Origin: an uncultured Acidobacteriaceae bacterium
GTDB taxonomy: Bacteria > Acidobacteriota > Terriglobia > Terriglobales > Acidobacteriaceae
Assembly: GCA_903904755.1 (NCBI GenBank)
Contig: CAIVDV010000073.1
Location: forward strand, 1 to 64,000
Reading direction: 5' to 3'
Length of the DNA stretch: 64,000 bases
This document shows positions 1 to 64,000 of the stretch, one piece after another. The notes beneath the pieces were generated by a model. It worked only from the letters and a program-made list of their open reading frames with translations. It had not been told where the DNA came from and searched no databases. How positions within the stretch are numbered: the stretch's first letter is position 1; every line of letters starts with the position of its first letter. The position numbers and the translations under genes were made by a program.

Positions 1-130
1 CGCGCCTCGGGGGAGGAGGGCCGCCTCCGCTACGCTCCGGCGCCCCTCCTCCCCCGAAATGCCCGACTCAACCCTCTACTGGCTCCCTTTTACTCCGCCA
101 CAGTGGTTCCCTTTTACGCCGCCCTTGACA
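1..130. mobile_element. Terminal segment of an IS21-family-like element
   Basis: Read on the minus strand from position 130, the sequence starts TGTCAAGGGCGGCGTAAAAG and continues with a second copy of the same unit (GGCGGAGTAAAAGGGAGCCA) about 20 bases later. A TG-starting end followed by tandem GGCGG(A/C)GTAAAAGGGA(A/G)CCA units is the organisation I know from ends of IS21-family elements, where the repeats bind the transposase. The body (istA/istB) would lie left of the window. The boundary at 130/131 falls in the middle of a coding region: the last protein domain of the adjacent gene is cut and followed by a low-complexity KGG-rich tail. The second IS end and the target duplication are outside the window, so family assignment is by pattern only. 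Confidence 0.55.
8..56. repeat. Strong inverted repeat inside the IS end
   Basis: CGGGGGAGGAGGG at 8-20 pairs perfectly with CCCTCCTCCCCCG at 44-56, leaving a loop of about 23 bases. It lies between the IS end repeats and whatever gene is left of the window. It is probably a transcript-end or insulating hairpin of the element; there is no T-tract. Confidence 0.6.
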
Positions 131-2523
131 GTTCCCTGGCCAGTGTTCTTGAGGGTGATGATTTGGGTGGTCGCGGGCGAGGAGACAATCTGGTTGCCAA
201 ACGCGAGTGATCCGGGAGTGGCTGAGGCAACAGGCTCCTGGAAGGTGTAGGTGGCCGAAGCAACCGCACTCTGCAGGTAGCCGGGGGCGGTGGCAATGGC
301 CTGGAGGGTATGGTTGGTTGCTACGCTCACAGGGCCCGTGTATTGGCTGGAAGCGGAACTTGGAGCTGAGCCGTCAATTGTGTAGTAGATGGTGGAACCT
401 GCAGTCCCGTCGGCGATAGTAACGGACTGGGTGGAAGTGTAGGTCCCGGTGCCGGGAGTGAAGACGGGAGTGGCCGCGACAGGGCCCGAGCCACTGAGGC
501 CGAGCGTGAGGGTCTGGCTGGGCAGCAGGGTGCCGTTAACAAACGTGACGATGGTGGCGGTTCCGGAGTAGCTCTGGGCGGCGGTGGGCAGGAAGGTTAC
601 CTGCAACTGGCAACTGACCCCAGGTGCAATGGGGTTGTTGATGCAGTCGCCCTGGGTAACGGTGAACGCCGGATTATCGACCTTGATGCTGTAAATGGTG
701 GACGAGTAAAAGCTGCCTTCGTTTGTCATCGTGACGGGCAGGGTTTTGCTGGTGCCGATGGCTTGCGGCGGAAAGGCGAGCGAAGTCGGGCTCAGCACGT
801 CATAGCTGCCGTCGGAAATGCCCGTCAACTGGATGGTCTGCTGGATGCTGGTGCCATTCAACGAGTTGGAAGCGATGGCGATGGTGCCTGAGAAGGCGCC
901 CGCATGACCAGGCGTAAAAATGACCGGGGCGTGGCAGAGGGCGCCCGGTGCCAGGACGATGCCGGGGGAGCAGAGATTGGGCTGCGAGGAATCCATGGCG
1001 AATCCATCGCCAGTGAGGAGAAAGCTGGAGAGCGTGAGGGGCTGGTTGCCACCGTTGTAGATAGTCGCCGAAGAATTCGTCGCAGACTGAGTAGCACTGA
1101 CCTCGCCAAAATCGAGAGTCTCCGTGGTGGAGCGGTCGAAGACATCGAGATTGACATAGTTGGAGACAAACACCGTGCCATCTGAGGCTACGGATGCACC
1201 CAGCGGTGAGGAGCCGTGGTCAATTGCCGCGATGGGGGTGGTGTAGTCGGTGGCTGGCAGTTCGGCGACGCCGCCGGTGGGGTTGTAGCGGGTCGCATAC
1301 AGGGTGTCGGCGGCGTCCACGGCAAGGCCATCTGAAGCACCAACTGTATTGACCTGGCTGGTGGCACCTGTGGGCGTAATCTTGTCAATCTGGTACCCGC
1401 CAACGAAGGCGTTGCCCTGGCTGTCTACCGCGATTGTGTTGGGTTGCAGAACCCCCGGATTCAGGATTGCCTGATAGTTACTCGTCCGGTTTGCGTTGAA
1501 TTCGTAAATCAAGCCGTTATTGGATACCTGATCGACGATGTAGAAGTTGCCCAGCCCGTCCAAAGTTCCCGGATACCAGCTCGTATCGCCATTTGGGGAG
1601 GGAATGAGATAGCTACCCTGGAATCCCTGCACCGTATCATAGGTGGTCATGGTTTGGGATTCGTCGAAGAGGTAGAGTACCCCGGCGCCGTCGATGCCTA
1701 TGGTCCAGAAATAGGGCGCAGCAACGAGCGGAATCTGCGTGACCACGCCTGCTTTGGTCACGCTGAAAAGAAAATTCGTGTTGCCGTTTGGCAGAAGGTA
1801 AACCGTGTCGTTCTCATCCGTTACCGATTGATAAATGTAATACGAGGTACCGAGACCACTGCTGGGTACGCTCGTCGTAAAGGCTCCTGGCTGCACCAGC
1901 GACATCGGCCCCTGGCCCACACCGGTCAGCAACACGGTTGCGAGTCGGGTACTGCCGTTCATCAGGAAGATCGCATCCTTGCGGGTGCCGGGCAGGGTGG
2001 GCTGGAAGGTAACCGTGGTGGAGCAGGTCTCATTGGCACCGCTGGGCACGCAGGTCACGGGGGACAAATCGTAGTCGTGCCCGTAATGAAGATTGGCCGT
2101 CGGAGTGAAGTTGCCGGCATAGCCTGAGACCAGGAACGAGGCGGTGATCTGCTGTGCTGTGGCCGGGTCAAGGCCGATTGCAGCGGGATTGAACGCAATC
2201 GCCGCAGCTGCAGTGGGGTTTGCCGTAATGACGGCGGGAGCCGGGCGTGCCTGCGGTGTGGCAGAAGTCGCACCCAGAAAGACTGCCCGTGCCGCGGGCT
2301 CTGCGGAGACCTCCGAGGCGGAACCTGACACCGGCGCTTGCGCCAGCGCGGCGTTGCCGACAGCCAGGGAAAGCACAAGCGCGATTGCGCCCACAGCCCC
2401 CCCGAGACGCCTCAGAGAGCATCCGGCGCGGCGGGAAACTCCTGAAGCTCCAAAAGGAATCGCCGTAGCGTAGTGGGGGACGAGAGTGCGGCGGCCAAAG
2501 GGGGAAGCGGTGACAGGCAACAT
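76..2523 (-). CDS. Secreted NHL/choice-of-anchor-D/chitobiase-like protein, 3' end truncated by IS
   Basis: The protein has a long basic N-terminus and a hydrophobic stretch (AIALVLSLAVGNAALAQA, about residues 46-63) consistent with Sec export. The middle (about 200-460) has beta-propeller/NHL-type repeats (VDSQGNAFVGG, DAADTLYATRY, ASDGTVFVSN). Two choice-of-anchor-D/ASPM-SPD2-Hydin-like units follow (LDFGEVSATQ, LAFPPQAIGTSKT), then a chitobiase C-terminal-like Ig fold (TIYYTIDGSAP). A third anchor-D unit begins (LAFGNQIVSS) but stops after about 30 residues at KNTGQGT; the final residues VKGGVKGNHCGGVKGSQ are encoded by the IS end. The native gene was therefore longer. Such large surface proteins are frequent in Acidobacteria and their function is unknown. 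The start at 2523 has a weak ribosome site and could lie slightly downstream. Confidence 0.75.
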   Translation of the reverse strand: MLPVTASPFGRRTLVPHYATAIPFGASGVSRRAGCSLRRLGGAVGAIALVLSLAVGNAALAQAPVSGSASEVSAEPAARAVFLGATSATPQARPAPAVITANPTAAAAIAFNPAAIGLDPATAQQITASFLVSGYAGNFTPTANLHYGHDYDLSPVTCVPSGANETCSTTVTFQPTLPGTRKDAIFLMNGSTRLATVLLTGVGQGPMSLVQPGAFTTSVPSSGLGTSYYIYQSVTDENDTVYLLPNGNTNFLFSVTKAGVVTQIPLVAAPYFWTIGIDGAGVLYLFDESQTMTTYDTVQGFQGSYLIPSPNGDTSWYPGTLDGLGNFYIVDQVSNNGLIYEFNANRTSNYQAILNPGVLQPNTIAVDSQGNAFVGGYQIDKITPTGATSQVNTVGASDGLAVDAADTLYATRYNPTGGVAELPATDYTTPIAAIDHGSSPLGASVASDGTVFVSNYVNLDVFDRSTTETLDFGEVSATQSATNSSATIYNGGNQPLTLSSFLLTGDGFAMDSSQPNLCSPGIVLAPGALCHAPVIFTPGHAGAFSGTIAIASNSLNGTSIQQTIQLTGISDGSYDVLSPTSLAFPPQAIGTSKTLPVTMTNEGSFYSSTIYSIKVDNPAFTVTQGDCINNPIAPGVSCQLQVTFLPTAAQSYSGTATIVTFVNGTLLPSQTLTLGLSGSGPVAATPVFTPGTGTYTSTQSVTIADGTAGSTIYYTIDGSAPSSASSQYTGPVSVATNHTLQAIATAPGYLQSAVASATYTFQEPVASATPGSLAFGNQIVSSPATTQIITLKNTGQGTVKGGVKGNHCGGVKGSQ

Positions 2524-2713
2524 ACACCCATTTCGCTGCCTGCGCGCCAGACCGTCAAGTTATCAGGCCGTGAACCGGATGTTAACAGCTAACACTCTTG
2601 TCTGCATTCATTTAAGGGTCGCCTTGTGGTCGACCATATCGCCGCTCATGGTATGCTCCGAGTATCCTGAGTCCAATCACTCCCCTCCTTCCCCTAGCTG
2701 AGGATTGCTATTC

Positions 2714-5524
2714 ATGCCAGTCACCATTGAGTTTGGCGAGTATGCCGTGGACCAGGAGAGAGGAATCCTGACGCGCCGGGGGTATACGGTTCCCCTCCAG
2801 GACCAGCCCTTTCGCCTGCTCCTCCTCTTGCTCTCAAGGCCGGGCGCGGTGGTCTCCCGAGAGGAAATTCAGGCGCATCTGTGGCCCGCCAATACCAATG
2901 TGGAGTTTGACCAGAGCCAGAGGGTTGCGGTCAGCAAGCTTCGCGAGGCTTTGCGGGACTCGGCAACCGGCCCGATTTACGTCGAGACCATTCCTCGCCG
3001 CGGCTATCGCTTCATTGCGTCCGTGCGGACGGTCACCACGGAACCCCCTTCCGGCCTCCGCCCACAGTCCTCCGGAGGCCCCATGGCGGCGGCTCAGGCA
3101 ATCCCCCCGCCGGTCACCTCTCAGGCCCTCACTCCGCACCGGCTCATCCGCAGGATGCCTGCCTGGTTTGCAGTTTTGGCTGCGGGAGCAGCAGTCCTCG
3201 CTGTGGTAACCTTCACTCTCTTCCGGGGCAGCCCGCACACCCCGGGCGGTCAGCCGGTAGATGCCCATCCGGTCCTGCGCAAGTCCATTGCCGTCCTTGG
3301 ATTGCGCAACCTCAACGGCGTCGCGCAGGATCAGTGGCTCTCCACCGCGCTCTCTGAGATGCTCTCAACTGAGTTGTCGGTGAGCGATCGCATCCGTGTC
3401 ATCTCTGGGGAAGAAGTGGCGCGCGCAGGTTTGTCTGCCCCGCCAACCACCAGCCCCTCGCACCAGACTCTCACCCAATACGCCAACAGCCTCGGCGCCA
3501 ACGTCATCGTATACGGCTCCTATCTGGTTTCCCGCGACCCCGCTGGAAAGCTGGCTCCCCGGCTCAGGCTCGACCTTCGCGTAGAAGACCTATCTTCCGA
3601 TGCCCCACCCATGGCTCTGGTGGAAGAGGGCTCCGCGGCAGACCTGTTCACCCTTGTTGCCTCAAGCGGAACCGGGATGCGGCAGCGCTTTGGACTGGGT
3701 GAAGCTTCATCGGAGTCCTCCGCAGCGGTTCGCCGCACCTTGCCAAGAGACCCCGTAGCCGCTCAGTTCTATGCCGAAGGCCTGAGCCGACTGCGCAGCT
3801 TTGACGCGGCGGGAGCACGCGACCTGCTGCTGAAGGCAGCCAAACTGGAACCCACCCACGCGGGGACGCATTTGGCGCTGGCCGATGCCTGGCACGCGAT
3901 TGGCCTCGAGGACCAGGCACGGGCTGAGGCTGCCCGCGCCGTGGAACTGGGAGCCGATTTGCCACGGCCCGAGTTGCTTGAGATGCAGGGGCAACTCGCC
4001 ATGCTGTCCGATGACTGGCCCAAGGCGCGGGAAATCTTCCGGTCGCTTTACACCTTTTATCCGGACAGTGCCGAGTACGGACTGCGCCTTGCCCGCGCGC
4101 AGTATCTGGGCGACAACCCCGCGGACGGCCTGGCAACGCTTGCGTCGCTGCACAAGCTGGGGCTGGCGCGCGCAGACGAGGCCAGCATCGACAACTCGGA
4201 AGCCAATGCGAATCTCCGGACAGGTGATTCCAGGCAGGCGGTCACGGCGGCCAATCGGGCACTCGCCCTGGGCAAAGCACTGGGGTTGGCCGAGGTGCAG
4301 GCTGAGGCTCTGTGGATCAAGTCCCGCGCGCTTGACCGCCAGGGCAATCTGCCGGAATCGCTGAGCGCTGCCGAACAGGCTCAGGCGCTCTTCCACTCCG
4401 TTGGCGACAAGCGTGGCGAAGCGGTGGCCAACATGGTTGCCGGCGATGTGCTGTACGACAAGGCTGAGTTTGGCGAGGCACTCACAAGATTCCAAAGCTC
4501 GCTGGCAATCTTCCAGGCCATCGGGCATCTGCGCAATACCGCAACCTGCGTGGAGCGCATTGGCAACACCTATTACAGTGAGGGGGCGCTGGCAGAGAGC
4601 CGCAAGGCCTACCAGCAGGCACTTGCAATATACCGGCAGATTCATTGGGAAGCAGGAATGGCGAGTGCCATCGGAAATCTCGCCAATGTGCAGGACGCGG
4701 AGGGGGATATTCCCGGTTCGCTGGCCAGCAACCAACAAGGGCTGGCACTGTTTCAAACCTCCGGAGACAAGCGCGGAACCGGCGACACTCTCGCCAACAT
4801 GGGTGCCCTTGAAATGGAGCGCGGAAACCTTGATGCGGCTCAGACGGACTTTGACCGCGCTGCTGAAATCGCAACCAATATCGGCTACCTGCGGGGAATT
4901 GCCTGGGCCAGGATTGGGCATGGAGATGTTTTGCTCGCGCGTAACGATGTTGCCGCTGCCGAACACCAGTATGAGCTGGCTGCAAAAGCCGTCGAAGGAC
5001 GGGATGAAACCGAGGTCAGCGCGAATGTGCTGTTTTCGCGGGGGGCGGCGGCATGGGCTGCGGGAAATGCCGAAAAGGCGATTCCATTCCTGCAGCAGTC
5101 GAGGGACAGCTTTGTGCACTCCGGAAATCACGGTCAGGCCGCCATGGCCCTGGCAAAGCTGGCAGAGGTGCAGCTTGACCTCGGGCATTTGAAAGAAGCA
5201 GCGGAGGCAGCGACAAAGGCGAGCAGGGAAGCCCAGGCACAATTCGCGCCAGAGTATCAGGGAATGGCCGATCTGGCGGTGGCAAGGGCTGAATTGGCGC
5301 AGAAGAAGAGCGAGGATGCGCGCAAGGGACTGCGCAGCGCCCTGAAGGCAGCCGAGGCGCACGGGTATCTGCCGCTTGCCATGGAGATGCGGATTGCGTT
5401 GGCTGCAAGTGCCGGGATGGGGGAGGAGCGCCGCCGGCAGTTGGCCGGTCTTGCTCAGGAAGCGGACGGGCTGGGGTGGAAGCTGATTGCAGCGCGGGCC
5501 CGCCGCGAAAACATCCACCCATAG
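2714..5524 (+). CDS. CadC-like winged-helix regulator with transmembrane segment and TPR sensor region
   Basis: This is a 936-aa one-component membrane regulator. Residues about 3-100 form an OmpR/CadC-type winged helix (LLSRPGAVVSREEIQAHLWP, YVETIPRRGYRFIA). A Pro/Ala-rich linker follows, then one membrane span (WFAVLAAGAAVLAVVTFTLF, about 155-175), a TolB-N-like segment (SIAVLGLRNL... about 193-320) and at least ten TPR-type helical repeats to the C-terminus. I chose ATG 2714 over the in-frame TTG at 2705 because TGAGGA ends 9 bases upstream. DNA binding would be cytoplasmic and the repeats periplasmic, so it may convert an envelope protein-protein signal into transcription. Its targets are unknown; it stands alone, divergent from the truncated surface gene. 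A hydrolase or cyclase output domain is absent. Confidence 0.85.
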   Translation: MPVTIEFGEYAVDQERGILTRRGYTVPLQDQPFRLLLLLLSRPGAVVSREEIQAHLWPANTNVEFDQSQRVAVSKLREALRDSATGPIYVETIPRRGYRFIASVRTVTTEPPSGLRPQSSGGPMAAAQAIPPPVTSQALTPHRLIRRMPAWFAVLAAGAAVLAVVTFTLFRGSPHTPGGQPVDAHPVLRKSIAVLGLRNLNGVAQDQWLSTALSEMLSTELSVSDRIRVISGEEVARAGLSAPPTTSPSHQTLTQYANSLGANVIVYGSYLVSRDPAGKLAPRLRLDLRVEDLSSDAPPMALVEEGSAADLFTLVASSGTGMRQRFGLGEASSESSAAVRRTLPRDPVAAQFYAEGLSRLRSFDAAGARDLLLKAAKLEPTHAGTHLALADAWHAIGLEDQARAEAARAVELGADLPRPELLEMQGQLAMLSDDWPKAREIFRSLYTFYPDSAEYGLRLARAQYLGDNPADGLATLASLHKLGLARADEASIDNSEANANLRTGDSRQAVTAANRALALGKALGLAEVQAEALWIKSRALDRQGNLPESLSAAEQAQALFHSVGDKRGEAVANMVAGDVLYDKAEFGEALTRFQSSLAIFQAIGHLRNTATCVERIGNTYYSEGALAESRKAYQQALAIYRQIHWEAGMASAIGNLANVQDAEGDIPGSLASNQQGLALFQTSGDKRGTGDTLANMGALEMERGNLDAAQTDFDRAAEIATNIGYLRGIAWARIGHGDVLLARNDVAAAEHQYELAAKAVEGRDETEVSANVLFSRGAAAWAAGNAEKAIPFLQQSRDSFVHSGNHGQAAMALAKLAEVQLDLGHLKEAAEAATKASREAQAQFAPEYQGMADLAVARAELAQKKSEDARKGLRSALKAAEAHGYLPLAMEMRIALAASAGMGEERRRQLAGLAQEADGLGWKLIAARARRENIHP

Positions 5525-5741
5525 TTCTCCGCCTCTCGAGCCTTTTCCGTGGCAAGAGTCTCCTCAATGCGCCCTGTCGGCAAGGGACAGCACCGCGACT
5601 GTCCACTCCCCCAACGGGAATAAGGTCGATGGGGATGTTGGTCTTCGCGTGGTTGAGCCGATGTTGCACTTTACTGGAGGTAAATTTCTCGGTCCGGTGG
5701 AAGACATCGCGCGTTCCATGAAACCTGTCCCAACCCTAGAC

Positions 5742-5772
5742 CCCAGACAATTTGGAGTACACATTCTGGGGA
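5742..5772 (-). terminator. Hairpin downstream of the LysR gene
   Basis: CCCCAGA (5742-5748) pairs with TCTGGGG (5766-5772), a few bases after the minus-strand LysR stop at 5777. There is no clear T-run, so terminator activity is inferred from position. Confidence 0.4.
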
Positions 5773-5776
5773 AAGG

Positions 5777-6676
5777 TCAAACCGCCTCCCCCAGTACGTC
5801 GCTCTCCCGGCGCCGCAAAAGGGATCGCACAATCGGCGACTGGAAGTGCCGTTTGACGGTGATGGCGTAGAAGTCTTCAAACAACTGGGGAACCACGCAG
5901 TACTCCACCAGCGCGCCACTGCGCAGCTCGTCCTGCACCACCACGGTCGGCACCAGTGCCAGGGCATCGCTGTCGCGTGCCAGCAGGCGCAACATCGCCA
6001 TGTCATCCACCTCGGCCAGCGTGCGATAGGTCACGCGATGCTGCTCGCACAGCAAGTCAAAACCTGCGCGCACCTCGCTTTCCATTCCCGGCAGCAGCAA
6101 GGCATATCCGCTCAGGTCACGGGGAAAGACAAACGGCTCGCGATTGCGCCGAGGCCTGCCCACCAGGCTGACAGGCTGGCGCGCAATCCGGTGCGACTGC
6201 CAGGGGTTCTGCGCATCCCGATGCACCCGGCGGTTCGACAGCACCAGGTCAATGCTGTGCAGGCTCAGCCGCGTCAGCAGGTCGCTCAGCGTTCCCGCTT
6301 GCAGCACCAGCTCAATATCCTGCAACTCCAGCAGCGGCCGCACAAAATTCTCCTGGAAATTGCGTGACAACGTGGCCACCGCACCAATTCGCACCGTCTG
6401 CCGCGTGCGGAAGGCTCCATCCGTCATCAGCGCAAACAGCTCATTGCCCGTGGTGAAAATCGTATCCGCATACGACATGGCGAGCCGTCCCGCCTCCGTC
6501 AGTTGCAGCCTTCGCCCCTCGCGCAAAAACAACGGCTGCCCCAGGTCATCCTCCAGCGTCTTGATCTGGGCCGAGAGCGCAGACTGCGAGACATTCAATT
6601 GGTTGGCCGTACGGGTCAGGTTTCCGTCTTTCGCAACCGCCCAGAAGTAGTGCAGATGGTGATAGTTCAGCCGCAT
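5777..6676 (-). CDS. LysR-family transcriptional regulator (NhaR-like)
   Basis: The 299-aa protein begins MRLNYHHLHYFWAVAKDGNL, the NhaR-type variant of the LysR N-terminus. The winged HTH covers about residues 3-62 (TRTANQLNVSQSALSAQIKTLE) and a LysR substrate-binding domain occupies about 90-290. It diverges from dabB with a 96-bp gap, the classic LysR arrangement. LysR regulators are known beside DAB operons in some bacteria, so control of dabBA in response to CO2/bicarbonate limitation is likely, though the effector cannot be read from sequence. No Na+/H+ antiporter gene is adjacent, so a genuine NhaR role is not supported. Minus-strand AAGGA lies about 11 bases before the ATG. Confidence 0.88.
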   Translation of the reverse strand: MRLNYHHLHYFWAVAKDGNLTRTANQLNVSQSALSAQIKTLEDDLGQPLFLREGRRLQLTEAGRLAMSYADTIFTTGNELFALMTDGAFRTRQTVRIGAVATLSRNFQENFVRPLLELQDIELVLQAGTLSDLLTRLSLHSIDLVLSNRRVHRDAQNPWQSHRIARQPVSLVGRPRRNREPFVFPRDLSGYALLLPGMESEVRAGFDLLCEQHRVTYRTLAEVDDMAMLRLLARDSDALALVPTVVVQDELRSGALVEYCVVPQLFEDFYAITVKRHFQSPIVRSLLRRRESDVLGEAV

Positions 6677-6772
6677 CGGGATTCAATCCTTTTTATAGAA
6701 CGATATCTTCCAATATATGCATTTTACAGAAGTGTCAGCATGCCCGAAAGTGGAAGGAGAAAGGAACGAATC
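6677..6772. promoter_or_regulatory. Divergent lysR/dabB intergenic region
   Basis: This 96-bp AT-rich spacer is the only place for both promoters and the regulator site. ATAT at 6703-6706 is repeated as ATATAT at 6713-6718 around CTTCCA, which may be part of a LysR box. No convincing T-N11-A motif or sigma-70 pair was assigned. Confidence 0.35.
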
Positions 6773-8416
6773 ATGGCTCTCTTTCCACAACTCTGGGCTG
6801 CGCTGGCGCTTGCGTTGCTGTGCGCTCCGGCGGCGCTGTTTTTCGCAGCCGGCCTGGTCGCGGCCCGCCTCGCTCGCGGCGCCTGGCCAATCGCGCTGCT
6901 GGCCGGCACCTGCGCCACGCTGCTGGCCACCGCTGGCCTCATCCGGGCCCTCATCAGCGCTGCAACCCGGCCCGCCTCCATTGTTGCCATGGGCGCGTGG
7001 GGTCCGATTGTCCTCAGCTTTCGCAGCGATGTCGCGGAGGCACTCATGCTTCAACTGGTTACCTTTCTCGGCTGGGTCATCCTCCACTACTCCTGCCGCT
7101 ACATGGCGGGCGACCCCCGAGAGCCCCGGTTCCTGCGCAAGCTTATGTACACCCTGGCCGCCGTTTGCCTGCTGGTGGTCACCAACAACCTGCTTGTCTT
7201 TCTGGCCGCATGGGTGCTTACCAGCCTCTCCCTGCACGGGCTGCTCACCCTTTACCCGGAGCGACAGCCCGCGGTCATCGCCGCGCACAAGAAATTCCTC
7301 GCCAGCCGCCTCGGCGATCTCACCCTGTTCCTCGGGATCCTTCTCCTGGGAACACATACCGGCAGCTTTGAGATGGATCAGGTCCTGGCTCGCATCCCCA
7401 GTGTCTCCTCTCCTCCGGCATGGCTCTCCGCCGCTGCGGTCATGCTCTCCCTCAGCGCCATGATCAAGTGCGCGCAGCTCCCGCTCCACGGCTGGCTTAT
7501 CCAGGTGATGGAAGCCCCCACGCCGGTCTCGGCCCTGCTGCACGCCGGGGTCGTCAACCTCGGTGGCTTCATGCTCATCCGCCTGGCGCCGGTGCTGGCC
7601 ATGGCCCCCGGGGCACGGCTGCTGCTCGTAATCTCCGGCACGCTCACCGCCGTCATCAGCTCGCTGGTCATGACCACCCGCATCAGTATCAAGGTGCATC
7701 TGGCCTGGTCCACCTGCGCACAGATGGGCTTCATGCTCCTCGAGTGCGGGCTTGGGCGCTACGACCTCGCCCTGCTCCACCTGCTCGGTCACTCGCTCTA
7801 CAAGGCACACGCCTTCCTCGGCTCCGGCGGCACCGTCAACCTGGCCCGAATGAAGGCGATGACGCCCACCCGCCCCCGCACCGGTCCCGGCGCAGCCGCA
7901 CTCAGCGCCTGCTGTGGACTTCTGGTCGCCGCCCTCGCTGCCATCCTCTGGCAGCAGAGCGCTCCCTGGCAGGGCACTTCGCTCTTCTGCCTCGGTGTCA
8001 CCGGCCTGGCGGTCGCCGGTTTGCTCGCCTCCACTGCCGCAGTGGGCTCGGCCCGCGCCTGGTTCACCCTGCCGGCAATCGCCCTGCTGGTGGTCACCCT
8101 CTACTTCGGGGCTGAGCGGCTCTTCCACGCCCTCCTGCCAGATGCCCCGGCCCTGGCTCCCGCCTGGCAGGACCGCCTGGCCCTGACCTTCGCGGTCACC
8201 GCCTTTCTCGGCCTCTACGCCATTCAAACCATCGTCCGCGCCCGGCCCCAGGGGCGCTTCGCCTCCGCCGCCTATCCCTGGTTCTACGCCGGGCTCTACC
8301 TGGACGAGCTCTTTACGCGCGCCACCTTCAGCCTGTGGCCCGCCCGCCAAACCGGTGCCCGCCCGCTTCGCCGGGATGCCGCACAAGCCCTGGAACCCAG
8401 GGGAGTTACGCCATGA
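6773..8416 (+). CDS. dabB: DAB inorganic-carbon complex membrane subunit DabB (NuoL-like)
   Basis: This 547-aa polytopic membrane protein belongs to the proton-translocating NADH:quinone oxidoreductase/Mrp antiporter superfamily (PF00361). Characteristic segments are AAHKKFLASRLGDLTLFLGI, MIKCAQLPLHGWL, EAPTPVSALLHAGVVNLGGF and HSLYKAHAFLGSGG, with a dozen or more hydrophobic helices. In the DAB system DabB is thought to couple the cation gradient to DabA, driving one-way CO2 hydration. No other complex I genes are near and the next gene is dabA, so a Nuo role is rejected. Start ATG 6773 follows AAAGGA; in-frame ATG 6740 is an alternative, and the longer upstream reading overlaps lysR. It ends in an ATGA overlap with dabA, implying translational coupling. 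Confidence 0.9.
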   Translation: MALFPQLWAALALALLCAPAALFFAAGLVAARLARGAWPIALLAGTCATLLATAGLIRALISAATRPASIVAMGAWGPIVLSFRSDVAEALMLQLVTFLGWVILHYSCRYMAGDPREPRFLRKLMYTLAAVCLLVVTNNLLVFLAAWVLTSLSLHGLLTLYPERQPAVIAAHKKFLASRLGDLTLFLGILLLGTHTGSFEMDQVLARIPSVSSPPAWLSAAAVMLSLSAMIKCAQLPLHGWLIQVMEAPTPVSALLHAGVVNLGGFMLIRLAPVLAMAPGARLLLVISGTLTAVISSLVMTTRISIKVHLAWSTCAQMGFMLLECGLGRYDLALLHLLGHSLYKAHAFLGSGGTVNLARMKAMTPTRPRTGPGAAALSACCGLLVAALAAILWQQSAPWQGTSLFCLGVTGLAVAGLLASTAAVGSARAWFTLPAIALLVVTLYFGAERLFHALLPDAPALAPAWQDRLALTFAVTAFLGLYAIQTIVRARPQGRFASAAYPWFYAGLYLDELFTRATFSLWPARQTGARPLRRDAAQALEPRGVTP

Positions 8417-10929
8417 CTGTCAGCCTCACGGAATCCTCTGCCATCCCCCGGAATCTCGCTCTGGAAGACGCCGTAAGCGCTGCCTGCCAGGCTATCGCGC
8501 CCACCTGGCCGCTGGACCAGTTCATCGCCGTCAATCCTTACTGGAATCTTGCTGCACTGCCCATCCAGACCGCAGCAGTACAGTTGGAATCCCGCAGCGG
8601 CTCGCCCATGCGCATGCCCCGCGCATACTTCCGCCGGCAGTGGCAGGCCGGCGCGTTTCAGCGGGAACACCTGGCTGCCGCTATCCACGCGGCCGACGCT
8701 TCCGCCACCGTGGAGTCGCTCCTGGCAGAGCTGGACCAGCAGAGTCCCTCCTGCCCCCGCATTCCGCGCATGACCGAGCTTGCCGACACTCGCCGAGACC
8801 TCGTCCATGGCATGAGCATCTGCGACTTCGTCACCCACAACGTCAGCCAGCATTGCGCCGCCTACTTCGATCACGCCCAGGCAACCTGGCAGCCCCGGCC
8901 TGAGGCGAACCTCTACCAGAGCTGGCTGCGACACGCGCAAAAAGACCGCACCCCTCGCCTGCTGATGGGCCTGGGAATGCTGCGCAGCTTTGCCCGCACT
9001 CTCCCCACCGATCCCATGGCGATGCTGGACCTCGCACTCGCCACCCTGCCCGTCCCGCAACAACACTCGTCTTCCTACCTCACCGCGCTGCTGATGAGCA
9101 TCAACGGCTGGGCCAGTTGGTGCGCTTATCAGCGCTGGCAGGCCCGGCTCTCCCACCAGCACGACGACCACATCGTGCAGTTGCTCGCCATCCGTGCCGC
9201 CTGGGAGACCTTCGCTTTCGTGCACCTTCTCCGCTCTACCGCTCCGCCGCAGTGGACTGAAGCCTGGCGCAGCCTGCCCCGCGAGTTGGCCGCCTATGAG
9301 GAGAATTCCCGGCGCGACTGGCTCTTCCAGGATGCGCTTGAACTGGCATACCAGACGCGGCTGATTCACGGACTCTCCACCGTCGGAGCCCAGCACTTGC
9401 CCGCGGCCAACGGCGACGCCGGAACAGTTGCGGTGCAGGCAGCTTTCTGCATCGATGTCCGCTCGGAGGTCGTCCGCCGCGCGCTTGAGGCCACCACAAA
9501 CCAGGCGCAGACCCTCGGCTTTGCCGGCTTTTTCGGCCTGCCGATCGCCTATACTCCGCTTGGCGCCAATGCATCTCGACCCCAGTTGCCGGGTCTTCTT
9601 GCACCGGCCATGCATGCCACGGAAAGCTGTGGCCTGACTGCGGCCGACGAGGAGCTCAAAGGCACTCGCCGTTGGAAGCTCGCCCTGCGCTCCATCTGGA
9701 AGGACTTCCGCTCCTCGGCCAGTTCCACCTTCACCTTCGTCGAGTCCTGTGGCATCTTCTTCGCCGCCGACCTCGTCCGCAACACTCTCGGCAAGCCCGC
9801 ATCCGAGCCCACCCAGGCTGCTCTGGGCAATCCCGAAAAGCTGCGGCCCTGCCTGGCACCCCTGTCAGCCCAGGACGCCGCGGCCACCGGGCGGCTCTGC
9901 GATCAGCTTGCAGCCATCCTCGCCGGCATGAGCCTCACGCGGAACTTTGCCCGCCTGCTGCTGCTGGTGGGCCATGGCAGCGCCAGCCTCAACAACCCCC
10001 ACGCTGCCGGGCTCGATTGCGGTGCCTGCGGTGGCCAAACCGGTGAGGTCAACGCGCGGCTGCTCGCCAGTCTGCTGAACCAACCCGCCATGCGCACCGG
10101 GCTCGCAACCCGCGGCATCCACCTGCCTGCCGCTACTCACGTCGTGGCCGGGCTGCACAACACCACCACCGACGTCGTCACCCTCTTCGACACGGATCTC
10201 ACCCCCCCGTCTCACACCGCCGACGTCGCTCGCTTGAAGCTGTGGCTGCGGCAGGCTGGCCACCTCGCCCGCACAGAGCGTGCCGCCGCCCTCGGCATCC
10301 CCGCAGCGGCCGGTCTCGACAAAGACCAGCTCCTGGCAGCTTTTGAACGGCGCACCCAGGACTGGTCCCAGGTCCGGCCAGAGTGGGGCCTGGTCAACAA
10401 CGCAGCCTTTCTCGTCGCTCCCCGCCGGCGCAGCGTTGGACTCAACCTGGCCGGGCGCGTCTTTCTGCACGAGTACGATGCCGCCCTGGACCCCACGGCC
10501 CGCGTCCTCGAATCCATCATGACCGCACCCATGCTGGTCACCAACTGGATCAACATGCAGTACTACGCCTCAACCGTCGACAACCGCCTCTACGGCAGCG
10601 GAAACAAGGTGCTCCACAATGTCGTCGGTGGCCACATCGGCGTCTTTGAAGGCAACGGCGGCGACCTGCGGATTGGACTGCCCCTGCAGTCGCTCCATGA
10701 CGGCACCAGCCTCCGCCACACCCCGCTCCGCCTCAGTGTCTTCCTTGAAGCTGATTGCAGCGCAATCGATGGCATTCTGCAGAAGCACGCCATGGTTCGC
10801 AACCTGGTTGAGAACGGCTGGCTGCACCTCTTTCAGATTGAACCCGGGCAGTCGCAGATCCATCGCTACCACCGCAGCAGTTGGACTCCGGCGGACTTCG
10901 CAGGCTTTCCCGCCGAAGCTGCCGCCTGA
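8413..10929 (+). CDS. dabA: DAB inorganic-carbon complex catalytic subunit DabA (UPF0753/DUF2309)
   Basis: This is an 838-aa cytoplasmic beta-carbonic-anhydrase-like subunit that, with DabB, hydrates CO2 vectorially and accumulates bicarbonate. All four residues known to be essential in the family are visible with correct spacing: C346 and D348 in AAFCIDVRSE, H521 in LLVGHGSAS, and C536 in GLDCGACGG (15 residues after H521, as in the characterised Halothiobacillus protein). The length matches the family. The start codon ATG 8413 overlaps the dabB stop by four bases, with GGGGAG just upstream. The gene ends ten bases before the convergent EamA gene. No RuBisCO or carboxysome gene is present in the window, so the bicarbonate most likely feeds anaplerotic or biosynthetic carboxylases. 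Confidence 0.93.
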   Translation: MTVSLTESSAIPRNLALEDAVSAACQAIAPTWPLDQFIAVNPYWNLAALPIQTAAVQLESRSGSPMRMPRAYFRRQWQAGAFQREHLAAAIHAADASATVESLLAELDQQSPSCPRIPRMTELADTRRDLVHGMSICDFVTHNVSQHCAAYFDHAQATWQPRPEANLYQSWLRHAQKDRTPRLLMGLGMLRSFARTLPTDPMAMLDLALATLPVPQQHSSSYLTALLMSINGWASWCAYQRWQARLSHQHDDHIVQLLAIRAAWETFAFVHLLRSTAPPQWTEAWRSLPRELAAYEENSRRDWLFQDALELAYQTRLIHGLSTVGAQHLPAANGDAGTVAVQAAFCIDVRSEVVRRALEATTNQAQTLGFAGFFGLPIAYTPLGANASRPQLPGLLAPAMHATESCGLTAADEELKGTRRWKLALRSIWKDFRSSASSTFTFVESCGIFFAADLVRNTLGKPASEPTQAALGNPEKLRPCLAPLSAQDAAATGRLCDQLAAILAGMSLTRNFARLLLLVGHGSASLNNPHAAGLDCGACGGQTGEVNARLLASLLNQPAMRTGLATRGIHLPAATHVVAGLHNTTTDVVTLFDTDLTPPSHTADVARLKLWLRQAGHLARTERAAALGIPAAAGLDKDQLLAAFERRTQDWSQVRPEWGLVNNAAFLVAPRRRSVGLNLAGRVFLHEYDAALDPTARVLESIMTAPMLVTNWINMQYYASTVDNRLYGSGNKVLHNVVGGHIGVFEGNGGDLRIGLPLQSLHDGTSLRHTPLRLSVFLEADCSAIDGILQKHAMVRNLVENGWLHLFQIEPGQSQIHRYHRSSWTPADFAGFPAEAAA

Positions 10930-10939
10930 CAGTCTGGGG

Positions 10940-11881
10940 TCAGGAAGGGTTGTCGTAGCGGACGATGAGCAGGGTGGCGATGAGGACGATAGCCGCGCCG
11001 ATGATCTCCGGGAGGTTCAGCTTTTCTCCCAGGACGGTGATGGCGAGGATGACGCCGAAGACCGGCACCAGATACAGGCTGACTGAGGCGGTGGTGACGT
11101 CGAGGTGGACCAGGGCAGCGAAGAACAGCAGCATGGACGCGCCGTACATGAAGAGTGCGAGGAAGGCGAAGGCGGCCCAGGCTTTCCAGTCGAAGCGCAG
11201 GAAGTTGTGCCAGGGAACTGGCTCAGCCCAGAGGAGCAGGGGGATGCTCGCGATGGAGGCGGTGAAGTAGCTGTAGATCAGGATTTCCAGCTCGCTGAAG
11301 CGCTGCATCAGGCCCTTGCAGTAGACGTTGTAGAAGCTGGACCCGACCGTGCCGCCGAGGATGAGCAGGTTGCCGATGAAGAAGCGGGACTGGAAGAACG
11401 AGGCCTGATGCAGGTCGCCGAGCGACATGAGCCCGACTCCGACGAGGCCGATGAGAAGCGAGGCGACGCGCAGCGCGGAGATGCGTTCGGCCAGCATGAA
11501 GGAGGCGAGCACAGCGCTGATGACGGGGATGAGCAGATTCAGGATTGCGCCGTTGGAAGCGAGCGAGACGCTGACGCCCCAGGTCATCCCGAGCTGGGCC
11601 AGGACCTGACCGCCTATGCCTGCGATGGCGAAGCGAATCCAGTCGCGCCGACTGATGGGCTGACGGTCGGCTTGCCCGCGGCGCATGCGCACCAGCACCG
11701 GAATGGCGAGCAGCGTGGTCAGGTAGAAGGGAAGGAAGGTGATGGCAATGGGGCCGAGGAAGGGGTCAAGGAGCTTGACGGCGGTTCCCTGGCCAGACCA
11801 CATGAGCGAGGCCAGGGCGAGCAGGAAGAAGTACCACAGTGTGCTGCGGCGTGAGCTGTGGGCCGGCAGGGTTTCGCTCAT
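10940..11881 (-). CDS. EamA/DMT-superfamily transporter
   Basis: The 313-aa protein has about ten hydrophobic helices arranged as two EamA repeats. The first begins WYFFLLALASLMWSGQGTAV and the second near NLLILGGTVGSSFYNVYCKG. It ends with conserved glycine/proline-rich helices (VPVFGVILAITVLGEKLNLP). EamA proteins mostly export amino acids, nucleosides or small metabolites. Its ATG at 11881 overlaps the stop of the GHMP kinase by four bases, so it is the last gene of a tightly coupled four-gene operon and may move the product or precursor made by the kinase, PLP enzyme and SDR. Substrate cannot be read from sequence. Confidence 0.85.
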   Translation of the reverse strand: MSETLPAHSSRRSTLWYFFLLALASLMWSGQGTAVKLLDPFLGPIAITFLPFYLTTLLAIPVLVRMRRGQADRQPISRRDWIRFAIAGIGGQVLAQLGMTWGVSVSLASNGAILNLLIPVISAVLASFMLAERISALRVASLLIGLVGVGLMSLGDLHQASFFQSRFFIGNLLILGGTVGSSFYNVYCKGLMQRFSELEILIYSYFTASIASIPLLLWAEPVPWHNFLRFDWKAWAAFAFLALFMYGASMLLFFAALVHLDVTTASVSLYLVPVFGVILAITVLGEKLNLPEIIGAAIVLIATLLIVRYDNPS

Positions 11882-13284
11882 GAGCGACCCCCGAGTACCC
11901 GGATGCCGAAGGCGTCAGCCCCAATGGAGCTGCCGGTAAAGACATAAGGTGCGGAGCCGGTCTCGTCGCCGTACTCTTCCACGACACTGCGGAAGCACGG
12001 CTCGGCGCTGGCATCGCCAAGGACGACAACGGTCCCGCCGGCGCCGCCTCCGGTGATCTTTGCGCCGTAGAGGCGACCGGGGCCCATCTGCTGGCGGACC
12101 AGCTCGATGATCCGGTCAGTGGCTGCGCTGCCAAGGCCGCATTCGGAGTAGGACCAGTGGGACTGGAGCATGAGGTCGCCGAGAAGCCGGCACGCGCTCT
12201 CGCTTGGCTCAGGGCCAAGGTTGCCAAGCAACTCCACAAAGAGCTCAATGCGGTTCTGTTCCTCGATGGCGTATTTGGTGCAGGCGCGGACGTGGTAGCG
12301 GGCCTGGGGCCGAATCTGGGTGAAGGGGTCGTAGTGCGGCGCTCCCGAGGCGAGGACTTCCGGGCCGGTGAGGAGCTCCGGGAGCCGGGGTTCGTAAAGC
12401 GAGCGAAAGACGGAGACCGGGACCATCGAAAGGTAGCCGTTCCAGCGCGAATCGGTGTAGCGCGGAATGCCGCCGGATGGGTCGAATTGGACGGGCAGCC
12501 CCTCCCAGTCGCAGATCATGCGGTAGCCGATGAAGGCGGCCGCGCGGGCTGCCTCGTATTCCATGCCGCTGACGGCGTGCTTCACGCCGGAGTCGATGCC
12601 CCACAGGGCGAGGCCTGCGGGTAGCTTGACCAGGGGATGCAACTTGCACGGCTGGCAGAGAAGCGGCAGCATGTGGCCTTCCGTGCCGAGCACGCTGGTG
12701 GCCTGGTCCATGATGCCGCAGGCAGAGTCGGCGATTACGTTCTCCACCCACTGGCAGGCTTCCGCGAGCTCGATGCCCAGGAGCGGGATTCCGTAGGCAG
12801 CGGTGGCGGCCTTCATGGTGGCCACTTCCACGGCAGCCGACGAGCTGACACCCTTGTTCAGCGGAACCTGGGAGTCAAGATAAAGGGTGATGCCCCGGTT
12901 GGCGAGCGAGGGCCAGCGGGTGACGAGCAGGTGGAAGACACCAAGGACATAGGCGGTCCAACGAACTGCAGGGTCGCAATTGACGAGCGATTTGGTGCCT
13001 TGGACAGTGGCGACCTGGTCGAGGGAGACCTCGACGCGAGATTGCCAGCCGCTTGTCTCCATTTGCGGATTGACGAGGAGGATGCGGTCATCCGTGCGCA
13101 GTTGTGCGGCAGCCCAGGTGGCTTCGCGGATGGTGGCTTCCAGCACGAGGCCGCCCGTGTAGTCGACGTTGCCGCCCATCACGTCGAGGCGGCCCGGGGC
13201 GCGGGCAACAAAGACGGGATTGGAGCCTGCGAGGAGGTTGCCGGGTTCGCGGAGGGTTGCGACTGTCTGCAGGAAATCGTTCAT
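11878..13284 (-). CDS. GHMP sugar kinase, L-arabinokinase/galactokinase-like
   Basis: A 468-aa GHMP kinase with all signature motifs: ARAPGRLDVMGGNVDYTGG (about 27-45), the phosphate-binding loop GVSSSAAVE (145-153), GIMDQ with the putative catalytic Asp193, and ITGGGAGGTVVVL near the C-terminus. The wording LDVMGG...DY, CQP, LWGIDSGVKHAV and YSECGLGSAATDRI is much closer, by my recall, to the kinase domain of plant L-arabinokinase than to GalK, which reads IGEHTDYN at the first motif. The substrate is probably a free hexose or pentose phosphorylated at C1. It overlaps the DegT gene (4 bases) and the EamA gene (4 bases). GalT-like and epimerase partners of a Leloir operon are absent, so ordinary galactokinase is only an alternative. 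Confidence 0.85.
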   Translation of the reverse strand: MNDFLQTVATLREPGNLLAGSNPVFVARAPGRLDVMGGNVDYTGGLVLEATIREATWAAAQLRTDDRILLVNPQMETSGWQSRVEVSLDQVATVQGTKSLVNCDPAVRWTAYVLGVFHLLVTRWPSLANRGITLYLDSQVPLNKGVSSSAAVEVATMKAATAAYGIPLLGIELAEACQWVENVIADSACGIMDQATSVLGTEGHMLPLLCQPCKLHPLVKLPAGLALWGIDSGVKHAVSGMEYEAARAAAFIGYRMICDWEGLPVQFDPSGGIPRYTDSRWNGYLSMVPVSVFRSLYEPRLPELLTGPEVLASGAPHYDPFTQIRPQARYHVRACTKYAIEEQNRIELFVELLGNLGPEPSESACRLLGDLMLQSHWSYSECGLGSAATDRIIELVRQQMGPGRLYGAKITGGGAGGTVVVLGDASAEPCFRSVVEEYGDETGSAPYVFTGSSIGADAFGIRVLGGRS

Positions 13285-14489
13285 TGCGCCTTTCCGCTGC
13301 CGGCCAATTCCCGGATGCTGTCAATCACGTAGTCCACGGCTTCGTCAGTCATGCGGGGATGGATGGGGATGCTGACGTACTGGTCGAAGAGGCTTTCGGC
13401 GACGGGGCACTCGCCGGGAGCGTGGCCGAGCGAGCGGTAAACCTCAGTGAGGTGGATGGGCATGTAGTGGGACCAGACCTTGATTCGGTGGCCGGTATAC
13501 ATCTGCCACATGAAGTCTTCCTTGCTGAGGGGGAACCCTGCGGTGATGAGAATGCCGAAGATGTGAAAGACGTGGTAGGCCTGGGGCAACTCGGCGAGAA
13601 GCTGGATGCCGGCGATGCCGCTGAGACCTGCGGCGTAGCGCCGGGCAATTTCGCGGCGGCGCTGGTTCATCCCATCCAGGCGGCCAAGCTGCACCAGGCC
13701 AACGGCGGCCTGCACGTCGGTCATGCGGAAGTTGAAGCCGATACCGTCAAACTCAAGATGCCAGTAACGCTTGCCCATGGGATGAACGGACTCATCGATG
13801 GGTAGATATTTCCCCTTGGGGTCGTAGGTGCGGCAGCACAGGGAGCGGTAAGAGAGCATGCGCTCATAGAAGGTGCGGTTGGAGGTGGTGACCATGCCGC
13901 CTTCGCCGAGGGTGACCATGTTCTTCTGCTGGTGGAAGCTGAAGACGGCGATGTCGCCGAGGATTCCGGCCTTGCGGCCATTCCAGGATGCGCCGGCGGC
14001 GTGGGCGGCGTCTTCCACCAGCACAAGGTTGTGCCGGTCGGCAATCGTGCGCAGGGCGTCCATGTCGCAGCACTGGCCGTAGAGATGGACTGGGAGGATG
14101 GCGCGGGTACGTGGCGTGATGCGGCGCTCAACTGAAGCGGGGTCGAGATTGAGTGTGCCCGCTTCGACGTCGGCAAAAACCGCCTTGGCTCCGCGGGCAG
14201 AGATGACGTTGGCGGTGGAGATCCAACTGATGGGGGTGGTGATCACTTCGTCACCGGGCCCGACGTTGGCGGCAATCATGGCCAGTTCCAGCCCGGTGGT
14301 GGCAGAGGTCACGGCAAGCCCAAACTCCGCGCCGCAGTAAGCGGCAAAGGTATCTTCAAAGGCCTTGACCTTTGGACCGCAGGAGGGTGCCGAGGCATCG
14401 AGCACCTCCAGAACAGCTTTCCGTTCTTCGTCGCCGTAAATTGACCCGTGGCCGAATTCAAGCTCGTGGATTGCCTTGGGCAGGTTCAT
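13281..14489 (-). CDS. DegT/DnrJ/EryC1/StrS-family PLP-dependent aminotransferase
   Basis: The 402-aa enzyme has the sugar-aminotransferase fold-type I signature: a substrate/PLP region TSATTGLELAM (about 61-71), the PLP-stacking/Asp region LVEDAAHAAGA (about 157-167) and the Schiff-base lysine K189 in FSFHQQKNMVTLGEGG. Family members transfer an amino group to a keto-sugar nucleotide. AAGGAG sits seven bases upstream of ATG 14489, fixing the start even though it overlaps the upstream SDR gene by about 32 bases. The downstream kinase overlaps by four bases. The neighbours suggest synthesis of an unusual amino sugar or modified sugar rather than O-antigen assembly, since no glycosyltransferase is nearby. 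Confidence 0.88.
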   Translation of the reverse strand: MNLPKAIHELEFGHGSIYGDEERKAVLEVLDASAPSCGPKVKAFEDTFAAYCGAEFGLAVTSATTGLELAMIAANVGPGDEVITTPISWISTANVISARGAKAVFADVEAGTLNLDPASVERRITPRTRAILPVHLYGQCCDMDALRTIADRHNLVLVEDAAHAAGASWNGRKAGILGDIAVFSFHQQKNMVTLGEGGMVTTSNRTFYERMLSYRSLCCRTYDPKGKYLPIDESVHPMGKRYWHLEFDGIGFNFRMTDVQAAVGLVQLGRLDGMNQRRREIARRYAAGLSGIAGIQLLAELPQAYHVFHIFGILITAGFPLSKEDFMWQMYTGHRIKVWSHYMPIHLTEVYRSLGHAPGECPVAESLFDQYVSIPIHPRMTDEAVDYVIDSIRELAGSGKAQ

Positions 14490-15375
14490 GCAAACTCCTT
14501 TTCAGGACTTCGTCGCAGGTGGGTGCGGGGGTCCGGCAAAACTGTGCGATTCGCTCCGGAATCAGGAACTGGCGAGCGCCGCGGGGGGCTCTTCCGGGGG
14601 GTGGGGTGGTTTCAGCGCGCACCAGGGATTCGGGGAATCCAAGACCCTGCGCGAGCGCCTGAGCAATTTCGAGGCGGGTCATCATGCCGGTCGAGCCGGC
14701 GTGGAAGATGCCGGAGGCATCGCGGTTCTGCAGCAGCTCCACGAACCAGGCGGCAAGGGTGGGGGCGTCGATTGGGTTGCGCGCTTCCGTGGTGGAAGCG
14801 GAGACGACATCCTGAGCTTGCCATCGGCGGATGAGTCCATCCACGAGCGAGTTGGTGCCCGCCTGGCCTGAGCGGCCGAGCACGAGCGAGACACGAACCA
14901 CGATTCCAGCCGGAAGCGCGGAGCAAATGGCGGCTTCTGCATCGGCTTTGGTGCAGCCGTAGACGCTCAGCGGCGTGGGCGGGTCGGCCTCGCGGTACTC
15001 GGGCTGAGTACCGTCAAAGACTGCGCCGGTAGAGGTGAACAGCAGCCGCGCCCCATGGGTTGCGCAGGCATTCGCAACATGTACCGCGCCTTCCAGGTTC
15101 ACCCTTTGCGCCACGGCAGGGTCACGTTCGCAGCGGTCAATATCCGAGATGGCGGCCAGCAGCAGCACGGCGCTCGGCATCACGCTGAGAAAGCCCGCAG
15201 AGACGCTGGCTGGGTCTGTGATGTCGATGCGGATATCTGTGGCGGGGTCGCTGATATCACGGTCAGCTCGGATGACGCGGAACGAACTCTCGGCGGCCGC
15301 CGCGGCAAATCTGCCCAAAAAGCCGCGAGCGCCAAGGATGAGGAGTACTGGCTTGGCAATTCCATGGGCTGTCAT
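14458..15375 (-). CDS. RmlD-like/SDR sugar-nucleotide reductase or epimerase
   Basis: The 305-aa protein begins with a Rossmann glycine motif, LILGARGFLGRFAA, has the extended-SDR features LLLAAISDIDRCERDPA and a YGCTKADAE active-site motif (YxxxK), and resembles dTDP-4-dehydrorhamnose reductase (RmlD_sub_bind). A putative catalytic Ser/Thr lies in LLFTSTGAVFDG. I chose ATG 15375 because GAGGTG sits five bases upstream; the longer in-frame reading to 15495 has no ribosome site and an atypical N-terminus. It is the first gene of the four-gene operon and diverges from the DeoR regulator. Substrate unknown. Confidence 0.82.
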   Translation of the reverse strand: MTAHGIAKPVLLILGARGFLGRFAAAAAESSFRVIRADRDISDPATDIRIDITDPASVSAGFLSVMPSAVLLLAAISDIDRCERDPAVAQRVNLEGAVHVANACATHGARLLFTSTGAVFDGTQPEYREADPPTPLSVYGCTKADAEAAICSALPAGIVVRVSLVLGRSGQAGTNSLVDGLIRRWQAQDVVSASTTEARNPIDAPTLAAWFVELLQNRDASGIFHAGSTGMMTRLEIAQALAQGLGFPESLVRAETTPPPGRAPRGARQFLIPERIAQFCRTPAPTCDEVLKRSLHEPAQGNPRA

Positions 15376-15727
15376 TTGCCACCTCACGAAGCAGGAAAGA
15401 GAGTTGCAATCCGCCCGCGGGCGGTGACCGCGGCAGACGGAAATCGTCTGGAATTGCGGGTGCAGTCGGTTGCCAATGATGGCAAAACTAAACATCGATG
15501 ATGTGCATTACTAACAGAATCATAGATGGCGGGAGCTGTCAAATTCTCTTTTGGGGCAGCGGCAAAGGCTGGTCGGGTTGGAGGGCCTGCTGAAAAGCTT
15601 GCAGGTGTATGGGCAATATCGGGCCATTTCAAGCGTTATCTCTTGGGGTGGGAGGCGGAATGGGGCGGGGAGAAAAATTCTTGACATCTCTTGCGTTTCT
15701 GTGGTGTTGTTGTTAAATCACAACGAA
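15376..15727. promoter_or_regulatory. Divergent SDR/deoR intergenic region
   Basis: This 352-bp spacer holds no gene. TTGACA, a consensus -35, occurs on the plus strand at 15681-15686 towards the DeoR gene and on the minus strand at 15542-15537 towards the SDR operon, but neither has a clear -10 at 16-18 bases. Shared regulation of the two transcripts by the DeoR protein is plausible from layout only. Confidence 0.35.
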
Positions 15728-16507
15728 ATGTTAAAGACTAACGAAACCCCATCTCGAAGTCCTGAAGACCGGCAGAGCCAGATTCTGCTGTATGTCAAGG
15801 AGCGTGGCACGGCGACGATTGCTGAAATGGCGATTGCGCATGGCGTGTCTGAAATGACAATTCGGCGGGTGCTGGGGCGCCTGGCAGAGTCGGGCCTGGT
15901 GATTCGCACGCCCGGCGGAGCGATGGTTGCCCCTACTGGCTCCATGGAAAAGAGCTTTCTGGAGCGCGCAGCGAAGATGGCCCATGCCAAGGAAGCGATT
16001 GGCCGCGAGGCCGCAAGGCTGGTGAAGGATGGCGAGACGGTCGTTCTGGACAGTGGCACCACCACCCGCTATGTGGCGAGGAACCTGGCATTGAAGCGGG
16101 ATGTGACCGTGGTGACAACATCCCTGGCGGCGCTGGAGGAGTTGGCCGGTGCCCCGAGCGTCCATGTCCGCCTTACTGGCGGCGAGTACCGCCGGACGGG
16201 GCATGACCTCTCTGGCGGCGCGGTGACCGAGTATCTGTCGGGTCTTTACGCGGACAAGGTCTTCTTTGGCGCTGCGGCGCTTTCCTTCAGCAAGGGTGTG
16301 ATGAATTTTGACGCGGAGATGCCGCGGGCATTTCTCAAGGCCGGCCGCGAACGGATCCTCGTGCTGGACAGCACCAAGGTTGGCACCGAGGCGGTGTATC
16401 GGCTGTGTGCGGTGGAGAAGTGCGACATGATCATCACAGACAGCGGGATCGCGCGCGAAGACCTGCTGAGGCTGCAGCAGTTGACCACGGTGCTGGTGGC
16501 CTCATAG
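15728..16507 (+). CDS. DeoR-family sugar-metabolism regulator
   Basis: This 259-aa regulator has an N-terminal DeoR helix-turn-helix (about 14-65: RQSQILLYVKERGTATIAEM, VSEMTIRRVLGRLAESGLV) and a C-terminal DeoRC sugar-phosphate-binding domain (DSGTTTRYVARNL, VHVRLTGGEYRRTGHDLSGG, DKVFFGAAALS, DSTKVG). DeoR proteins generally repress catabolic operons until a phosphorylated sugar binds. I use ATG 15728; the 59 extra upstream codons that are open give no plausible protein. It sits 58 bases ahead of TonB receptor 1 on the same strand and diverges from the sugar kinase operon, so it may control both. A phosphorylated sugar made by the GHMP kinase would be a natural effector, but that is inference. 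Confidence 0.9.
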   Translation: MLKTNETPSRSPEDRQSQILLYVKERGTATIAEMAIAHGVSEMTIRRVLGRLAESGLVIRTPGGAMVAPTGSMEKSFLERAAKMAHAKEAIGREAARLVKDGETVVLDSGTTTRYVARNLALKRDVTVVTTSLAALEELAGAPSVHVRLTGGEYRRTGHDLSGGAVTEYLSGLYADKVFFGAAALSFSKGVMNFDAEMPRAFLKAGRERILVLDSTKVGTEAVYRLCAVEKCDMIITDSGIAREDLLRLQQLTTVLVAS

Positions 16508-16565
16508 CGGGCTGGCAGTGACGGAAAGAAATCAGCACAAGATTCAGTGGAGGCAGGGATTACGC

Positions 16566-19500
16566 ATGAGAATTCGATGGACCAATGTCATCTGTACGGC
16601 ATTTCTGGCTGCAGCGGCGATTCTTCTTTCGGCACCGGGCGCGTTTGCCCAGTACCGCGCCTCAGTACAGGGCACCATTGTCGACCCGCAGAACAAGGCG
16701 ATTCCCGGCGCAGCCGTCACCCTGACTGACCTGGAGACAAACCGCGTGCTGACGGCGGTTTCCGGCGAGACCGGCGCATACCGAATCGGTGGCCTGCCGC
16801 CAAGCCACTATCAGCTTGCGGTGGAGAAGGAAGGCTTCAAGAAGAAGGTCCTTGCCAATGTGGAAGTGCTGGGCGAGCAGGAGAATGCGGTGAATGTTGT
16901 GCTGGAGGTGGGCACGGCATCCGAGACCGTGACGGTAAGCGCCGATGTCGCACCCGTGCTCGATACAGAAAACGCTCAGTTGGGCACAACCATCTCCACC
17001 ATGGAGGTGCAGAACATGCCTGCGCCTGGGCGTGACGTCTACCAGATTCTGCAGCTCGCTCCGGGTGCGTTTGGCGATGGAGCGCAGTCGGCCGGCGGTG
17101 GTGTGAGCAATCTGCCGGGCAACAACGGGCCGGGCGGCGCAGGGCCGGCGACGGGCATTTTTGCCATCGAGAACAGCCCACAGGTTTCTATCGGCGGCGG
17201 ACGCCGCGAAGTCAACAACTACCAGATTGACGGCATCGGCGTGACCAGCGTGGCCTGGGCAGGAACCGCGATCATCACGCCGAATATGGATTCAGTGAAA
17301 GAAGTGAATGTGGTGACGAACAACTACGACGCTGAAGATGGACGGTACAGCGGCGGACAGGTGAAGGTTACCTCACAGAATGGCACCAACAGCTATCATG
17401 GCTCGTTCTTTTGGCGCGCAGCCCGGCCGGGACTGAACGCCTACCAGAAGTACGACGGTGTGGGCAACTCTCCGATGCGCAATAACACGCAGCTGAATGA
17501 TTTCGGTGGATCGGTGGGAGCGCCGATTGTCCATAACAAGCTCTTTGGCTTTTTCTCGTACGAGACCATCAAGACCAATGGAGCGGCCAATGCGCAGGGC
17601 TGGTGGGAGACGCCGGACTATCGCGCGCTGGCGCCCGCCAACAGCGCTGCAAAGCTGTTCATGAGCTACAACGGAGCGGCACCGATTAACGGAGTGGCGA
17701 TTCCAGATCAGCACACCTGCGCCGATATTGGACTGACGGAAGGTGAAAACTGCAAGACCTATCCGGGCGGCCTGGACATTGGCGGCCCGCTCACGACAGC
17801 GCTGGGAACGAGCGACCCCGGATTCGAGGGCAATGGCACGCCGGGTGTTGGCGGAGGTCTGGACGGAGTGGCTGACCTCGTGTATCTGAACCAGAACTAC
17901 ACAAGCCCGACCAATGAGCAGCAGTTCAACGGCCGCCTCGACTACAACCTCTCGCAGAAGGATTTGCTGGCGGTGGTGGGCTATTACGTGCCGAACAGGA
18001 ACAACTCCTACAACGGCGCAGCCAGGCCGATGAACGCCTTTGTCTCAGAGTTCCAGAATCGATCGTTGACGATGCTGTGGGACCACACGTTCTCTGGATC
18101 GATGCAGAATGAGTTCCGTGCGAACAACGGCGGGTGGATATGGAACTCGATGAACTCGAATCCGAATGCACCGTTTGGCTTGCCGATCATTCAGCTTGGC
18201 AACCTGCAGGGTGTGAACTCGATTGGATCGATTGGGAGCCCGAACAACTTTGGCGTGGGTTCGCCGGCGGAGTTCAACCAGAGTACCTATGCCGGCAAAG
18301 ATGTGCTGACCAAGGTCTACAAGACGCACACGCTGAAGCTCGGCGGCGAAGTGAGCCGCTTGCTCTTCCTGGATGCCTCACCGTGGAGCGCGCGCCCGAC
18401 GTACAACTTCAACAACATGTGGGACATGCTGAATGATGCGCCGGTGTCAGAGTCGGCAACCTTCAGCGCGCAGACGGGTGTGCCGACGGACTTCCGGCGG
18501 GATACGCGCGAGACGCTCTATGGCTTCTTTGCGCAGGACAGCTACAAGGTGAAGCCGAACCTGACCCTGTCGCTGGGCCTGCGGTATGAGTATTTTGGGC
18601 CGATGAGCGAGAAGTACGGTCACCTCGCGGTGGTTGAGCTGGGGCAGGGAACCAGCGAGATTACTGGAGTTCATGTGCGCAAGGGCGGCAACCTCTTCCA
18701 GGCCGACAAGGCGGATTTCGGTCCCCAGTTCGGATTCAACTGGCTGCCCGGATTTGGCAAACAGCGGCTGGTGCTGCGTGGCGGCATTGGCCTGGGCTAC
18801 ACCGGCATGCAGGAGGCGAACACGCTGGACGGGCGCAACAATCCTCCGTACCTGGCAGGCAACCTGACGCTGATTGGCAACCAGATTCTCTACGGGCCAA
18901 GCACCTTCCCTGGGAATTCGCATTCGTTCTACGGGTATGCCGCGAACCCGGCGGCGACGGCCCCGTTTGATCCGACGACGAACCTGCCGGTCCCTGGGCA
19001 GAACTTTGCTCTGACGCCGTTGCAGGCCTTCCAGGCAAAATTGCCGACGACACGTGCGCTGCGGTATTCCCTGGATGTGGAATACGATTTGGGTCACCAG
19101 TGGGTGGCGACCCTGGGCTACCAGGGAACCCAGACGCGGCACCAGACGCGCCTGTTCAACTACACGCTGTACGACTATGCGAAGTTCTCGGCACAGGGCA
19201 ACGGGATGGATGCGTTTAATCCTTCCGTGCAGTCGATGAACATGTACGACGACGAGGGCAGCAGCGGCTTCAATGGCGGGCTGGCGGGTATCCGTCACCG
19301 GTTCGGACAGCAGTTTGAACTGGAAGGCGATATTCGTTTGGCCAAGGGCCTCGATGATGGCTCCAACAACTATGCTCCGGCGCAGGGAGGCACCTGCAGT
19401 TGCGGATCAGCCAGCGGCGCGTATGAGTACTTCCCGATGAACCTGAACCGCGGCCCGTCAGACTTTGACGTGAAGACGGCGGAGAAGTTGTACGGAGTGT

Positions 19501-20099
19501 GGACGCCAACCTTCTTTGCCAGCCATCATGGGCTGGCGGAGAAGCTGCTGGGTGCCTGGACGTTGAGCGGTATTCTGAATGCGCACTCGGGCTTCCCGTT
19601 CACCGTGGTTGACGGGAACACCGGCGGCGATGCTGTCTACCAGGGAAGCGGGAGCAACTACGGCGGCGGTTCGCCGCTGCGTCCCTTCCACTACACTGGC
19701 GGATTCAAGCCCGGGAATTTCAAGACACAGGCAAGCGACGGGCTGACGCTCTTCCCCGTGGATGAGAGCTGCTATACGGCGGGCCCGACGATGGCAGATA
19801 TTGTGAATGGCGTGGCCCAGCCTGGGCCGATTCCGTGCGCACCCGCAATTGGCCGCAACAGCTTCAGGGGACCACATTACTTTGACGTGGATGCCACCAT
19901 CGGCAAGTCGTTTGGCCTGCCGGAGATGAAGGTGCTTGGCGGCCACGGCAGCGTCGACATCCACGCCAACATGTTCAATCTGTTCAACAACGTGAACCTG
20001 ACAAACATCGACAACAACACGCAGGACCCGCACTTTGGCCTTGCGCAGGGTGCCTTGGGATCGCGCACGATTGACCTGCAGGCAAGATTCAGCTTCTGA
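16566..20099 (+). CDS. TonB-dependent receptor 1, Oar-like, with carboxypeptidase-regulatory-like N-terminus
   Basis: This 1,177-aa outer-membrane protein has a signal peptide (VICTAFLAAAAILLSAPGAFA), a carboxypeptidase-regulatory-like beta-sandwich at about 30-110 (GTIVDPQNKAIPGAAVTLTD), a plug domain at about 130-230 and a long beta-barrel ending in the outer-membrane signature RFSF. A glycine-rich loop (QSAGGGVSNLPGNNGPGG) follows the plug start. Start ATG 16566 is preceded by GGAGG and AGGGA; the GTG at 16518 would give a poor signal peptide. Oar-like receptors are expanded in Acidobacteria and are thought to import oligosaccharides or other large ligands. No SusD-like partner is present. 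Position behind deoR and before secreted hydrolytic proteins suggests a carbohydrate ligand. Confidence 0.92.
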   Translation: MRIRWTNVICTAFLAAAAILLSAPGAFAQYRASVQGTIVDPQNKAIPGAAVTLTDLETNRVLTAVSGETGAYRIGGLPPSHYQLAVEKEGFKKKVLANVEVLGEQENAVNVVLEVGTASETVTVSADVAPVLDTENAQLGTTISTMEVQNMPAPGRDVYQILQLAPGAFGDGAQSAGGGVSNLPGNNGPGGAGPATGIFAIENSPQVSIGGGRREVNNYQIDGIGVTSVAWAGTAIITPNMDSVKEVNVVTNNYDAEDGRYSGGQVKVTSQNGTNSYHGSFFWRAARPGLNAYQKYDGVGNSPMRNNTQLNDFGGSVGAPIVHNKLFGFFSYETIKTNGAANAQGWWETPDYRALAPANSAAKLFMSYNGAAPINGVAIPDQHTCADIGLTEGENCKTYPGGLDIGGPLTTALGTSDPGFEGNGTPGVGGGLDGVADLVYLNQNYTSPTNEQQFNGRLDYNLSQKDLLAVVGYYVPNRNNSYNGAARPMNAFVSEFQNRSLTMLWDHTFSGSMQNEFRANNGGWIWNSMNSNPNAPFGLPIIQLGNLQGVNSIGSIGSPNNFGVGSPAEFNQSTYAGKDVLTKVYKTHTLKLGGEVSRLLFLDASPWSARPTYNFNNMWDMLNDAPVSESATFSAQTGVPTDFRRDTRETLYGFFAQDSYKVKPNLTLSLGLRYEYFGPMSEKYGHLAVVELGQGTSEITGVHVRKGGNLFQADKADFGPQFGFNWLPGFGKQRLVLRGGIGLGYTGMQEANTLDGRNNPPYLAGNLTLIGNQILYGPSTFPGNSHSFYGYAANPAATAPFDPTTNLPVPGQNFALTPLQAFQAKLPTTRALRYSLDVEYDLGHQWVATLGYQGTQTRHQTRLFNYTLYDYAKFSAQGNGMDAFNPSVQSMNMYDDEGSSGFNGGLAGIRHRFGQQFELEGDIRLAKGLDDGSNNYAPAQGGTCSCGSASGAYEYFPMNLNRGPSDFDVKTAEKLYGVWTPTFFASHHGLAEKLLGAWTLSGILNAHSGFPFTVVDGNTGGDAVYQGSGSNYGGGSPLRPFHYTGGFKPGNFKTQASDGLTLFPVDESCYTAGPTMADIVNGVAQPGPIPCAPAIGRNSFRGPHYFDVDATIGKSFGLPEMKVLGGHGSVDIHANMFNLFNNVNLTNIDNNTQDPHFGLAQGALGSRTIDLQARFSF

Positions 20100-20116
20100 G
20101 TCATGTTGTGACCTTG

Positions 20117-20146
20117 GTCCCCGCTTGCTGCAAGTCAGGCGGGGAC
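20117..20146 (+). terminator. Hairpin terminator after TonB receptor 1
   Basis: GTCCCCGC (20117-20124) pairs with GCGGGGAC (20139-20146), followed by TGATTTTC. It lies 18 bases after the receptor stop, so the receptor transcript probably ends or attenuates here. Confidence 0.7.
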
Positions 20147-20276
20147 TGATTTTCATGTGCAGGGCTTTCGGCGCACACACGCGCAACAGTGTGGCCGGTT
20201 GATGCTGTGGCGGGTTAGGATTACCAACGATTCCGGGACTCCGGAAATCCAGCAAAGAGTTGAGGCGGGCATAGCA

Positions 20277-22334
20277 ATGGCACGTATCTGGAATGGCTTA
20301 CTGGCGGCAGTTCTACTGGCAGCAGCGGCAACAACGGCACTGGCACAGGCACAGCAGCCCCCATTCAAACCGGTGACGACGATTGATGCGCAGTCCATTG
20401 CCGGACGGCCGGTGCAACTGGATGCTGGAGGAAAGCTGTTGCCGTGGCCGATGGCGACGAGCACTGGCTATTCCTACGAGGGATATTTCGAGAGCCAGTG
20501 GACGATTCTGTGGGACCAGTACAACCGCCAGCGTCTGCACTACTACTACTGCTGCTTCGATTTCGACCGCACGACGTTTGAGATGATGCCTGATCCGCAC
20601 TGGGCCAATTCAACCGGCTATCTGCGGGCGATGATGGTGGGATTCCTGGAGCGGCTGTATGCGTACAACGGCGATGCGCGGACGATTGAGTTTCTGCAGT
20701 CGTTTGTGGACTACGAACTGAACCATGGATTGACGCCGGAAGGGTACGCCTGGTCACAGGTTCCCTATGCCTCAGCGAATCCGGGCGCGGAGCGCTACAG
20801 CGGCTGGAGCAACCTGGGCGAAGACTACGTGGAGCCGCATGTCGTGGGCGAGGACGGATTCGGCTATTTGCGACTGTATGAGCTGACCGGGAATACGAAG
20901 TATCTGCGGGCCGCAATTCGGTGTGCGGATGCCCTGGTGAAGAACTGGACGCCGGGGGATGAAGCGCACTCGCCATGGCCGGTGCGGCTGTATGCCCGGG
21001 ATGGCAAGGCGCCGGGTGGGGCGATGGGGCCGTACTCCGCCAACGTCGTGGAACCAATCATGCTTTTTGACGAGTTGATGCGGCTGGGTCAGGGCAATGT
21101 AACCGAATACGGGCGGGTGCGATCGGCAGTTTGGGAGTGGTTCAAGAAGTATCCCCTGGCGAAGAATGTGTGGGTGGGGTACTTCGAAGACACTGTGCCT
21201 TCCATGGGCAATATGAACCAGGTGATTCCGCTGGAGTTTGCGCGGTACGTGCTGCTGCACCCTGACAAGGACCCGGATTGGAAAGAGCATGCACGCGGTG
21301 TGATTGAGTGGGTAAAGACGACGCCGAAGTGGGCGAAGTACATTGTCCACGGTGCGACAATCACGAACGAGCAGGGGAACGGAGTGAACTTCTGCTGCAA
21401 CGAGCCCAACCAGTGCTGCGACGACCACACGGCGCGGTTGGCGGCAGTGGAAGCGCTCTACTACGCGAAGACGGGCGACGTTGCTTATCGCGATGCCGCG
21501 TATCGCTCGTTCAACTGGGTCACCTATTTTCAGGGATTGCCCGGAGGTGCGCACAGTCCGTTTGCGGGCCAATGGTGGTTTACCGACGAATTCGCGGATG
21601 GGCCGAGGCGAATGATGGATTCGTTTTACGCGGTACCGGAGTGGGCGCCGGAGGATGCATCGCACATCCTGGGCAGTACGTCGGTTGTGACCAAGGTGAA
21701 GTACATGCAGTCTGCGGTGACGTATTCCACCTTTGATGCGAATGCGGAGGAAGTGCTGCGGGTGGACTTCAAACCGGAGTTTGTGACGGCCGGCGGCAAG
21801 GCGCTGGCAGAGCGCAAGGATCTGGATGCGCCCGGCTATACGTTTGATGAAAAGACGCATGTCCTGCGGATACGGCATGATGGCGAACGGGATTTGGATG
21901 TGCAGGGAGCGGGCGGAGCTGCGCCCTCGCAGATTGTGACCTTTGATGATCCGCATCAGGCGGCGGGCACGATTCTGGCGGGGCAATATCCCTCGGGAGC
22001 GATGGATTGGGCACCTGGCGAATGGCAGATTCATGTGCCGGCGGGAGCCTTTGGAACATTCAATCTTGCGCTGGCCGATGGCAAGGCGGAGCATGCGCAT
22101 TTCCGCTTTGATTCGCCGCGAGTGCTGGACGGCTTTGACGTGTACAACAATGGCAAAGATGATGCAACGGTGACCTTGCGATGCCCGGAGCTGCGCGAGG
22201 TGAGCTACACGGTGAAGGCCGGCGAGCTGAAACATGTGCGCACAGGATGGGTGGACCGAAGCTCGGTCGTGTCCTTTGATTTCCAGCACGGTGACGGACT
22301 GCTGTTTGATAACTTTGCCTGGCGCATCGAGTAG
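20277..22334 (+). CDS. Secreted protein of unknown family with probable alpha/alpha-toroid fold
   Basis: A 685-aa exported protein (signal MARIWNGLLAAVLLAAAATTALAQA). The first 430 residues are rich in paired aromatic helices typical of (alpha/alpha)6-barrel carbohydrate enzymes: GYLRAMMVGFLERLYAYNGD, DGFGYLRLYELTGNTKYLRA, DVAYRDAAYRSFNWVTYFQG. The last 250 residues look beta-rich. Unusual Cys pairs occur in YYYCCFDFDR and in NFCCNEPNQCCDDHTAR, the latter a candidate metal or active-site loop. I do not recognise a numbered GH or PL family. Resemblance to beta-L-arabinofuranosidase/GH88-like toroids is structural impression only. The start is chosen for the signal peptide, with GAGG 11 bases upstream. 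It sits between TonB receptor 1 and an esterase, suggesting a polysaccharide-processing role. Confidence 0.75.
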   Translation: MARIWNGLLAAVLLAAAATTALAQAQQPPFKPVTTIDAQSIAGRPVQLDAGGKLLPWPMATSTGYSYEGYFESQWTILWDQYNRQRLHYYYCCFDFDRTTFEMMPDPHWANSTGYLRAMMVGFLERLYAYNGDARTIEFLQSFVDYELNHGLTPEGYAWSQVPYASANPGAERYSGWSNLGEDYVEPHVVGEDGFGYLRLYELTGNTKYLRAAIRCADALVKNWTPGDEAHSPWPVRLYARDGKAPGGAMGPYSANVVEPIMLFDELMRLGQGNVTEYGRVRSAVWEWFKKYPLAKNVWVGYFEDTVPSMGNMNQVIPLEFARYVLLHPDKDPDWKEHARGVIEWVKTTPKWAKYIVHGATITNEQGNGVNFCCNEPNQCCDDHTARLAAVEALYYAKTGDVAYRDAAYRSFNWVTYFQGLPGGAHSPFAGQWWFTDEFADGPRRMMDSFYAVPEWAPEDASHILGSTSVVTKVKYMQSAVTYSTFDANAEEVLRVDFKPEFVTAGGKALAERKDLDAPGYTFDEKTHVLRIRHDGERDLDVQGAGGAAPSQIVTFDDPHQAAGTILAGQYPSGAMDWAPGEWQIHVPAGAFGTFNLALADGKAEHAHFRFDSPRVLDGFDVYNNGKDDATVTLRCPELREVSYTVKAGELKHVRTGWVDRSSVVSFDFQHGDGLLFDNFAWRIE

Positions 22335-22641
22335 CCGCGGGAAGCTTGAGTGGGGCGCTGCCGCAGCTCCTGGTGTTGCAGGCAGAGAACGAAACTGCAT
22401 ACACTCTGCCGGGCCGGAGCGACTACGAACCGGGGGACGCCTGGCGACGTGCTTGAGCCCCGCTCTGCCGTTGTGCGGTGCTTTCCGCGCCCGCCAGAAG
22501 GCCATGTGCGATGGAGTCAACAACAGTCGAGCCACAACAGCCGTCAATCTGTTACAAAGGGACCGGCTTGCCAGCGTGAACCAGACGCTGGTCTGTTGGA
22601 GTTACGGGTGGAGTTTTCTCCAGGGAAGGGGCCTTACCGAA
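22335..22641 (+). other. Intergenic stretch before the esterase
   Basis: This 307-bp stretch contains open frames but no credible protein, no RNA gene and no clear hairpin with a T-run. It may hold the esterase promoter or a longer, non-signal N-terminal reading of the esterase frame. Confidence 0.4.
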
Positions 22642-23979
22642 GTGCGAATTTCTTTGCTGGCTGTGATGTTTTTGGTTGTGGGGGGCGCGGCGGGTGCGCA
22701 GACCGAGAGTTTCTTCAGCGTGCCCTCAGCGGATGCTCCTGAATTGGCTCAGCGCGGGGCCTACTCTGTAGGCGTGCGCACGTTGGAAATCAAGAACCCG
22801 AACCAGGTCGATATTCTGAACTTCGACAAGAGCACCGGCAAGGCGCCGCTCTATGACCGGCCGCTGAAGATTGAGGTGTGGTACCCGGCAACGATTCCTG
22901 CCGGTGCGCAGGAACGCACTCTGTATGTGATGGGTTTCCCGAGCGGGGGCAAGGGATTTGAGAGCGCTCCGAAGACCGTGGAAGTGCCCGGAAAGGCACT
23001 GCGGGATGCGCCGCCGGTGAAGGGAAGCCAGTTTCCGCTGGTGGTGGTGTCGCACGGCTATCCGGGTTCGCGTTACTTCCTGACCTATCTCTCAGAGAAC
23101 CTTGCTTCCAAAGGCTACGTGGTTGCGGCGATTGACCATACCGATTCCGTTTTTGGTGCGGAGAAGGCGTTTCAAAGCACATTGCTGAATCGCGCGAATG
23201 ATCAACTGTTTACCGTGGACGCGCTGGAGGAGCTGGCTGGGCACGCGGGCCATTTCTTGAACGGGCTTGTGGACAGCAAACATGTGGCGATTGTGGGCTA
23301 CTCCATGGGTGGATACGGTGCGCTTGCAAGTGCCGGCGCGGGATACAGCGCGACTTCGATGGGGCACGGATTTGTGCCCGGAGGGTATTTTGCGGATTGG
23401 GAAGCGGGAAGCCCGAAGTATCAGGCGCGGCTGCGAAAAGAGGTGCAGGCAGTGGTCGCAATTTCGCCCTGGGGCTCGCAACCGCCGTACAGCGCGTGGG
23501 ATGCGGCCGGGTTGGCTGGGATACACATACCGATGCTGGTGATTGCCGGCGACCAGGACGATGTTTCGGACTATGCCAATGGCATCAAGCCTGCGTTCGA
23601 CAAGGCAGTACACTCTGACCGATGCATGCTCGTCTACGAGAATGCCCGGCACAACGTGGGCGGAAACCCCGCGCCGGCTGAGGCGCTGTCAAGCTTTGTC
23701 ACGCGCGAATTCTTTGAGGAGCCGGCGTGGCGCAAGGATCGCATCACCGCCATCAACCAGCACTTCATCACTGCATTTCTTGACCTGACGCTGAAGGGCG
23801 ATGAGAGCAAGCGAGCGTATCTCCATGTTGCTCCCGAAAAATCCAATGACGGCAAATGGCCCCTTCCACAGGGAGCGTCAGTGGGGGCAAAGTTCAGCGA
23901 GGGCGCTGACTACTGGAAGGGATTCCAGCGGCGGTGGGCGCTGGGGTTGGAGATGCACTGCTCGGCGGCAATCCAGTAG
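22642..23979 (+). CDS. Secreted alpha/beta-hydrolase (dienelactone/PAF-acetylhydrolase-like esterase)
   Basis: The 445-aa protein has a hydrophobic export signal (MRISLLAVMFLVVGGAAGAQ, starting at GTG 22642). It has an alpha/beta-hydrolase core: FPLVVVSHGYPGSRYFLTYL (oxyanion region), the nucleophile elbow GYSMGG with Ser221, and later acid and base residues plausibly in AGDQDDV and ENARHNVGG. This resembles predicted dienelactone hydrolases and platelet-activating-factor acetylhydrolase-like lipases. A role in removing ester groups from plant polysaccharides is possible from the neighbourhood, but the substrate is unknown. The frame stays open 136 codons upstream; the signal peptide and GGAAGGGG about ten bases before GTG decide the start. 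Confidence 0.8.
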   Translation: MRISLLAVMFLVVGGAAGAQTESFFSVPSADAPELAQRGAYSVGVRTLEIKNPNQVDILNFDKSTGKAPLYDRPLKIEVWYPATIPAGAQERTLYVMGFPSGGKGFESAPKTVEVPGKALRDAPPVKGSQFPLVVVSHGYPGSRYFLTYLSENLASKGYVVAAIDHTDSVFGAEKAFQSTLLNRANDQLFTVDALEELAGHAGHFLNGLVDSKHVAIVGYSMGGYGALASAGAGYSATSMGHGFVPGGYFADWEAGSPKYQARLRKEVQAVVAISPWGSQPPYSAWDAAGLAGIHIPMLVIAGDQDDVSDYANGIKPAFDKAVHSDRCMLVYENARHNVGGNPAPAEALSSFVTREFFEEPAWRKDRITAINQHFITAFLDLTLKGDESKRAYLHVAPEKSNDGKWPLPQGASVGAKFSEGADYWKGFQRRWALGLEMHCSAAIQ

Positions 23980-24147
23980 GGGATTCAGCACCAGGATGAA
24001 GGGCGGGACTGAAGTCTCCAGTTTTGGGCAGTCGTGGAAATGCGCACGGCGGCCATGATTCATGCGTGGCCGCCTTTGTTTTGGGGAGTGAGGGCCAGGA
24101 GAAGAGTGAGAGCGCACTCGGGTGGTGGCTATACTGAGGTGGTGATT

Positions 24148-25917
24148 TTGCAGCCCCGGTTCCGGCGGAGACTTCAGCGGTGCGTGAGCGCCCTGGCAGC
24201 CGCATTAGCATTGCTGGCGGGCGGGGCACGGCTGGCCCGCGGGCAGCAGAAGGCGGTTGTGCCGGCACCGGCAGTTCCGGCTGCTGTGGCGATGGGCGAG
24301 GGCGGGCCAATCCAGTTCCGGGATATTGCTGGGACGGCGCAAGTCGGGTTTGTGCTGAAGAATGACCGCAGCCCGCAGCGGTATTCAATTGAGACCATGC
24401 TGGGCGGAGTTGCCCTGCTGGACTACAACAACGATGGGCTGCTGGATATCTTTGCGACGAATGGCGCGGCGATTCCTTCGCTCGAAAAGAGTGGGCCGGA
24501 GTACTGGAACCGGTTGTACCGCAACAATGGCGACGGCACCTTTACCGATGTGACGGAGCAGGCGGGGGTGAAAGGAACTGGCTACTCGATGGGAGTGGCC
24601 GTAGGCGACTTTGACAACGATGGATTTGAGGACCTGTATGTGGCGGGATTCAACCGGAATCAACTGCTCCACAATAACGGCGACGGCACGTTTACCGATG
24701 TCACGGAGAAGGCGAAGATCGCGGGCAGGTTTGCAAATGGGGCGAAGCCGTGGGCGGTTGCGGCAGGCTGGTTCGACTACAACAATGACGGCAAGCTGGA
24801 TTTGCTGGTGGTGAACTATCTCGATTACACCGTGCCGACGGACAAGCTTTGCTCGGTTGCCGAGGCGCGAACCTATTGCGCACCGGGGAACTTCAAGGGA
24901 ACGCAGAACATTCTGTATCGCAACAACGGGGACGGGACGTTTACGGATGTTTCCGACCAGTCGCATGTTGCGCGCTTCATCGGGAAGGGAATGGGTGTGG
25001 CCTTTGCCGACTACGACAACGACGGATTCACGGATGTATTTCTGTCGAACGATACATTCCAGAACTTCCTGCTGCACAACAACGGAGATGGCACTTTCAA
25101 GGAAGCAGCGCTTGAGGCGGGGGTGGCCTACACCGCGAATGGCAGCATGGTTGCGGGCATGGGAGCTGAGTTCCGTGACCTGGATAATGATGGTCTACCG
25201 GATGTGGTGCATGCGGCGATGTTTGGAGATACCTTTCCGATCTATCGCAATGCCGGCGGCGAGTTTGAAGACGTAACGGATACGAGCGGCGTGACGGCAG
25301 CGAGCAAGCGGATGACGGCATGGAGTGCGGGCGCGTACGACCTGGACAATGATGGGTTGAAGGATTTGTTTTTTACGGGTGGAGCAATTCTGGATAACGA
25401 GCTGGAGGTGCTGCATCGGCCGGCGCTGCAGCCCAATCTGGTGCTGCGGAATCTGGGCAAGTTTCACTTTGCCAATGTGACCGCGGGCGCAGGCAGCGAT
25501 GTAACTGCGGCGAAGATGCATCGCGGGGCCGCGTTTGGAGATTTGCTGAACGATGGGCGCGTCGATGTCGCGGTGAATGTGATTGGCGAGCCGCTGCGGA
25601 TATTGCAGAACACCACGCACAATGCGAATCACTGGCTGGAGCTGCAACTGGTTGGTGTGCGGGATAACCGCGATGGTTTGGGAACCCGCGTGAAGGTGAC
25701 GACGGCCGAGGGGCCGCAGTGGAATGCGGCTACGACGGCCGTGGGCTACAACTCATCGAGCGACAAGCGTGTGCACTTTGGGCTCGGCCCAGCGGCGAAG
25801 GTGGAGCGGATTGATTTGTGGTGGCCCACCGGTGTGCACCAGGTGCTGACGGATGTGAAGCCAGACCAGGTGCTGCGCGTGGTGGAGAGCGCGGAACAGC
25901 CGGCGGCGAAACCTTAG
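24148..25917 (+). CDS. CRTAC1-family secreted FG-GAP/ASPIC-UnbV protein
   Basis: The roughly 589-aa protein has an N-terminal signal (LQRCVSALAAALALLAGGARLA) and then repeated VCBS/FG-GAP calcium-binding blades: DYNNDGLLDIFATNG, DFDNDGFEDLYVAG, DYNNDGKLDLLVVNYLD, DLDNDGLPDVVHA, DLDNDGLKDLFF. Each has a DxDxDG-like loop, and NNGDGTFTDV recurs between blades. The last 70 residues are an ASPIC/UnbV domain (LGTRVKVTTAEG, KRVHFGLGPAAKVERIDLWWP). The start is uncertain: TTG 24148 has GAGGTG six bases upstream; GTG 24139/24142 and ATG 24055 are alternatives. The likely location is periplasm or cell surface as a calcium-dependent beta-propeller for ligand or glycan binding; no catalytic motif is apparent. 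Its stop overlaps that of the convergent homologue. Confidence 0.85.
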   Translation: MQPRFRRRLQRCVSALAAALALLAGGARLARGQQKAVVPAPAVPAAVAMGEGGPIQFRDIAGTAQVGFVLKNDRSPQRYSIETMLGGVALLDYNNDGLLDIFATNGAAIPSLEKSGPEYWNRLYRNNGDGTFTDVTEQAGVKGTGYSMGVAVGDFDNDGFEDLYVAGFNRNQLLHNNGDGTFTDVTEKAKIAGRFANGAKPWAVAAGWFDYNNDGKLDLLVVNYLDYTVPTDKLCSVAEARTYCAPGNFKGTQNILYRNNGDGTFTDVSDQSHVARFIGKGMGVAFADYDNDGFTDVFLSNDTFQNFLLHNNGDGTFKEAALEAGVAYTANGSMVAGMGAEFRDLDNDGLPDVVHAAMFGDTFPIYRNAGGEFEDVTDTSGVTAASKRMTAWSAGAYDLDNDGLKDLFFTGGAILDNELEVLHRPALQPNLVLRNLGKFHFANVTAGAGSDVTAAKMHRGAAFGDLLNDGRVDVAVNVIGEPLRILQNTTHNANHWLELQLVGVRDNRDGLGTRVKVTTAEGPQWNAATTAVGYNSSSDKRVHFGLGPAAKVERIDLWWPTGVHQVLTDVKPDQVLRVVESAEQPAAKP

Positions 25918-27620
25918 GGCTTCGCGGGCGGTTGAGGCTCCTCGACTTTGAGTATCTGGTCGGCGGCGGGGTGGGGAATGGTTTGCACAATTCCCGAGGG
26001 CCAGTGAATTTCCAGCGAGGTGATTTTCTGCTCGTCGCCCAGGCCGAAGTGAATGCGGCGATCAGAACACGACATGAAGCCGACGCTGGGATTGGCGTGG
26101 TTGTAGAGCGTGCGACCTGAGGCTGTGACGAGCTTGAGCCGCGCGCCGATGCCATCGCGATTGCTCTTGTGTCCACGCAAATCAACGAGCAGCCAGTGGT
26201 TGTGGACAACCGCGTTGTTCCTCAGGATGCGCGGGTGCTCGCCGAGCGAAGTGACGACGATGTCCATGAATCCGTCGTTGTTGAAATCAACAAATGCTGA
26301 GCCGCGCTGAAAACCCTTGACGTTGAAATCAGAACCCATCTCCGGGGTGGCGTCGCGCAGAGTTTTGCCGTCGAGATTCTGGAACATGGTGTCGTGCTGG
26401 CGGGCGTTGGCGATGAGGTCGTCGACATCGCCGTTGGCGGAGTAGATGTCTTTCCAGCCGTCGTTGTTGTAGTCGATAAAGCCGATGCTCCAGCCAGAGG
26501 AAGAACGCGAGAGCGCACCCATTTTGCTGGACCACGTGATGTCGGCAAACGAGCTGCCGCCCTCGTTGCGCAAGAGCCCGAAAACCTGTCCAGCGAGGTC
26601 GTTGTAGACAATGTCCACCCATCCGTCATTGTCAAAGTCGCGCGCATCGCAACCCATGCCGCTGACCGTTTCGCCCTGGGAGTTGTAGGCGACGCCCAGT
26701 TCGATGCCGGCCTCCTTGAAGGTGCCATCGCCCTGATTGACGAAGAGGAAATTCGGCTCGGTGTCGTTGGCGACAAAGATATCCATGCGGCCTGAGCCGG
26801 TGAAGTCGGCGATCGAGAGGCCCATCCCTTTCCCGTGAAGTTTGGCGAGCCCGCTCTGCTCGGTGACGTCTTCGAATTTCCCGTTGCCGAGGTTTTTGTA
26901 GAGCCTCGACTCGACACTTTTGTAGACGGTCGGCGAGCAGTACTCTTCGCGCTCGGCATCCATGCGGCACTGCTTGTCCGCTTGCGGAGACCAGTAAGTG
27001 TAGTTGGTGACAATCAGGTCGAGCAGGCCGTCGTTGTTGTAGTCAAACCATGCGGCACCCACTGACAGGAGGTTCTCCGGCTTGTGTTCCAGGCCAGAGC
27101 CGAGCGTCACCTCGGTGAAGGTTCCATCGCCGTTGTTGTGATACAGCGCGTTGCGGCCCGCGTTGGCAATGAACAGATCGGGGAAGCCATCGTTGTCGTA
27201 ATCGGCTGCGGCCACACCAAAGCAGTAGCCCAGGTCCCGGCCATCGAGCCCCGCTTTAGCGGTGACGTCGGTGAATGTGCCGTCGCGGTTGTTGCGGAGC
27301 AGGCAGTTGTAGAACTGCGGAGAGGATTTTGCGAGTTCGGGCAGCTTTGCGCCGTTGGTGAAGAAGAGGTCCATCCAGCCGTCGCTGTCGTAATCCAGCG
27401 CGGCAATGCCGCCACACATGGGCTGCGGAAAGTACTTGCGGCCGGTGAAGTCGTTCAGCGTCCGGTAGGAGAGGTTCGAGCGGGGGGCAACGTCGGTGAA
27501 CCAGCCGGCGGTTTGTGGCGCAGGAAGGGTGGCAGGGGCAGACAGGGCTGCGCGCGGTAGCATCAGAGCTCCGGCGGCGCGGGCGAGGTTGCTGAGAAAT
27601 GGTCTGCGTCCGATCAGCAT
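25914..27620 (-). CDS. CRTAC1-family FG-GAP/ASPIC-UnbV protein with Tat-type signal
   Basis: The 568-aa protein is a homologue of the convergent neighbour. It has a twin-arginine signal (MLIGRRPFLSNLARAAGALM) in place of a Sec signal. FG-GAP blades follow (DYDSDGWMDLFFTNG, DYDNDGFPDLFIANAG, DYNNDGLLDLIVTNYTYW, DFNNDGFMDIVVTSLGEHP), and the C-terminus is an ASPIC/UnbV domain (IGARLKLVTASG, RRIHFGLGDEQKITSLEIHWPSG). ATG 27620 is preferred because it places RR at residues 5-6; the longer reading to 27668 or 27713 adds a weak N-terminus and would run into the upstream gene. Tat export implies folding, possibly with metal loading, before transport. Its TAA stop overlaps the TAG stop of the opposite gene. 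Confidence 0.85.
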   Translation of the reverse strand: MLIGRRPFLSNLARAAGALMLPRAALSAPATLPAPQTAGWFTDVAPRSNLSYRTLNDFTGRKYFPQPMCGGIAALDYDSDGWMDLFFTNGAKLPELAKSSPQFYNCLLRNNRDGTFTDVTAKAGLDGRDLGYCFGVAAADYDNDGFPDLFIANAGRNALYHNNGDGTFTEVTLGSGLEHKPENLLSVGAAWFDYNNDGLLDLIVTNYTYWSPQADKQCRMDAEREEYCSPTVYKSVESRLYKNLGNGKFEDVTEQSGLAKLHGKGMGLSIADFTGSGRMDIFVANDTEPNFLFVNQGDGTFKEAGIELGVAYNSQGETVSGMGCDARDFDNDGWVDIVYNDLAGQVFGLLRNEGGSSFADITWSSKMGALSRSSSGWSIGFIDYNNDGWKDIYSANGDVDDLIANARQHDTMFQNLDGKTLRDATPEMGSDFNVKGFQRGSAFVDFNNDGFMDIVVTSLGEHPRILRNNAVVHNHWLLVDLRGHKSNRDGIGARLKLVTASGRTLYNHANPSVGFMSCSDRRIHFGLGDEQKITSLEIHWPSGIVQTIPHPAADQILKVEEPQPPAKP

Positions 27621-27675
27621 TGCCGATATCCAGGTGGATCTTCCGACGGAGAATCTCCGCCCATCCATGCGGATG

Positions 27676-29043
27676 CTACCAGATGTATGTTCCGACGACC
27701 AATGGCGGGCCATTGATGGAATCGGTGACCGAGGCTTTCACGACAATCTGGATATTCTTCTTGCTCCAGTCGCTGGGCATGCCGGCCACTGCTTTGGCAA
27801 AGAGATCGGGATTGGTGACGATTTCAGAGGCCGCATCGGATCCGTTGGAGCCGAGGCCGGCGACAATGACGGTGAACTGACCGGTCTTGGGGTTCAGAAT
27901 GCGGGTTACCAGTCCGAAGTCCGCTGCGGTGCCGCCGGTGCTGTCCCACTCAGCAATCCATTTCTCGCCCTTTCCCCCGTTTTCGCAAATCTCGGTATGG
28001 CTGCCGACGTCTTCAAAGGAGTAGTGGAGGCCACGTGTGGTCTCCAGGGTCCAACGATTGCTGAAAGCCCCGATGAGTACCGAGGGGGATGTGCGCAGGT
28101 CCTCGAACGTGAACTCATTGCCGATGCGGACGTCGCTGTCGACGTGCCGTGACTCGAGGTAGCGGGACAGATGGATGGAGGCCTTGATGTCGCCCACCCC
28201 GGGCCCGCGGTCGTTGTCAATGAATATTTCTCCGAAGCGGATGGTGTCGCCGGGGGCCAGGTTCGGGGCGCGATTGAGACGGTCAAAGGCGGCACTGAAC
28301 TCGCCCGGCGTCTTCTCGGTGCGTTTGTACAGCGCATCGGTTCCGCGGAAGGCGAGCAGTTTGGGGAGGTAGATGACCACAGGGCGGCCGGGAGCCAACA
28401 ACGGAGCCCAGAAGCGATCAAGGTCGGAGCGCTTTCCGAAGAGGGTCCAGGCCGTGCCACCGGACGCAATCAACAGGATCAGGGCGGCGGTGAGCCAGAG
28501 GATGCGCTGCCTCGGGCGACGGCCGGAAGCCTTGGGAACTGCCTGGGCTCCGGTTGGCGACGGCTCCACAATGGAGTTTCCGGGATGAACCTCGGGAATG
28601 GGAGTGGCGACGGGGGCTTGGGGTGGGAGGGGAGCGGTCTTGAGAGCTAAAAAAACCGGGGTATAGGAGCCGACCGGCAGGTCGATGCGGATGTGCGATC
28701 CCGCCGGAGGAGCCTGATAGTAGAGCTGGAGGCGGCGGCGGACTTCGCCGGCCAGGACGCGAACTACAGAGTCGGCCCCGGTGTCGTAGTCGGCGGACCG
28801 GTGGAAGATCTTGAAGCCGATGGCCCGTTCCTTGAGCGGTTCGGCGGCCCCATCGAGACGATAGTTGACGACGAAGGAGAGGAACTCCTGGCTGCGGTGG
28901 CTGGGGCGAAAGGCCTCGCTGGCAAGAATGAGTTTGAGCTCGCGCAGGATGTCGTCCTGCCCTGGAGCGTCCTCGGACAGCTGTGTCGGGAAATGTTGAC
29001 GCAGGCTGGCGGGCTCATCGAGTTGTCTTGCTTCTTTGCTCAT
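27676..29043 (-). CDS. Membrane-anchored protein with Acidobacteria-type putative regulatory N-domain
   Basis: The 455-aa protein has a cytoplasmic N-domain (about 25-135) carrying a motif I associate with a large acidobacterial family: SEAFRPSHRSQEFLSFVVNY, LKERAIGFKIFHRSADYDTG, ADSVVRVLAGEVRRRLQLYY, LPVGSYTPVF. A Pro-rich linker, one membrane helix (ILWLTAALILLIASGGTAWTLF, about 178-200) and a C-terminal extracytoplasmic domain of about 250 residues follow. The N-domain looks DNA-binding-like and such proteins are often annotated adenylate-cyclase-like, yet no cyclase motif is visible. It is probably a signal-transducing protein for the adjacent CRTAC1 gene 55 bases downstream. Function not established. 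Confidence 0.7.
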   Translation of the reverse strand: MSKEARQLDEPASLRQHFPTQLSEDAPGQDDILRELKLILASEAFRPSHRSQEFLSFVVNYRLDGAAEPLKERAIGFKIFHRSADYDTGADSVVRVLAGEVRRRLQLYYQAPPAGSHIRIDLPVGSYTPVFLALKTAPLPPQAPVATPIPEVHPGNSIVEPSPTGAQAVPKASGRRPRQRILWLTAALILLIASGGTAWTLFGKRSDLDRFWAPLLAPGRPVVIYLPKLLAFRGTDALYKRTEKTPGEFSAAFDRLNRAPNLAPGDTIRFGEIFIDNDRGPGVGDIKASIHLSRYLESRHVDSDVRIGNEFTFEDLRTSPSVLIGAFSNRWTLETTRGLHYSFEDVGSHTEICENGGKGEKWIAEWDSTGGTAADFGLVTRILNPKTGQFTVIVAGLGSNGSDAASEIVTNPDLFAKAVAGMPSDWSKKNIQIVVKASVTDSINGPPLVVGTYIW

Positions 29044-29394
29044 CCAGTGTCAGCTCTTTTGGCAGTCAGGGGTGGTCGCGCTTTTACAACTCAAAACTGT
29101 TCAAGCTCAGTGGTCGCATCTCCCAAGCCGGACCGGCAAGGTTTGCAGCCATCGCCCGGTAGGGCAGGAAGCGGAAGTTCCCCGGCCGGGCGGAGGGCTC
29201 TTGTTGCCACAGGAGGAATTGTACTCGAAGAGATGCCTGGGACTAACAGGGGAATTCTGCCGCCAAACGGGGGACGCCGGGGTGCCGCTTTCGCCCCGGC
29301 CTCAATGATGTCAAGTGTATGAATATGAATGACCTACGGGACGTTAGGAGGAGGCGCTGGGGGGGCGACTAACAGGGTGTCACTGTTTCTCACT

Positions 29395-29408
29395 TGCGTG
29401 TTTACGCA
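29395..29408. repeat. Short palindrome, possible operator
   Basis: TGCGT (29395-29399) and ACGCA (29404-29408) form a perfect inverted repeat around GTTT. It lies 470 bases before TonB receptor 2. A regulator site is possible, but no second copy was found. Confidence 0.3.
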
Positions 29409-29568
29409 GAAACACCTCGTAGTAGTCCGTGGCCTGGAGAAGCAGGTTGCGCGAGATCCCTATTTTCGGGTTGGGGCAAAGTGCAACAGTGCCAATGAGA
29501 AAGCTGGGCTGGAGGTCAATCTGCTGAGAGGATACCCGGTGAAGAATGCCGGGGTTTGTCGCAGCGGA

Positions 29569-29584
29569 GTTTGTAAACGTAAAC
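29569..29584. promoter_or_regulatory. LacI-like operator candidate upstream of TonB receptor 2
   Basis: GTTTGTAAACGTAAAC has outer arms GTTT and AAAC and a CG near the centre, loosely like LacI/CcpA-type sites. It differs from the TTGCGCAATCGATTGTGCAA family elsewhere in the window, so a different regulator would be involved. Confidence 0.25.
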
Positions 29585-29878
29585 AGTCACAGCCGACCCG
29601 AAGACGTCTGCTGAGCCACCCGCAGTAGTAAATGTAGGGAGAAGCGAGAAGCAGGCACCAAATGAAGCGGCGTCCTTCCTGCCAGAAGTCCGTCAACTTC
29701 CACTTGCGTGGCTTGCATTTTTCCCGATGGCCAGCGATAGCCACGCTTGGATTTCCAACGAGCGAGCGGCAGGTCAGGGACGGGTTTCCGGCGTCGCCTC
29801 CGGAGGCACTTGGCAGTGGTTACCGCCCATCGAGGCGCGAACCCAAACGTGAGTACCCAAAAATAGGAGGAGACAAAC

Positions 29879-32800
29879 ATGGCACACAAGGCAACTTGTT
29901 TGACCCGCTGCCTGCTGCTTGTGCTGTTTGGTCTGTTTCTGCTTACCGTGACACCCAAGAGCTTCGGGCAGGACGTCAATGCCTCACTCAGCGGCACGGT
30001 AACAGATCCCAGCGGAGCGGCCATTCCTGGCGCCAAGCTGACACTGACCAACGAGGCAACAGGCTTCCAGTCGAATTTCGTCTCGGAAGCGACCGGAGGA
30101 TACAGCTTCCGGAATCTGACGCCGGGCAAGTACCAACTTCAAGCCAATGCCACCAACTTCAAGGCGACGACCGAGAAGGGCATTGAACTGCTGGTGAACC
30201 AGGCCGGCCATCTCGACGTCAAGCTGCAGCTTGGCAAAGCGGACGAAACCGTGACCGTGATTGGGGATACCTCCCTGATCAACTACGAATCGGCCACCCT
30301 CGAAGGTGGTGTGAGCCCTGAGACCCTTCAGGACTTCCCCCTCGTCGTTTCCGGTGCGCCGCGTTCGTCGGTTGCCGTTGCAACCATGATGCCGGGCGTA
30401 ACCGCAGCCGGCGGCAACAACGCCTTCAACGCGCGTATCAACGGGGGCATCGTCACAGGGGATGAAGCGATTGTTGACGGTGTGACCACCTCAGAGGGCT
30501 ACATGAACCAGTCTGGCATGGTTGCGCTCCAGACTGACTTTGGCATGTCTCCTGACATCACGAGCGAAGTGCACGTGCTGACCGCGAACTATGATGCGCA
30601 GTATGGCAACACCACCTCAGGCCAGCTGATTATCCAGACCAAGAGCGGCACCGAGCGTTTCCATGGTGCCGGATACGAGTACCTTCGCAATGACTTTTTC
30701 AACTCGGCCCAGTATGGAGCCAAAAAGTCAGCTGACAAGGAAAATGACTTTGGCGCGAACATTGGCGGTCCCATCTATCTGCCCGGCATGCACGGCGACA
30801 AGTCCTTCGTGAAGGGATACTTCTACTTCAACTGGGAAGGTTTCCAGAATCACGGCGGATCCGTTGCAGCGGTTGATTCGATTGCATCCACGGCGGCGCG
30901 TACCGGAAACTTCAGCGAATGGCCGACGCAACTGTACTACCCGAACGACCCTGTGAAGTATGGGGAAGATGCGGGCCAGCCGATTGCCTATGGCGGGTCG
31001 ATGAATGTCATCAATCCTGCCTATGAGGATTCGACTGCAAAGGCCTGGATGGCAGCTCTGCCGACACCCACCAATTCCAATTCAACCGGCAACTACGTCA
31101 TTCCCCACTCTGGCCAGGGTTCGCTGACCAGTTCTGAGAATGTGTACTTTGCACGCGCGGATCTGAACATTGGCCAGAAAGATCACCTGTACTACACCTA
31201 CTGGTGGCAGTATGCCGGCATCAATGCCGCTTCGGATCTGCCGGTGGCGTTGTCCAATGCCGGTCCTGCAAACCCTGAGAACGCGCCGATTCAGCGCTTC
31301 AATTGGGAGCACACAATCAACAACAACATGACCAACCACTTCAGCGTCGGTTACCTGAACCGAAATGAAGGCTACTACCAGCTCGACGGACAATCGTCGC
31401 TGCCCAAGGTGTCGGGCGTTGCCAGCACGGAAGACATGCCGACAATGGCCTTCTCGAACTACACGCAGTTGGGAACCTCGTCGCCGGCCAGCTCGGCGCA
31501 CGATGTCACCACCCGTGGCACCTATGGTCTGAACGATGTCTTCACGTGGGTACATGGACGGCATACGGTGAAGGCCGGATTCGAATGGAAAAAGGCCGGT
31601 ACCAGCATCCACGAAGGCAACAACCGTGGCGGCACGTTCTCGTTTGCGCCCAGCACCACCGGCGCTGACGCAACTGTCTGCCCGAGCGGCTGCCCGGGCG
31701 ATGACATGGCCTCGTTCTTCCTGGGTGCGGTTTCGACTGCCTCGACCACCTACTACAACGTGACCGCTGAATATCCTCGTCAATACGGATATGCTGCGCA
31801 CGTTGGAGACGAATGGCACCTGACGCCAAAGCTGACCGCAAACTTCTCGGTGCGCTGGGATTACATCTCCCCGTTCAAGGAGAAGCTCAACAACCTGACC
31901 TTCTTCGATCCGGGCGGCGTCAACCCTGGCGCATTCAACTCGGCTACGAGCTCGAACCTGAAGGGCCGCCTGGCCTACGCAGGAACCAAGTGGGGAGCAG
32001 CGAGCTACGGTGGATCCTATCCGGAACTTGCGCAGAAACTGAACCTTGCACCGCGCGTGGGCTTTGCCTACACCCTCAATGACAAGACTGTGGTTCGCGC
32101 CGGCTACGGCATCTACTTCGGTCAGGCCTTCTATCCCGGCTGGGATGGCGGCATGTCGCAGGACGGCTTCAACAAGACTGTGACCCTGACCCAGGCAAAT
32201 GCCGGAGATTTCAAGACTCCTGCGATTTACCTGCAGAGTGGCATCTCCTCCGAACAGACTGGTTCGACCGCTTCGACAATCAGCTCGTCATTCGACAACG
32301 GATCGCACAGCATCAAGTACCGTCCGCTGGATGGCAATCGCCGTCCGTATTCGCAAATGTGGAGCCTGACAGTGGAGCGTCAGTTGCCCGCCAACTTCTT
32401 CATCGCGGCATCGTATGTCGGCACAAAGGGAACGCACCTTCCGTCTGACAAGAGCCCGCTGAATATCCTCAACCCCAATGATCCGAAGGTGCAGGCACTG
32501 GGCGATCATCTTGGCGACCAGTTCGGTGCCGGACAGACGGTTCTCGATGGAATTTCCGTTCCCTACGACAACTTTGTCTCTGACCTGGGAAGCTGCGCAA
32601 CAGTTGGACAGGCGCTGGTTCCGTACCCGATGTACTGCTCCATGCTTCAGGGGCAGAACGAACAGCATGGCAAATCCATCTACAACTCGTTCCAGACGAA
32701 GCTTGAGCGTCGTATGTCGAAGGGCTTGTATGTGCTGGGAGCATTGACGGTGCAGAAGATGTATACAGATGCATCGGACACCGTGCAGTCGACCAATACC

Positions 32801-33505
32801 GCAGGCGCTGGCAACCAGGGCAACAACGGGCAGTTCTCCCCGTTCAACCTTGGTCCTCGCTCATGGTCAATCGCCGCAGACAACGTACCGGTTACCGTCC
32901 AGCTTTCTGTCGTGTACGAGCTGCCGTTTGGCAAGGGAAAGCAGTTCCTCAATCAGAGCGGAGTTGGGAATGCGATTGTGGGTGGCTGGCAGGTTACCCC
33001 GTTGCTGCATTACGACTACGGCACCCCGTATTCGTTCTACTCGTCGAACTGCGACACGTCGAACAAGGCGCCGAATCTGCGTGAAGGCTGCGTTCCGGGA
33101 ATCAACCCGGGCGGCATTGTGCAAATCCACGGCCGCAATGGCTACAACCCCAAGAGCGCGGCGCCGTACTTGAATGCTGCGGCATTTGAAAATGCTTCAG
33201 CCTTCAGCCAGTTTGGCTACACGGGCTTTGGCAAAGCGGTGACCGGCATCTACGGTCCGTCGTACAAGAACGTGGATATTTCCCTCGCCAAGGACTTCAG
33301 CGTTCGGGAATTTGCCAAGTTCAAGTTCGCTGTCAACTTCTTCAACGCATTCAACAACCACTACTTGATTGCATCGCAGGGTGGCAACTACGGCGGCCCC
33401 AGCGTTGCGTTCCATACGGACATCTCAAACTCGAACTTCGGAACCTGGACTGGCAGCGTAAGCTCGCCGCGTACCATCCAGTTCTCTGGACGCCTCGAGT
33501 TCTAA
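29879..33505 (+). CDS. TonB-dependent receptor 2, Oar-like
   Basis: This 1,208-aa outer-membrane receptor has a signal peptide (CLLLVLFGLFLLTVTPKSFGQ), a carboxypeptidase-regulatory-like domain at about 32-115 (LSGTVTDPSGAAIPGAKLTLTN), a plug (about 125-240) and a beta-barrel finishing RTIQFSGRLEF. It differs from receptors 1 and 3 in the region after the plug, which lacks their long Gly-rich GNNGPGG/GNQGPGG loop, so it belongs to another subgroup. AGGAGGAG before ATG 29879 implies high translation. It is followed by a terminator and then two TPR genes and an alpha-galactosidase; galactose-containing oligosaccharides are a possible ligand by context only. Confidence 0.92.
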   Translation: MAHKATCLTRCLLLVLFGLFLLTVTPKSFGQDVNASLSGTVTDPSGAAIPGAKLTLTNEATGFQSNFVSEATGGYSFRNLTPGKYQLQANATNFKATTEKGIELLVNQAGHLDVKLQLGKADETVTVIGDTSLINYESATLEGGVSPETLQDFPLVVSGAPRSSVAVATMMPGVTAAGGNNAFNARINGGIVTGDEAIVDGVTTSEGYMNQSGMVALQTDFGMSPDITSEVHVLTANYDAQYGNTTSGQLIIQTKSGTERFHGAGYEYLRNDFFNSAQYGAKKSADKENDFGANIGGPIYLPGMHGDKSFVKGYFYFNWEGFQNHGGSVAAVDSIASTAARTGNFSEWPTQLYYPNDPVKYGEDAGQPIAYGGSMNVINPAYEDSTAKAWMAALPTPTNSNSTGNYVIPHSGQGSLTSSENVYFARADLNIGQKDHLYYTYWWQYAGINAASDLPVALSNAGPANPENAPIQRFNWEHTINNNMTNHFSVGYLNRNEGYYQLDGQSSLPKVSGVASTEDMPTMAFSNYTQLGTSSPASSAHDVTTRGTYGLNDVFTWVHGRHTVKAGFEWKKAGTSIHEGNNRGGTFSFAPSTTGADATVCPSGCPGDDMASFFLGAVSTASTTYYNVTAEYPRQYGYAAHVGDEWHLTPKLTANFSVRWDYISPFKEKLNNLTFFDPGGVNPGAFNSATSSNLKGRLAYAGTKWGAASYGGSYPELAQKLNLAPRVGFAYTLNDKTVVRAGYGIYFGQAFYPGWDGGMSQDGFNKTVTLTQANAGDFKTPAIYLQSGISSEQTGSTASTISSSFDNGSHSIKYRPLDGNRRPYSQMWSLTVERQLPANFFIAASYVGTKGTHLPSDKSPLNILNPNDPKVQALGDHLGDQFGAGQTVLDGISVPYDNFVSDLGSCATVGQALVPYPMYCSMLQGQNEQHGKSIYNSFQTKLERRMSKGLYVLGALTVQKMYTDASDTVQSTNTAGAGNQGNNGQFSPFNLGPRSWSIAADNVPVTVQLSVVYELPFGKGKQFLNQSGVGNAIVGGWQVTPLLHYDYGTPYSFYSSNCDTSNKAPNLREGCVPGINPGGIVQIHGRNGYNPKSAAPYLNAAAFENASAFSQFGYTGFGKAVTGIYGPSYKNVDISLAKDFSVREFAKFKFAVNFFNAFNNHYLIASQGGNYGGPSVAFHTDISNSNFGTWTGSVSSPRTIQFSGRLEF

Positions 33506-33533
33506 GAATGTACCTCCTGCGGTAATTCTCTCC

Positions 33534-33567
33534 CACCATCCGGCTGCTCACACAGGGCCGGATGGTG
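33534..33567 (+). terminator. Hairpin terminator after TonB receptor 2
   Basis: CACCATCCGGC (33534-33544) pairs perfectly with GCCGGATGGTG (33557-33567), followed by CACTTTTCC. The 11-bp GC-rich stem and short T-run fit an intrinsic terminator between the convergent receptor and TPR genes. Confidence 0.8.
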
Positions 33568-33635
33568 CACTTTTCCAAGGGATTTGGAAATACTGCAGCA
33601 AACCTGTTCCGAGCCAGGAAACGGCAAGGGATGCG

Positions 33636-34622
33636 CTACTGCTGACTCGCGGAATGAAGCTTGCGGTAGAGAAGCACCTGCTGCTTTGCCTCGTCTTCGT
33701 GACCCAGTTTGTGTGCGAGACGCGCCATTGCCATGTGCGGATCGGCCCAGGCGGCATCAAGCGAAGCGGCTGAAGTAAACTCCTTCATCGCATCTTCCAG
33801 CTTGCTCTGGTTCTCAAGCACAAGGCCGAGTTGAAAGTGCGCCTGAGGGAATTTCTCATCGAGCGAAATGCTTTTGCGCAGGTGTGTTTCAGCGTCGGAA
33901 TCGCGATTGAGAAATTGCTCCACAATGGCAAGATTCAGAAACGGCCAGGGAGATGGATGTGCCGCGTGAGAGTCAAGATCGATGGCGCGATGGAAGCTCG
34001 CGATCGCATCTTCGTTCTGGTTCTGGTAGTAGAGGCACAGCCCAAGATTGTCCCAGGCACGCGACATGCTGGCGTCAAGAGCGACAGTTGTGCGAAGCAG
34101 TTCGGTAGCTTCAGGATAGAGATGGTCGTCGTAAGCAAGACGGCCAAGCCAGTAGGGATAGAGAGCAGTTTTTGGCTGGAGTTTCTGAAGCTTGGCAAGC
34201 AGCTCGTGTGCCCAGTCTTTATGCCCCAGTTGAATGTACGCCATGGCGAGCGAAAACTGAATGTCCTCAGGGAGTGGGGCGATAGCTTCGGCCTTCTTCC
34301 ACGCAACAGCCGCCTGCACAAAGTCGTGATCCAGAAAATATACCGTGCCCAGCAGACGCAGGGATTGGGATGCATCCATCGAAGACTTTGGAAGGGAGTT
34401 CAACTGATGTAACAAGAGCTCCTCAGCCTTGCGATAATCATGGGCCGCCAGTGCCCGCTGCAAGGACTGGCGAGAGGTGGCATCGAGGACGAGCGAAGCA
34501 GTATCGTTAATCGTTGGCGCCGGGTCGGCGGAGGGCAGTTGTACTTCCGCGCCGGCAATTGGGGAGAGGGCCAACAGCAGAATGGCGCTGGGGGCAATCC
34601 AGGAGGAACTTAGATACCGCAT
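33636..34622 (-). CDS. Secreted TPR-repeat protein
   Basis: The 328-aa protein has a signal peptide (SAILLLALSPIAGAEVQ) followed by TPR helices across residues 50-320: DFVQAAVAWKKAEAIAPLPE, LYPEATELLRTTVALDASMS, NEDAIASFHRAIDLDSHA, DSDAETHLRKSISLDEKFPQ, LEDAMKEFTSAASLDAAWA. No catalytic domain is present, so it is a periplasmic scaffold or partner protein. It is convergent with TonB receptor 2 and head-to-head with the next TPR gene: the two start codons overlap within CATG at 34620-34623, so each gene's promoter must lie inside the other's coding sequence. No clear ribosome site precedes this ATG. Confidence 0.82.
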   Translation of the reverse strand: MRYLSSSWIAPSAILLLALSPIAGAEVQLPSADPAPTINDTASLVLDATSRQSLQRALAAHDYRKAEELLLHQLNSLPKSSMDASQSLRLLGTVYFLDHDFVQAAVAWKKAEAIAPLPEDIQFSLAMAYIQLGHKDWAHELLAKLQKLQPKTALYPYWLGRLAYDDHLYPEATELLRTTVALDASMSRAWDNLGLCLYYQNQNEDAIASFHRAIDLDSHAAHPSPWPFLNLAIVEQFLNRDSDAETHLRKSISLDEKFPQAHFQLGLVLENQSKLEDAMKEFTSAASLDAAWADPHMAMARLAHKLGHEDEAKQQVLLYRKLHSASQQ

Positions 34623-36243
34623 GGTACCCAGTCTACGTTTTCAGCAATTCGGATTCAAGGTAAGATCTGCGCTCTTTCTCGCGCTCCTGGGCGTGTGCGT
34701 GCGGCCGGTTCCCGCGCAGGTTGAGGGGCACAGCGCCAAGCGCGTTGCGGAGATCCAGCAGGCGCTGCAGGCAGGCGAACTCCAGCGCGCCGACGAGTTG
34801 TTGCAGGCCGCAATGAAGAGACTTCCGCATGATGCGGAATTGCTGAATCTTGAAGGTGTGATTGCCGCGCAGAGCGGAAAGCCTGCGGAAGCGCGGCGAT
34901 GGTTTCAGGAGTCGCTGCGATGGAATCCGCGCTCGCTGGGGACGGTTGAGAATCTGATTCGGCTGGATATGGACACCGCTGAAAAGGACGCGGCGATTCG
35001 GCGTGAGGCGCGGGCGCTTTGCGAGAAGATTCTCGCGGCCACTCCGGGAGATGATGAATCGCGTTACCAACTGGCGACGCTTCTCGCGTGGGAGAACAAA
35101 CCGAAGTTGGTGCTGGCAGAGATTGCGCGCCTGAGCGCCCCTGCCAGAGAGAGCACACCCGTGTTGGCCTTGCAGTGTGCTGCAACAGCTGCCGACGGCA
35201 CAGAGCCGGCAGCGGCAACGGCCGTGAAGGCGCTTGCCGCAAAGAACGATTTCAGTGAGGCGGATGCGGAAGAGTGCGCGGGGCCACTGCGTGCTGCGCG
35301 ACGTACGCAGCTGATTGAGGAGTTGTATACCGCAGTTGCCTCGCACCACGAGTTGAGCGCAGGTGGGCTGCGCATGCTGGGGCTGGCGCAAGAGGCGAAT
35401 GCGAAGTTGCCGGCGGCACGGCAGACGCTGGAGCAGAGCTTTGCCGCAGGCGGTGGAAAAGATGCCGAGACGCTGATTGATTTGACCCGTGTGGCTCTTG
35501 CGGAAGCGGACAAAGATGGTGCGCTGGGATACTTGGCGCATGCGCGCGATATTGCTCCCGGGGATGCGCGTTTCCCCTACGAGTTTGGAATGATTTGCGC
35601 GGAGAAGGGCCTGTATGGTGAGGCGCGCAAGGCGCTCGCGGATGCCGTGGAACTTGATCCGCAGAATCCGGATTACAACTTCAATCTGGGTACGGTCATC
35701 AGCTTCTCGCGCGATCCATCGGAAGCATTGCCATGGCTGCAGAAGTTCCATGAGCTTCGCCCAAATGAGTCTGCCGGCGAACTGGCTTTGGGTGCGACGT
35801 ATTTCCGCGCGAAGGATTATGAGAATGCCCTGGTGTGGCTGACCAAGGCGAAGAATGGCGCCCGCACGGCGGCAGAGGCGCACTTTTATCTGGGCCGGAT
35901 TGCGAGGCAACAGGGGCGTGCGGAAGATGCAATCGAGGAGTTGAAGCAGTCGGTGGCAGTGGATGCGAAAGAGCCGGATGTGTTGGCCGAACTCGGTCAG
36001 ATTTACGTCACCCGCCGCGAGTTTGCGGACGCAGAGAAGGAACTGAAGCAGGCGTTGGATCTTGATGCGGACAACTACGCAGCGAATTTTGGATTGCTGC
36101 AGTTGTACGCGCGCACCGGCGACGCACGCCGGGAAGCGCAGTCTGCGCGATTTGACGAAATCAAGGCAAAGAAGGAAGCTGCCGCACGTGACATGATGCG
36201 TGTGATTCAGATTGAACGGAACGTCTCGGACAAGAGACCCTAA
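34621..36243 (+). CDS. Secreted TPR-repeat protein, longer
   Basis: The 540-aa protein has a signal peptide (VRSALFLALLGVCVRPVPAQ) and TPR units throughout: AGELQRADELLQAAMKRLPH, GKPAEARRWFQESLRWNPRS, GLYGEARKALADAVELDPQN, GRAEDAIEELKQSVAVDAKE, REFADAEKELKQALDLDADN. Start ATG 34621 has AGGAGGA 13 bases upstream, located inside the opposite gene; an open reading continues to 34477 but would add a non-export leader. It ends 33 bases before the GH27 gene on the same strand, so the two are likely co-transcribed. A periplasmic adaptor role with TonB receptor 2 or the alpha-galactosidase is inferred from position. Confidence 0.82.
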   Translation: MVPSLRFQQFGFKVRSALFLALLGVCVRPVPAQVEGHSAKRVAEIQQALQAGELQRADELLQAAMKRLPHDAELLNLEGVIAAQSGKPAEARRWFQESLRWNPRSLGTVENLIRLDMDTAEKDAAIRREARALCEKILAATPGDDESRYQLATLLAWENKPKLVLAEIARLSAPARESTPVLALQCAATAADGTEPAAATAVKALAAKNDFSEADAEECAGPLRAARRTQLIEELYTAVASHHELSAGGLRMLGLAQEANAKLPAARQTLEQSFAAGGGKDAETLIDLTRVALAEADKDGALGYLAHARDIAPGDARFPYEFGMICAEKGLYGEARKALADAVELDPQNPDYNFNLGTVISFSRDPSEALPWLQKFHELRPNESAGELALGATYFRAKDYENALVWLTKAKNGARTAAEAHFYLGRIARQQGRAEDAIEELKQSVAVDAKEPDVLAELGQIYVTRREFADAEKELKQALDLDADNYAANFGLLQLYARTGDARREAQSARFDEIKAKKEAAARDMMRVIQIERNVSDKRP

Positions 36244-36276
36244 CTGGCCGGATGGTCATAGAAATCAGAGGTAGTG

Positions 36277-37776
36277 ATGAGCCGTATTCATTTCAGAGCA
36301 TGGATTGTTGCGATTGTCGTCGTGGGTCTTTCGTGGGGAGTGGCAGCGTGCCAGGAACTGGCGGGGAAGTGGGTTTTCCCGGGCGAGAAGCTTCATAACG
36401 GAGAGCAGCAGCGGACGATTCTGGACCTGAATCAGAAGGGTGCGGAAATCACGGGACAGATCATTGCTCTTGGCTGGGCGAATGGTGTCAAGGGCACGAT
36501 TCATGACTCGCATTTTGAACTCTTTCGCACGGATGTGGAGGAGCCCAAGCCGTTTCTGGTGGGGGATGTGGCGAACGGGGAATTGCGCATCACGTTCTGG
36601 GGCGGGACGCATGTGGGGCACAAAGCAAGCGCGCAGGATGACATTGTGATTCCAGCGCAAATCGCTCCGCCGGCGTTGCATCCGGTTGCGAGCATTGGCC
36701 AGGCGAAGACGCCGCCGATGGGCTGGAATTCGTGGAATCTCTTTGCCGATAAAATTGACGACAAGACAGTCCGCGAGATGGCCGACGCCATGGTGACGAG
36801 CGGGTTGCGGGATGCCGGGTACGTTTACCTGAACATTGACGACACATGGGAAGGCCTGCGCGATGAGAAGGGTGTCCTGCACACAAACTCGAAGTTCCCC
36901 GATATGAAGGCGCTGGCCGATTATGTGCACTCGAAGGGATTGAAGATTGGGATCTACTCTTCGCCTGGACCGCGGACATGCGGTGGGTATCCTGCAAGCT
37001 ATGGATTCGAGGAGCAGGATGCGAAGATGTTTGCTGCCTGGGGCTTTGACTTTCTGAAGTATGACTGGTGCAGCGCCGGCTACGTCTACAAGGACGAGGC
37101 GATTCATGCCGTCTATCAGAAGATGGGCGATGCACTGCTTGCCACGGGACGCCCGATTGTCTACAGCCTGTGCGAGTATGGGCTGCAAAAGGTTGAGACG
37201 TGGGGCCCTGAGGTTGGTGCGAATCTCTGGCGCACAACCGATGACATCCGCGATGAGTGGGAGAGCATGATGACCAACATTCACGTTCAGGCTCCCACGG
37301 CACCATGGGCCGGGCCGGGACGATGGAATGACCCCGACATGCTTGAGGTCGGCAACGGGCACATGACGGCCGACGAGTACCGGACGCACATCACCCTGTG
37401 GGCGCTGACGGCGGCACCCCTGCTGGCCGGCAACGACGTGCGGACGATGACTGCGGAGACGAAATCCATCCTGCTGAACAAGGAAGTGATTGCCGTGGAC
37501 CAGGATGCGCTGGGCAAGCAAGCTGTTCCCGTGAAAGTGGGCCAGCTTGAGCGGTGGGTGAAGCCGCTGGCCGACGGTGGAGTGGCGATTGGCATTGTGA
37601 ATCTCGGCGCAGCGCCCGCAGTCGGAAACGTAGAGATCAAGGACCTGCCAATCCAGGGGAGTGCGAAGCAGGTGCGTGATCTTTGGACGCACCAGATTGT
37701 GGCCTTGCAGAACGGTGCGTATTCCGCGACGATTCCGGCCCACGGAACTTTGCTGCTTAGGATTTCCGCCAAGTAG
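36277..37776 (+). CDS. GH27 alpha-galactosidase with extra N-terminal domain
   Basis: The 499-aa exported enzyme has a signal or lipoprotein-like N-terminus (IVAIVVVGLSWGVAACQ; Cys25 could be lipidated). Residues about 27-135 form a small beta-rich domain (LAGKWVFPGEK, GELRITFWGGTHVGHK) not part of the usual GH27 core. The catalytic barrel starts at TPPMGWNSWN (146-154), has the nucleophile D263 in FLKYDWCSAG, the likely acid/base in RTTDDIRDEW (D322/D323) and GRWNDPDMLEVGNG. A C-terminal beta domain follows. It would remove terminal alpha-galactose from plant galacto-oligosaccharides or galactomannan, or a related sugar such as beta-L-arabinopyranose, which some GH27 enzymes cleave. AGAGGT precedes ATG 36277. 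Confidence 0.93.
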   Translation: MSRIHFRAWIVAIVVVGLSWGVAACQELAGKWVFPGEKLHNGEQQRTILDLNQKGAEITGQIIALGWANGVKGTIHDSHFELFRTDVEEPKPFLVGDVANGELRITFWGGTHVGHKASAQDDIVIPAQIAPPALHPVASIGQAKTPPMGWNSWNLFADKIDDKTVREMADAMVTSGLRDAGYVYLNIDDTWEGLRDEKGVLHTNSKFPDMKALADYVHSKGLKIGIYSSPGPRTCGGYPASYGFEEQDAKMFAAWGFDFLKYDWCSAGYVYKDEAIHAVYQKMGDALLATGRPIVYSLCEYGLQKVETWGPEVGANLWRTTDDIRDEWESMMTNIHVQAPTAPWAGPGRWNDPDMLEVGNGHMTADEYRTHITLWALTAAPLLAGNDVRTMTAETKSILLNKEVIAVDQDALGKQAVPVKVGQLERWVKPLADGGVAIGIVNLGAAPAVGNVEIKDLPIQGSAKQVRDLWTHQIVALQNGAYSATIPAHGTLLLRISAK

Positions 37777-37817
37777 CGAAAGCGACTCGTATAGCAGCAG
37801 GCTTCTCGAAAATCAAA

Positions 37818-37846
37818 CGCCCGGCAGCGATGGCAACTGCCGGGCG
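37818..37846. terminator. Bidirectional terminator between GH27 and GH9
   Basis: CGCCCGGCAG (37818-37827) pairs with CTGCCGGGCG (37837-37846). On the minus strand it is followed by TTTGATTTTC and on the plus strand by CTTGCCTTT, so it can serve both convergent genes. Confidence 0.8.
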
Positions 37847-37861
37847 CTTGCCTTTGCGGTG

Positions 37862-40561
37862 CTACTTTGCTTCCTTCACCAGAGCGTCTGCCGCGTTGCC
37901 GGCGACAATCCAGCTTGCCGACCCCGCCACGACCGCTTCATCTTCAAACCAAAGGAATCCGAAGTCGTCGATCAGCTCAGGAAAATCGGGTTTGATAACG
38001 ATGTATCCGGGAATGACTGCGCCGGGAATGTAGGCGTTGTCGCCGCGATTGTTGCTGTACGTTTTGGTCTTCGAAACCGTGCCGACGCCGGCGACATACG
38101 AGGTGCTGGAGACCGGGTGAGTTCCAAGAATATAGTTGACGGCGCGCATCGTGTACTCCGGGCCAACCAGGTCAGGGAATGCGCGGTGCAGGAAGTACAT
38201 CCGGATTGCCATGTCAACCACGGAACCGGAGCCGCCCCAGGTTCCCAGGCTCGGCGGCACACCAAACGGGGTTTCGTTCAGCTCCTTGTCGACCCCCACC
38301 ATGTAGGCCTTCACGGCCTCGTGCAGTTGGTCTTTCGCGCTCGCATCCAGGTAGGGCAACGCCCGTACCGCTGTCCAGCCGTTGAAGCCCATCTGCTGCG
38401 GAGTGATGATCCGGGGAAAAATCTCCCGCAGGCGGGATTTGTAGGGTTCCGCGCCGTGGGTGGCAATGGTGAGCTCAAGCGCCGCAGGCCAGTCCATCGT
38501 GGCTTCAAACGCAGCACGATCAAACGCAGGCGGAGCGGGTGGAGGTGTGGCCGGGGCCGTGGTCGCGGCTTTCTTGGGGTGCTGTCCGCCGGCAACCGTA
38601 CCCTGTGAGGCAGCAAGCACGCCGCCTTCCTCAGCCCCGTCCGGAGCGTCTGCGCCAAAGGCACGTCCTGCCGGTACGGTGGCATGCGCTTTCTCCTCGC
38701 TCCAGGCCTTCATCGCGGTATCCAGGCAGTCCTTGGCCATCGCGTCATCCCAGCCTTTCAGCGTGTCGGCCGAGGCAGCGAGTGCGGCAATGGCGTTCCA
38801 CTGGAAGAAGGGGTTATTGGATGTGAAGATCCAGCGGTCATCCGGCCTGCCGGAATAGTCACCCTTGACTTCGTTCGGGCCCAGCTTGGGGTCGAAGATA
38901 CGCCCATCGGTCTTGGAAGCGGCATCTCCCAGGTGGGTGTACTGCCGCAGGTCAGGCTCGTGGGTGCCGCGGATAGCGTGGCCGATGTTGTGGAACTGCG
39001 CCAGAATCAGCAGCGCACCGTGCTTCACCTGCTCCACCGTATCCGGAACGCCGTCGGGCCGGTGCATCTCCACCTGGCGGGTGGTTTCGTCGACCGTGAG
39101 CTCGTCGTAGTTGAGATGGAATTCGCGGTAAGCCAGCGCCAGGCTCTGAATGACGCTGAGCTGGGCGGGCTCTTCCAGGTCAAAGTCGCCGGCATCAAAC
39201 CAGCCACCAACGTTCATCCCGGGAATGTGGTCGCCGCCCTTCCACTTGCCGTCCGTCGCCGTCGCCTGGTTCCAGCCGTCAAACTGCTCGCCCACCACCG
39301 GCGCCATTTGGCCGTCATCCAGATGCGATGCGCCATGCCACACGCGATAGCCCTCGCGGACTGAGACGTGGTCCATCTGCGCGGCAAGGTGATGGTCAAG
39401 GCTGTCCTGCCAGATGTTCGCGTAAGCGTCCTTTGCAATCGGGAAGGGAGCTGTGCGCTGGCCTGCATACTCAAGGACGTAAAGGCCGGGCTCCTTCACC
39501 GGGGTGAAGTCAAATTTGGAATAAGTATAACGAAGCCAGGGTGTGGAAGGCGTGAGGGGCCCTTCAAAGATCGGCTTGTAGGAGCCATCTTCGGCAAGGC
39601 GCAACACCTTCGCCGTCTTGGGCGCATCGTACTTGGGGTCCAGTTCGATGACAGCCTGTTTGGCGAAATCGGGCGCATACCCAACCTGGCTGTGCGCGAT
39701 CATCGGCGGGCGGGTCCAGTTTGCAATCACATCAGGCCGGATGTGCCACACAATCGCCCCGGTGGTCTTGCCGGCGGGAATCAGGGAGCGAAGTACAAAC
39801 CAGCCGTTCTGCGCGCGGTCGCGTCCGTCAAACAGCATCAGGTCGGCGGTTTCGGACTTCACGTTGATACGGGCCAGCGAATCGTCGACGCCGAGCGTGA
39901 TGCTTTTGCCCTGCGCGAAGGGAAGCGGCTCAGTGTAGCCCTTGGCCTTGTCCCAGTCTTCCAGGTAGTAGGCCTTTTTCGGCTCATCGGCCAGCGGCAG
40001 CACTTTTACCATCGCATCGTTCGGAGTCCGCGGAAAGATGCCGGCGCGGCTTCCGTCAACCAGGTAGGTTTTGCCCATGTAGATGGAGGGCAGGAACTCC
40101 AGGTTGAAGCCTGCACGTCCGGCCAGCTTCTCAGCCAGTGGCTTGTCGAGGTTGATGCTCACACGGACGCCGCCGGGCTCTGCCGCCACCTCAAGCGTGT
40201 AACTCAAGTCGAAGGTCGGGAAGGCAAGGTCGGCGGAAAGCCGGCTGTTCTCCTTGTCGGCGTGACGCCCTTTGAGGGTGGCGACCAAATCCCACTGCTC
40301 GGGCGTCGGCATCAGGCGCACGTCTCCGTTGGTGGCAATGCGCTGGCCATGCAGGATCATCTCCATGGCCGTGTTCTTCTGGTCTACAAAGACGGGGTGG
40401 TAGGTGCTGTCGTAGAGAAAGACGCTGAAGCCCTGGGTGTTGAGGTAGTTCTTGTCAGTCACCTGCATTTGAACCTGGGCGCGGCAAGCCGGGAGCCAGA
40501 AGAGCAGCTGCAGCAAAATGGCGGCGGAACCGATGGACTTTACAAAAGTACGAGGAAACAT
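37862..40561 (-). CDS. GH9 glycoside hydrolase with cellulase N-terminal Ig-like domain
   Basis: This 899-aa secreted enzyme has a signal (SIGSAAILLQLLFWLPACRA), a long N-terminal beta-rich region and a CelD_N Ig-like module (about 290-380: YDAPKTAKVLRLAEDGSYKP, GLYVLEYAGQ). The GH9 (alpha/alpha)6 domain follows: MNVGGWFDAGDF near residue 455 contains the paired catalytic-base aspartates, and the C-terminus FGFLWFEDEAVVAGSASW holds the expected acid glutamate near 873. An Ala/Pro-rich insertion (AATTAPATPPPAPPAF, about 658-674) interrupts the catalytic domain. GH9 enzymes cleave beta-1,4-glucans including cellulose and xyloglucan backbones. It lies downstream of a GH3 and could be co-regulated with it. 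Confidence 0.9.
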   Translation of the reverse strand: MFPRTFVKSIGSAAILLQLLFWLPACRAQVQMQVTDKNYLNTQGFSVFLYDSTYHPVFVDQKNTAMEMILHGQRIATNGDVRLMPTPEQWDLVATLKGRHADKENSRLSADLAFPTFDLSYTLEVAAEPGGVRVSINLDKPLAEKLAGRAGFNLEFLPSIYMGKTYLVDGSRAGIFPRTPNDAMVKVLPLADEPKKAYYLEDWDKAKGYTEPLPFAQGKSITLGVDDSLARINVKSETADLMLFDGRDRAQNGWFVLRSLIPAGKTTGAIVWHIRPDVIANWTRPPMIAHSQVGYAPDFAKQAVIELDPKYDAPKTAKVLRLAEDGSYKPIFEGPLTPSTPWLRYTYSKFDFTPVKEPGLYVLEYAGQRTAPFPIAKDAYANIWQDSLDHHLAAQMDHVSVREGYRVWHGASHLDDGQMAPVVGEQFDGWNQATATDGKWKGGDHIPGMNVGGWFDAGDFDLEEPAQLSVIQSLALAYREFHLNYDELTVDETTRQVEMHRPDGVPDTVEQVKHGALLILAQFHNIGHAIRGTHEPDLRQYTHLGDAASKTDGRIFDPKLGPNEVKGDYSGRPDDRWIFTSNNPFFQWNAIAALAASADTLKGWDDAMAKDCLDTAMKAWSEEKAHATVPAGRAFGADAPDGAEEGGVLAASQGTVAGGQHPKKAATTAPATPPPAPPAFDRAAFEATMDWPAALELTIATHGAEPYKSRLREIFPRIITPQQMGFNGWTAVRALPYLDASAKDQLHEAVKAYMVGVDKELNETPFGVPPSLGTWGGSGSVVDMAIRMYFLHRAFPDLVGPEYTMRAVNYILGTHPVSSTSYVAGVGTVSKTKTYSNNRGDNAYIPGAVIPGYIVIKPDFPELIDDFGFLWFEDEAVVAGSASWIVAGNAADALVKEAK

Positions 40562-40640
40562 GGTGCTTTGAACCTCATGGGCGGAGCTGGACGGGATCTC
40601 GCAGTGCCCGCGTTGAATCCCGGTTTTTGCTTGGATGTGC

Positions 40641-40666
40641 GGCAGAGACTGTTGCCAGTCTCTGCC
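40641..40666 (-). terminator. Perfect hairpin between GH3 and GH9
   Basis: GGCAGAGACTG (40641-40651) and CAGTCTCTGCC (40656-40666) form an 11-bp stem with a TTGC loop, 45 bases after the GH3 stop. There is no long T-tract, so it may be a transcript-stabilising or attenuating structure rather than a full terminator. Confidence 0.6.
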
Positions 40667-40710
40667 CGGATATTTGCTGTAATGCCTTGTGTTTCGAGCG
40701 GCGCGCCGGC

Positions 40711-43386
40711 CTACTCGGTCAAGGCAATCTGCCCGTCGATGCGGAAGTGGCCGGATGCCTCTGGCGCACCGGTATCGGGCTGACCACCGCCGATGCTGAT
40801 GGAGTATTCCCCCCCAGCGACGATGGGGTTGCCGTCCTCGGTCACCATGCTCAGGTCGCGCGGCTTCAGATTGAAATGGACCGTCTGGCTGGTGCCTGCA
40901 TCGAGATGAACCCGCTGGAAGCCGCGCAGCGCGATTTGCGGCGCGCCTTTCACCGCGGGGAACTTGAGGTAGAGCTGAACCACTTCGTCGCCGGCGACGG
41001 CTCCCTTGTTGGCAACGGTGACCTCAGCGCTCACGTCCTGACCCGCCGCCGTCGGCTGCAGGGGCAAAGTGAGTCCGCTGTAGTCGAATTTGGTATAGCT
41101 GAGCCCGTAGCCAAACCCATACAGCGGCTTGCCTGTGAAGTAGCGGTAGGTGCGGTTGGCCAGGCCGTAATCCTCAAAGTTCGGAAGCTGGTCAACGCCC
41201 TTGTAGAAGGTCACCGGCAGACGGCCGGATGGGTTGTTTTTCCCGCTCAGGGTTTCGGCCACTGCTGCGCCGCCCTCCTCGCCCGGATACCAGGCTTCGA
41301 GCACAGCGTCGGCGTGGTCGTTAATCCAGTTCACCGCCAGCGCGCTGCCGTTCATCAGCACCACGGCGAGCGGTTTGCCGGTAGCTGCAACAGCCTCCAC
41401 CAGATTCTCTTCCGGCTGGGGAAGATCGATGCTGGTGCGGTCGCCGCCGAGGAAGCCCGGTTCGGTGACCGGCATTTCCTCGCCTTCCAACTGGCTGGTG
41501 ATGCCCACCACGGCAATCACCACATCCGCGTCTTTTGCCGCGGCAATCGCTTTGGGAGAAACTTCGTTCTCAACCTTCGACCAGATGAGCTCGGCCTGGT
41601 GCTTGCCGTTGTTGCTGCCGTAGGAGACCTCGAGCTCGACCTTGCGGCCCTTCTCAAGATGAACCCGGCCGACACCCGATGCCGCTTCCGATCCGCCACC
41701 AAAGGCCATGGCTACCTGCTTGCCGTCCGCAGTCAGCCGTCCAAATCCCTGCACGCGAACTCCCAGCAGATAGTCACCCGTCTCAGTGGGCGTAAGCGAC
41801 CCCGTCCAGCGCACACCGAAAGCCTTCTGCGATGCAACCTCCGCCGGAACGCTCTTGTCATCCAGGCCCACATTCGCTTCCGTGCGGCTGACCAAAGGCG
41901 TTGTGTTGGCCGCCGATCCCGGTCCGCGGCGCATGCCTTCGTTGTACTCGGCCTTCAAGCCTGGCTTGCCGTCGGGCGTGGTCAGCAGGGCATCCGGCAC
42001 CGCTGCGCCATCGGTACGCAAAAACTGTGTGCCCGGAACAAACGTAATCGCTGCCCCTGGGAATTCCGCTTTCAGGCCCTCCATCACAGAGACAATGTGC
42101 GTCGGCTGGCCGGCATAGTTGCCAATCAGCGGGCGGGTCTGGTCAGCAAGGGGCCCGACAACGGTGATCTTCTTGATGCCGGCTTTCAGTGGCAGCAGGC
42201 CGTCATTCTTCAGCAGCACCATGGACTCGTTCGCCAGCCGGCGAGCTTCTGCACGGTGAGGCGCGCTGTCCAGTTCCTTCTCGTCAATCTTCGCGTAGGG
42301 AACCATCTCCGGCGGGTCGAACATCCCGAGCTTGATGCGGGCGGTAAAGAGCCGGATGAGCGATGTATCAAGCACGCTCTCTGGCAGATACCCCTGCTGA
42401 ACAGCATCGACGTACACCTTCTCCACCGGGTCGCCGTAGCGATCCGTGAAGGTGACGCACTCGTTGTCCATACCGCGCAGAACAGAGATGGCCGCGCCCT
42501 GTGCCTGGGTCGGGCGATAGCGGTGGTTGGCGGCAACATCCTTCACGGCGTCGCAGTCTGAAACCACATAACCCTGAAAGCCCCATTTGCCGCGCAGCAG
42601 GGTCTGCAGCAGGAATTCGTTGGCGCAGGCGGGCTGGCCGTTAATCGCATTGTAGGCGCACATCACAGAGCCTGCCTTGCCCTCGACCACAGCGGCGCGG
42701 AAGGCCGGGGTGTAGGTGTCCAGCTCGTCGTGCAGGCTCACGTCAACATCGGCAAAGTGGCGCGTGGGCTCAGGGCCGCTGTGTACCGCGTAGTGCTTGG
42801 GAGTGGCGATGGCCAGGTAGTAGTTGGGGTCGTCGCCTTGCAGGCCGGTGACATAGGCCACGCCCATGCGCCCGGTCAGGAAGGGATCTTCGCCGTAGGT
42901 TTCCTGGCCGCGGCCCCACCTCGGATCGCGGAAGATATTCAGGTTTGGCGACCAGAAATCGAGGCCCCCCATGATTCCCGTATGGCCTTCGCGGAGGTTC
43001 TGCACGTTCTTGATGCGCCCCTCAATGCCAATCTGCGCCGCCATCGTGTGAATCCCCGGCGCGTCAAAGGTGGCGGCCAGGCCGATCGGTTCGGGGTACT
43101 CGGTGACGCCCTCGTTGATCACCCCGTGCAGCGCCTCGCTCCACCACTGATAGGCGGGAATGTTCAGCCGTGGAATCGCCGCCGAGTTGTTCTGCATCTC
43201 CAGCGCCTTTTCGGCGAGAGTCATGCGGTGAACCAGGTCGGCGGCGCGTTGCGTGGCCGGCAGCTTGGGATTCAGGTAGGCGGGCTGGGCGGCATCCTGG
43301 GCAAAGACTGCATGGGGCAAAATGCCGGCCAGAAGAGCTCCGGTACACGCAACGAGGCACGCGATATGCGTCATGCGAATTCTCAT
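40711..43386 (-). CDS. GH3 beta-glycosidase with PA14 insert (beta-xylosidase/beta-glucosidase type)
   Basis: The 891-aa exported enzyme (signal ACLVACTGALLAGILPHAVFA) begins its GH3 N-domain with LVHRMTLAEKALEM and YQWWSEALHGV, wording typical of xylosidase-like GH3 proteins. The nucleophile is D277 in YVVSDCDAV. A PA14 lectin-like module (about 465-605: LKAEYNEGMRRGPG, RWTGSLTPTETGDYLLGV) is inserted in the C-domain, followed by the GH3_C and fibronectin-III-like domains ending before ISIGGGQPDTGAPEASGHF. ATG 43386 has GGAG seven bases upstream; an in-frame TTG at 43398 is less likely. It probably releases xylose or glucose from the non-reducing ends of plant oligosaccharides; the PA14 insert may select substrate. 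Confidence 0.92.
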   Translation of the reverse strand: MRIRMTHIACLVACTGALLAGILPHAVFAQDAAQPAYLNPKLPATQRAADLVHRMTLAEKALEMQNNSAAIPRLNIPAYQWWSEALHGVINEGVTEYPEPIGLAATFDAPGIHTMAAQIGIEGRIKNVQNLREGHTGIMGGLDFWSPNLNIFRDPRWGRGQETYGEDPFLTGRMGVAYVTGLQGDDPNYYLAIATPKHYAVHSGPEPTRHFADVDVSLHDELDTYTPAFRAAVVEGKAGSVMCAYNAINGQPACANEFLLQTLLRGKWGFQGYVVSDCDAVKDVAANHRYRPTQAQGAAISVLRGMDNECVTFTDRYGDPVEKVYVDAVQQGYLPESVLDTSLIRLFTARIKLGMFDPPEMVPYAKIDEKELDSAPHRAEARRLANESMVLLKNDGLLPLKAGIKKITVVGPLADQTRPLIGNYAGQPTHIVSVMEGLKAEFPGAAITFVPGTQFLRTDGAAVPDALLTTPDGKPGLKAEYNEGMRRGPGSAANTTPLVSRTEANVGLDDKSVPAEVASQKAFGVRWTGSLTPTETGDYLLGVRVQGFGRLTADGKQVAMAFGGGSEAASGVGRVHLEKGRKVELEVSYGSNNGKHQAELIWSKVENEVSPKAIAAAKDADVVIAVVGITSQLEGEEMPVTEPGFLGGDRTSIDLPQPEENLVEAVAATGKPLAVVLMNGSALAVNWINDHADAVLEAWYPGEEGGAAVAETLSGKNNPSGRLPVTFYKGVDQLPNFEDYGLANRTYRYFTGKPLYGFGYGLSYTKFDYSGLTLPLQPTAAGQDVSAEVTVANKGAVAGDEVVQLYLKFPAVKGAPQIALRGFQRVHLDAGTSQTVHFNLKPRDLSMVTEDGNPIVAGGEYSISIGGGQPDTGAPEASGHFRIDGQIALTE

Positions 43387-43511
43387 GGGAATCTCCAAAG
43401 TGGGGGTTAAAGCGGGGACGATGTTGCCGGCTTCCTGTGCGAACCGCAGCTTGCGGCGAAGGAACCAAAACCATTGAGCCAGTCCCGTGCAATTCGCGCC
43501 GGAACTATTGA

Positions 43512-43523
43512 TAAACCGATTTA
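43512..43523. promoter_or_regulatory. LacI-like operator candidate upstream of GH3-PA14
   Basis: TAAACCGATTTA is a near-palindrome with a central CG, about 125 bases before the GH3 start. It resembles LacI-family sites generally but not the TTGCGCAATCGATTGTGCAA set, so it may bind a different regulator. Confidence 0.35.
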
Positions 43524-43670
43524 GTCAGAAAACATACCAGCACCAGCCAAGGTTCTGCAAGAGCTAGTTTCTGGTGCTCTCCGGCGGGAGGGAATTGTGG
43601 CTCTCCGGTTGCCCCAATCGTGTCCCATTCCGCGCCGGGGCGTGGCAACCGGGCACCGCCAGGACGCAGC

Positions 43671-43709
43671 CTGACCCGGGCAGCCTGAAATCAGGTCGGC
43701 CCGGGTCAG
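43671..43709 (-). terminator. Terminator-like hairpin after the second GH3
   Basis: CTGACCCGGGC (43671-43681) pairs with GCCCGGGTCAG (43699-43709), with a nested CCTGA/TCAGG stem inside. It lies 48 bases downstream of the minus-strand GH3 stop at 43758 and separates that gene from the next GH3 unit. Confidence 0.7.
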
Positions 43710-43757
43710 GGGGTTATCCGGCTTCAGCGAGACGGGGTGTGCGCAGCCAACGGGGGA

Positions 43758-46226
43758 CTATTTTGCTGCAACGACCTCGAAATTCGCTTGCTGATCGGCC
43801 AGCGAACTGCCGCCTATCCATACCGTGTAGTGCGTTGGCTCCACGGTGGGCGTGCCCTGCTGGGTGTAGAAGGACAGCTCTTCAAAGCCCAGCGGGAAAG
43901 TGACCTTGCGTGATTCCCCGGGGGCCAGGGTGATGCGGGTAAAGCCCTTGAGGGCTCGGACCGGCTGTTCCAGGCTGGCGCCAAGATTCCGCACGTAGCA
44001 TTGCACGACTTCAGTGCCGGGGCGGTTGCCGGTGTTGGTTACCGTGGCCGTCGCTTCCAGCAGGGGCTGGTTGTGGTGCGCCAACGCCTGGGCGAGCGGA
44101 ATTCTGGGCTGGGAAACGGCGACGTTCTGGTAGGCGAAGGTGGTGTAGCTCAACCCAAAGCCGAAGGGGAAGAGCGCAGTGTTGGGCACGTCTATGTAGC
44201 GGGATACGAAGCGGGAGTTGTCTCCGGGCGGCTTGGAGAGGTCAATGCCGGTAGCCGGGCGGCCGGTGGGGAACTGGTTATAGTAGAGCGGCTCCTGGCC
44301 GAGGGCCCGGGGGAAACTCATGGGCAGCTTGCCCGTGGGCACCACCTCGCCCGCAAGAACGTTGGCGATGGCGTTGCCCGCCTCAGTGCCCGGGAACCAG
44401 GCCTCAAGAATTGCGGATACGTGGGAGGCGGCCCAGGTGAGCACAAGCGGCCGGCCAGAGAAAACAACCAGAACGACGGGCTTGCCCGTCCCCACCACCG
44501 CCTCAAGCAGTTGCTCCTGGTTGCCGGGCAGGTCCAGGTAGGCGCGCGAGCCCGCTTCTCCGCTCATGGAGTTGGATTCGCCCAGGGCCATCACAACCAG
44601 ATCTGCGGATTGTGCGGTCTTGACCGCTTCGGCAAAGCCGGCCGTGGAGTCGCTCTCAATCTCCGTTCCCTTCGCGTAAAGCAGAGAGCCGGCGGCCTGT
44701 TTCAGGCGTTCCTCCAAAGCGTTGCGCAGGGTGATGATGTCCTTGTCCTGGCCCGCTCCGCCCCAGGCGCCAATCATCTCGGCACCGTTGTCAGCCAGGG
44801 GGCCAATCAAGGCAATCTGTTTGTGGTCCAGGCCCACGGGCAGCAAGGCATTTCCAGCAACATGTGGCTCATTCTTGAGCAGCACCAGCGATTCTTCGGC
44901 GCCCTTTCGGACCAGCGGGCGGTGCTCCGGCACGGCAGAAGTGACTTCGGGAGCATCGGCGTAGGGGTGCTCGAAGAGTCCTGTGGCAAACTTCACCCGC
45001 AGAACCCGCCGCACCGCCTCATCGACGACGGCCATTGGCACCTGACCGGATCGGATGAGAGCCGGCAGCTGGGTGTCGTAGAAGTGCGACATCATGTCTA
45101 CCTCAACGCCGGCGGTGAGTGCCTTGCGCGTGGCGGTCGCGGCGTCCAGGGCGATGCCGTGGTTGGTCAGCTCCATCACGGCTGTGTAGTCGCTGACCAC
45201 GAAGCCGTTGAAGCCCCATTCCTTGCGCAGAACCTTGTCGAGCAGAAAGGGATTGGCAGTGGCGGGAAGGCCATTGAGCGAGTTGAAGGCGCTCATCATG
45301 GTGGCGGCGCCCTGCTTGACGGCTGCCTCGTAGGGCTGCAGATAGACCTGCCGCAGCGAAACCTCAGACATATCGGTTGTGTTGTATTCGCGGCCGGCCT
45401 CGGCTGCTCCGTAGGCGGCAAAATGCTTTACCGACGCAGCCACATTGCCGGGCTCAGCGAGGCTGTTGCCCTGGTAACCGCGGATGTAAGCGCGAGCCAT
45501 TGCCGCGCCGAGGTACGGGTCTTCTCCGGCACCTTCAACGGTGCGTCCCCAGCGGGGGTCGCGGCTGATGTCAACCATCGGCGAGTAAAACCAGCGGACG
45601 CCGGCCGTGGTGGCCTCGTTTGCGGAGATGTGCGCCAGTTGCGCAACCAGCTCCGGATCAAAGCTGGCGGCCAGGCCCAGCGGCACGGGATAAATCGTCC
45701 GGTAGCCGTGGATCACATCCGCGCCAAACAGGAGGGGGATGTGGAGGCGGCTCTTCTCTACCGCGAGGTGCTGAAACATGTTGGTGCGGTCTTTGCCCAC
45801 GGTATTGAGCATGGAGCCGAGACGGCCTTCCGCAGCCAGCTTCTTGGAGTTGACCGGGGAAGTGGTCTCAGGATTTTTGGCTGCAATCCCCTGGGGCTGT
45901 TCCACGGCAGCGCCATCCGCGCCGGGGCCGTCGCCGGGGTCGTTGTACTGCACCAGTTGCCCAATCTTCTCGTCGAGGGTCATCTTGCGGAGAAGTTCTT
46001 CGACACGCGCGTTGAGTTTGGGATCAGCGAGCTGCGAGTTTGCCGGCGGGGTGGACTGCCGTTGCGGGGTGGTTTGGGCCGCGGAGGTCAAGGGCAAAAG
46101 GACGACCGCCGCCCAGGAAAACCCGACGAACGCCGCGATACGCAGAAGATGACAGTTCCAGGGGTTGGCAATGGACTCGGCAGCAAGGCCGAGTACCTGA
46201 CTCCGCGAGTGGTTTATGGATGGCAT
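43758..46226 (-). CDS. GH3 beta-glucosidase (BglX-like)
   Basis: The 822-aa exported enzyme has a signal anchor (IAAFVGFSWAAVVLLPLTSAAQ), the GH3 N-domain (KMTLDEKIGQLVQY, FGADVIHGYRTIYPVPLGLAASFD, VKHFAAYGAAEAGREYNTTDMS), the nucleophile D346 in FVVSDYTAV, a GH3_C domain (GPLADNGAEMIGAWGG, VALGESNSMSGEAGSR) and a terminal fibronectin-III-like domain. The order is that of periplasmic BglX. GGGAG lies seven bases before ATG 46226; the frame is open further upstream but overlaps the GH39 promoter region. It diverges from the GH39 gene, and a degenerate copy of the shared operator lies 52 bases upstream. Cello- or beta-gluco-oligosaccharides are the likely substrate. Confidence 0.92.
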   Translation of the reverse strand: MPSINHSRSQVLGLAAESIANPWNCHLLRIAAFVGFSWAAVVLLPLTSAAQTTPQRQSTPPANSQLADPKLNARVEELLRKMTLDEKIGQLVQYNDPGDGPGADGAAVEQPQGIAAKNPETTSPVNSKKLAAEGRLGSMLNTVGKDRTNMFQHLAVEKSRLHIPLLFGADVIHGYRTIYPVPLGLAASFDPELVAQLAHISANEATTAGVRWFYSPMVDISRDPRWGRTVEGAGEDPYLGAAMARAYIRGYQGNSLAEPGNVAASVKHFAAYGAAEAGREYNTTDMSEVSLRQVYLQPYEAAVKQGAATMMSAFNSLNGLPATANPFLLDKVLRKEWGFNGFVVSDYTAVMELTNHGIALDAATATRKALTAGVEVDMMSHFYDTQLPALIRSGQVPMAVVDEAVRRVLRVKFATGLFEHPYADAPEVTSAVPEHRPLVRKGAEESLVLLKNEPHVAGNALLPVGLDHKQIALIGPLADNGAEMIGAWGGAGQDKDIITLRNALEERLKQAAGSLLYAKGTEIESDSTAGFAEAVKTAQSADLVVMALGESNSMSGEAGSRAYLDLPGNQEQLLEAVVGTGKPVVLVVFSGRPLVLTWAASHVSAILEAWFPGTEAGNAIANVLAGEVVPTGKLPMSFPRALGQEPLYYNQFPTGRPATGIDLSKPPGDNSRFVSRYIDVPNTALFPFGFGLSYTTFAYQNVAVSQPRIPLAQALAHHNQPLLEATATVTNTGNRPGTEVVQCYVRNLGASLEQPVRALKGFTRITLAPGESRKVTFPLGFEELSFYTQQGTPTVEPTHYTVWIGGSSLADQQANFEVVAAK

Positions 46227-46277
46227 GTGCGTTCTCCCTGGAGTGAAATGAGAGGCGTCAGGCTTTCTGGCGCGCTT

Positions 46278-46293
46278 GCGCAATCGTTTGCGC
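46278..46293. promoter_or_regulatory. LacI-family operator copy before GH3
   Basis: GCGCAATCGTTTGCGC matches its own reverse complement at 14 of 16 positions and shares the core GCGCAATCG with the stronger sites at 46456 and 57538. It is positioned to control the minus-strand GH3 gene. Confidence 0.6.
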
Positions 46294-46455
46294 TCGAAGG
46301 TTTCTTGTATCACCCGCGCTTGAGCCACGTCAAATGGAAGTTGCCCAGGCGAGACAACCGGGGGGCCGGCGGACATCCTGGCCCGGCTGGAATTGACGCT
46401 GAGACCAGTCGAAAGGCGCGGTTGACAGGGTAAGTTGGAGCGTGGTTCAATTGCC

Positions 46456-46475
46456 TTGCGCAATCGATTGTGCAA
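46456..46475. promoter_or_regulatory. LacI-family operator before the GH39 operon
   Basis: TTGCGCAATCGATTGTGCAA is a 20-bp palindrome (9 of 10 half-site positions agree) with the central CG typical of LacI operators. Its exact reverse complement recurs at 57538-57557. It lies 141 bases before the GH39 start; the LacI gene at 49655 is the obvious candidate regulator. Confidence 0.75.
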
Positions 46476-46615
46476 TCCTCGGCAAAGCCCGTTTGCCGTG
46501 GCAGGTTTCCGCCCATGGCACCGTTTGCAATGCCCCATTTGCAGACCTCCTGCAAGGGCGCGCGATAACCTTCCCATAACCGGAACCGCCGGAATGAAAC
46601 CCTGGAGCTGCTTCC

Positions 46616-48136
46616 ATGAATCTGTTGCGATCCGCCGCTTTTGGATTTTCCCTGAGCTTGGCTGCGGGAAATCTGCCGGCATGGAGCCAGCAAGTGGCTA
46701 CCCCTGCGCTCTCGATAGATGCCGCATCCCCGGCTACGCCGCTGCCCCACTTCTGGGAGCAGGTCTTCGGCTCTGGCCGCGCCGTTCTCGCTTTGCGCGA
46801 AAACTATCGCAAAGATCTGAAGGACGTTCACGATGCGATCGGGACCCGCTACGTTCGCTTCCACGCAATCCTGCACGACGAAGTGGGGGTCTACGACGAA
46901 GACGAGCAGGGAACGCCGGAGTTCAACTTCTCCTACGTCGACCAGATTTACGATGGGCTGCTGGCGCAGGGAGTACGGCCCTTTGTCGAAATCAGCTTCA
47001 TGCCCCGCAAACTTGCTGCGCGGGAAGCGATTCACCCGTTCTGGTACAAGCAGAACGTTGCCCCCCCAAAGGACTACGCGCGCTGGGACAAGCTCATGCA
47101 GGCATTCGGCGAGCACCTGGTTGCCCGCTACGGCATCGACGAGGTAGCGCAGTGGTACTTCGAAGTCTGGAACGAGCCGAACATCGACTTCTGGGCGGGT
47201 GAGCCCAAACAGGCAACGTATTTTGAGCTCTACGACCATACCGCGCGGGATCTGAAAGCTGTGAACCCGCGGCTGCGCGTTGGCGGGCCGTCCACCGCGG
47301 CCGCGCACTGGATTCCCGAGTTTCTGGACCACGCGGCGAAACAGCATGTACCCGTGGATTTTGTTTCCACCCATGGCTACGCCGATGACTCCGTGGAAGA
47401 CTACTTCGGGACACACGAGGACATCCCCATGCGGGATCGTGTTTGCCGGGCGATTCGCAAGGTCCACGGGGAGATTGGCGCCTCCCCGCTGCCCGGTTTG
47501 CCGCTGATGTGGACGGAGTGGAACGTCCCCAGCTACGACCGGCTGAATGCACGAGACAACTGGTATGTCGGCCCGGCCCTCGCGCGCGACATCACCCAGT
47601 GCGACGGGGCGGTTACGCAGATGTCCTGGTGGACATTCGACGATGTCTTTGAGGAGAACGGTGTGGCGCCGACTCCCTTCAGCGGCACGTTTGGCCTGAT
47701 AGCGCTCGGACGCATCCGAAAGCCCAGCTATTACGACTTTGCGCTGCTGCATACCCTCGGCGACGAGCGCCTGGCCAATCCGGCGGAGAACCTGCTGGTG
47801 ACCCGCCGCAAGGACGGCACGCTCGTGGTGGCCGCCTGGAATCTCGTGGATATGGACAAGGTGGACGGGGCCGGGCCGCAGACGGTTACCCTTGTCTTTC
47901 ACGGTGTGCCGGCCGGCGCGCGGGTGAAAATACAGCGCGTGGATGAGACGCACGGCAATCCCATGCCCACCTACCGCGCCCAGGGGAGCCCCCGCTACCC
48001 TACCCCCGCGCAGGTCGATGCCATGAATCGCGCTTCCACCCTGCCGGTGTCCGAAGAGCGGCGGTTGGATGGGGGAAGGTTGGAACTGACCCTGCCGGTG
48101 AATGGACTGGCGGTCGTGGAGGTGAAAGTCCGATGA
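46616..48136 (+). CDS. GH39 beta-xylosidase-like glycosidase
   Basis: The 506-aa exported enzyme (signal SAAFGFSLSLAAGNLPAWS) is a clan-A (beta/alpha)8 hydrolase. The acid/base is E187 in YFEVWNEPNI and the nucleophile is E301 in LMWTEWNVPS. Other GH39 hallmarks are PLPHFWEQVFGSGRA near the N-terminus and FVSTHGYADD. A short C-terminal beta-sandwich follows. GH39 enzymes release xylose from xylo-oligosaccharides, with some acting on other glycosides. An operator precedes the gene and its stop overlaps the next ATG by four bases, so the two enzymes are made together. Confidence 0.9.
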   Translation: MNLLRSAAFGFSLSLAAGNLPAWSQQVATPALSIDAASPATPLPHFWEQVFGSGRAVLALRENYRKDLKDVHDAIGTRYVRFHAILHDEVGVYDEDEQGTPEFNFSYVDQIYDGLLAQGVRPFVEISFMPRKLAAREAIHPFWYKQNVAPPKDYARWDKLMQAFGEHLVARYGIDEVAQWYFEVWNEPNIDFWAGEPKQATYFELYDHTARDLKAVNPRLRVGGPSTAAAHWIPEFLDHAAKQHVPVDFVSTHGYADDSVEDYFGTHEDIPMRDRVCRAIRKVHGEIGASPLPGLPLMWTEWNVPSYDRLNARDNWYVGPALARDITQCDGAVTQMSWWTFDDVFEENGVAPTPFSGTFGLIALGRIRKPSYYDFALLHTLGDERLANPAENLLVTRRKDGTLVVAAWNLVDMDKVDGAGPQTVTLVFHGVPAGARVKIQRVDETHGNPMPTYRAQGSPRYPTPAQVDAMNRASTLPVSEERRLDGGRLELTLPVNGLAVVEVKVR

Positions 48137-49455
48137 TACGTTCGAAGAGTTCAAATGCCCTGCCCCAACTGAACCGGCGAGAGATGCTGCTGGCCCTGGG
48201 TGCAACCGCCGGGTGCGCGCTGGGCCTGGAAGGGTGCGCGTTTGGCCTTGAGACCACCAAAATCCCGCTGAGCCAGGGCGATCAGGCATTCCTCGACGAC
48301 CTGGAGCGGCAGGGATGCCTCTTCTTCTGGGAGCAGGCCAGCCCGCTCACCGGCCAGGTTCTCGATCGCGCGCGGAACGATTTGGCAGGCGCTCGCGATC
48401 CCCGCCGAATGGCCAGCATCGCGGCCACGGGGTTTGGCCTGACGGCCCTTTGCATCGCAGATCACCGCGGCTACCTGCCGCACGCGCAGGTGGTGGAGCG
48501 CGTACGCACAACACTGGACTGGCACCTGAACCAATTCCCGGAAGTCCACGGCTTCTTCTACCACTTCAGCGATATTGAAACCGGCAAGCGCGTGGATGGG
48601 GTTGAGTTGTCGTCCATCGATACCGCGCTGCTGCTTTGCGGGGTGCTCACCGCTCGCGCCTACTTTGACGACCCGCGAATCCACAGTCTGGCCCAGCAGA
48701 TTTACGAGCGCGTGGATTGGCCGTGGATGCTGAACGGGGGCAAGACTTTCTCGATGGGCTGGCATCCCGACAAAGGGTTTCTGGATTCCCGCTGGGACAA
48801 GTATTGCGAGCTCATGATGATCTACCTTCTCGCAATCGGCTCACCGACGCACCCTGTGGCCCCGGAGTTCTGGAGCCACTTTGAGCGCCCGGTGATTCAT
48901 TACAAGGGCTATGACTTCATCAGCGGCAACGACCCGCTCTTCACGCACCAGTATTCCCATGCCTGGTACGACTTCCGCAACAAGCGGGACGCCTATGTGA
49001 ACTACTTCGCCAACTCGGTGACGGCAACCAGGGCGCACAAGGCCTTCTGCCTCTCCTACCCGAATTGGTACAACGAGGACTACTGGGGCATCACCGCGTC
49101 CGACTACCAGGGCGGCTACACGGCATGGGGCGGCCCTCCGGCGCAGGGTCCGCTGGACGGCAGTGTTGTGCCTTCCGCGGCTGCAGGATCGCTGGCGTTT
49201 CTTCCCGTCGAGTGCATCTCTGTCCTGAAGGCGATGCAATCGAAATGGGGCAAGCAGGCGTGGGGGCGATACGGCTTTGTGGACTGCTTCCACCCGGCTG
49301 CAAACTGGTACGACACCGATGTGCTCGGCATTGACCAGGGCATCTCCGTGCTGATGGTGGAGAACCTCCGCTCCTCGTTCGTGTGGGAGACATTTATGCG
49401 CAACCAGGAGTGCAGCAAGGCCATGGCCAAGGCTGGATTTACCAGCAAGGCCTGA
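48133..49455 (+). CDS. Glycoamylase-like (PF10091) protein, GH144-type, probable Tat lipoprotein
   Basis: The 440-aa protein starts with a twin-arginine motif (NRREMLLALGATAG, RR at 15-16) and a likely lipobox LEGC with Cys35. The rest is an (alpha/alpha)6 barrel matching the glycoamylase-like family: FLDDLERQGCLFFWEQA, RRMASIAATGFGLTALCIA, GFFYHFSDIETGKR, ELSSIDTALLLCGVL, FTHQYSHAWYDFRNKRD, WGITASDYQGGYTAWGGPP, YDTDVLGIDQGISVLMVENL. Characterised relatives include GH144 endo-beta-1,2-glucanases, so a beta-glucan is a reasonable substrate, not proven. It is translationally coupled to GH39 through an ATGA overlap. Tat plus lipidation would anchor a folded enzyme at the membrane. Confidence 0.85.
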   Translation: MIRSKSSNALPQLNRREMLLALGATAGCALGLEGCAFGLETTKIPLSQGDQAFLDDLERQGCLFFWEQASPLTGQVLDRARNDLAGARDPRRMASIAATGFGLTALCIADHRGYLPHAQVVERVRTTLDWHLNQFPEVHGFFYHFSDIETGKRVDGVELSSIDTALLLCGVLTARAYFDDPRIHSLAQQIYERVDWPWMLNGGKTFSMGWHPDKGFLDSRWDKYCELMMIYLLAIGSPTHPVAPEFWSHFERPVIHYKGYDFISGNDPLFTHQYSHAWYDFRNKRDAYVNYFANSVTATRAHKAFCLSYPNWYNEDYWGITASDYQGGYTAWGGPPAQGPLDGSVVPSAAAGSLAFLPVECISVLKAMQSKWGKQAWGRYGFVDCFHPAANWYDTDVLGIDQGISVLMVENLRSSFVWETFMRNQECSKAMAKAGFTSKA

Positions 49456-49654
49456 GGGTTGAAACTGACGTGGACGTGGACTGGCCGCGAAGAGGATAAT
49501 GCCGCTAGAAGCAATCGGCTGCCAGGATATTCCCCCACCGTTAACGCGACCGATGTATTGAACCCGGCTTGTCCTCATTCCCCAGGGGACGAAGCCCGCA
49601 CCCAACCCGGACAGAGGCGAATTTCCGCCGCCCGAGTCCCCCGGACGCAGGAAC

Positions 49655-50749
49655 GTGCTGAAAAAGATACGCACACAAATCACGCTGAAAGAGCTGGCGG
49701 CGCTGCTCCAACTTTCACAGTCCACGGTATCCCGCATTGTCAATGGCGAGGGGGCTGCGCACCGCATTGCTGAAGAGACCCAGCAACGCGTTCTGCATGC
49801 TGCGGCGCTGCACGGTTACCAGGCAAACTCCGTGGCTCGCAGCTTGAGGCAGAAGCGAAGCTACACGATTGGCGTGATTGTCCCGGAAATCAGCGAGGGC
49901 TACTCGACAGCGGTCTTGAGCGGCATCGAGGATGAGCTGCTCAAGGATGGCTTTTTCTACTTTGTGGTCAGCCATCGGCATCGAAACGATCTCCTTGAGG
50001 GCTATCCGCACATGATGCTGGCCCGATCGGTGGAGGGCATCATCGCCGTCGACTCGCCGATTGAGGCGGAGCTGCCCGTTCCTGTCGTCTCAGTCTCTGG
50101 ACATCAGCGGCGCGAGGGCGTCATCAACATTGAGTTGCACCACGACACAGCTGCACACCTGGCACTGTCGCATCTGAAGGCGCTGGGGCACAGGCAGATT
50201 GCGTTCATCAAAGGCCAGAGTTTCAGTTCGGACACGAACCCCCGATGGCAGGCAATCGTGGATATGGCGCAGGCGCTGGACATGCACGTTGATCCTTCGC
50301 TTGTGGTGCAGTTGCAGCGGCCTGATCCGGGGCCCGAGCCGGGCATGGAAATTACCCAGGAATTGCTGAAGCGCAATCGTCCCTTCTCGGCAATTTTCGC
50401 CTTCAATGACATGACGGCAATCGGTGCAATCCTGGCATTGCGGGAGGCCGGCCTGCGCGTGCCCAAAGACATTTCGGTGATGGGCTTTGACGACGTACTT
50501 GCCGCATCCACAAATTCTCCGGCGCTGACCACCATCCATCAGCCCTTGCGCAATATGGGCCAGGTGGCCGCCACAACGCTGCTGTCGCTGATTCGCGATC
50601 AGCTCCCACACCCGCATCCCGGCGCGATTACGGTTCATCCCAGACTGATCGTGCGCAAGTCCACGGGCCATGTTGCAAAACCGGCTACCGGTTCCTCTGC
50701 ACACGCTGCCGGCGAGGCCAACTCCGCGCCGCCGCTTGCTATGGATTAG
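49655..50749 (+). CDS. LacI-family transcriptional repressor
   Basis: The 364-aa regulator begins at GTG 49655 with AGGA five bases upstream. Residues about 8-55 form the LacI HTH and hinge (TLKELAALLQLSQSTVSRIV, HGYQANSVARSLRQ). The periplasmic-binding-protein-like core follows (YTIGVIVPEISEGYSTAVLS, HLKALGHRQIAFIKGQ, AIFAFNDMTAIGAILALREA, MGFDDVLAASTNSPALTTIHQPL). It probably releases DNA when an oligosaccharide or sugar binds. It sits between the GH39 operon and CRTAC1/TonB genes, and 20-bp LacI-type palindromes flank both. I infer it regulates GH3, GH39, the glycoamylase-like gene and TonB receptor 3. No copy of the site was seen before lacI itself. Confidence 0.92.
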   Translation: MLKKIRTQITLKELAALLQLSQSTVSRIVNGEGAAHRIAEETQQRVLHAAALHGYQANSVARSLRQKRSYTIGVIVPEISEGYSTAVLSGIEDELLKDGFFYFVVSHRHRNDLLEGYPHMMLARSVEGIIAVDSPIEAELPVPVVSVSGHQRREGVINIELHHDTAAHLALSHLKALGHRQIAFIKGQSFSSDTNPRWQAIVDMAQALDMHVDPSLVVQLQRPDPGPEPGMEITQELLKRNRPFSAIFAFNDMTAIGAILALREAGLRVPKDISVMGFDDVLAASTNSPALTTIHQPLRNMGQVAATTLLSLIRDQLPHPHPGAITVHPRLIVRKSTGHVAKPATGSSAHAAGEANSAPPLAMD

Positions 50750-50761
50750 GTGGATACAGCT

Positions 50762-52504
50762 GTGTTCACTCCTCGCAAATCTGCGCCTCGCATGCGCAAC
50801 TGGCACTGGCCGACGATTGTGGCTGCGCTTTTGTCGCTGACGGGGCACGCCCATGCCCAGCAGTCGGCTTCGGTGGCTCCGCAAAGCACTGCGCCGCAGA
50901 GCGCAATCCGCTTTGAGGAGATAGCAGCAAAGGCCGGTCTGCGATATGTCACCGCCACCGCCAGCACTGAAAACAAGAATCAACCGCAAACCATGGTCGC
51001 TGGCGTTGCACTGCTGGACTACGACGGAGACGGCTATCTGGATATCTACCTCGTCGGTGGCGCAGCCCTGCCGTCACTTATCAAAGATTCACCTGTCTAC
51101 TGGAATCGCCTCTTCCACAACAATCACGATGGAACATTTACCGATGTTACGGAGAAGGCCGGCGTTGCAGGCGCGGGCTACGGCAGCGGCGTTGCCGTAG
51201 GCGACTACGACAACGATGGCTGGCCAGACATTTTCCTCGCAAATGTGGCGAGCAATCAACTCTTCCACAACAACGGCGACGGTACCTTTACGGATGTGAC
51301 CGCAAAGGCAGGCATGCAGGGCGCAAACCTGGACGGCAAAAAGATGTGGTCGGCTGGTGCGGGATGGGTGGACTACAACAACGATGGGAAGCTCGATCTC
51401 TTTGTTGTGAACTACTGCAAGTGGGAAGTGAACAAGGATCCTGTCTGTTATCTGAAAGACGGGGTGCGCGGATTCTGCCATCCCCGCCTCTACGCCCCGC
51501 TGCACAACACGCTCTATCGCAACAACGGCGATGGAACATTCACCGACGTCTCGGAAGAAACCGGCATCGCACACCTCTACGGCAAGGGCATGAGCGTGAC
51601 CTTTGCCGACTATGACGGGGATGGTTTCATGGATGCCTTTGTTGCCAACGACACAACGCCGAATTTTCTCCTCCACAACGTGCGCGGCAAAAAGTTTGAA
51701 GAGGTCGGCGTGGCGGCGGGCGTGGCATATTCCGCTGACGGCGCGGCGCTTTCCAGCATGGGAGCGGACTTCCGCGATGTCAACAATGATGGCCTGCCCG
51801 ACATCTGGTATACGGCGGTGGAGCGTGAAGGATTTCCGCTGAACATCAACTCTGGCAAAGGCGAATTCGTCGATATGACGGTGGCGGATGGACTCGGAAA
51901 GACCACCGACATGTCCGGCTGGGGCAACGGTTTTGCGGACTTGGATAACGATGGCTGGAAAGATCTTTTTGTCGCCCGCGCAAATGTCATGGACAACATC
52001 GCCGAAGCAAATCCTGCGCGGCGCTATGGCGAGCCGAACACCATCTTTCAAAACGTTGGGCAGGGTAGATTTCAGGATGTGAGCGCACAGGCTGGAGCTG
52101 ATTTTCAGCGCGAGGCCGCGCATCGCGGGGTGGCCTTCGGAGACATCTTCAACACCGGCCGCATCGACATGGTGGTATCCGTTCTCAATGGCCCCGCCGA
52201 GTTGTTCCACAATGTGTCCGAGACCGGCAATCACTGGATTCTGCTCAAGCTCACCGGCACCAAAAGCAACCGCATGGCGATCGGCGCGCAGATTAAAATC
52301 ACCGCCGAAGACGGCACCGTGCAGTGGAATGAAGTCACCACCGCCATCGGCTACGCTTCGTCAAGCGACCCTCGCGTGCACTTTGGCCTGGGCAAAAACA
52401 AACGCCTCCGCGAGATTGAAATCCGCTGGCCCAGCGGCATCCGCCAGGTCCTTACAGATCAGGACGTTGATCGCATCCTGCCCATCAAAGAGCCTGCTAA
52501 ATAG
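50762..52504 (+). CDS. CRTAC1-family secreted FG-GAP/ASPIC-UnbV protein, third copy
   Basis: The 580-aa exported protein (signal WPTIVAALLSLTGHAHAQ) carries FG-GAP/VCBS blades with calcium loops (DYDGDGYLDIYLVGG, DYDNDGWPDIFLANV, DYNNDGKLDLFVVNYCKW, DYDGDGFMDAFVANDTTPNF, DLDNDGWKDLFVARAN) and a C-terminal ASPIC/UnbV domain (IGAQIKITAEDG, RVHFGLGKNKRLREIEIRWPSG). It starts right behind lacI: GTG 50762 has TTAGGTGG just upstream, GTG 50750 and ATG 50792 being alternatives. Co-transcription with lacI is likely. It closely resembles the two copies at 24-27.6 kb. A surface or periplasmic ligand-binding role in the same locus as TonB receptor 3 is inferred. Confidence 0.86.
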   Translation: MFTPRKSAPRMRNWHWPTIVAALLSLTGHAHAQQSASVAPQSTAPQSAIRFEEIAAKAGLRYVTATASTENKNQPQTMVAGVALLDYDGDGYLDIYLVGGAALPSLIKDSPVYWNRLFHNNHDGTFTDVTEKAGVAGAGYGSGVAVGDYDNDGWPDIFLANVASNQLFHNNGDGTFTDVTAKAGMQGANLDGKKMWSAGAGWVDYNNDGKLDLFVVNYCKWEVNKDPVCYLKDGVRGFCHPRLYAPLHNTLYRNNGDGTFTDVSEETGIAHLYGKGMSVTFADYDGDGFMDAFVANDTTPNFLLHNVRGKKFEEVGVAAGVAYSADGAALSSMGADFRDVNNDGLPDIWYTAVEREGFPLNINSGKGEFVDMTVADGLGKTTDMSGWGNGFADLDNDGWKDLFVARANVMDNIAEANPARRYGEPNTIFQNVGQGRFQDVSAQAGADFQREAAHRGVAFGDIFNTGRIDMVVSVLNGPAELFHNVSETGNHWILLKLTGTKSNRMAIGAQIKITAEDGTVQWNEVTTAIGYASSSDPRVHFGLGKNKRLREIEIRWPSGIRQVLTDQDVDRILPIKEPAK

Positions 52505-52525
52505 CGGCTCTTGATGCGGACCTCC

Positions 52526-53704
52526 TCAATAGGTCGCCGCCGTTTCTGCGGAGCTTTCCGCATTCAATCGCTCAAACTCCGCGCGCGCTCTGGCCGCCTC
52601 TTCCCGCCGCCCAGCGCGTGAGTACGCAGAGCCCAGCGCGAAGAAAACCTTCTTCTCTTTCGGGAAAGCCTTCGCCGCAATCTCCAGTTCAGGAATCGCC
52701 GCCGCATAGTCGTCCGCTTCCAACAGCAGCAGCCCCAGCAGATAGTGTGCGAACGGGAGCTGCGGACTCAGGGCTACGGCCTGCTGCGCGTAGGGCAAAG
52801 CCGCGGCAGAATCCACTTTGTAGAGGTTCGCGGCTATTTCGAGACGGGCCGCAACATGCGCTTCATCCTGGGCAATCTGCAGTTTGAATTGCTCCACGGC
52901 CGCAGGCAGTTGGTTCGCACTTACCAGCATCACTCCGTAAGCGTAGTGCAGGTTGGCAAAATTGGGAAACTCCGTGAGGATGTCCTGATAGAGACGTCCG
53001 GCATCCTCATATTTCTTCTCCGCATTCAAGCACGCGGCTTTGCCCACGCGCCGCACCAGCCACTTTGTCTGCGCATCCTCCTGGGTTCCGGGAGCGCGTC
53101 GCAGCACGGCACGCCCGAGCCCATCCAGTAACTCATCGTCTGCTGTATCGGTCTTGCACACTGCGTCGAAAGTTGTCTGGGCCTGCTTGTATTGCCCGGC
53201 GCGCAACAGCAAAACGCCCTCGTGAAAGATGGCAACCTGCTGCAACTGCGGGTCGTCGGCGACGCCCATGCTGCGCCCTTGCTGCAGGTGCACGAGCGCG
53301 GCTTTGTCCTGGCCCAACTCGAACTCGCACAGCCCCAGCATTACGCGGGCCGTTCCATCTTTGGGCGCGAGCGGCAACATGCGCCCCAGGGCCTGCGCGG
53401 CGGCGGCGTATTGATTGCGATCGTATTCAAGGGTGCCCAGCGACCACCAGCCCTCAACCCAGTTGGGACGCAGCGCGAGAGCCTTGCGAAAAAGGCTCAC
53501 CGCTTCGTCGAGATTGTCCGCGTCGCGGGCCGCTGCAGCCCTTGCTGCCAGAGACTGAAAATTGCCAGAGGAACTTTGCCCCGAATGCGCGGCGCCGCTC
53601 GCGACCTGTGCCAGTGCAACCCGGGATGCGGGCGGCAGCAGCGCAATCGCCACCACAGCAATCCCCACTCTCCATCGCATTCGATTCGGCTGGGAGACTC
53701 GCAT
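52526..53704 (-). CDS. Secreted TPR-repeat protein
   Basis: The 392-aa protein has a signal peptide (VGIAVVAIALLPPASRVALAQ) and TPR units across residues 60-385: DNLDEAVSLFRKALALRPNW, NQYAAAAQALGRMLPLAPKD, GQDKAALVHLQQGRSMGVAD, KYEDAGRLYQDILTEFPNFA, DDYAAAIPELEIAAKAFPKE. ATG 53704 follows AAAGGAAC. It is convergent with the CRTAC1 gene (21-base gap) and lies just downstream of TonB receptor 3 on the same strand, separated by two hairpins. A periplasmic scaffold working with the receptor or CRTAC1 protein is a positional inference. Confidence 0.82.
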   Translation of the reverse strand: MRVSQPNRMRWRVGIAVVAIALLPPASRVALAQVASGAAHSGQSSSGNFQSLAARAAAARDADNLDEAVSLFRKALALRPNWVEGWWSLGTLEYDRNQYAAAAQALGRMLPLAPKDGTARVMLGLCEFELGQDKAALVHLQQGRSMGVADDPQLQQVAIFHEGVLLLRAGQYKQAQTTFDAVCKTDTADDELLDGLGRAVLRRAPGTQEDAQTKWLVRRVGKAACLNAEKKYEDAGRLYQDILTEFPNFANLHYAYGVMLVSANQLPAAVEQFKLQIAQDEAHVAARLEIAANLYKVDSAAALPYAQQAVALSPQLPFAHYLLGLLLLEADDYAAAIPELEIAAKAFPKEKKVFFALGSAYSRAGRREEAARARAEFERLNAESSAETAATY

Positions 53705-53766
53705 CGTTCCTTTCGGCGCCGGGCTGTGACTGCTTGCGCCCGCTTCCACTCTAATAGAAAATCCGC

Positions 53767-53800
53767 CGGCGATGCAGCCCGTGCGAAGGGCGCATCGCCG
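53767..53800 (-). repeat. Inverted repeat upstream of the TPR gene
   Basis: CGGCGATGC (53767-53775) pairs with GCATCGCCG (53792-53800), loop 16 bases. It sits between the receptor terminator and the TPR start, so it may be a second terminator stem or a 5' leader structure. Confidence 0.5.
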
Positions 53801-53824
53801 ACGGTCAGGAAGGCATCGGTTGAG

Positions 53825-53850
53825 CTGCCCGGAGGGATGCCCCCGGGCAG
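53825..53850 (-). terminator. Hairpin after TonB receptor 3
   Basis: CTGCCCGG (53825-53832) pairs with CCGGGCAG (53843-53850), 19 bases past the receptor stop on the minus strand. The stem is GC-rich without a strong T-run, so read-through into the TPR gene is possible. Confidence 0.6.
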
Positions 53851-53868
53851 GTTGAGGTTGACCCCGGA

Positions 53869-56800
53869 TTAGAACTTGAAGTGAGCTTCCACTTCTACCG
53901 TTCGGGATCCGAGTACGTTGTTGGCCCGGCCAAAAGTCGAATCAGTGATGCCGGTATCGACGTTGGTCAGGTTCAGCTTGTTGAAGAGGTTAAAGGCATT
54001 GGCGCGGATTTCGAGGCGGGCGTTCTCCCCAAGCACCTTCATGGTGGGAAGGCCGAAAGCCTTGGTCATGGCCAGATCAAGGTCAGAGTAGCGAGGACCA
54101 ACAAATGCGTTGCGGTCAATTCCCGGGGTCTGCGGAAGCGCGCTGGGAGTGGGTGCAACGTCGGTGGTCCATGCCTGGCCATTCACAACCGCAGGAGGCG
54201 TGAAGTACGCGGTGCCACCCTTAGGGAAGTGGCCGGCAGCGGTCTTGAAGGAATCCGTGCTCTGTTTGCTGCCCGCTCCACCCGTGTAAGCAGCCGGACG
54301 CATGTTGCAGTTTCCGCTGTTCTGGTAGAAGGCGTTGCAGCCGATTCCGCCGTAGGTGGGGTTGAACGGGAAGCCAGAGTGGAGGTTGAAGATGGGGCTG
54401 AGCGTCCAGCCGCCAACTGCCTTTTCCAACCAGCCCTGTTCGCCGTGGAAGATTACAGGTGACCACACGCCAAACACCTTGAACATCTGACGGGAGTCAA
54501 AGTCAGACGGTCCGTGGTTGTAGCCGGGCAGGAACTGGTAATCGGTTGTGGTGTAGGGGCCGGAGCCGTCATCGGTGGACTTCGCCAGGCGATATTGGGC
54601 GTCCGCTTCAAACGTGTGAGCAAACTGGTGACGAACTTCGAGGAGAATCGAATTGAAGTTCGAGTGACCCGTTCCCTCGTACCAGTCAATGTAGTTGACG
54701 ATTGGGTTGAAGGCGATTTGTCCAGCAAGAATTGCCGGTGCCAGTTCGTTGTTCAGGTTGTTTTGCAGCGGCAGGTGCCGCCCCTTGCTTCCCTGGTACC
54801 CGACCGTGGCAACCCACTGGTGGCCAAGGTCATACTGCCCTTCCAGCGAGTACCGGTAGACGTAGGCAGTCGGCAGGTTCGCCGGCAAACCGGTGATTCC
54901 CGTGGGGATGCCGTTGGTGGGCAGGTTGGCTGCATTGAAGCTGGTGATCATGTTCGGGTTGGCCGGCAATCCACCAGCCTGGTAGATATTGCTGGCGGCG
55001 CCATACAGAATCTGATCGCCGACCAGGCTTGAACCGTTGGCCAGGTACGGCGGATTGTTACGGGTGTTCGTGGTGATGGCCTGCTCAAGCCCGCTGAAGC
55101 CGATACCAGCGCCGCCGCGAACCACGAGACGGTTCTGGTACTTCACAGGACTCCACGCAAAGCCAATCTGCGGACCAAAGTTGAACTTGGGAGGGTTCAC
55201 CTGCGAACCGCCCAGCTTGATGTAAAGGTCGGTAAGGATCGATGAGCCCTGGCCGAGACGTACGTTGGGCTCGTTGCCCTTCTTCTCGGTCATGCCGCCG
55301 AAATACTCCCAGCGCAGGCCCGCGTTGACCGTCAGGTTCGGACGCACTTTCCAGTCATCTTGAACGAAGAGCGCGAAGACGTTCTGGCGGTCATCCTTGC
55401 GGAATTCAGAAGGCTGCCCAGTGCGCGGATCAGCGGTAATGCTCTCCAACTGCGGGGCATCGTTCAGGAAGTCCCACATGTTGTTGAAGTTGTAGGAGGG
55501 CTCTGCATCCCAGGTCGGCGCATCAAGATACGCCAGCCGGGTTACCTGACCACCAAACTTCAGGCTGTGGCTCTTGTGCACCTTGCTGACCATGTCCTTC
55601 ACGTTGAAGGTCCACTGGTCAAACATGCTGCCGATGCTCGGTCCAAAGTTCTGAACGCCGGCCGTGCCGTAGGGCGAGCCAAAGCCGCCGTTGGGGCCGT
55701 TGTAGGAGCTGGTGATGTTGTCGTCGGGCAGGCCCAGCGGAGATTGCGGGTTGTCGGCCAGTTCGTTCCACTTCCAGCCGGCCAGGTCCACACGGGCTTC
55801 GTTCAGCGTCGTGTCATTGAAGGTGTGGTTCCAAAGCGCGCCGGTGGAGTAGTTCTTCGCGTTGTGGTGGAAGATGTTGGACGCGCGATTGGGCCCGTTA
55901 TAGCTGCTGTTGTTGACTGGAACATAGTACAGGCTGCCCGCCAGCAAATCCTTGCTGGTCATCTGGTAGTCCAGGCGGCCGTTGTACTGCACATTGATGT
56001 TCTGGGTTGGGTTCACGGTGGCTACGTAGAATATGTCGGCCTTGCCGTCAAAGTTCTGAACGCTGCCGGTGCCGTCGCCGCCAAGTCCGGGCATGTAGAC
56101 CCCGGTTGTCGGGTTCTTGCCGTTGTAGGAAGGATCGTGCTTGCCCAAACCGATGGTGAGCGGGCTGCCCACATCCAGACCAGCCCCGGCAATGGTAATG
56201 CAGGTGACGCCTTCTTCAAGACCGATATCCGTGCAGCTGTGGTGGTCTGAGGGGCCCTGCAGAATCTTGTTGTAGACCGCCCCAGCACCCTTGATGGTGA
56301 GGAACTTTGAGGCAATGCTGCTGCCGGTCGAGAGACCGTCGAAGGTCGGGGTCTCGTACCAGCCGCCGCCGGTGGAGGTGGAGTGGTTCCGGATCGTCTC
56401 ATACGAGAAGAACCCGAAGACTCTGTTGTGCCAAATCGGGCCACCCAAAGTGCCGCCCATCTGGTTGAAGCGGGAGTTGTCGCGCTGCGGGTTGTTGTTC
56501 GGATCCCAGCGCTGATAGGCGTTCAGTCCGGGGCGATCAAGCTTGATGAATGCCGTCCCGTGGTAATCGTTGGTGCCGTTCTGCGAGATAACCTGAATCT
56601 GCGCGCCACTCACGCGGCCAAACTCAGCGTCATAACTGTTGGCGGCTACCTTCATCTCCTTGATGGAGTCTTCACTGGGGGTGATCACGGCCGCGCCGGC
56701 CCAGGTAACGCTGGTGATGGAAACGCCGTCGAGCGAGATGCCGTTGGTGTCAGGCCGGCCACCTGCGCCGCTGCTCTGCGGCCGGTTTTCCGTCTGGAAG

Positions 56801-57438
56801 ACGCCGGCCGTGTTGCCCGAGCCACCGGGGCCCTGGTTGCCGGCAAGGCTGTTGGTGCCGCCGCCGGAGCCTTGCGAACCATCGCCAAACATACCAGGCG
56901 CCAGTTGAACAAGCTGGAAGACGTCGCGCCCAAAGGACGGCATCTTGGCAATGTCGTTGGAATCAAGCGTTCCGCTGATGGCGCCTGTTTCCGTATCAAG
57001 AGCCGGCTCTACGGAGGCGTTGACGGTCACAGTCTCTTCCTTGCCGCCCACTTCCAGGCGCACATTCAGAGCATTGGCCTGTTCGGCCAGGATCTTCAAA
57101 TCGTCAATCACCTTTGATTTGAAGCCGTCGCGCGAAATTTCAACCTTGTAGACGCTGGGAGCCAGAGCGCTGAAGGCGAAATCGCCCGCGCTGTTGCTCG
57201 TCGTCTCAAGCGTGCGGTTGGTTTCCTTGTCAATCAGTTTCAGACTGGCCCCGGGGATAAGCGCTCCGCCGGAGTCGGCTACCGTTCCCTGCAGGCTCGC
57301 GCTGTACTGTGCCCGGGCAGGGACGGCCACGAAGCAAAGCAGCAACAGCGCCGAAAGCCAAAAGGCAATCCGCGCCGATGCGAGCTCTACACTCTTTCGA
57401 CCGTGGGTAAGATCGCTGTTTGGTTCAAGAACTTGCAT
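53869..57438 (-). CDS. TonB-dependent receptor 3, Oar-like
   Basis: The 1,189-aa outer-membrane receptor has an N-terminal signal (ARIAFWLSALLLLCFVAVPARA), a carboxypeptidase-regulatory-like domain (LQGTVADSGGALIPGASLKL, about 48-130), a plug with a Gly-rich loop (SLAGNQGPGGSGNTAGVF) and a barrel ending VEVEAHFKF. It is clearly a paralogue of receptor 1: both share the Gly-rich loop, the ADIF/ADLV and QQFNGRLDY/VQYNGRLDY segments and the YNFNNMWD motif. AGGAGACC precedes ATG 57438. Two LacI-type operators lie 80-120 bases upstream, so it is probably induced with the glycosidases as the uptake port for the released oligosaccharides. Confidence 0.93.
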   Translation of the reverse strand: MQVLEPNSDLTHGRKSVELASARIAFWLSALLLLCFVAVPARAQYSASLQGTVADSGGALIPGASLKLIDKETNRTLETTSNSAGDFAFSALAPSVYKVEISRDGFKSKVIDDLKILAEQANALNVRLEVGGKEETVTVNASVEPALDTETGAISGTLDSNDIAKMPSFGRDVFQLVQLAPGMFGDGSQGSGGGTNSLAGNQGPGGSGNTAGVFQTENRPQSSGAGGRPDTNGISLDGVSITSVTWAGAAVITPSEDSIKEMKVAANSYDAEFGRVSGAQIQVISQNGTNDYHGTAFIKLDRPGLNAYQRWDPNNNPQRDNSRFNQMGGTLGGPIWHNRVFGFFSYETIRNHSTSTGGGWYETPTFDGLSTGSSIASKFLTIKGAGAVYNKILQGPSDHHSCTDIGLEEGVTCITIAGAGLDVGSPLTIGLGKHDPSYNGKNPTTGVYMPGLGGDGTGSVQNFDGKADIFYVATVNPTQNINVQYNGRLDYQMTSKDLLAGSLYYVPVNNSSYNGPNRASNIFHHNAKNYSTGALWNHTFNDTTLNEARVDLAGWKWNELADNPQSPLGLPDDNITSSYNGPNGGFGSPYGTAGVQNFGPSIGSMFDQWTFNVKDMVSKVHKSHSLKFGGQVTRLAYLDAPTWDAEPSYNFNNMWDFLNDAPQLESITADPRTGQPSEFRKDDRQNVFALFVQDDWKVRPNLTVNAGLRWEYFGGMTEKKGNEPNVRLGQGSSILTDLYIKLGGSQVNPPKFNFGPQIGFAWSPVKYQNRLVVRGGAGIGFSGLEQAITTNTRNNPPYLANGSSLVGDQILYGAASNIYQAGGLPANPNMITSFNAANLPTNGIPTGITGLPANLPTAYVYRYSLEGQYDLGHQWVATVGYQGSKGRHLPLQNNLNNELAPAILAGQIAFNPIVNYIDWYEGTGHSNFNSILLEVRHQFAHTFEADAQYRLAKSTDDGSGPYTTTDYQFLPGYNHGPSDFDSRQMFKVFGVWSPVIFHGEQGWLEKAVGGWTLSPIFNLHSGFPFNPTYGGIGCNAFYQNSGNCNMRPAAYTGGAGSKQSTDSFKTAAGHFPKGGTAYFTPPAVVNGQAWTTDVAPTPSALPQTPGIDRNAFVGPRYSDLDLAMTKAFGLPTMKVLGENARLEIRANAFNLFNKLNLTNVDTGITDSTFGRANNVLGSRTVEVEAHFKF

Positions 57439-57516
57439 AGTGGTCTCCTGAAGGATTGGTTGCGTGGTTCAACAAATTGGTCGCTCTTCTGTGAGTTTTT
57501 AAGCGTTATCCGAGCG

Positions 57517-57536
57517 GTGCGCAATCGATAGCGCAG
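57517..57536. promoter_or_regulatory. LacI-family operator, distal copy before TonB receptor 3
   Basis: GTGCGCAATCGATAGCGCAG has a central CG and 8 of 10 half-site positions agree. Its centre lies 21 bp from that of the next site, placing both on the same DNA face for cooperative binding. Confidence 0.65.
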
Positions 57537-57537
57537 A

Positions 57538-57557
57538 TTGCACAATCGATTGCGCAA
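57538..57557. promoter_or_regulatory. LacI-family operator, strong copy before TonB receptor 3
   Basis: TTGCACAATCGATTGCGCAA is the exact reverse complement of the site before the GH39 operon, about 11 kb away. A 20-of-20 match between two glycan-uptake promoters is strong evidence for a shared regulator. Confidence 0.75.
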
Positions 57558-57878
57558 CGGAGTATTGTTACCACCGTCAAGATTTAAATGTCAAATCAGA
57601 ATTCCCGGAAGCGCGAAACCCCCGACTAAATCGCTCCACTAAACTCAGGCCGACGGCCTGGGCACCTGCTGGTTGCCGAAACTGCCTGGGCTGGCCGAAT
57701 CTGCGGGCCAACAGTGCCCGGCTGGGCGGTTGCGCCGCCGGCAGTCTGGCGGGTATGCCCGGTGTATTCTGGTTGGCATGTTCAGTCCATGTAGGCCGCC
57801 GATGGCTGAAGTTGCCGTCTGCGGTGGGGCAGTGTCGGCATCAAATGGCGGGAATCCCGGCCCCCTGGGTGCGGGGCG
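57558..57878. other. Intergenic stretch between operators and MFS gene
   Basis: This 321-bp spacer has no convincing gene or RNA. It must carry the MFS promoter. Only a short CAGGCC/GGCCTG stem near 57650 stands out, which is weak. Confidence 0.4.
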
Positions 57879-59135
57879 ATGAACCGGTTGCGCAAGGAGA
57901 TGGAGGTCTTCCTGCAGTGCCCCCGCTCCATGCGCCTGCTGTTGATCGCGAACATGATTTATGCCCTTCTGCTGCCAATCATCGAGATTTTTGTCGCCGC
58001 CTATGTCATGCGGAACTCCCAGGCGGTTTCCCTGGTGGTGACCTATCAACTGGCGGTCTATGCGGCCACACCGGTAGCCTTCCTGGCCAACGGATTTCTG
58101 CTCGGACGGGTGGAAGCGAAGCACCTCTATGCCGCCGGAATGGTGCTTTCCGGCCTCGCAATCGTATGGATGATGCGCTCAGGAACGCTGTCGCTGCTCG
58201 ATATTGCCACTTCCGGCCTCATGATGGGTCTGGCCACGGGCCTCTTCTGGGCCAACCGCGGATTCCTGGCCCTCGCCTCAACCCAGGACAACAACCGTAA
58301 CTACTACTACGGCGTGGAGTTGTTTGTCGCGATGCTGGCATCCGTCGTGGTGCCCGCTTTGGTCGGCTGGTTTCTCACCGCAACCGTGCGGTATGGATGG
58401 CTGGGCGGAGAGGTGAACCGTGCCTACCAGGGGATTGCCGGAATTTTCCTCGCGCTTACCGCGGCTTCCGCCCTGATTGTCCTGCGAGGGACTTTTCCCT
58501 CTCCGGCAAACACCCGCTTCCTCTTTCTTCACTTCCACCCGCTGTGGAGACGGATGCAGGCGCTGGCACTGCTCAAGGGCCTGGCCCAGGGATACATCCT
58601 CACTGCGCCGGCAATGCTCATCTTGCTTTTCGCCGGCAAGGAAGGAACCCTTGGCGCCACGCAGTCCATTGGCGGGGTGCTTGCGGCCTTCATGCTGTAC
58701 ACGGTGGGCCGGTCGGCAAGCCCCCGCCACCGACAGATTGTCTTTGCCGCCGGACTTCTCCTCTTCTTTGCCGGCGCGGCTTTCAACGCGGTGCTGTTCA
58801 ACGCGTGGGGAGTCCTGCTCTTCCTGGGCTGCCTTCTGCTTGCCAAACCGCTCCTTGACCTCGGCTATAACCCGATTGAAATGCGCATCATTGACGCAGT
58901 TTCCCAACTGGAGCACCGCAACCAGTACGCCTACTTCTTCAACCACGACCTTGCGCTGTTTGCCGGCAGGGCGGTTGGGTGCCTGTTCTTCCTTGCTTTG
59001 GCGCGCTGGGGCTCGCCGACGGTCGCTCTGCGGTATGCCATGCCGGTAATTGCACTCTTCCAACTGCTCTCCATCGCCATCGCCAGGCAGGCTCGTTCGG
59101 CGGAGTCCGCCTCAACTGCCGGAGTTGGAAAGTAG
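57879..59135 (+). CDS. MFS transporter
   Basis: The 418-aa protein has about eleven or twelve hydrophobic helices in the major-facilitator pattern (LLLIANMIYALLLPIIEIFV, LAVYAATPVAFLANGFLLG, GLMMGLATGLFWANRGFLAL, MLASVVVPALVGWFL, GVLLFLGCLLLAKPLLDLGY). The NRGF and FNHDLALFAGRAVGC segments look family-specific. It lies beside TonB receptor 3 and a GH3 operon and would suit inner-membrane import of mono- or disaccharides, but no sugar-binding signature can be identified. ATG 57879 has only weak GGGGC upstream. It converges on the GH3 gene across a perfect terminator. Confidence 0.82.
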   Translation: MNRLRKEMEVFLQCPRSMRLLLIANMIYALLLPIIEIFVAAYVMRNSQAVSLVVTYQLAVYAATPVAFLANGFLLGRVEAKHLYAAGMVLSGLAIVWMMRSGTLSLLDIATSGLMMGLATGLFWANRGFLALASTQDNNRNYYYGVELFVAMLASVVVPALVGWFLTATVRYGWLGGEVNRAYQGIAGIFLALTAASALIVLRGTFPSPANTRFLFLHFHPLWRRMQALALLKGLAQGYILTAPAMLILLFAGKEGTLGATQSIGGVLAAFMLYTVGRSASPRHRQIVFAAGLLLFFAGAAFNAVLFNAWGVLLFLGCLLLAKPLLDLGYNPIEMRIIDAVSQLEHRNQYAYFFNHDLALFAGRAVGCLFFLALARWGSPTVALRYAMPVIALFQLLSIAIARQARSAESASTAGVGK

Positions 59136-59202
59136 CGCTGTGGCACCTTGTTTTCTTTGGCGCGAGCCGGACGGTGGCTCTGCTGGGCCTGGCGTATCGC
59201 AT

Positions 59203-59236
59203 GCAAAAGGCCTGGAATCCCTTCCAGGCCTTTTGC
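59203..59236. terminator. Perfect bidirectional terminator
   Basis: GCAAAAGGCCTGGAA (59203-59217) pairs with TTCCAGGCCTTTTGC (59222-59236): a 15-bp perfect stem with a 4-base loop and built-in A/T arms, between the convergent MFS and GH3 genes. Confidence 0.9.
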
Positions 59237-59255
59237 ACTGCTCCGTGGTTTGAGC

Positions 59256-61526
59256 TTACTGCAGTGTGATGGCGTGGTTGAGCGGCAGACTCTGCGACGA
59301 GCCGCCGGCCAGAATGTTGTAGCTGCCGGGGACAAGCTTGAACGTGTCCGAGGCTTCGTCGTAGATAGTCAGCGTTGAGCGGTCAATAGGCACCGTAACC
59401 AGTTTCGATTCGCCCGGGCCCAGTTCAACGCGCGTCCATCCAATCAGCCGCTTGGGCGGCTCGTTGGCCGCTGCCGGCAGCGCCGCGTACACCTGCGCAA
59501 TCTCGGTTCCCGCGCGCGTGCCCGTGTTCTTCACGGTGAAGCTGACGCTCAGCGCATCCCCCGAAGTCACGTTCAGCCCCGAGTAGGCATAGGTCGTGTA
59601 GGAGAGGCCAAACCCGAACGGGAAAAGAACGGCCTTCTTCTGCGCGTCGTACCACTTGTAGCCGACCTCCAGCTTCTCGTCGTAGTAGGTCTCAAAAGCC
59701 GGCAGCCCCTTCGCCATCAGCGCCATGTAGCTGGAGATATCCGCGCCAGGCGCGGGACGCTGCGGCTGCGAAGCGGCCGGGGGTAGAACCAGGGTGGGGT
59801 GCGGCAGGTCGCTGTCACTCACCGGGAAGGTGATGGCGAGCTTGCCGGTCGGGTTTACCTTGCCGGTCAGGAGGTTGGCCAGCGCTTCCGCCCCGCGGAT
59901 GCCCGGATACCAGGCCTCGACTACACCCGAAACCTTCTCCACCCACGGCATCGTAGCCGGGCTGCCGGTTTCCAGCACTACGACCGTTTTGGCATTGGCT
60001 GCCGCAACGGCCTCAATCAGCTTGTTCTGCTCGTCGGCCAGGGCCAGGGTTTTCAGATCCATGCCTTCAGACTCGTGCTGGTAGCCAAAGACGATGGCAA
60101 CGTCCGCGGCCTTTGCGGCTGCCGTGGCTGCGGCCACGTCATCGCCAGCGACAAAGGATACCTTTGCCGAGGGAAGGGCGGCGGCCAGAGCGCGAAGCGG
60201 CGAACTGGGCAGCCAAACCTGGCGGCGCATGAAGTTGGCCATCGGCGGTGCTCCCGGAACAACCGGCGGCGGGGGAACAACCGAGCCGCCGGGGGCATCC
60301 ACCTGCGCGGAGCCGCCGCCAGTCAGCACGCCAACATCCGCATGGCCGCCGATGAGAACGACGGTACGGACACCTGCGCCGAGCGGGAGAATCCTGTGCT
60401 CGTTGCGCAGCAGAACAATGCTCTTCTCTGCCAGCTTCTGGGCCAGCGCGTAACCGCCCTCCACGTCAGGAACCTGCTTGACGACGGGGTTGTCAAACAG
60501 GCCGGTGGCGAAGATGGTCCGCACGATGCGGTGCACGTGGTCGTTGATCTCGTCCTGGGAGATTTCCCCGTCCTGCACTGCTTTCAGCAGCGCATCGCCG
60601 AAGAAGTTCTTGCCGGGCTGCTCCTGGTCCAGTCCTGCGTGTGATGCCTTGGCGGTGGAGTGCGTGCCACCCCAGTCGGAAAGCACGAAGCCCTTGAAGT
60701 GGAAGTCCTTGTGGAGAACATCGGTCAGCAGGTAGGAGTTTTCGCAGGCATAGTCGCCGTTCACCCGGTTGTAGGAGCACATGAAGGCTCCAGCGTCTGA
60801 GAGTTTCAGGGCGATATCAAAGGCCAGCAGGTCCGACTCGCGCATCGAGCGCTTGTCGATGTTGGCGTTCACGGCGTTGCGGCCGCTCTCCTGGTCGTTG
60901 ATGGCGTAGTGCTTCAGGTCGCCGATGATGTGCTGGGCCTGCACGCCCTTCACGAAGTTCCCAACCAGCGTTCCGGCCAGCAGCGGGTCTTCGCCCTGGT
61001 ACTCAAAGGTGCGCCCGTTTCGGGGCTCGCGGGGCAGGTTCACGCCGCCGCCGAGAGACATGCTGTAGCCCTGATTGCGAAGCTCGCGGCCAATCAGCGC
61101 GCCGTATTCGTAGGCAGCCTGCGGGTCCCACGCGGAGGCAGCGGCCAGGTTGTTCGGCAGCGCGGTGGAGTAGCGGCCAGAGGCATTGCCGCGGGTCACG
61201 CCGTAGGCGGAGTCGGCCATCTGGATGGCAGGGATGCCGAGGCGGGGAATGCTCACCGAGTACCCTGCCCCGCCGTTCGATTCCGAGGGGCCGGCGTTGT
61301 TGAACGAAGATCCCTGGCCATGCAGCAGCGAGATCTTCTCTTCGAGGGTCATTTCCTTGATGACCAGGTCGGCCCTGTCGTCTGGCGAGAGCGTGGCATT
61401 GGACCATGGGTATGTCTTCTGAGCTGGGGCACCGGGGAACTGGGCGGTGGCTGCGGGAGCGGCCACAAAAAGAGCGGCCAGGGCAATCGCCCCGGCCACG
61501 GAATGGATATTCGAAAAGAGTTTCAC
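59256..61526 (-). CDS. GH3 beta-glucosidase
   Basis: The 756-aa exported enzyme (signal VAGAIALAALFVAAPAATAQ) has the GH3 N-domain (VIKEMTLEEKISLLHGQGSS, LKHYAINDQESGRNAVNANI), the nucleophile D284 in FVLSDWGGTHS, the GH3_C domain (VVLIGGHADVGVLTGGGSAQ) and a fibronectin-III-like end (SVSFTVKNTGTRAGTEIAQV). This is the compact fungal/plant-type domain order without PA14. The start is GTG 61526 with AGG six bases upstream; a longer reading would begin inside the preceding esterase gene and lack a signal. It follows that esterase by 17 bases, so the two form an operon. Likely substrate: beta-glucosides or other short oligosaccharides. Confidence 0.9.
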   Translation of the reverse strand: MKLFSNIHSVAGAIALAALFVAAPAATAQFPGAPAQKTYPWSNATLSPDDRADLVIKEMTLEEKISLLHGQGSSFNNAGPSESNGGAGYSVSIPRLGIPAIQMADSAYGVTRGNASGRYSTALPNNLAAASAWDPQAAYEYGALIGRELRNQGYSMSLGGGVNLPREPRNGRTFEYQGEDPLLAGTLVGNFVKGVQAQHIIGDLKHYAINDQESGRNAVNANIDKRSMRESDLLAFDIALKLSDAGAFMCSYNRVNGDYACENSYLLTDVLHKDFHFKGFVLSDWGGTHSTAKASHAGLDQEQPGKNFFGDALLKAVQDGEISQDEINDHVHRIVRTIFATGLFDNPVVKQVPDVEGGYALAQKLAEKSIVLLRNEHRILPLGAGVRTVVLIGGHADVGVLTGGGSAQVDAPGGSVVPPPPVVPGAPPMANFMRRQVWLPSSPLRALAAALPSAKVSFVAGDDVAAATAAAKAADVAIVFGYQHESEGMDLKTLALADEQNKLIEAVAAANAKTVVVLETGSPATMPWVEKVSGVVEAWYPGIRGAEALANLLTGKVNPTGKLAITFPVSDSDLPHPTLVLPPAASQPQRPAPGADISSYMALMAKGLPAFETYYDEKLEVGYKWYDAQKKAVLFPFGFGLSYTTYAYSGLNVTSGDALSVSFTVKNTGTRAGTEIAQVYAALPAAANEPPKRLIGWTRVELGPGESKLVTVPIDRSTLTIYDEASDTFKLVPGSYNILAGGSSQSLPLNHAITLQ

Positions 61527-61543
61527 TTCGACCTGCCTTTTTG

Positions 61544-63160
61544 CTATTTGGTGGCTGCGTTGGCCTGGGCTTCTGCCAGTTTGGCGATGAGATCCAGGCG
61601 GTCCTTCATCGGGTCGGGACCGGTGACGATGCCGTTGTTGGTGAAGTTGAGGATGAAGTCCGTCTTGGGGTTCTGGGTCTCCCACTTGGGCAGGCCCTCG
61701 GGTTCAGGCTTGCCGGTTTTGGCAAAGGCGACCCAGTAGGCCAGCGCCTTCTTTGAGATGGCGTCGTCGCCGGGGGCGAGCTTGTCTTTGTAAGCCGCGT
61801 CCACGGTGTTGAAGACGTAGGGGATCTCCGTTGCGTGAGGAGCACCCGGCCACTGGCTGCGCATGGATTCCGCGACGTAGGAGAAGCGGTACTCGTAACC
61901 CGGCAGCCCCTGGGCCGACACGGCGCGAGCGATGAACCGCGCCGGCTCCACCATCATCTGGTCGGCAGCGATACGGGCACCGACGACGAAGACCTTGTCC
62001 GACTTCTCGGGGTTGTAGATGGCCCGGGCCTTCTCCTCGTCCGCTCCAAAGGGAGCGAAGAGCTCGTCCACGGTGCGGCCACGCGGGAAGCCGATGTCGG
62101 CACTGTTGGCGCCAATCATCACCGGCACCTTGGCCCAGCGGCCACTCGTGATCAGCTCCGCCGGCGACTCATTGACGATAGTCCCGTCAATCATGGGGCC
62201 GCTGTAGGTCGTCGCAGCCTGGAACATCGAAGCCATGTTGAGACCATCGACAACCTTGTCCGCCGGCAAAGCACGCAGCGCCGCCAGCCCAGCCTCGGTG
62301 GTGTCGTCAATCCCGTTGGCCTTGGCAAAGTTGATGCCCAGCGACTCAGCCGAAGGCGTGCCGTCGGGGCCGGTCTTCGAGAGATATCGCTGGCCCATCA
62401 GCATCCCGCGCCCACCGCCAGATTCAACAATGGCGCGCTGAAAGAGTCCCTTGGCCGCCGGTGTGGTAAGCATCGTCAGCACCGACCCGCCACCAGCCGA
62501 CTCGCCAAACAGCGTCACCTGCTTGGGGTCGCCCCCAAACGCCGCAACGTTGCGCTGCACCCACTTGAGCGCGGCAATCTGGTCCATGTAGCCGTAGTTG
62601 CCGTGCGGCTCCTCCGGGTGCTCCTGCGTGAGTGCCGGGTGCCCAAAGAAGCCGAACCGCCCAACCCGGTAGTTGAAGCTGACAAAGACAATGCCCTGCG
62701 CGGCGAAGTGGTTGCCGGCGTAGACCAGCGGCGAGCTGCCGCCGTTCACAAATCCCCCGCCGTAAATCCAAACCATCACCGGCCGCTTCTCGGCAGACGG
62801 CGCCGCAGGCCGCCACACATTGGCGTACAGGCAATCCTCACTGGTGCCGGCGCCAAGCGGAGCCGCATCCGAGGGGAACGGCAACTGCGCGCAGTCGGGC
62901 TTGTACTGCGTAGCGTCAAGCACGCCGCTCCACGGGGTAACCGGCTGCGGCGCCCTCCAGCGCAGCTCGCCAAGCGGTGCTGCGGCAAAAGGAATCCCCT
63001 TGAAGGCGAGCACGCCGTCCTTTTCAGCCCCCTTCAGCTTGCCGGATTCGATGGTGACCAGGGTGGGCTGCGCGGCGGCGTACACCGTCCCAAACAGGGC
63101 GGCGCTGACGAGGAGAGTGACGGCAAAGACAGATTTCAGATGTCGCATAGGTGTGTCCAT
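61544..63160 (-). CDS. Carboxylesterase type B
   Basis: The 538-aa exported protein (signal SVFAVTLLVSAALFGTVYAA) is a type B carboxylesterase/para-nitrobenzyl-esterase homologue. Visible are the oxyanion motif GGGF (134-137), the family EDCLYANVWRP signature and the nucleophile S221 in GESAGGGS. The acid and His residues follow, probably in the SADIGFPRGRT and WPGAPHATEIPYVF regions. It is co-transcribed with a GH3 beta-glucosidase, which suggests removal of acyl groups such as feruloyl or acetyl from plant glycosides before the sugar is released; this is inference. ATG 63148 is an alternative start. Confidence 0.9.
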   Translation of the reverse strand: MDTPMRHLKSVFAVTLLVSAALFGTVYAAAQPTLVTIESGKLKGAEKDGVLAFKGIPFAAAPLGELRWRAPQPVTPWSGVLDATQYKPDCAQLPFPSDAAPLGAGTSEDCLYANVWRPAAPSAEKRPVMVWIYGGGFVNGGSSPLVYAGNHFAAQGIVFVSFNYRVGRFGFFGHPALTQEHPEEPHGNYGYMDQIAALKWVQRNVAAFGGDPKQVTLFGESAGGGSVLTMLTTPAAKGLFQRAIVESGGGRGMLMGQRYLSKTGPDGTPSAESLGINFAKANGIDDTTEAGLAALRALPADKVVDGLNMASMFQAATTYSGPMIDGTIVNESPAELITSGRWAKVPVMIGANSADIGFPRGRTVDELFAPFGADEEKARAIYNPEKSDKVFVVGARIAADQMMVEPARFIARAVSAQGLPGYEYRFSYVAESMRSQWPGAPHATEIPYVFNTVDAAYKDKLAPGDDAISKKALAYWVAFAKTGKPEPEGLPKWETQNPKTDFILNFTNNGIVTGPDPMKDRLDLIAKLAEAQANAATK

Positions 63161-63337
63161 TTCTACGGACGACAGTGTTACACGGAAAGACCCACGGTAG
63201 GCAAAGCGTTTGTTTCAGAGGTGGAATGCAGAAGGGTTGGCGCTGTGGGCCCAGGCGGAAAAATTGCAAACACGTGTGACGGAAGTCGCAGAATGTCGCT
63301 TCCAGACCCGCTACTCTGCGGACGAGGTGAACCAAAC

Positions 63338-64000
63338 ATGAGCGGCTCAGCAGTCGATGCGGCGGCAGGAAATGCCCGGAAAAACCTGGTCCGCCGGAGC
63401 AGCGCAGACCGCACCCAGCGCGTCCGCCACTGGGCGCAGGGCCTCTTTGTCGCCCTCAATCTCTGGATTGGCGCGCAGTTCTTCCTCTGGGTCCGCTGGA
63501 TGGAGCAGGGTGGCACGGGCACCGGCCTCTCCCGTCCCCCTGGCGTCGACGGCTGGCTCCCCATCGCCGGCCTCATGAATACCCGCTACCTGCTCGCCAC
63601 CGGCGGCGTTCCGGCCATCCACCCCGCCGCCATGTACCTGTTTCTCGGCTTCGTCGGCATCAGCCTGCTCATGAAAAAGGCATTCTGCGCCTGGCTCTGC
63701 CCGGTAGGCACTTTGAGTGAGCAGCTCTGGCGCCTCGGTCGCAAGCTCTTCGGCAGGAACCTCCGCTTTCCCCGCTGGCTTGACGTGGCTCTCCGCGCCG
63801 TCAAGTATCTTCTCCTCGCATTCTTTGGTTGGTTCATCTTCGCCATGACGGCCGATATGCTCGACAGCTTTCTCGCGACCCCCTTCGGCGTGGTGGCCGA
63901 TGTCCGCATGCTCAACTTCTTCCGCGACGTCAGCCTCACCGCGGGCAGCGTTCTCGCGCTCCTGGTGCTCGGCTCCATGGTGGTCGAAAACTTCTGGTGC
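63338..64000 (+). CDS. NapH/CcoG-like membrane polyferredoxin, 3' end outside window
   Basis: The reading frame from ATG 63338 (GAGGTGA eight bases upstream) is open to the end of the window for 221 codons. It encodes membrane helices (WAQGLFVALNLWIGAQFFLW, MYLFLGFVGISLLM, YLLLAFFGWFIFAM) and FCAWLCPVGTLSE, the CxxxCP motif of membrane 4Fe-4S ferredoxin-like proteins. The last three residues, FWC, start what is normally a second FWCRYLCP motif. This is the NapH/YccM/CcoG-type family of electron-transfer proteins; which one cannot be decided without the C-terminal cluster region. It diverges from the carboxylesterase operon. Confidence 0.8.
   Translation, partial: MSGSAVDAAAGNARKNLVRRSSADRTQRVRHWAQGLFVALNLWIGAQFFLWVRWMEQGGTGTGLSRPPGVDGWLPIAGLMNTRYLLATGGVPAIHPAAMYLFLGFVGISLLMKKAFCAWLCPVGTLSEQLWRLGRKLFGRNLRFPRWLDVALRAVKYLLLAFFGWFIFAMTADMLDSFLATPFGVVADVRMLNFFRDVSLTAGSVLALLVLGSMVVENFWC

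Follow-up and report, generated by a model that had tools for sequence, protein, structure and literature searches.

The locus between 43758 and 57557 is well supported, on comparative sequence grounds, as a locally autonomous LacI regulon. The LacI-family regulator encoded at 49655-50749 (+) very probably acts as a dimer on four copies (O1 to O4) of a CG-centred 18-bp palindrome with the consensus TGCGCAANCGNTTGCGCA, and would repress three units until a sugar is bound. Local LacI regulons are a known type of system, and the locus is not a surprising one. All coordinates refer to the window, i.e. the whole stretch of 64,000 nt that was analysed.

The first-pass annotation had described the sites as flanking a GH3 gene, a GH39/glycoamylase-like operon and a TonB-dependent receptor (TBDR) gene, with the LacI gene between them, and the Pfam assignments for GH3, GH39, LacI and TBDR agree with this. 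The GH3 protein (43758-46226, -) is beta-glucosidase-like and exported (PF00933, PF01915 and PF14310; NCBIfam BglX above cut-off). Its gene is divergent from that of a GH39 glycosidase (46616-48136, +; PF01229, E=1.6e-102), which has an apparent Sec signal and beta-xylosidases as its nearest solved relatives; O1 and O2 are located between the two. The GH39 gene overlaps by 4 bases with that of a PF10091 protein (48133-49455, +), which is similar to PDB 8xul and 5gzh and whose leader, as judged by eye, has an RR motif and is lipobox-like. A 199-bp gap, the LacI gene (PF00356, PF13377) and, directly 3' of it, the gene of a secreted FG-GAP/ASPIC-UnbV protein (50750-52504, +; Pfam) follow. The latter is possibly the last gene of the O2 operon, and such a gene is found close to LacI in 8 of 55 relatives of the R-type defined below. 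The TBDR (53869-57438, -; PF25183, E=3.4e-126; PF13620) combines a carboxypeptidase-regulatory domain with an OMP_b-brl_4 barrel. Downstream of it, a gene for a TPR protein (52526-53749, -; Pfam) is possibly the second gene of the O3/O4 unit. The eight proteins encoded between 43758 and 59135 that were scanned with Pfam include no SusD family member. The MFS gene at 57879-59135 was considered as a regulon member and rejected, as it is separated from the upstream sites by 330-350 bp and no more than 3 of the 55 R-type relatives have the gene.

An exact 20-bp repeat had been reported at the outset and is present in the window: TTGCGCAATCGATTGTGCAA at 46456-46475 (+) has its exact reverse complement at 57538-57557. 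Two related copies had also been listed; the one at 57517-57536 is confirmed, and the first one begins at 46276 instead of 46278. The 20-mer is itself a near-palindrome, with 2 mismatches against its own complement, so that the set of four sites carries more weight than the exact repeat and the element is the symmetric operator TGCGCAANCGNTTGCGCA. O1 (TTGCGCAATCGTTTGCGCTC; 46276-46295, +) is a weaker copy at the GH3 promoter, 59 bp before the GH3 start. O2 (46456-46475, +) is located 150 bp before the GH39 start, which is the edge of the usual LacI-family range. Upstream of the TBDR start, O3 (GTGCGCAATCGATAGCGCAG; 57517-57536, -), again a weaker copy, is found at 88 bp and O4 (57538-57557, -) at 109 bp, with 21 bp between their centres. 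All four sites have the central CG and all are intergenic, distributed between two promoter regions of this locus. Apart from O1 to O4, no 18-bp near-palindromes are found in these two intergenic stretches, and a promoter scan detected no sigma-70-like promoter beside the sites.

To assess the specificity of the motif, the whole genome (4,224,583 bases, 97.5% complete) was searched by pattern. At up to 2 mismatches to the perfect 18-bp palindrome, only O1 to O4 match; a pattern with a free NT-2, or with 3 mismatches, adds seven weaker matches, all of them inside ORFs. O1 to O4 are the sole credible sites in the 4.22-Mb genome. The genome-wide search that had been proposed to list the full regulon leads back to this locus, and the random scatter that had been named as counter-evidence is not observed. 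Intergenic palindromes also arise for other reasons, but a chance or structural origin of the palindromes (e.g. as terminators), with no regulator involved, can practically be dismissed: chance alone would give only 0.02 matches to TTGCGCAATCGATTGTGCAA with up to 3 mismatches in the window, the terminator scan around the sites gave no terminator-like element, and both sequence and position are conserved across dozens of species. Upstream of the other two TBDR genes of the window (16518 and 29879), only weak imperfect palindromes are found, none of which resembles the operator.

The conservation of the operator was analysed in LacI relatives taken from 100 whole genomes and a set of 84,980 species genomes. 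Removal of near copies left 93 LacI proteins, of which 56 are R-type (TVSR, with Arg at the position equivalent to AA-20) and 37 are non-R (L, F, V, I or M). With the TGCGCAA consensus defined from this window alone, and up to 3 mismatches allowed from -350 to +60 of the TBDR start, the operator precedes the TBDR gene in 37 of 40 R-type loci (shuffled rate 0.1%) compared to none of 27 non-R loci. Cultivated relatives with the operator include Granulicella sp. L46 and Edaphobacter aggregans DSM 19364. Sites also precede GH39, PF10091 and GH3 genes in relatives, an O1-equivalent site is present in L048/L068 and L088, and some relatives have sites between divergent LacI and TBDR genes. A strict palindrome scan left 16 of the 56 R-type loci without a site, many of these being short contigs that lack a TBDR start. 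Tandem sites spaced by 21-22 bp are a repeated feature, seen in about 11 loci: L053, L072, L081, L089, L092, L097, L100, L102, L104 and L110 have a second site at this distance, and a weaker one is present in L112 and L146. A spacing of 13 bp occurs in the non-R clade (L061, L133, L144). Repeats at a 12-bp offset (40 counts) were discarded as self-overlap of the TGCGCA half-site.

Independent support for the motif is provided by distant sites in three relatives, since these were not picked by LacI synteny; this account covers selected matches, besides which some other weak ones exist. In genome G006, LacI is encoded on a short contig and the sole exact operator match of the genome is located on another contig, approximately 100 bp before a TBDR gene (45% identical) that is followed by a GH39 gene (53% identical). 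In G004, a second locus has a site upstream of a GH3 gene. G004 and G010 further encode orthologous membrane proteins (L166:8675-9958, -, and L167:8652-9905, -; 48% identical), one of them with an HGSNAT_cat match. In both cases the operator is located at the start or shortly upstream of it, outside the LacI locus. They are a putative further regulon member in relatives.

The operator changes with the recognition helix of the regulator (LSQSTVSRIVN in the alignment). For the comparison of half-sites, the CG centre and the flanking AA/TT were fixed in the scan and NT-5 to NT-9 were left free. R-type half-sites have C at NT-5 in 80 of 80 cases, and their NT-6 is mostly G (52) or A (21). In non-R half-sites, A prevails at NT-5 (28/38) and T at NT-6 (31/38). 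In loci without Arg at AA-20 the operator is replaced by TACTAAANCGNTTTAGTA, which is found in 18 of 27 non-R loci versus 0 of 40 R-type loci, a descriptive count, as the TACTAAA consensus was derived from the same loci. This operator class has no match in the genome under study. On the tree, the two groups are split by one change, which rules out many independent switches; the switch is a single event, and the number of loci therefore overstates the independent evidence. A correlation of Arg at AA-20 with G at NT-6 was reported by Camas et al. 2010 (PMC2978694). With its TVSR helix and a G-rich NT-6, the present system follows this rule, and the operator is thus the one that the recognition code predicts for this LacI. 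AA-20 additionally tracks NT-5 here (C with Arg, A without), with one evolutionary switch behind it, whereas the published code links NT-5 mainly to AA-15/AA-16.

The co-variation ties the sites to this LacI protein. It also bears on the possibility that the palindromes are read by another LacI-type protein, the local one being a bystander. The genome has nine LacI-HTH matches and operators can be common to LacI paralogues, but we consider such a reading very improbable: the sites occur only at this locus, they accompany orthologues of the local LacI in other genomes, with an operator class that shifts with AA-20, and the nearest paralogues (C52, C35, C69 and C44) have V, L, L and I at AA-20, none of them R. 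With locus-specific sites that are conserved upstream of the same genes and co-vary with the recognition helix of the local regulator, the self-contained LacI-regulated unit postulated in the first-pass annotation gains support, as far as sequence comparison can provide it.

The regulator itself has an N-terminal HTH (PF00356, 30.4 bits versus a cut-off of 27) and a C-terminal periplasmic-binding-like sensor domain (PF13377, E=3.3e-30). In an alignment of 21 orthologues, L64 of the hinge helix is invariant and A61 nearly so; the corresponding Leu/Ala (AA-54/AA-51) go with a central CG in LacI-family operators (PMC2978694). Inspection of the C-terminal tail by eye revealed no leucine-repeat tetramerisation helix, which makes a dimer more likely. 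In the proposed mechanism, O1 would control GH3, O2 the operon of GH39, the GH144-like gene and LacI (possibly with UnbV), and the tandem pair O3/O4 the TBDR gene, possibly together with TPR. All three units would be repressed by LacI when substrate is lacking, and derepression would follow when a sugar or oligosaccharide that the enzymes have set free binds to the periplasmic-binding-protein-like domain. The LacI gene is located downstream of O2 and the 199-bp gap directly before it contains no site, so that self-control, known from 72% of LacI regulators (PMC4052901), would probably depend on transcripts that start at the GH39 promoter and read through. The distance between O3 and O4 corresponds to two helical turns, which makes cooperative binding of two dimers on one face of the DNA probable. 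Ravcheev et al. 2014 (PMC4052901) described site-spacing peaks at 13, 22 and 32 bp for the LacI family and read those at 22 and 32 bp as two-dimer cooperativity; the spacing of O3/O4 matches such a peak, and the tandem arrangement is thus already a known one.

Activation by LacI, or a DNA loop that joins O1 to O2 over 180 bp (about 17 helical turns), is an unlikely substitute for simple repression. Most LacI-family members are repressors, the 180-bp pair is found only in this genome and its near-copy, and a tetramerisation helix is apparently lacking. On the other side, the O1-O2 distance gives approximate helical phasing (180/10.5 = 17.1), and some LacI-family proteins do activate (e.g. PMC3737153).

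The PF10091 protein had initially been labelled 'glycoamylase-like'. Its best solved relative is XcSGL (XCC2207, PDB 8xul; E=1.8e-67), followed by CpSGL (PDB 5gzh; E=2.6e-41), both of which are GH144 beta-1,2-glucanases (PMC12102758). The clan GH-S residues of XcSGL (E239, F286 and Y367; PMC12102758) are kept as E226 (the general acid), F270 and Y329, and D163 is an acidic residue at the position of CpSGL E142. PDB 8xul has Gln at the Glu position, matching the E239Q mutant of PMC12102758. The protein is better read as GH144 endo-beta-1,2-glucanase-like; unlike XcSGL and CpSGL (PMC12102758), the predicted enzyme shares a LacI-linked operon with GH39. The PDB relatives of the GH3 protein include Lin1840 and a Bacteroides periplasmic beta-glucosidase. 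Both of these are presumably active on sophoro-oligosaccharides, which also become relevant as inducer candidates with the GH144-like reassignment. A beta-1,2-glucan or related beta-glucan is plausible and our best guess for the substrate, made with considerable reservation, and xylose-containing substrates are also in play, given the GH39 partner.

The locus shares several features with the local LacI carbohydrate regulons of PMC4052901: an even, CG-centred palindrome, a regulator beside glycosidase and transport genes, sites mostly 30-140 bp before the start, and a tandem spacing of 21-22 bp. It differs in that the transporter is a TBDR without SusD; likewise, it differs from a Bacteroidetes-type polysaccharide utilisation locus by the lack of a SusD-like lipoprotein beside the TBDR. 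The text of Ravcheev et al. 2014 contains no mention of Acidobacteria, and the literature compared (LacI-family regulons and recognition code) yielded no copy of the operator sequence. Acidobacteria, which are abundant as decomposers in soil, encode many TonB receptors whose cargo is still to be named. The repressor-operator pair, conserved across the family, offers a handle on when one TBDR is used, and the motif a way to find partner genes where these are scattered. The two operator classes lend themselves to testing how the LacI recognition code works at AA-20; the GH144-like enzyme hints at bacterial beta-1,2-glucans as a possible food. A broader and rather doubtful proposal is that the LacI clade and its TBDR form a widespread uptake-control module of Acidobacteriota, in which half-sites would have shifted from TGCGCAA to TACTAAA with the change from Arg to an aliphatic or aromatic AA-20, insulating related copies. 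The module would govern SusD-less import of the beta-1,2-glucan type and, in some species, be located beside polyketide or peptide clusters instead of glycosidases.

Several further observations were made in the window and in relatives. Genes of other glycan-active proteins without an operator are located at 36274-43398 and 59256-63160 (GH27, GH9, a GH3 with PA14, another GH3 and a carboxylesterase). Long ORFs at 20157-22334 (725 aa) and 27676-29043 (455 aa), near TBDR/UnbV genes, have no Pfam match. A probable inorganic carbon transporter subunit, DabA, is encoded at 8335-10929 (E=1.3e-253), together with a LysR-type regulator at 5777-6676. TBDR, FG-GAP/ASPIC-UnbV and TPR genes co-occur repeatedly, in the window (16518-36243 and 50750-57438) and in relatives, which suggests a functional trio. 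In Paracidobacterium acidisoli (L099:9974-19926), the orthologous LacI-TBDR pair with the same operator adjoins a type I polyketide synthase and not glycosidases. In Acidobacteriaceae KBS 83 (L113:9710-18609), pair and operator are found beside asparagine-synthase, transglutaminase-like and nucleotidyltransferase genes, a neighborhood suggestive of a lasso-peptide cluster rather than glycosidases.
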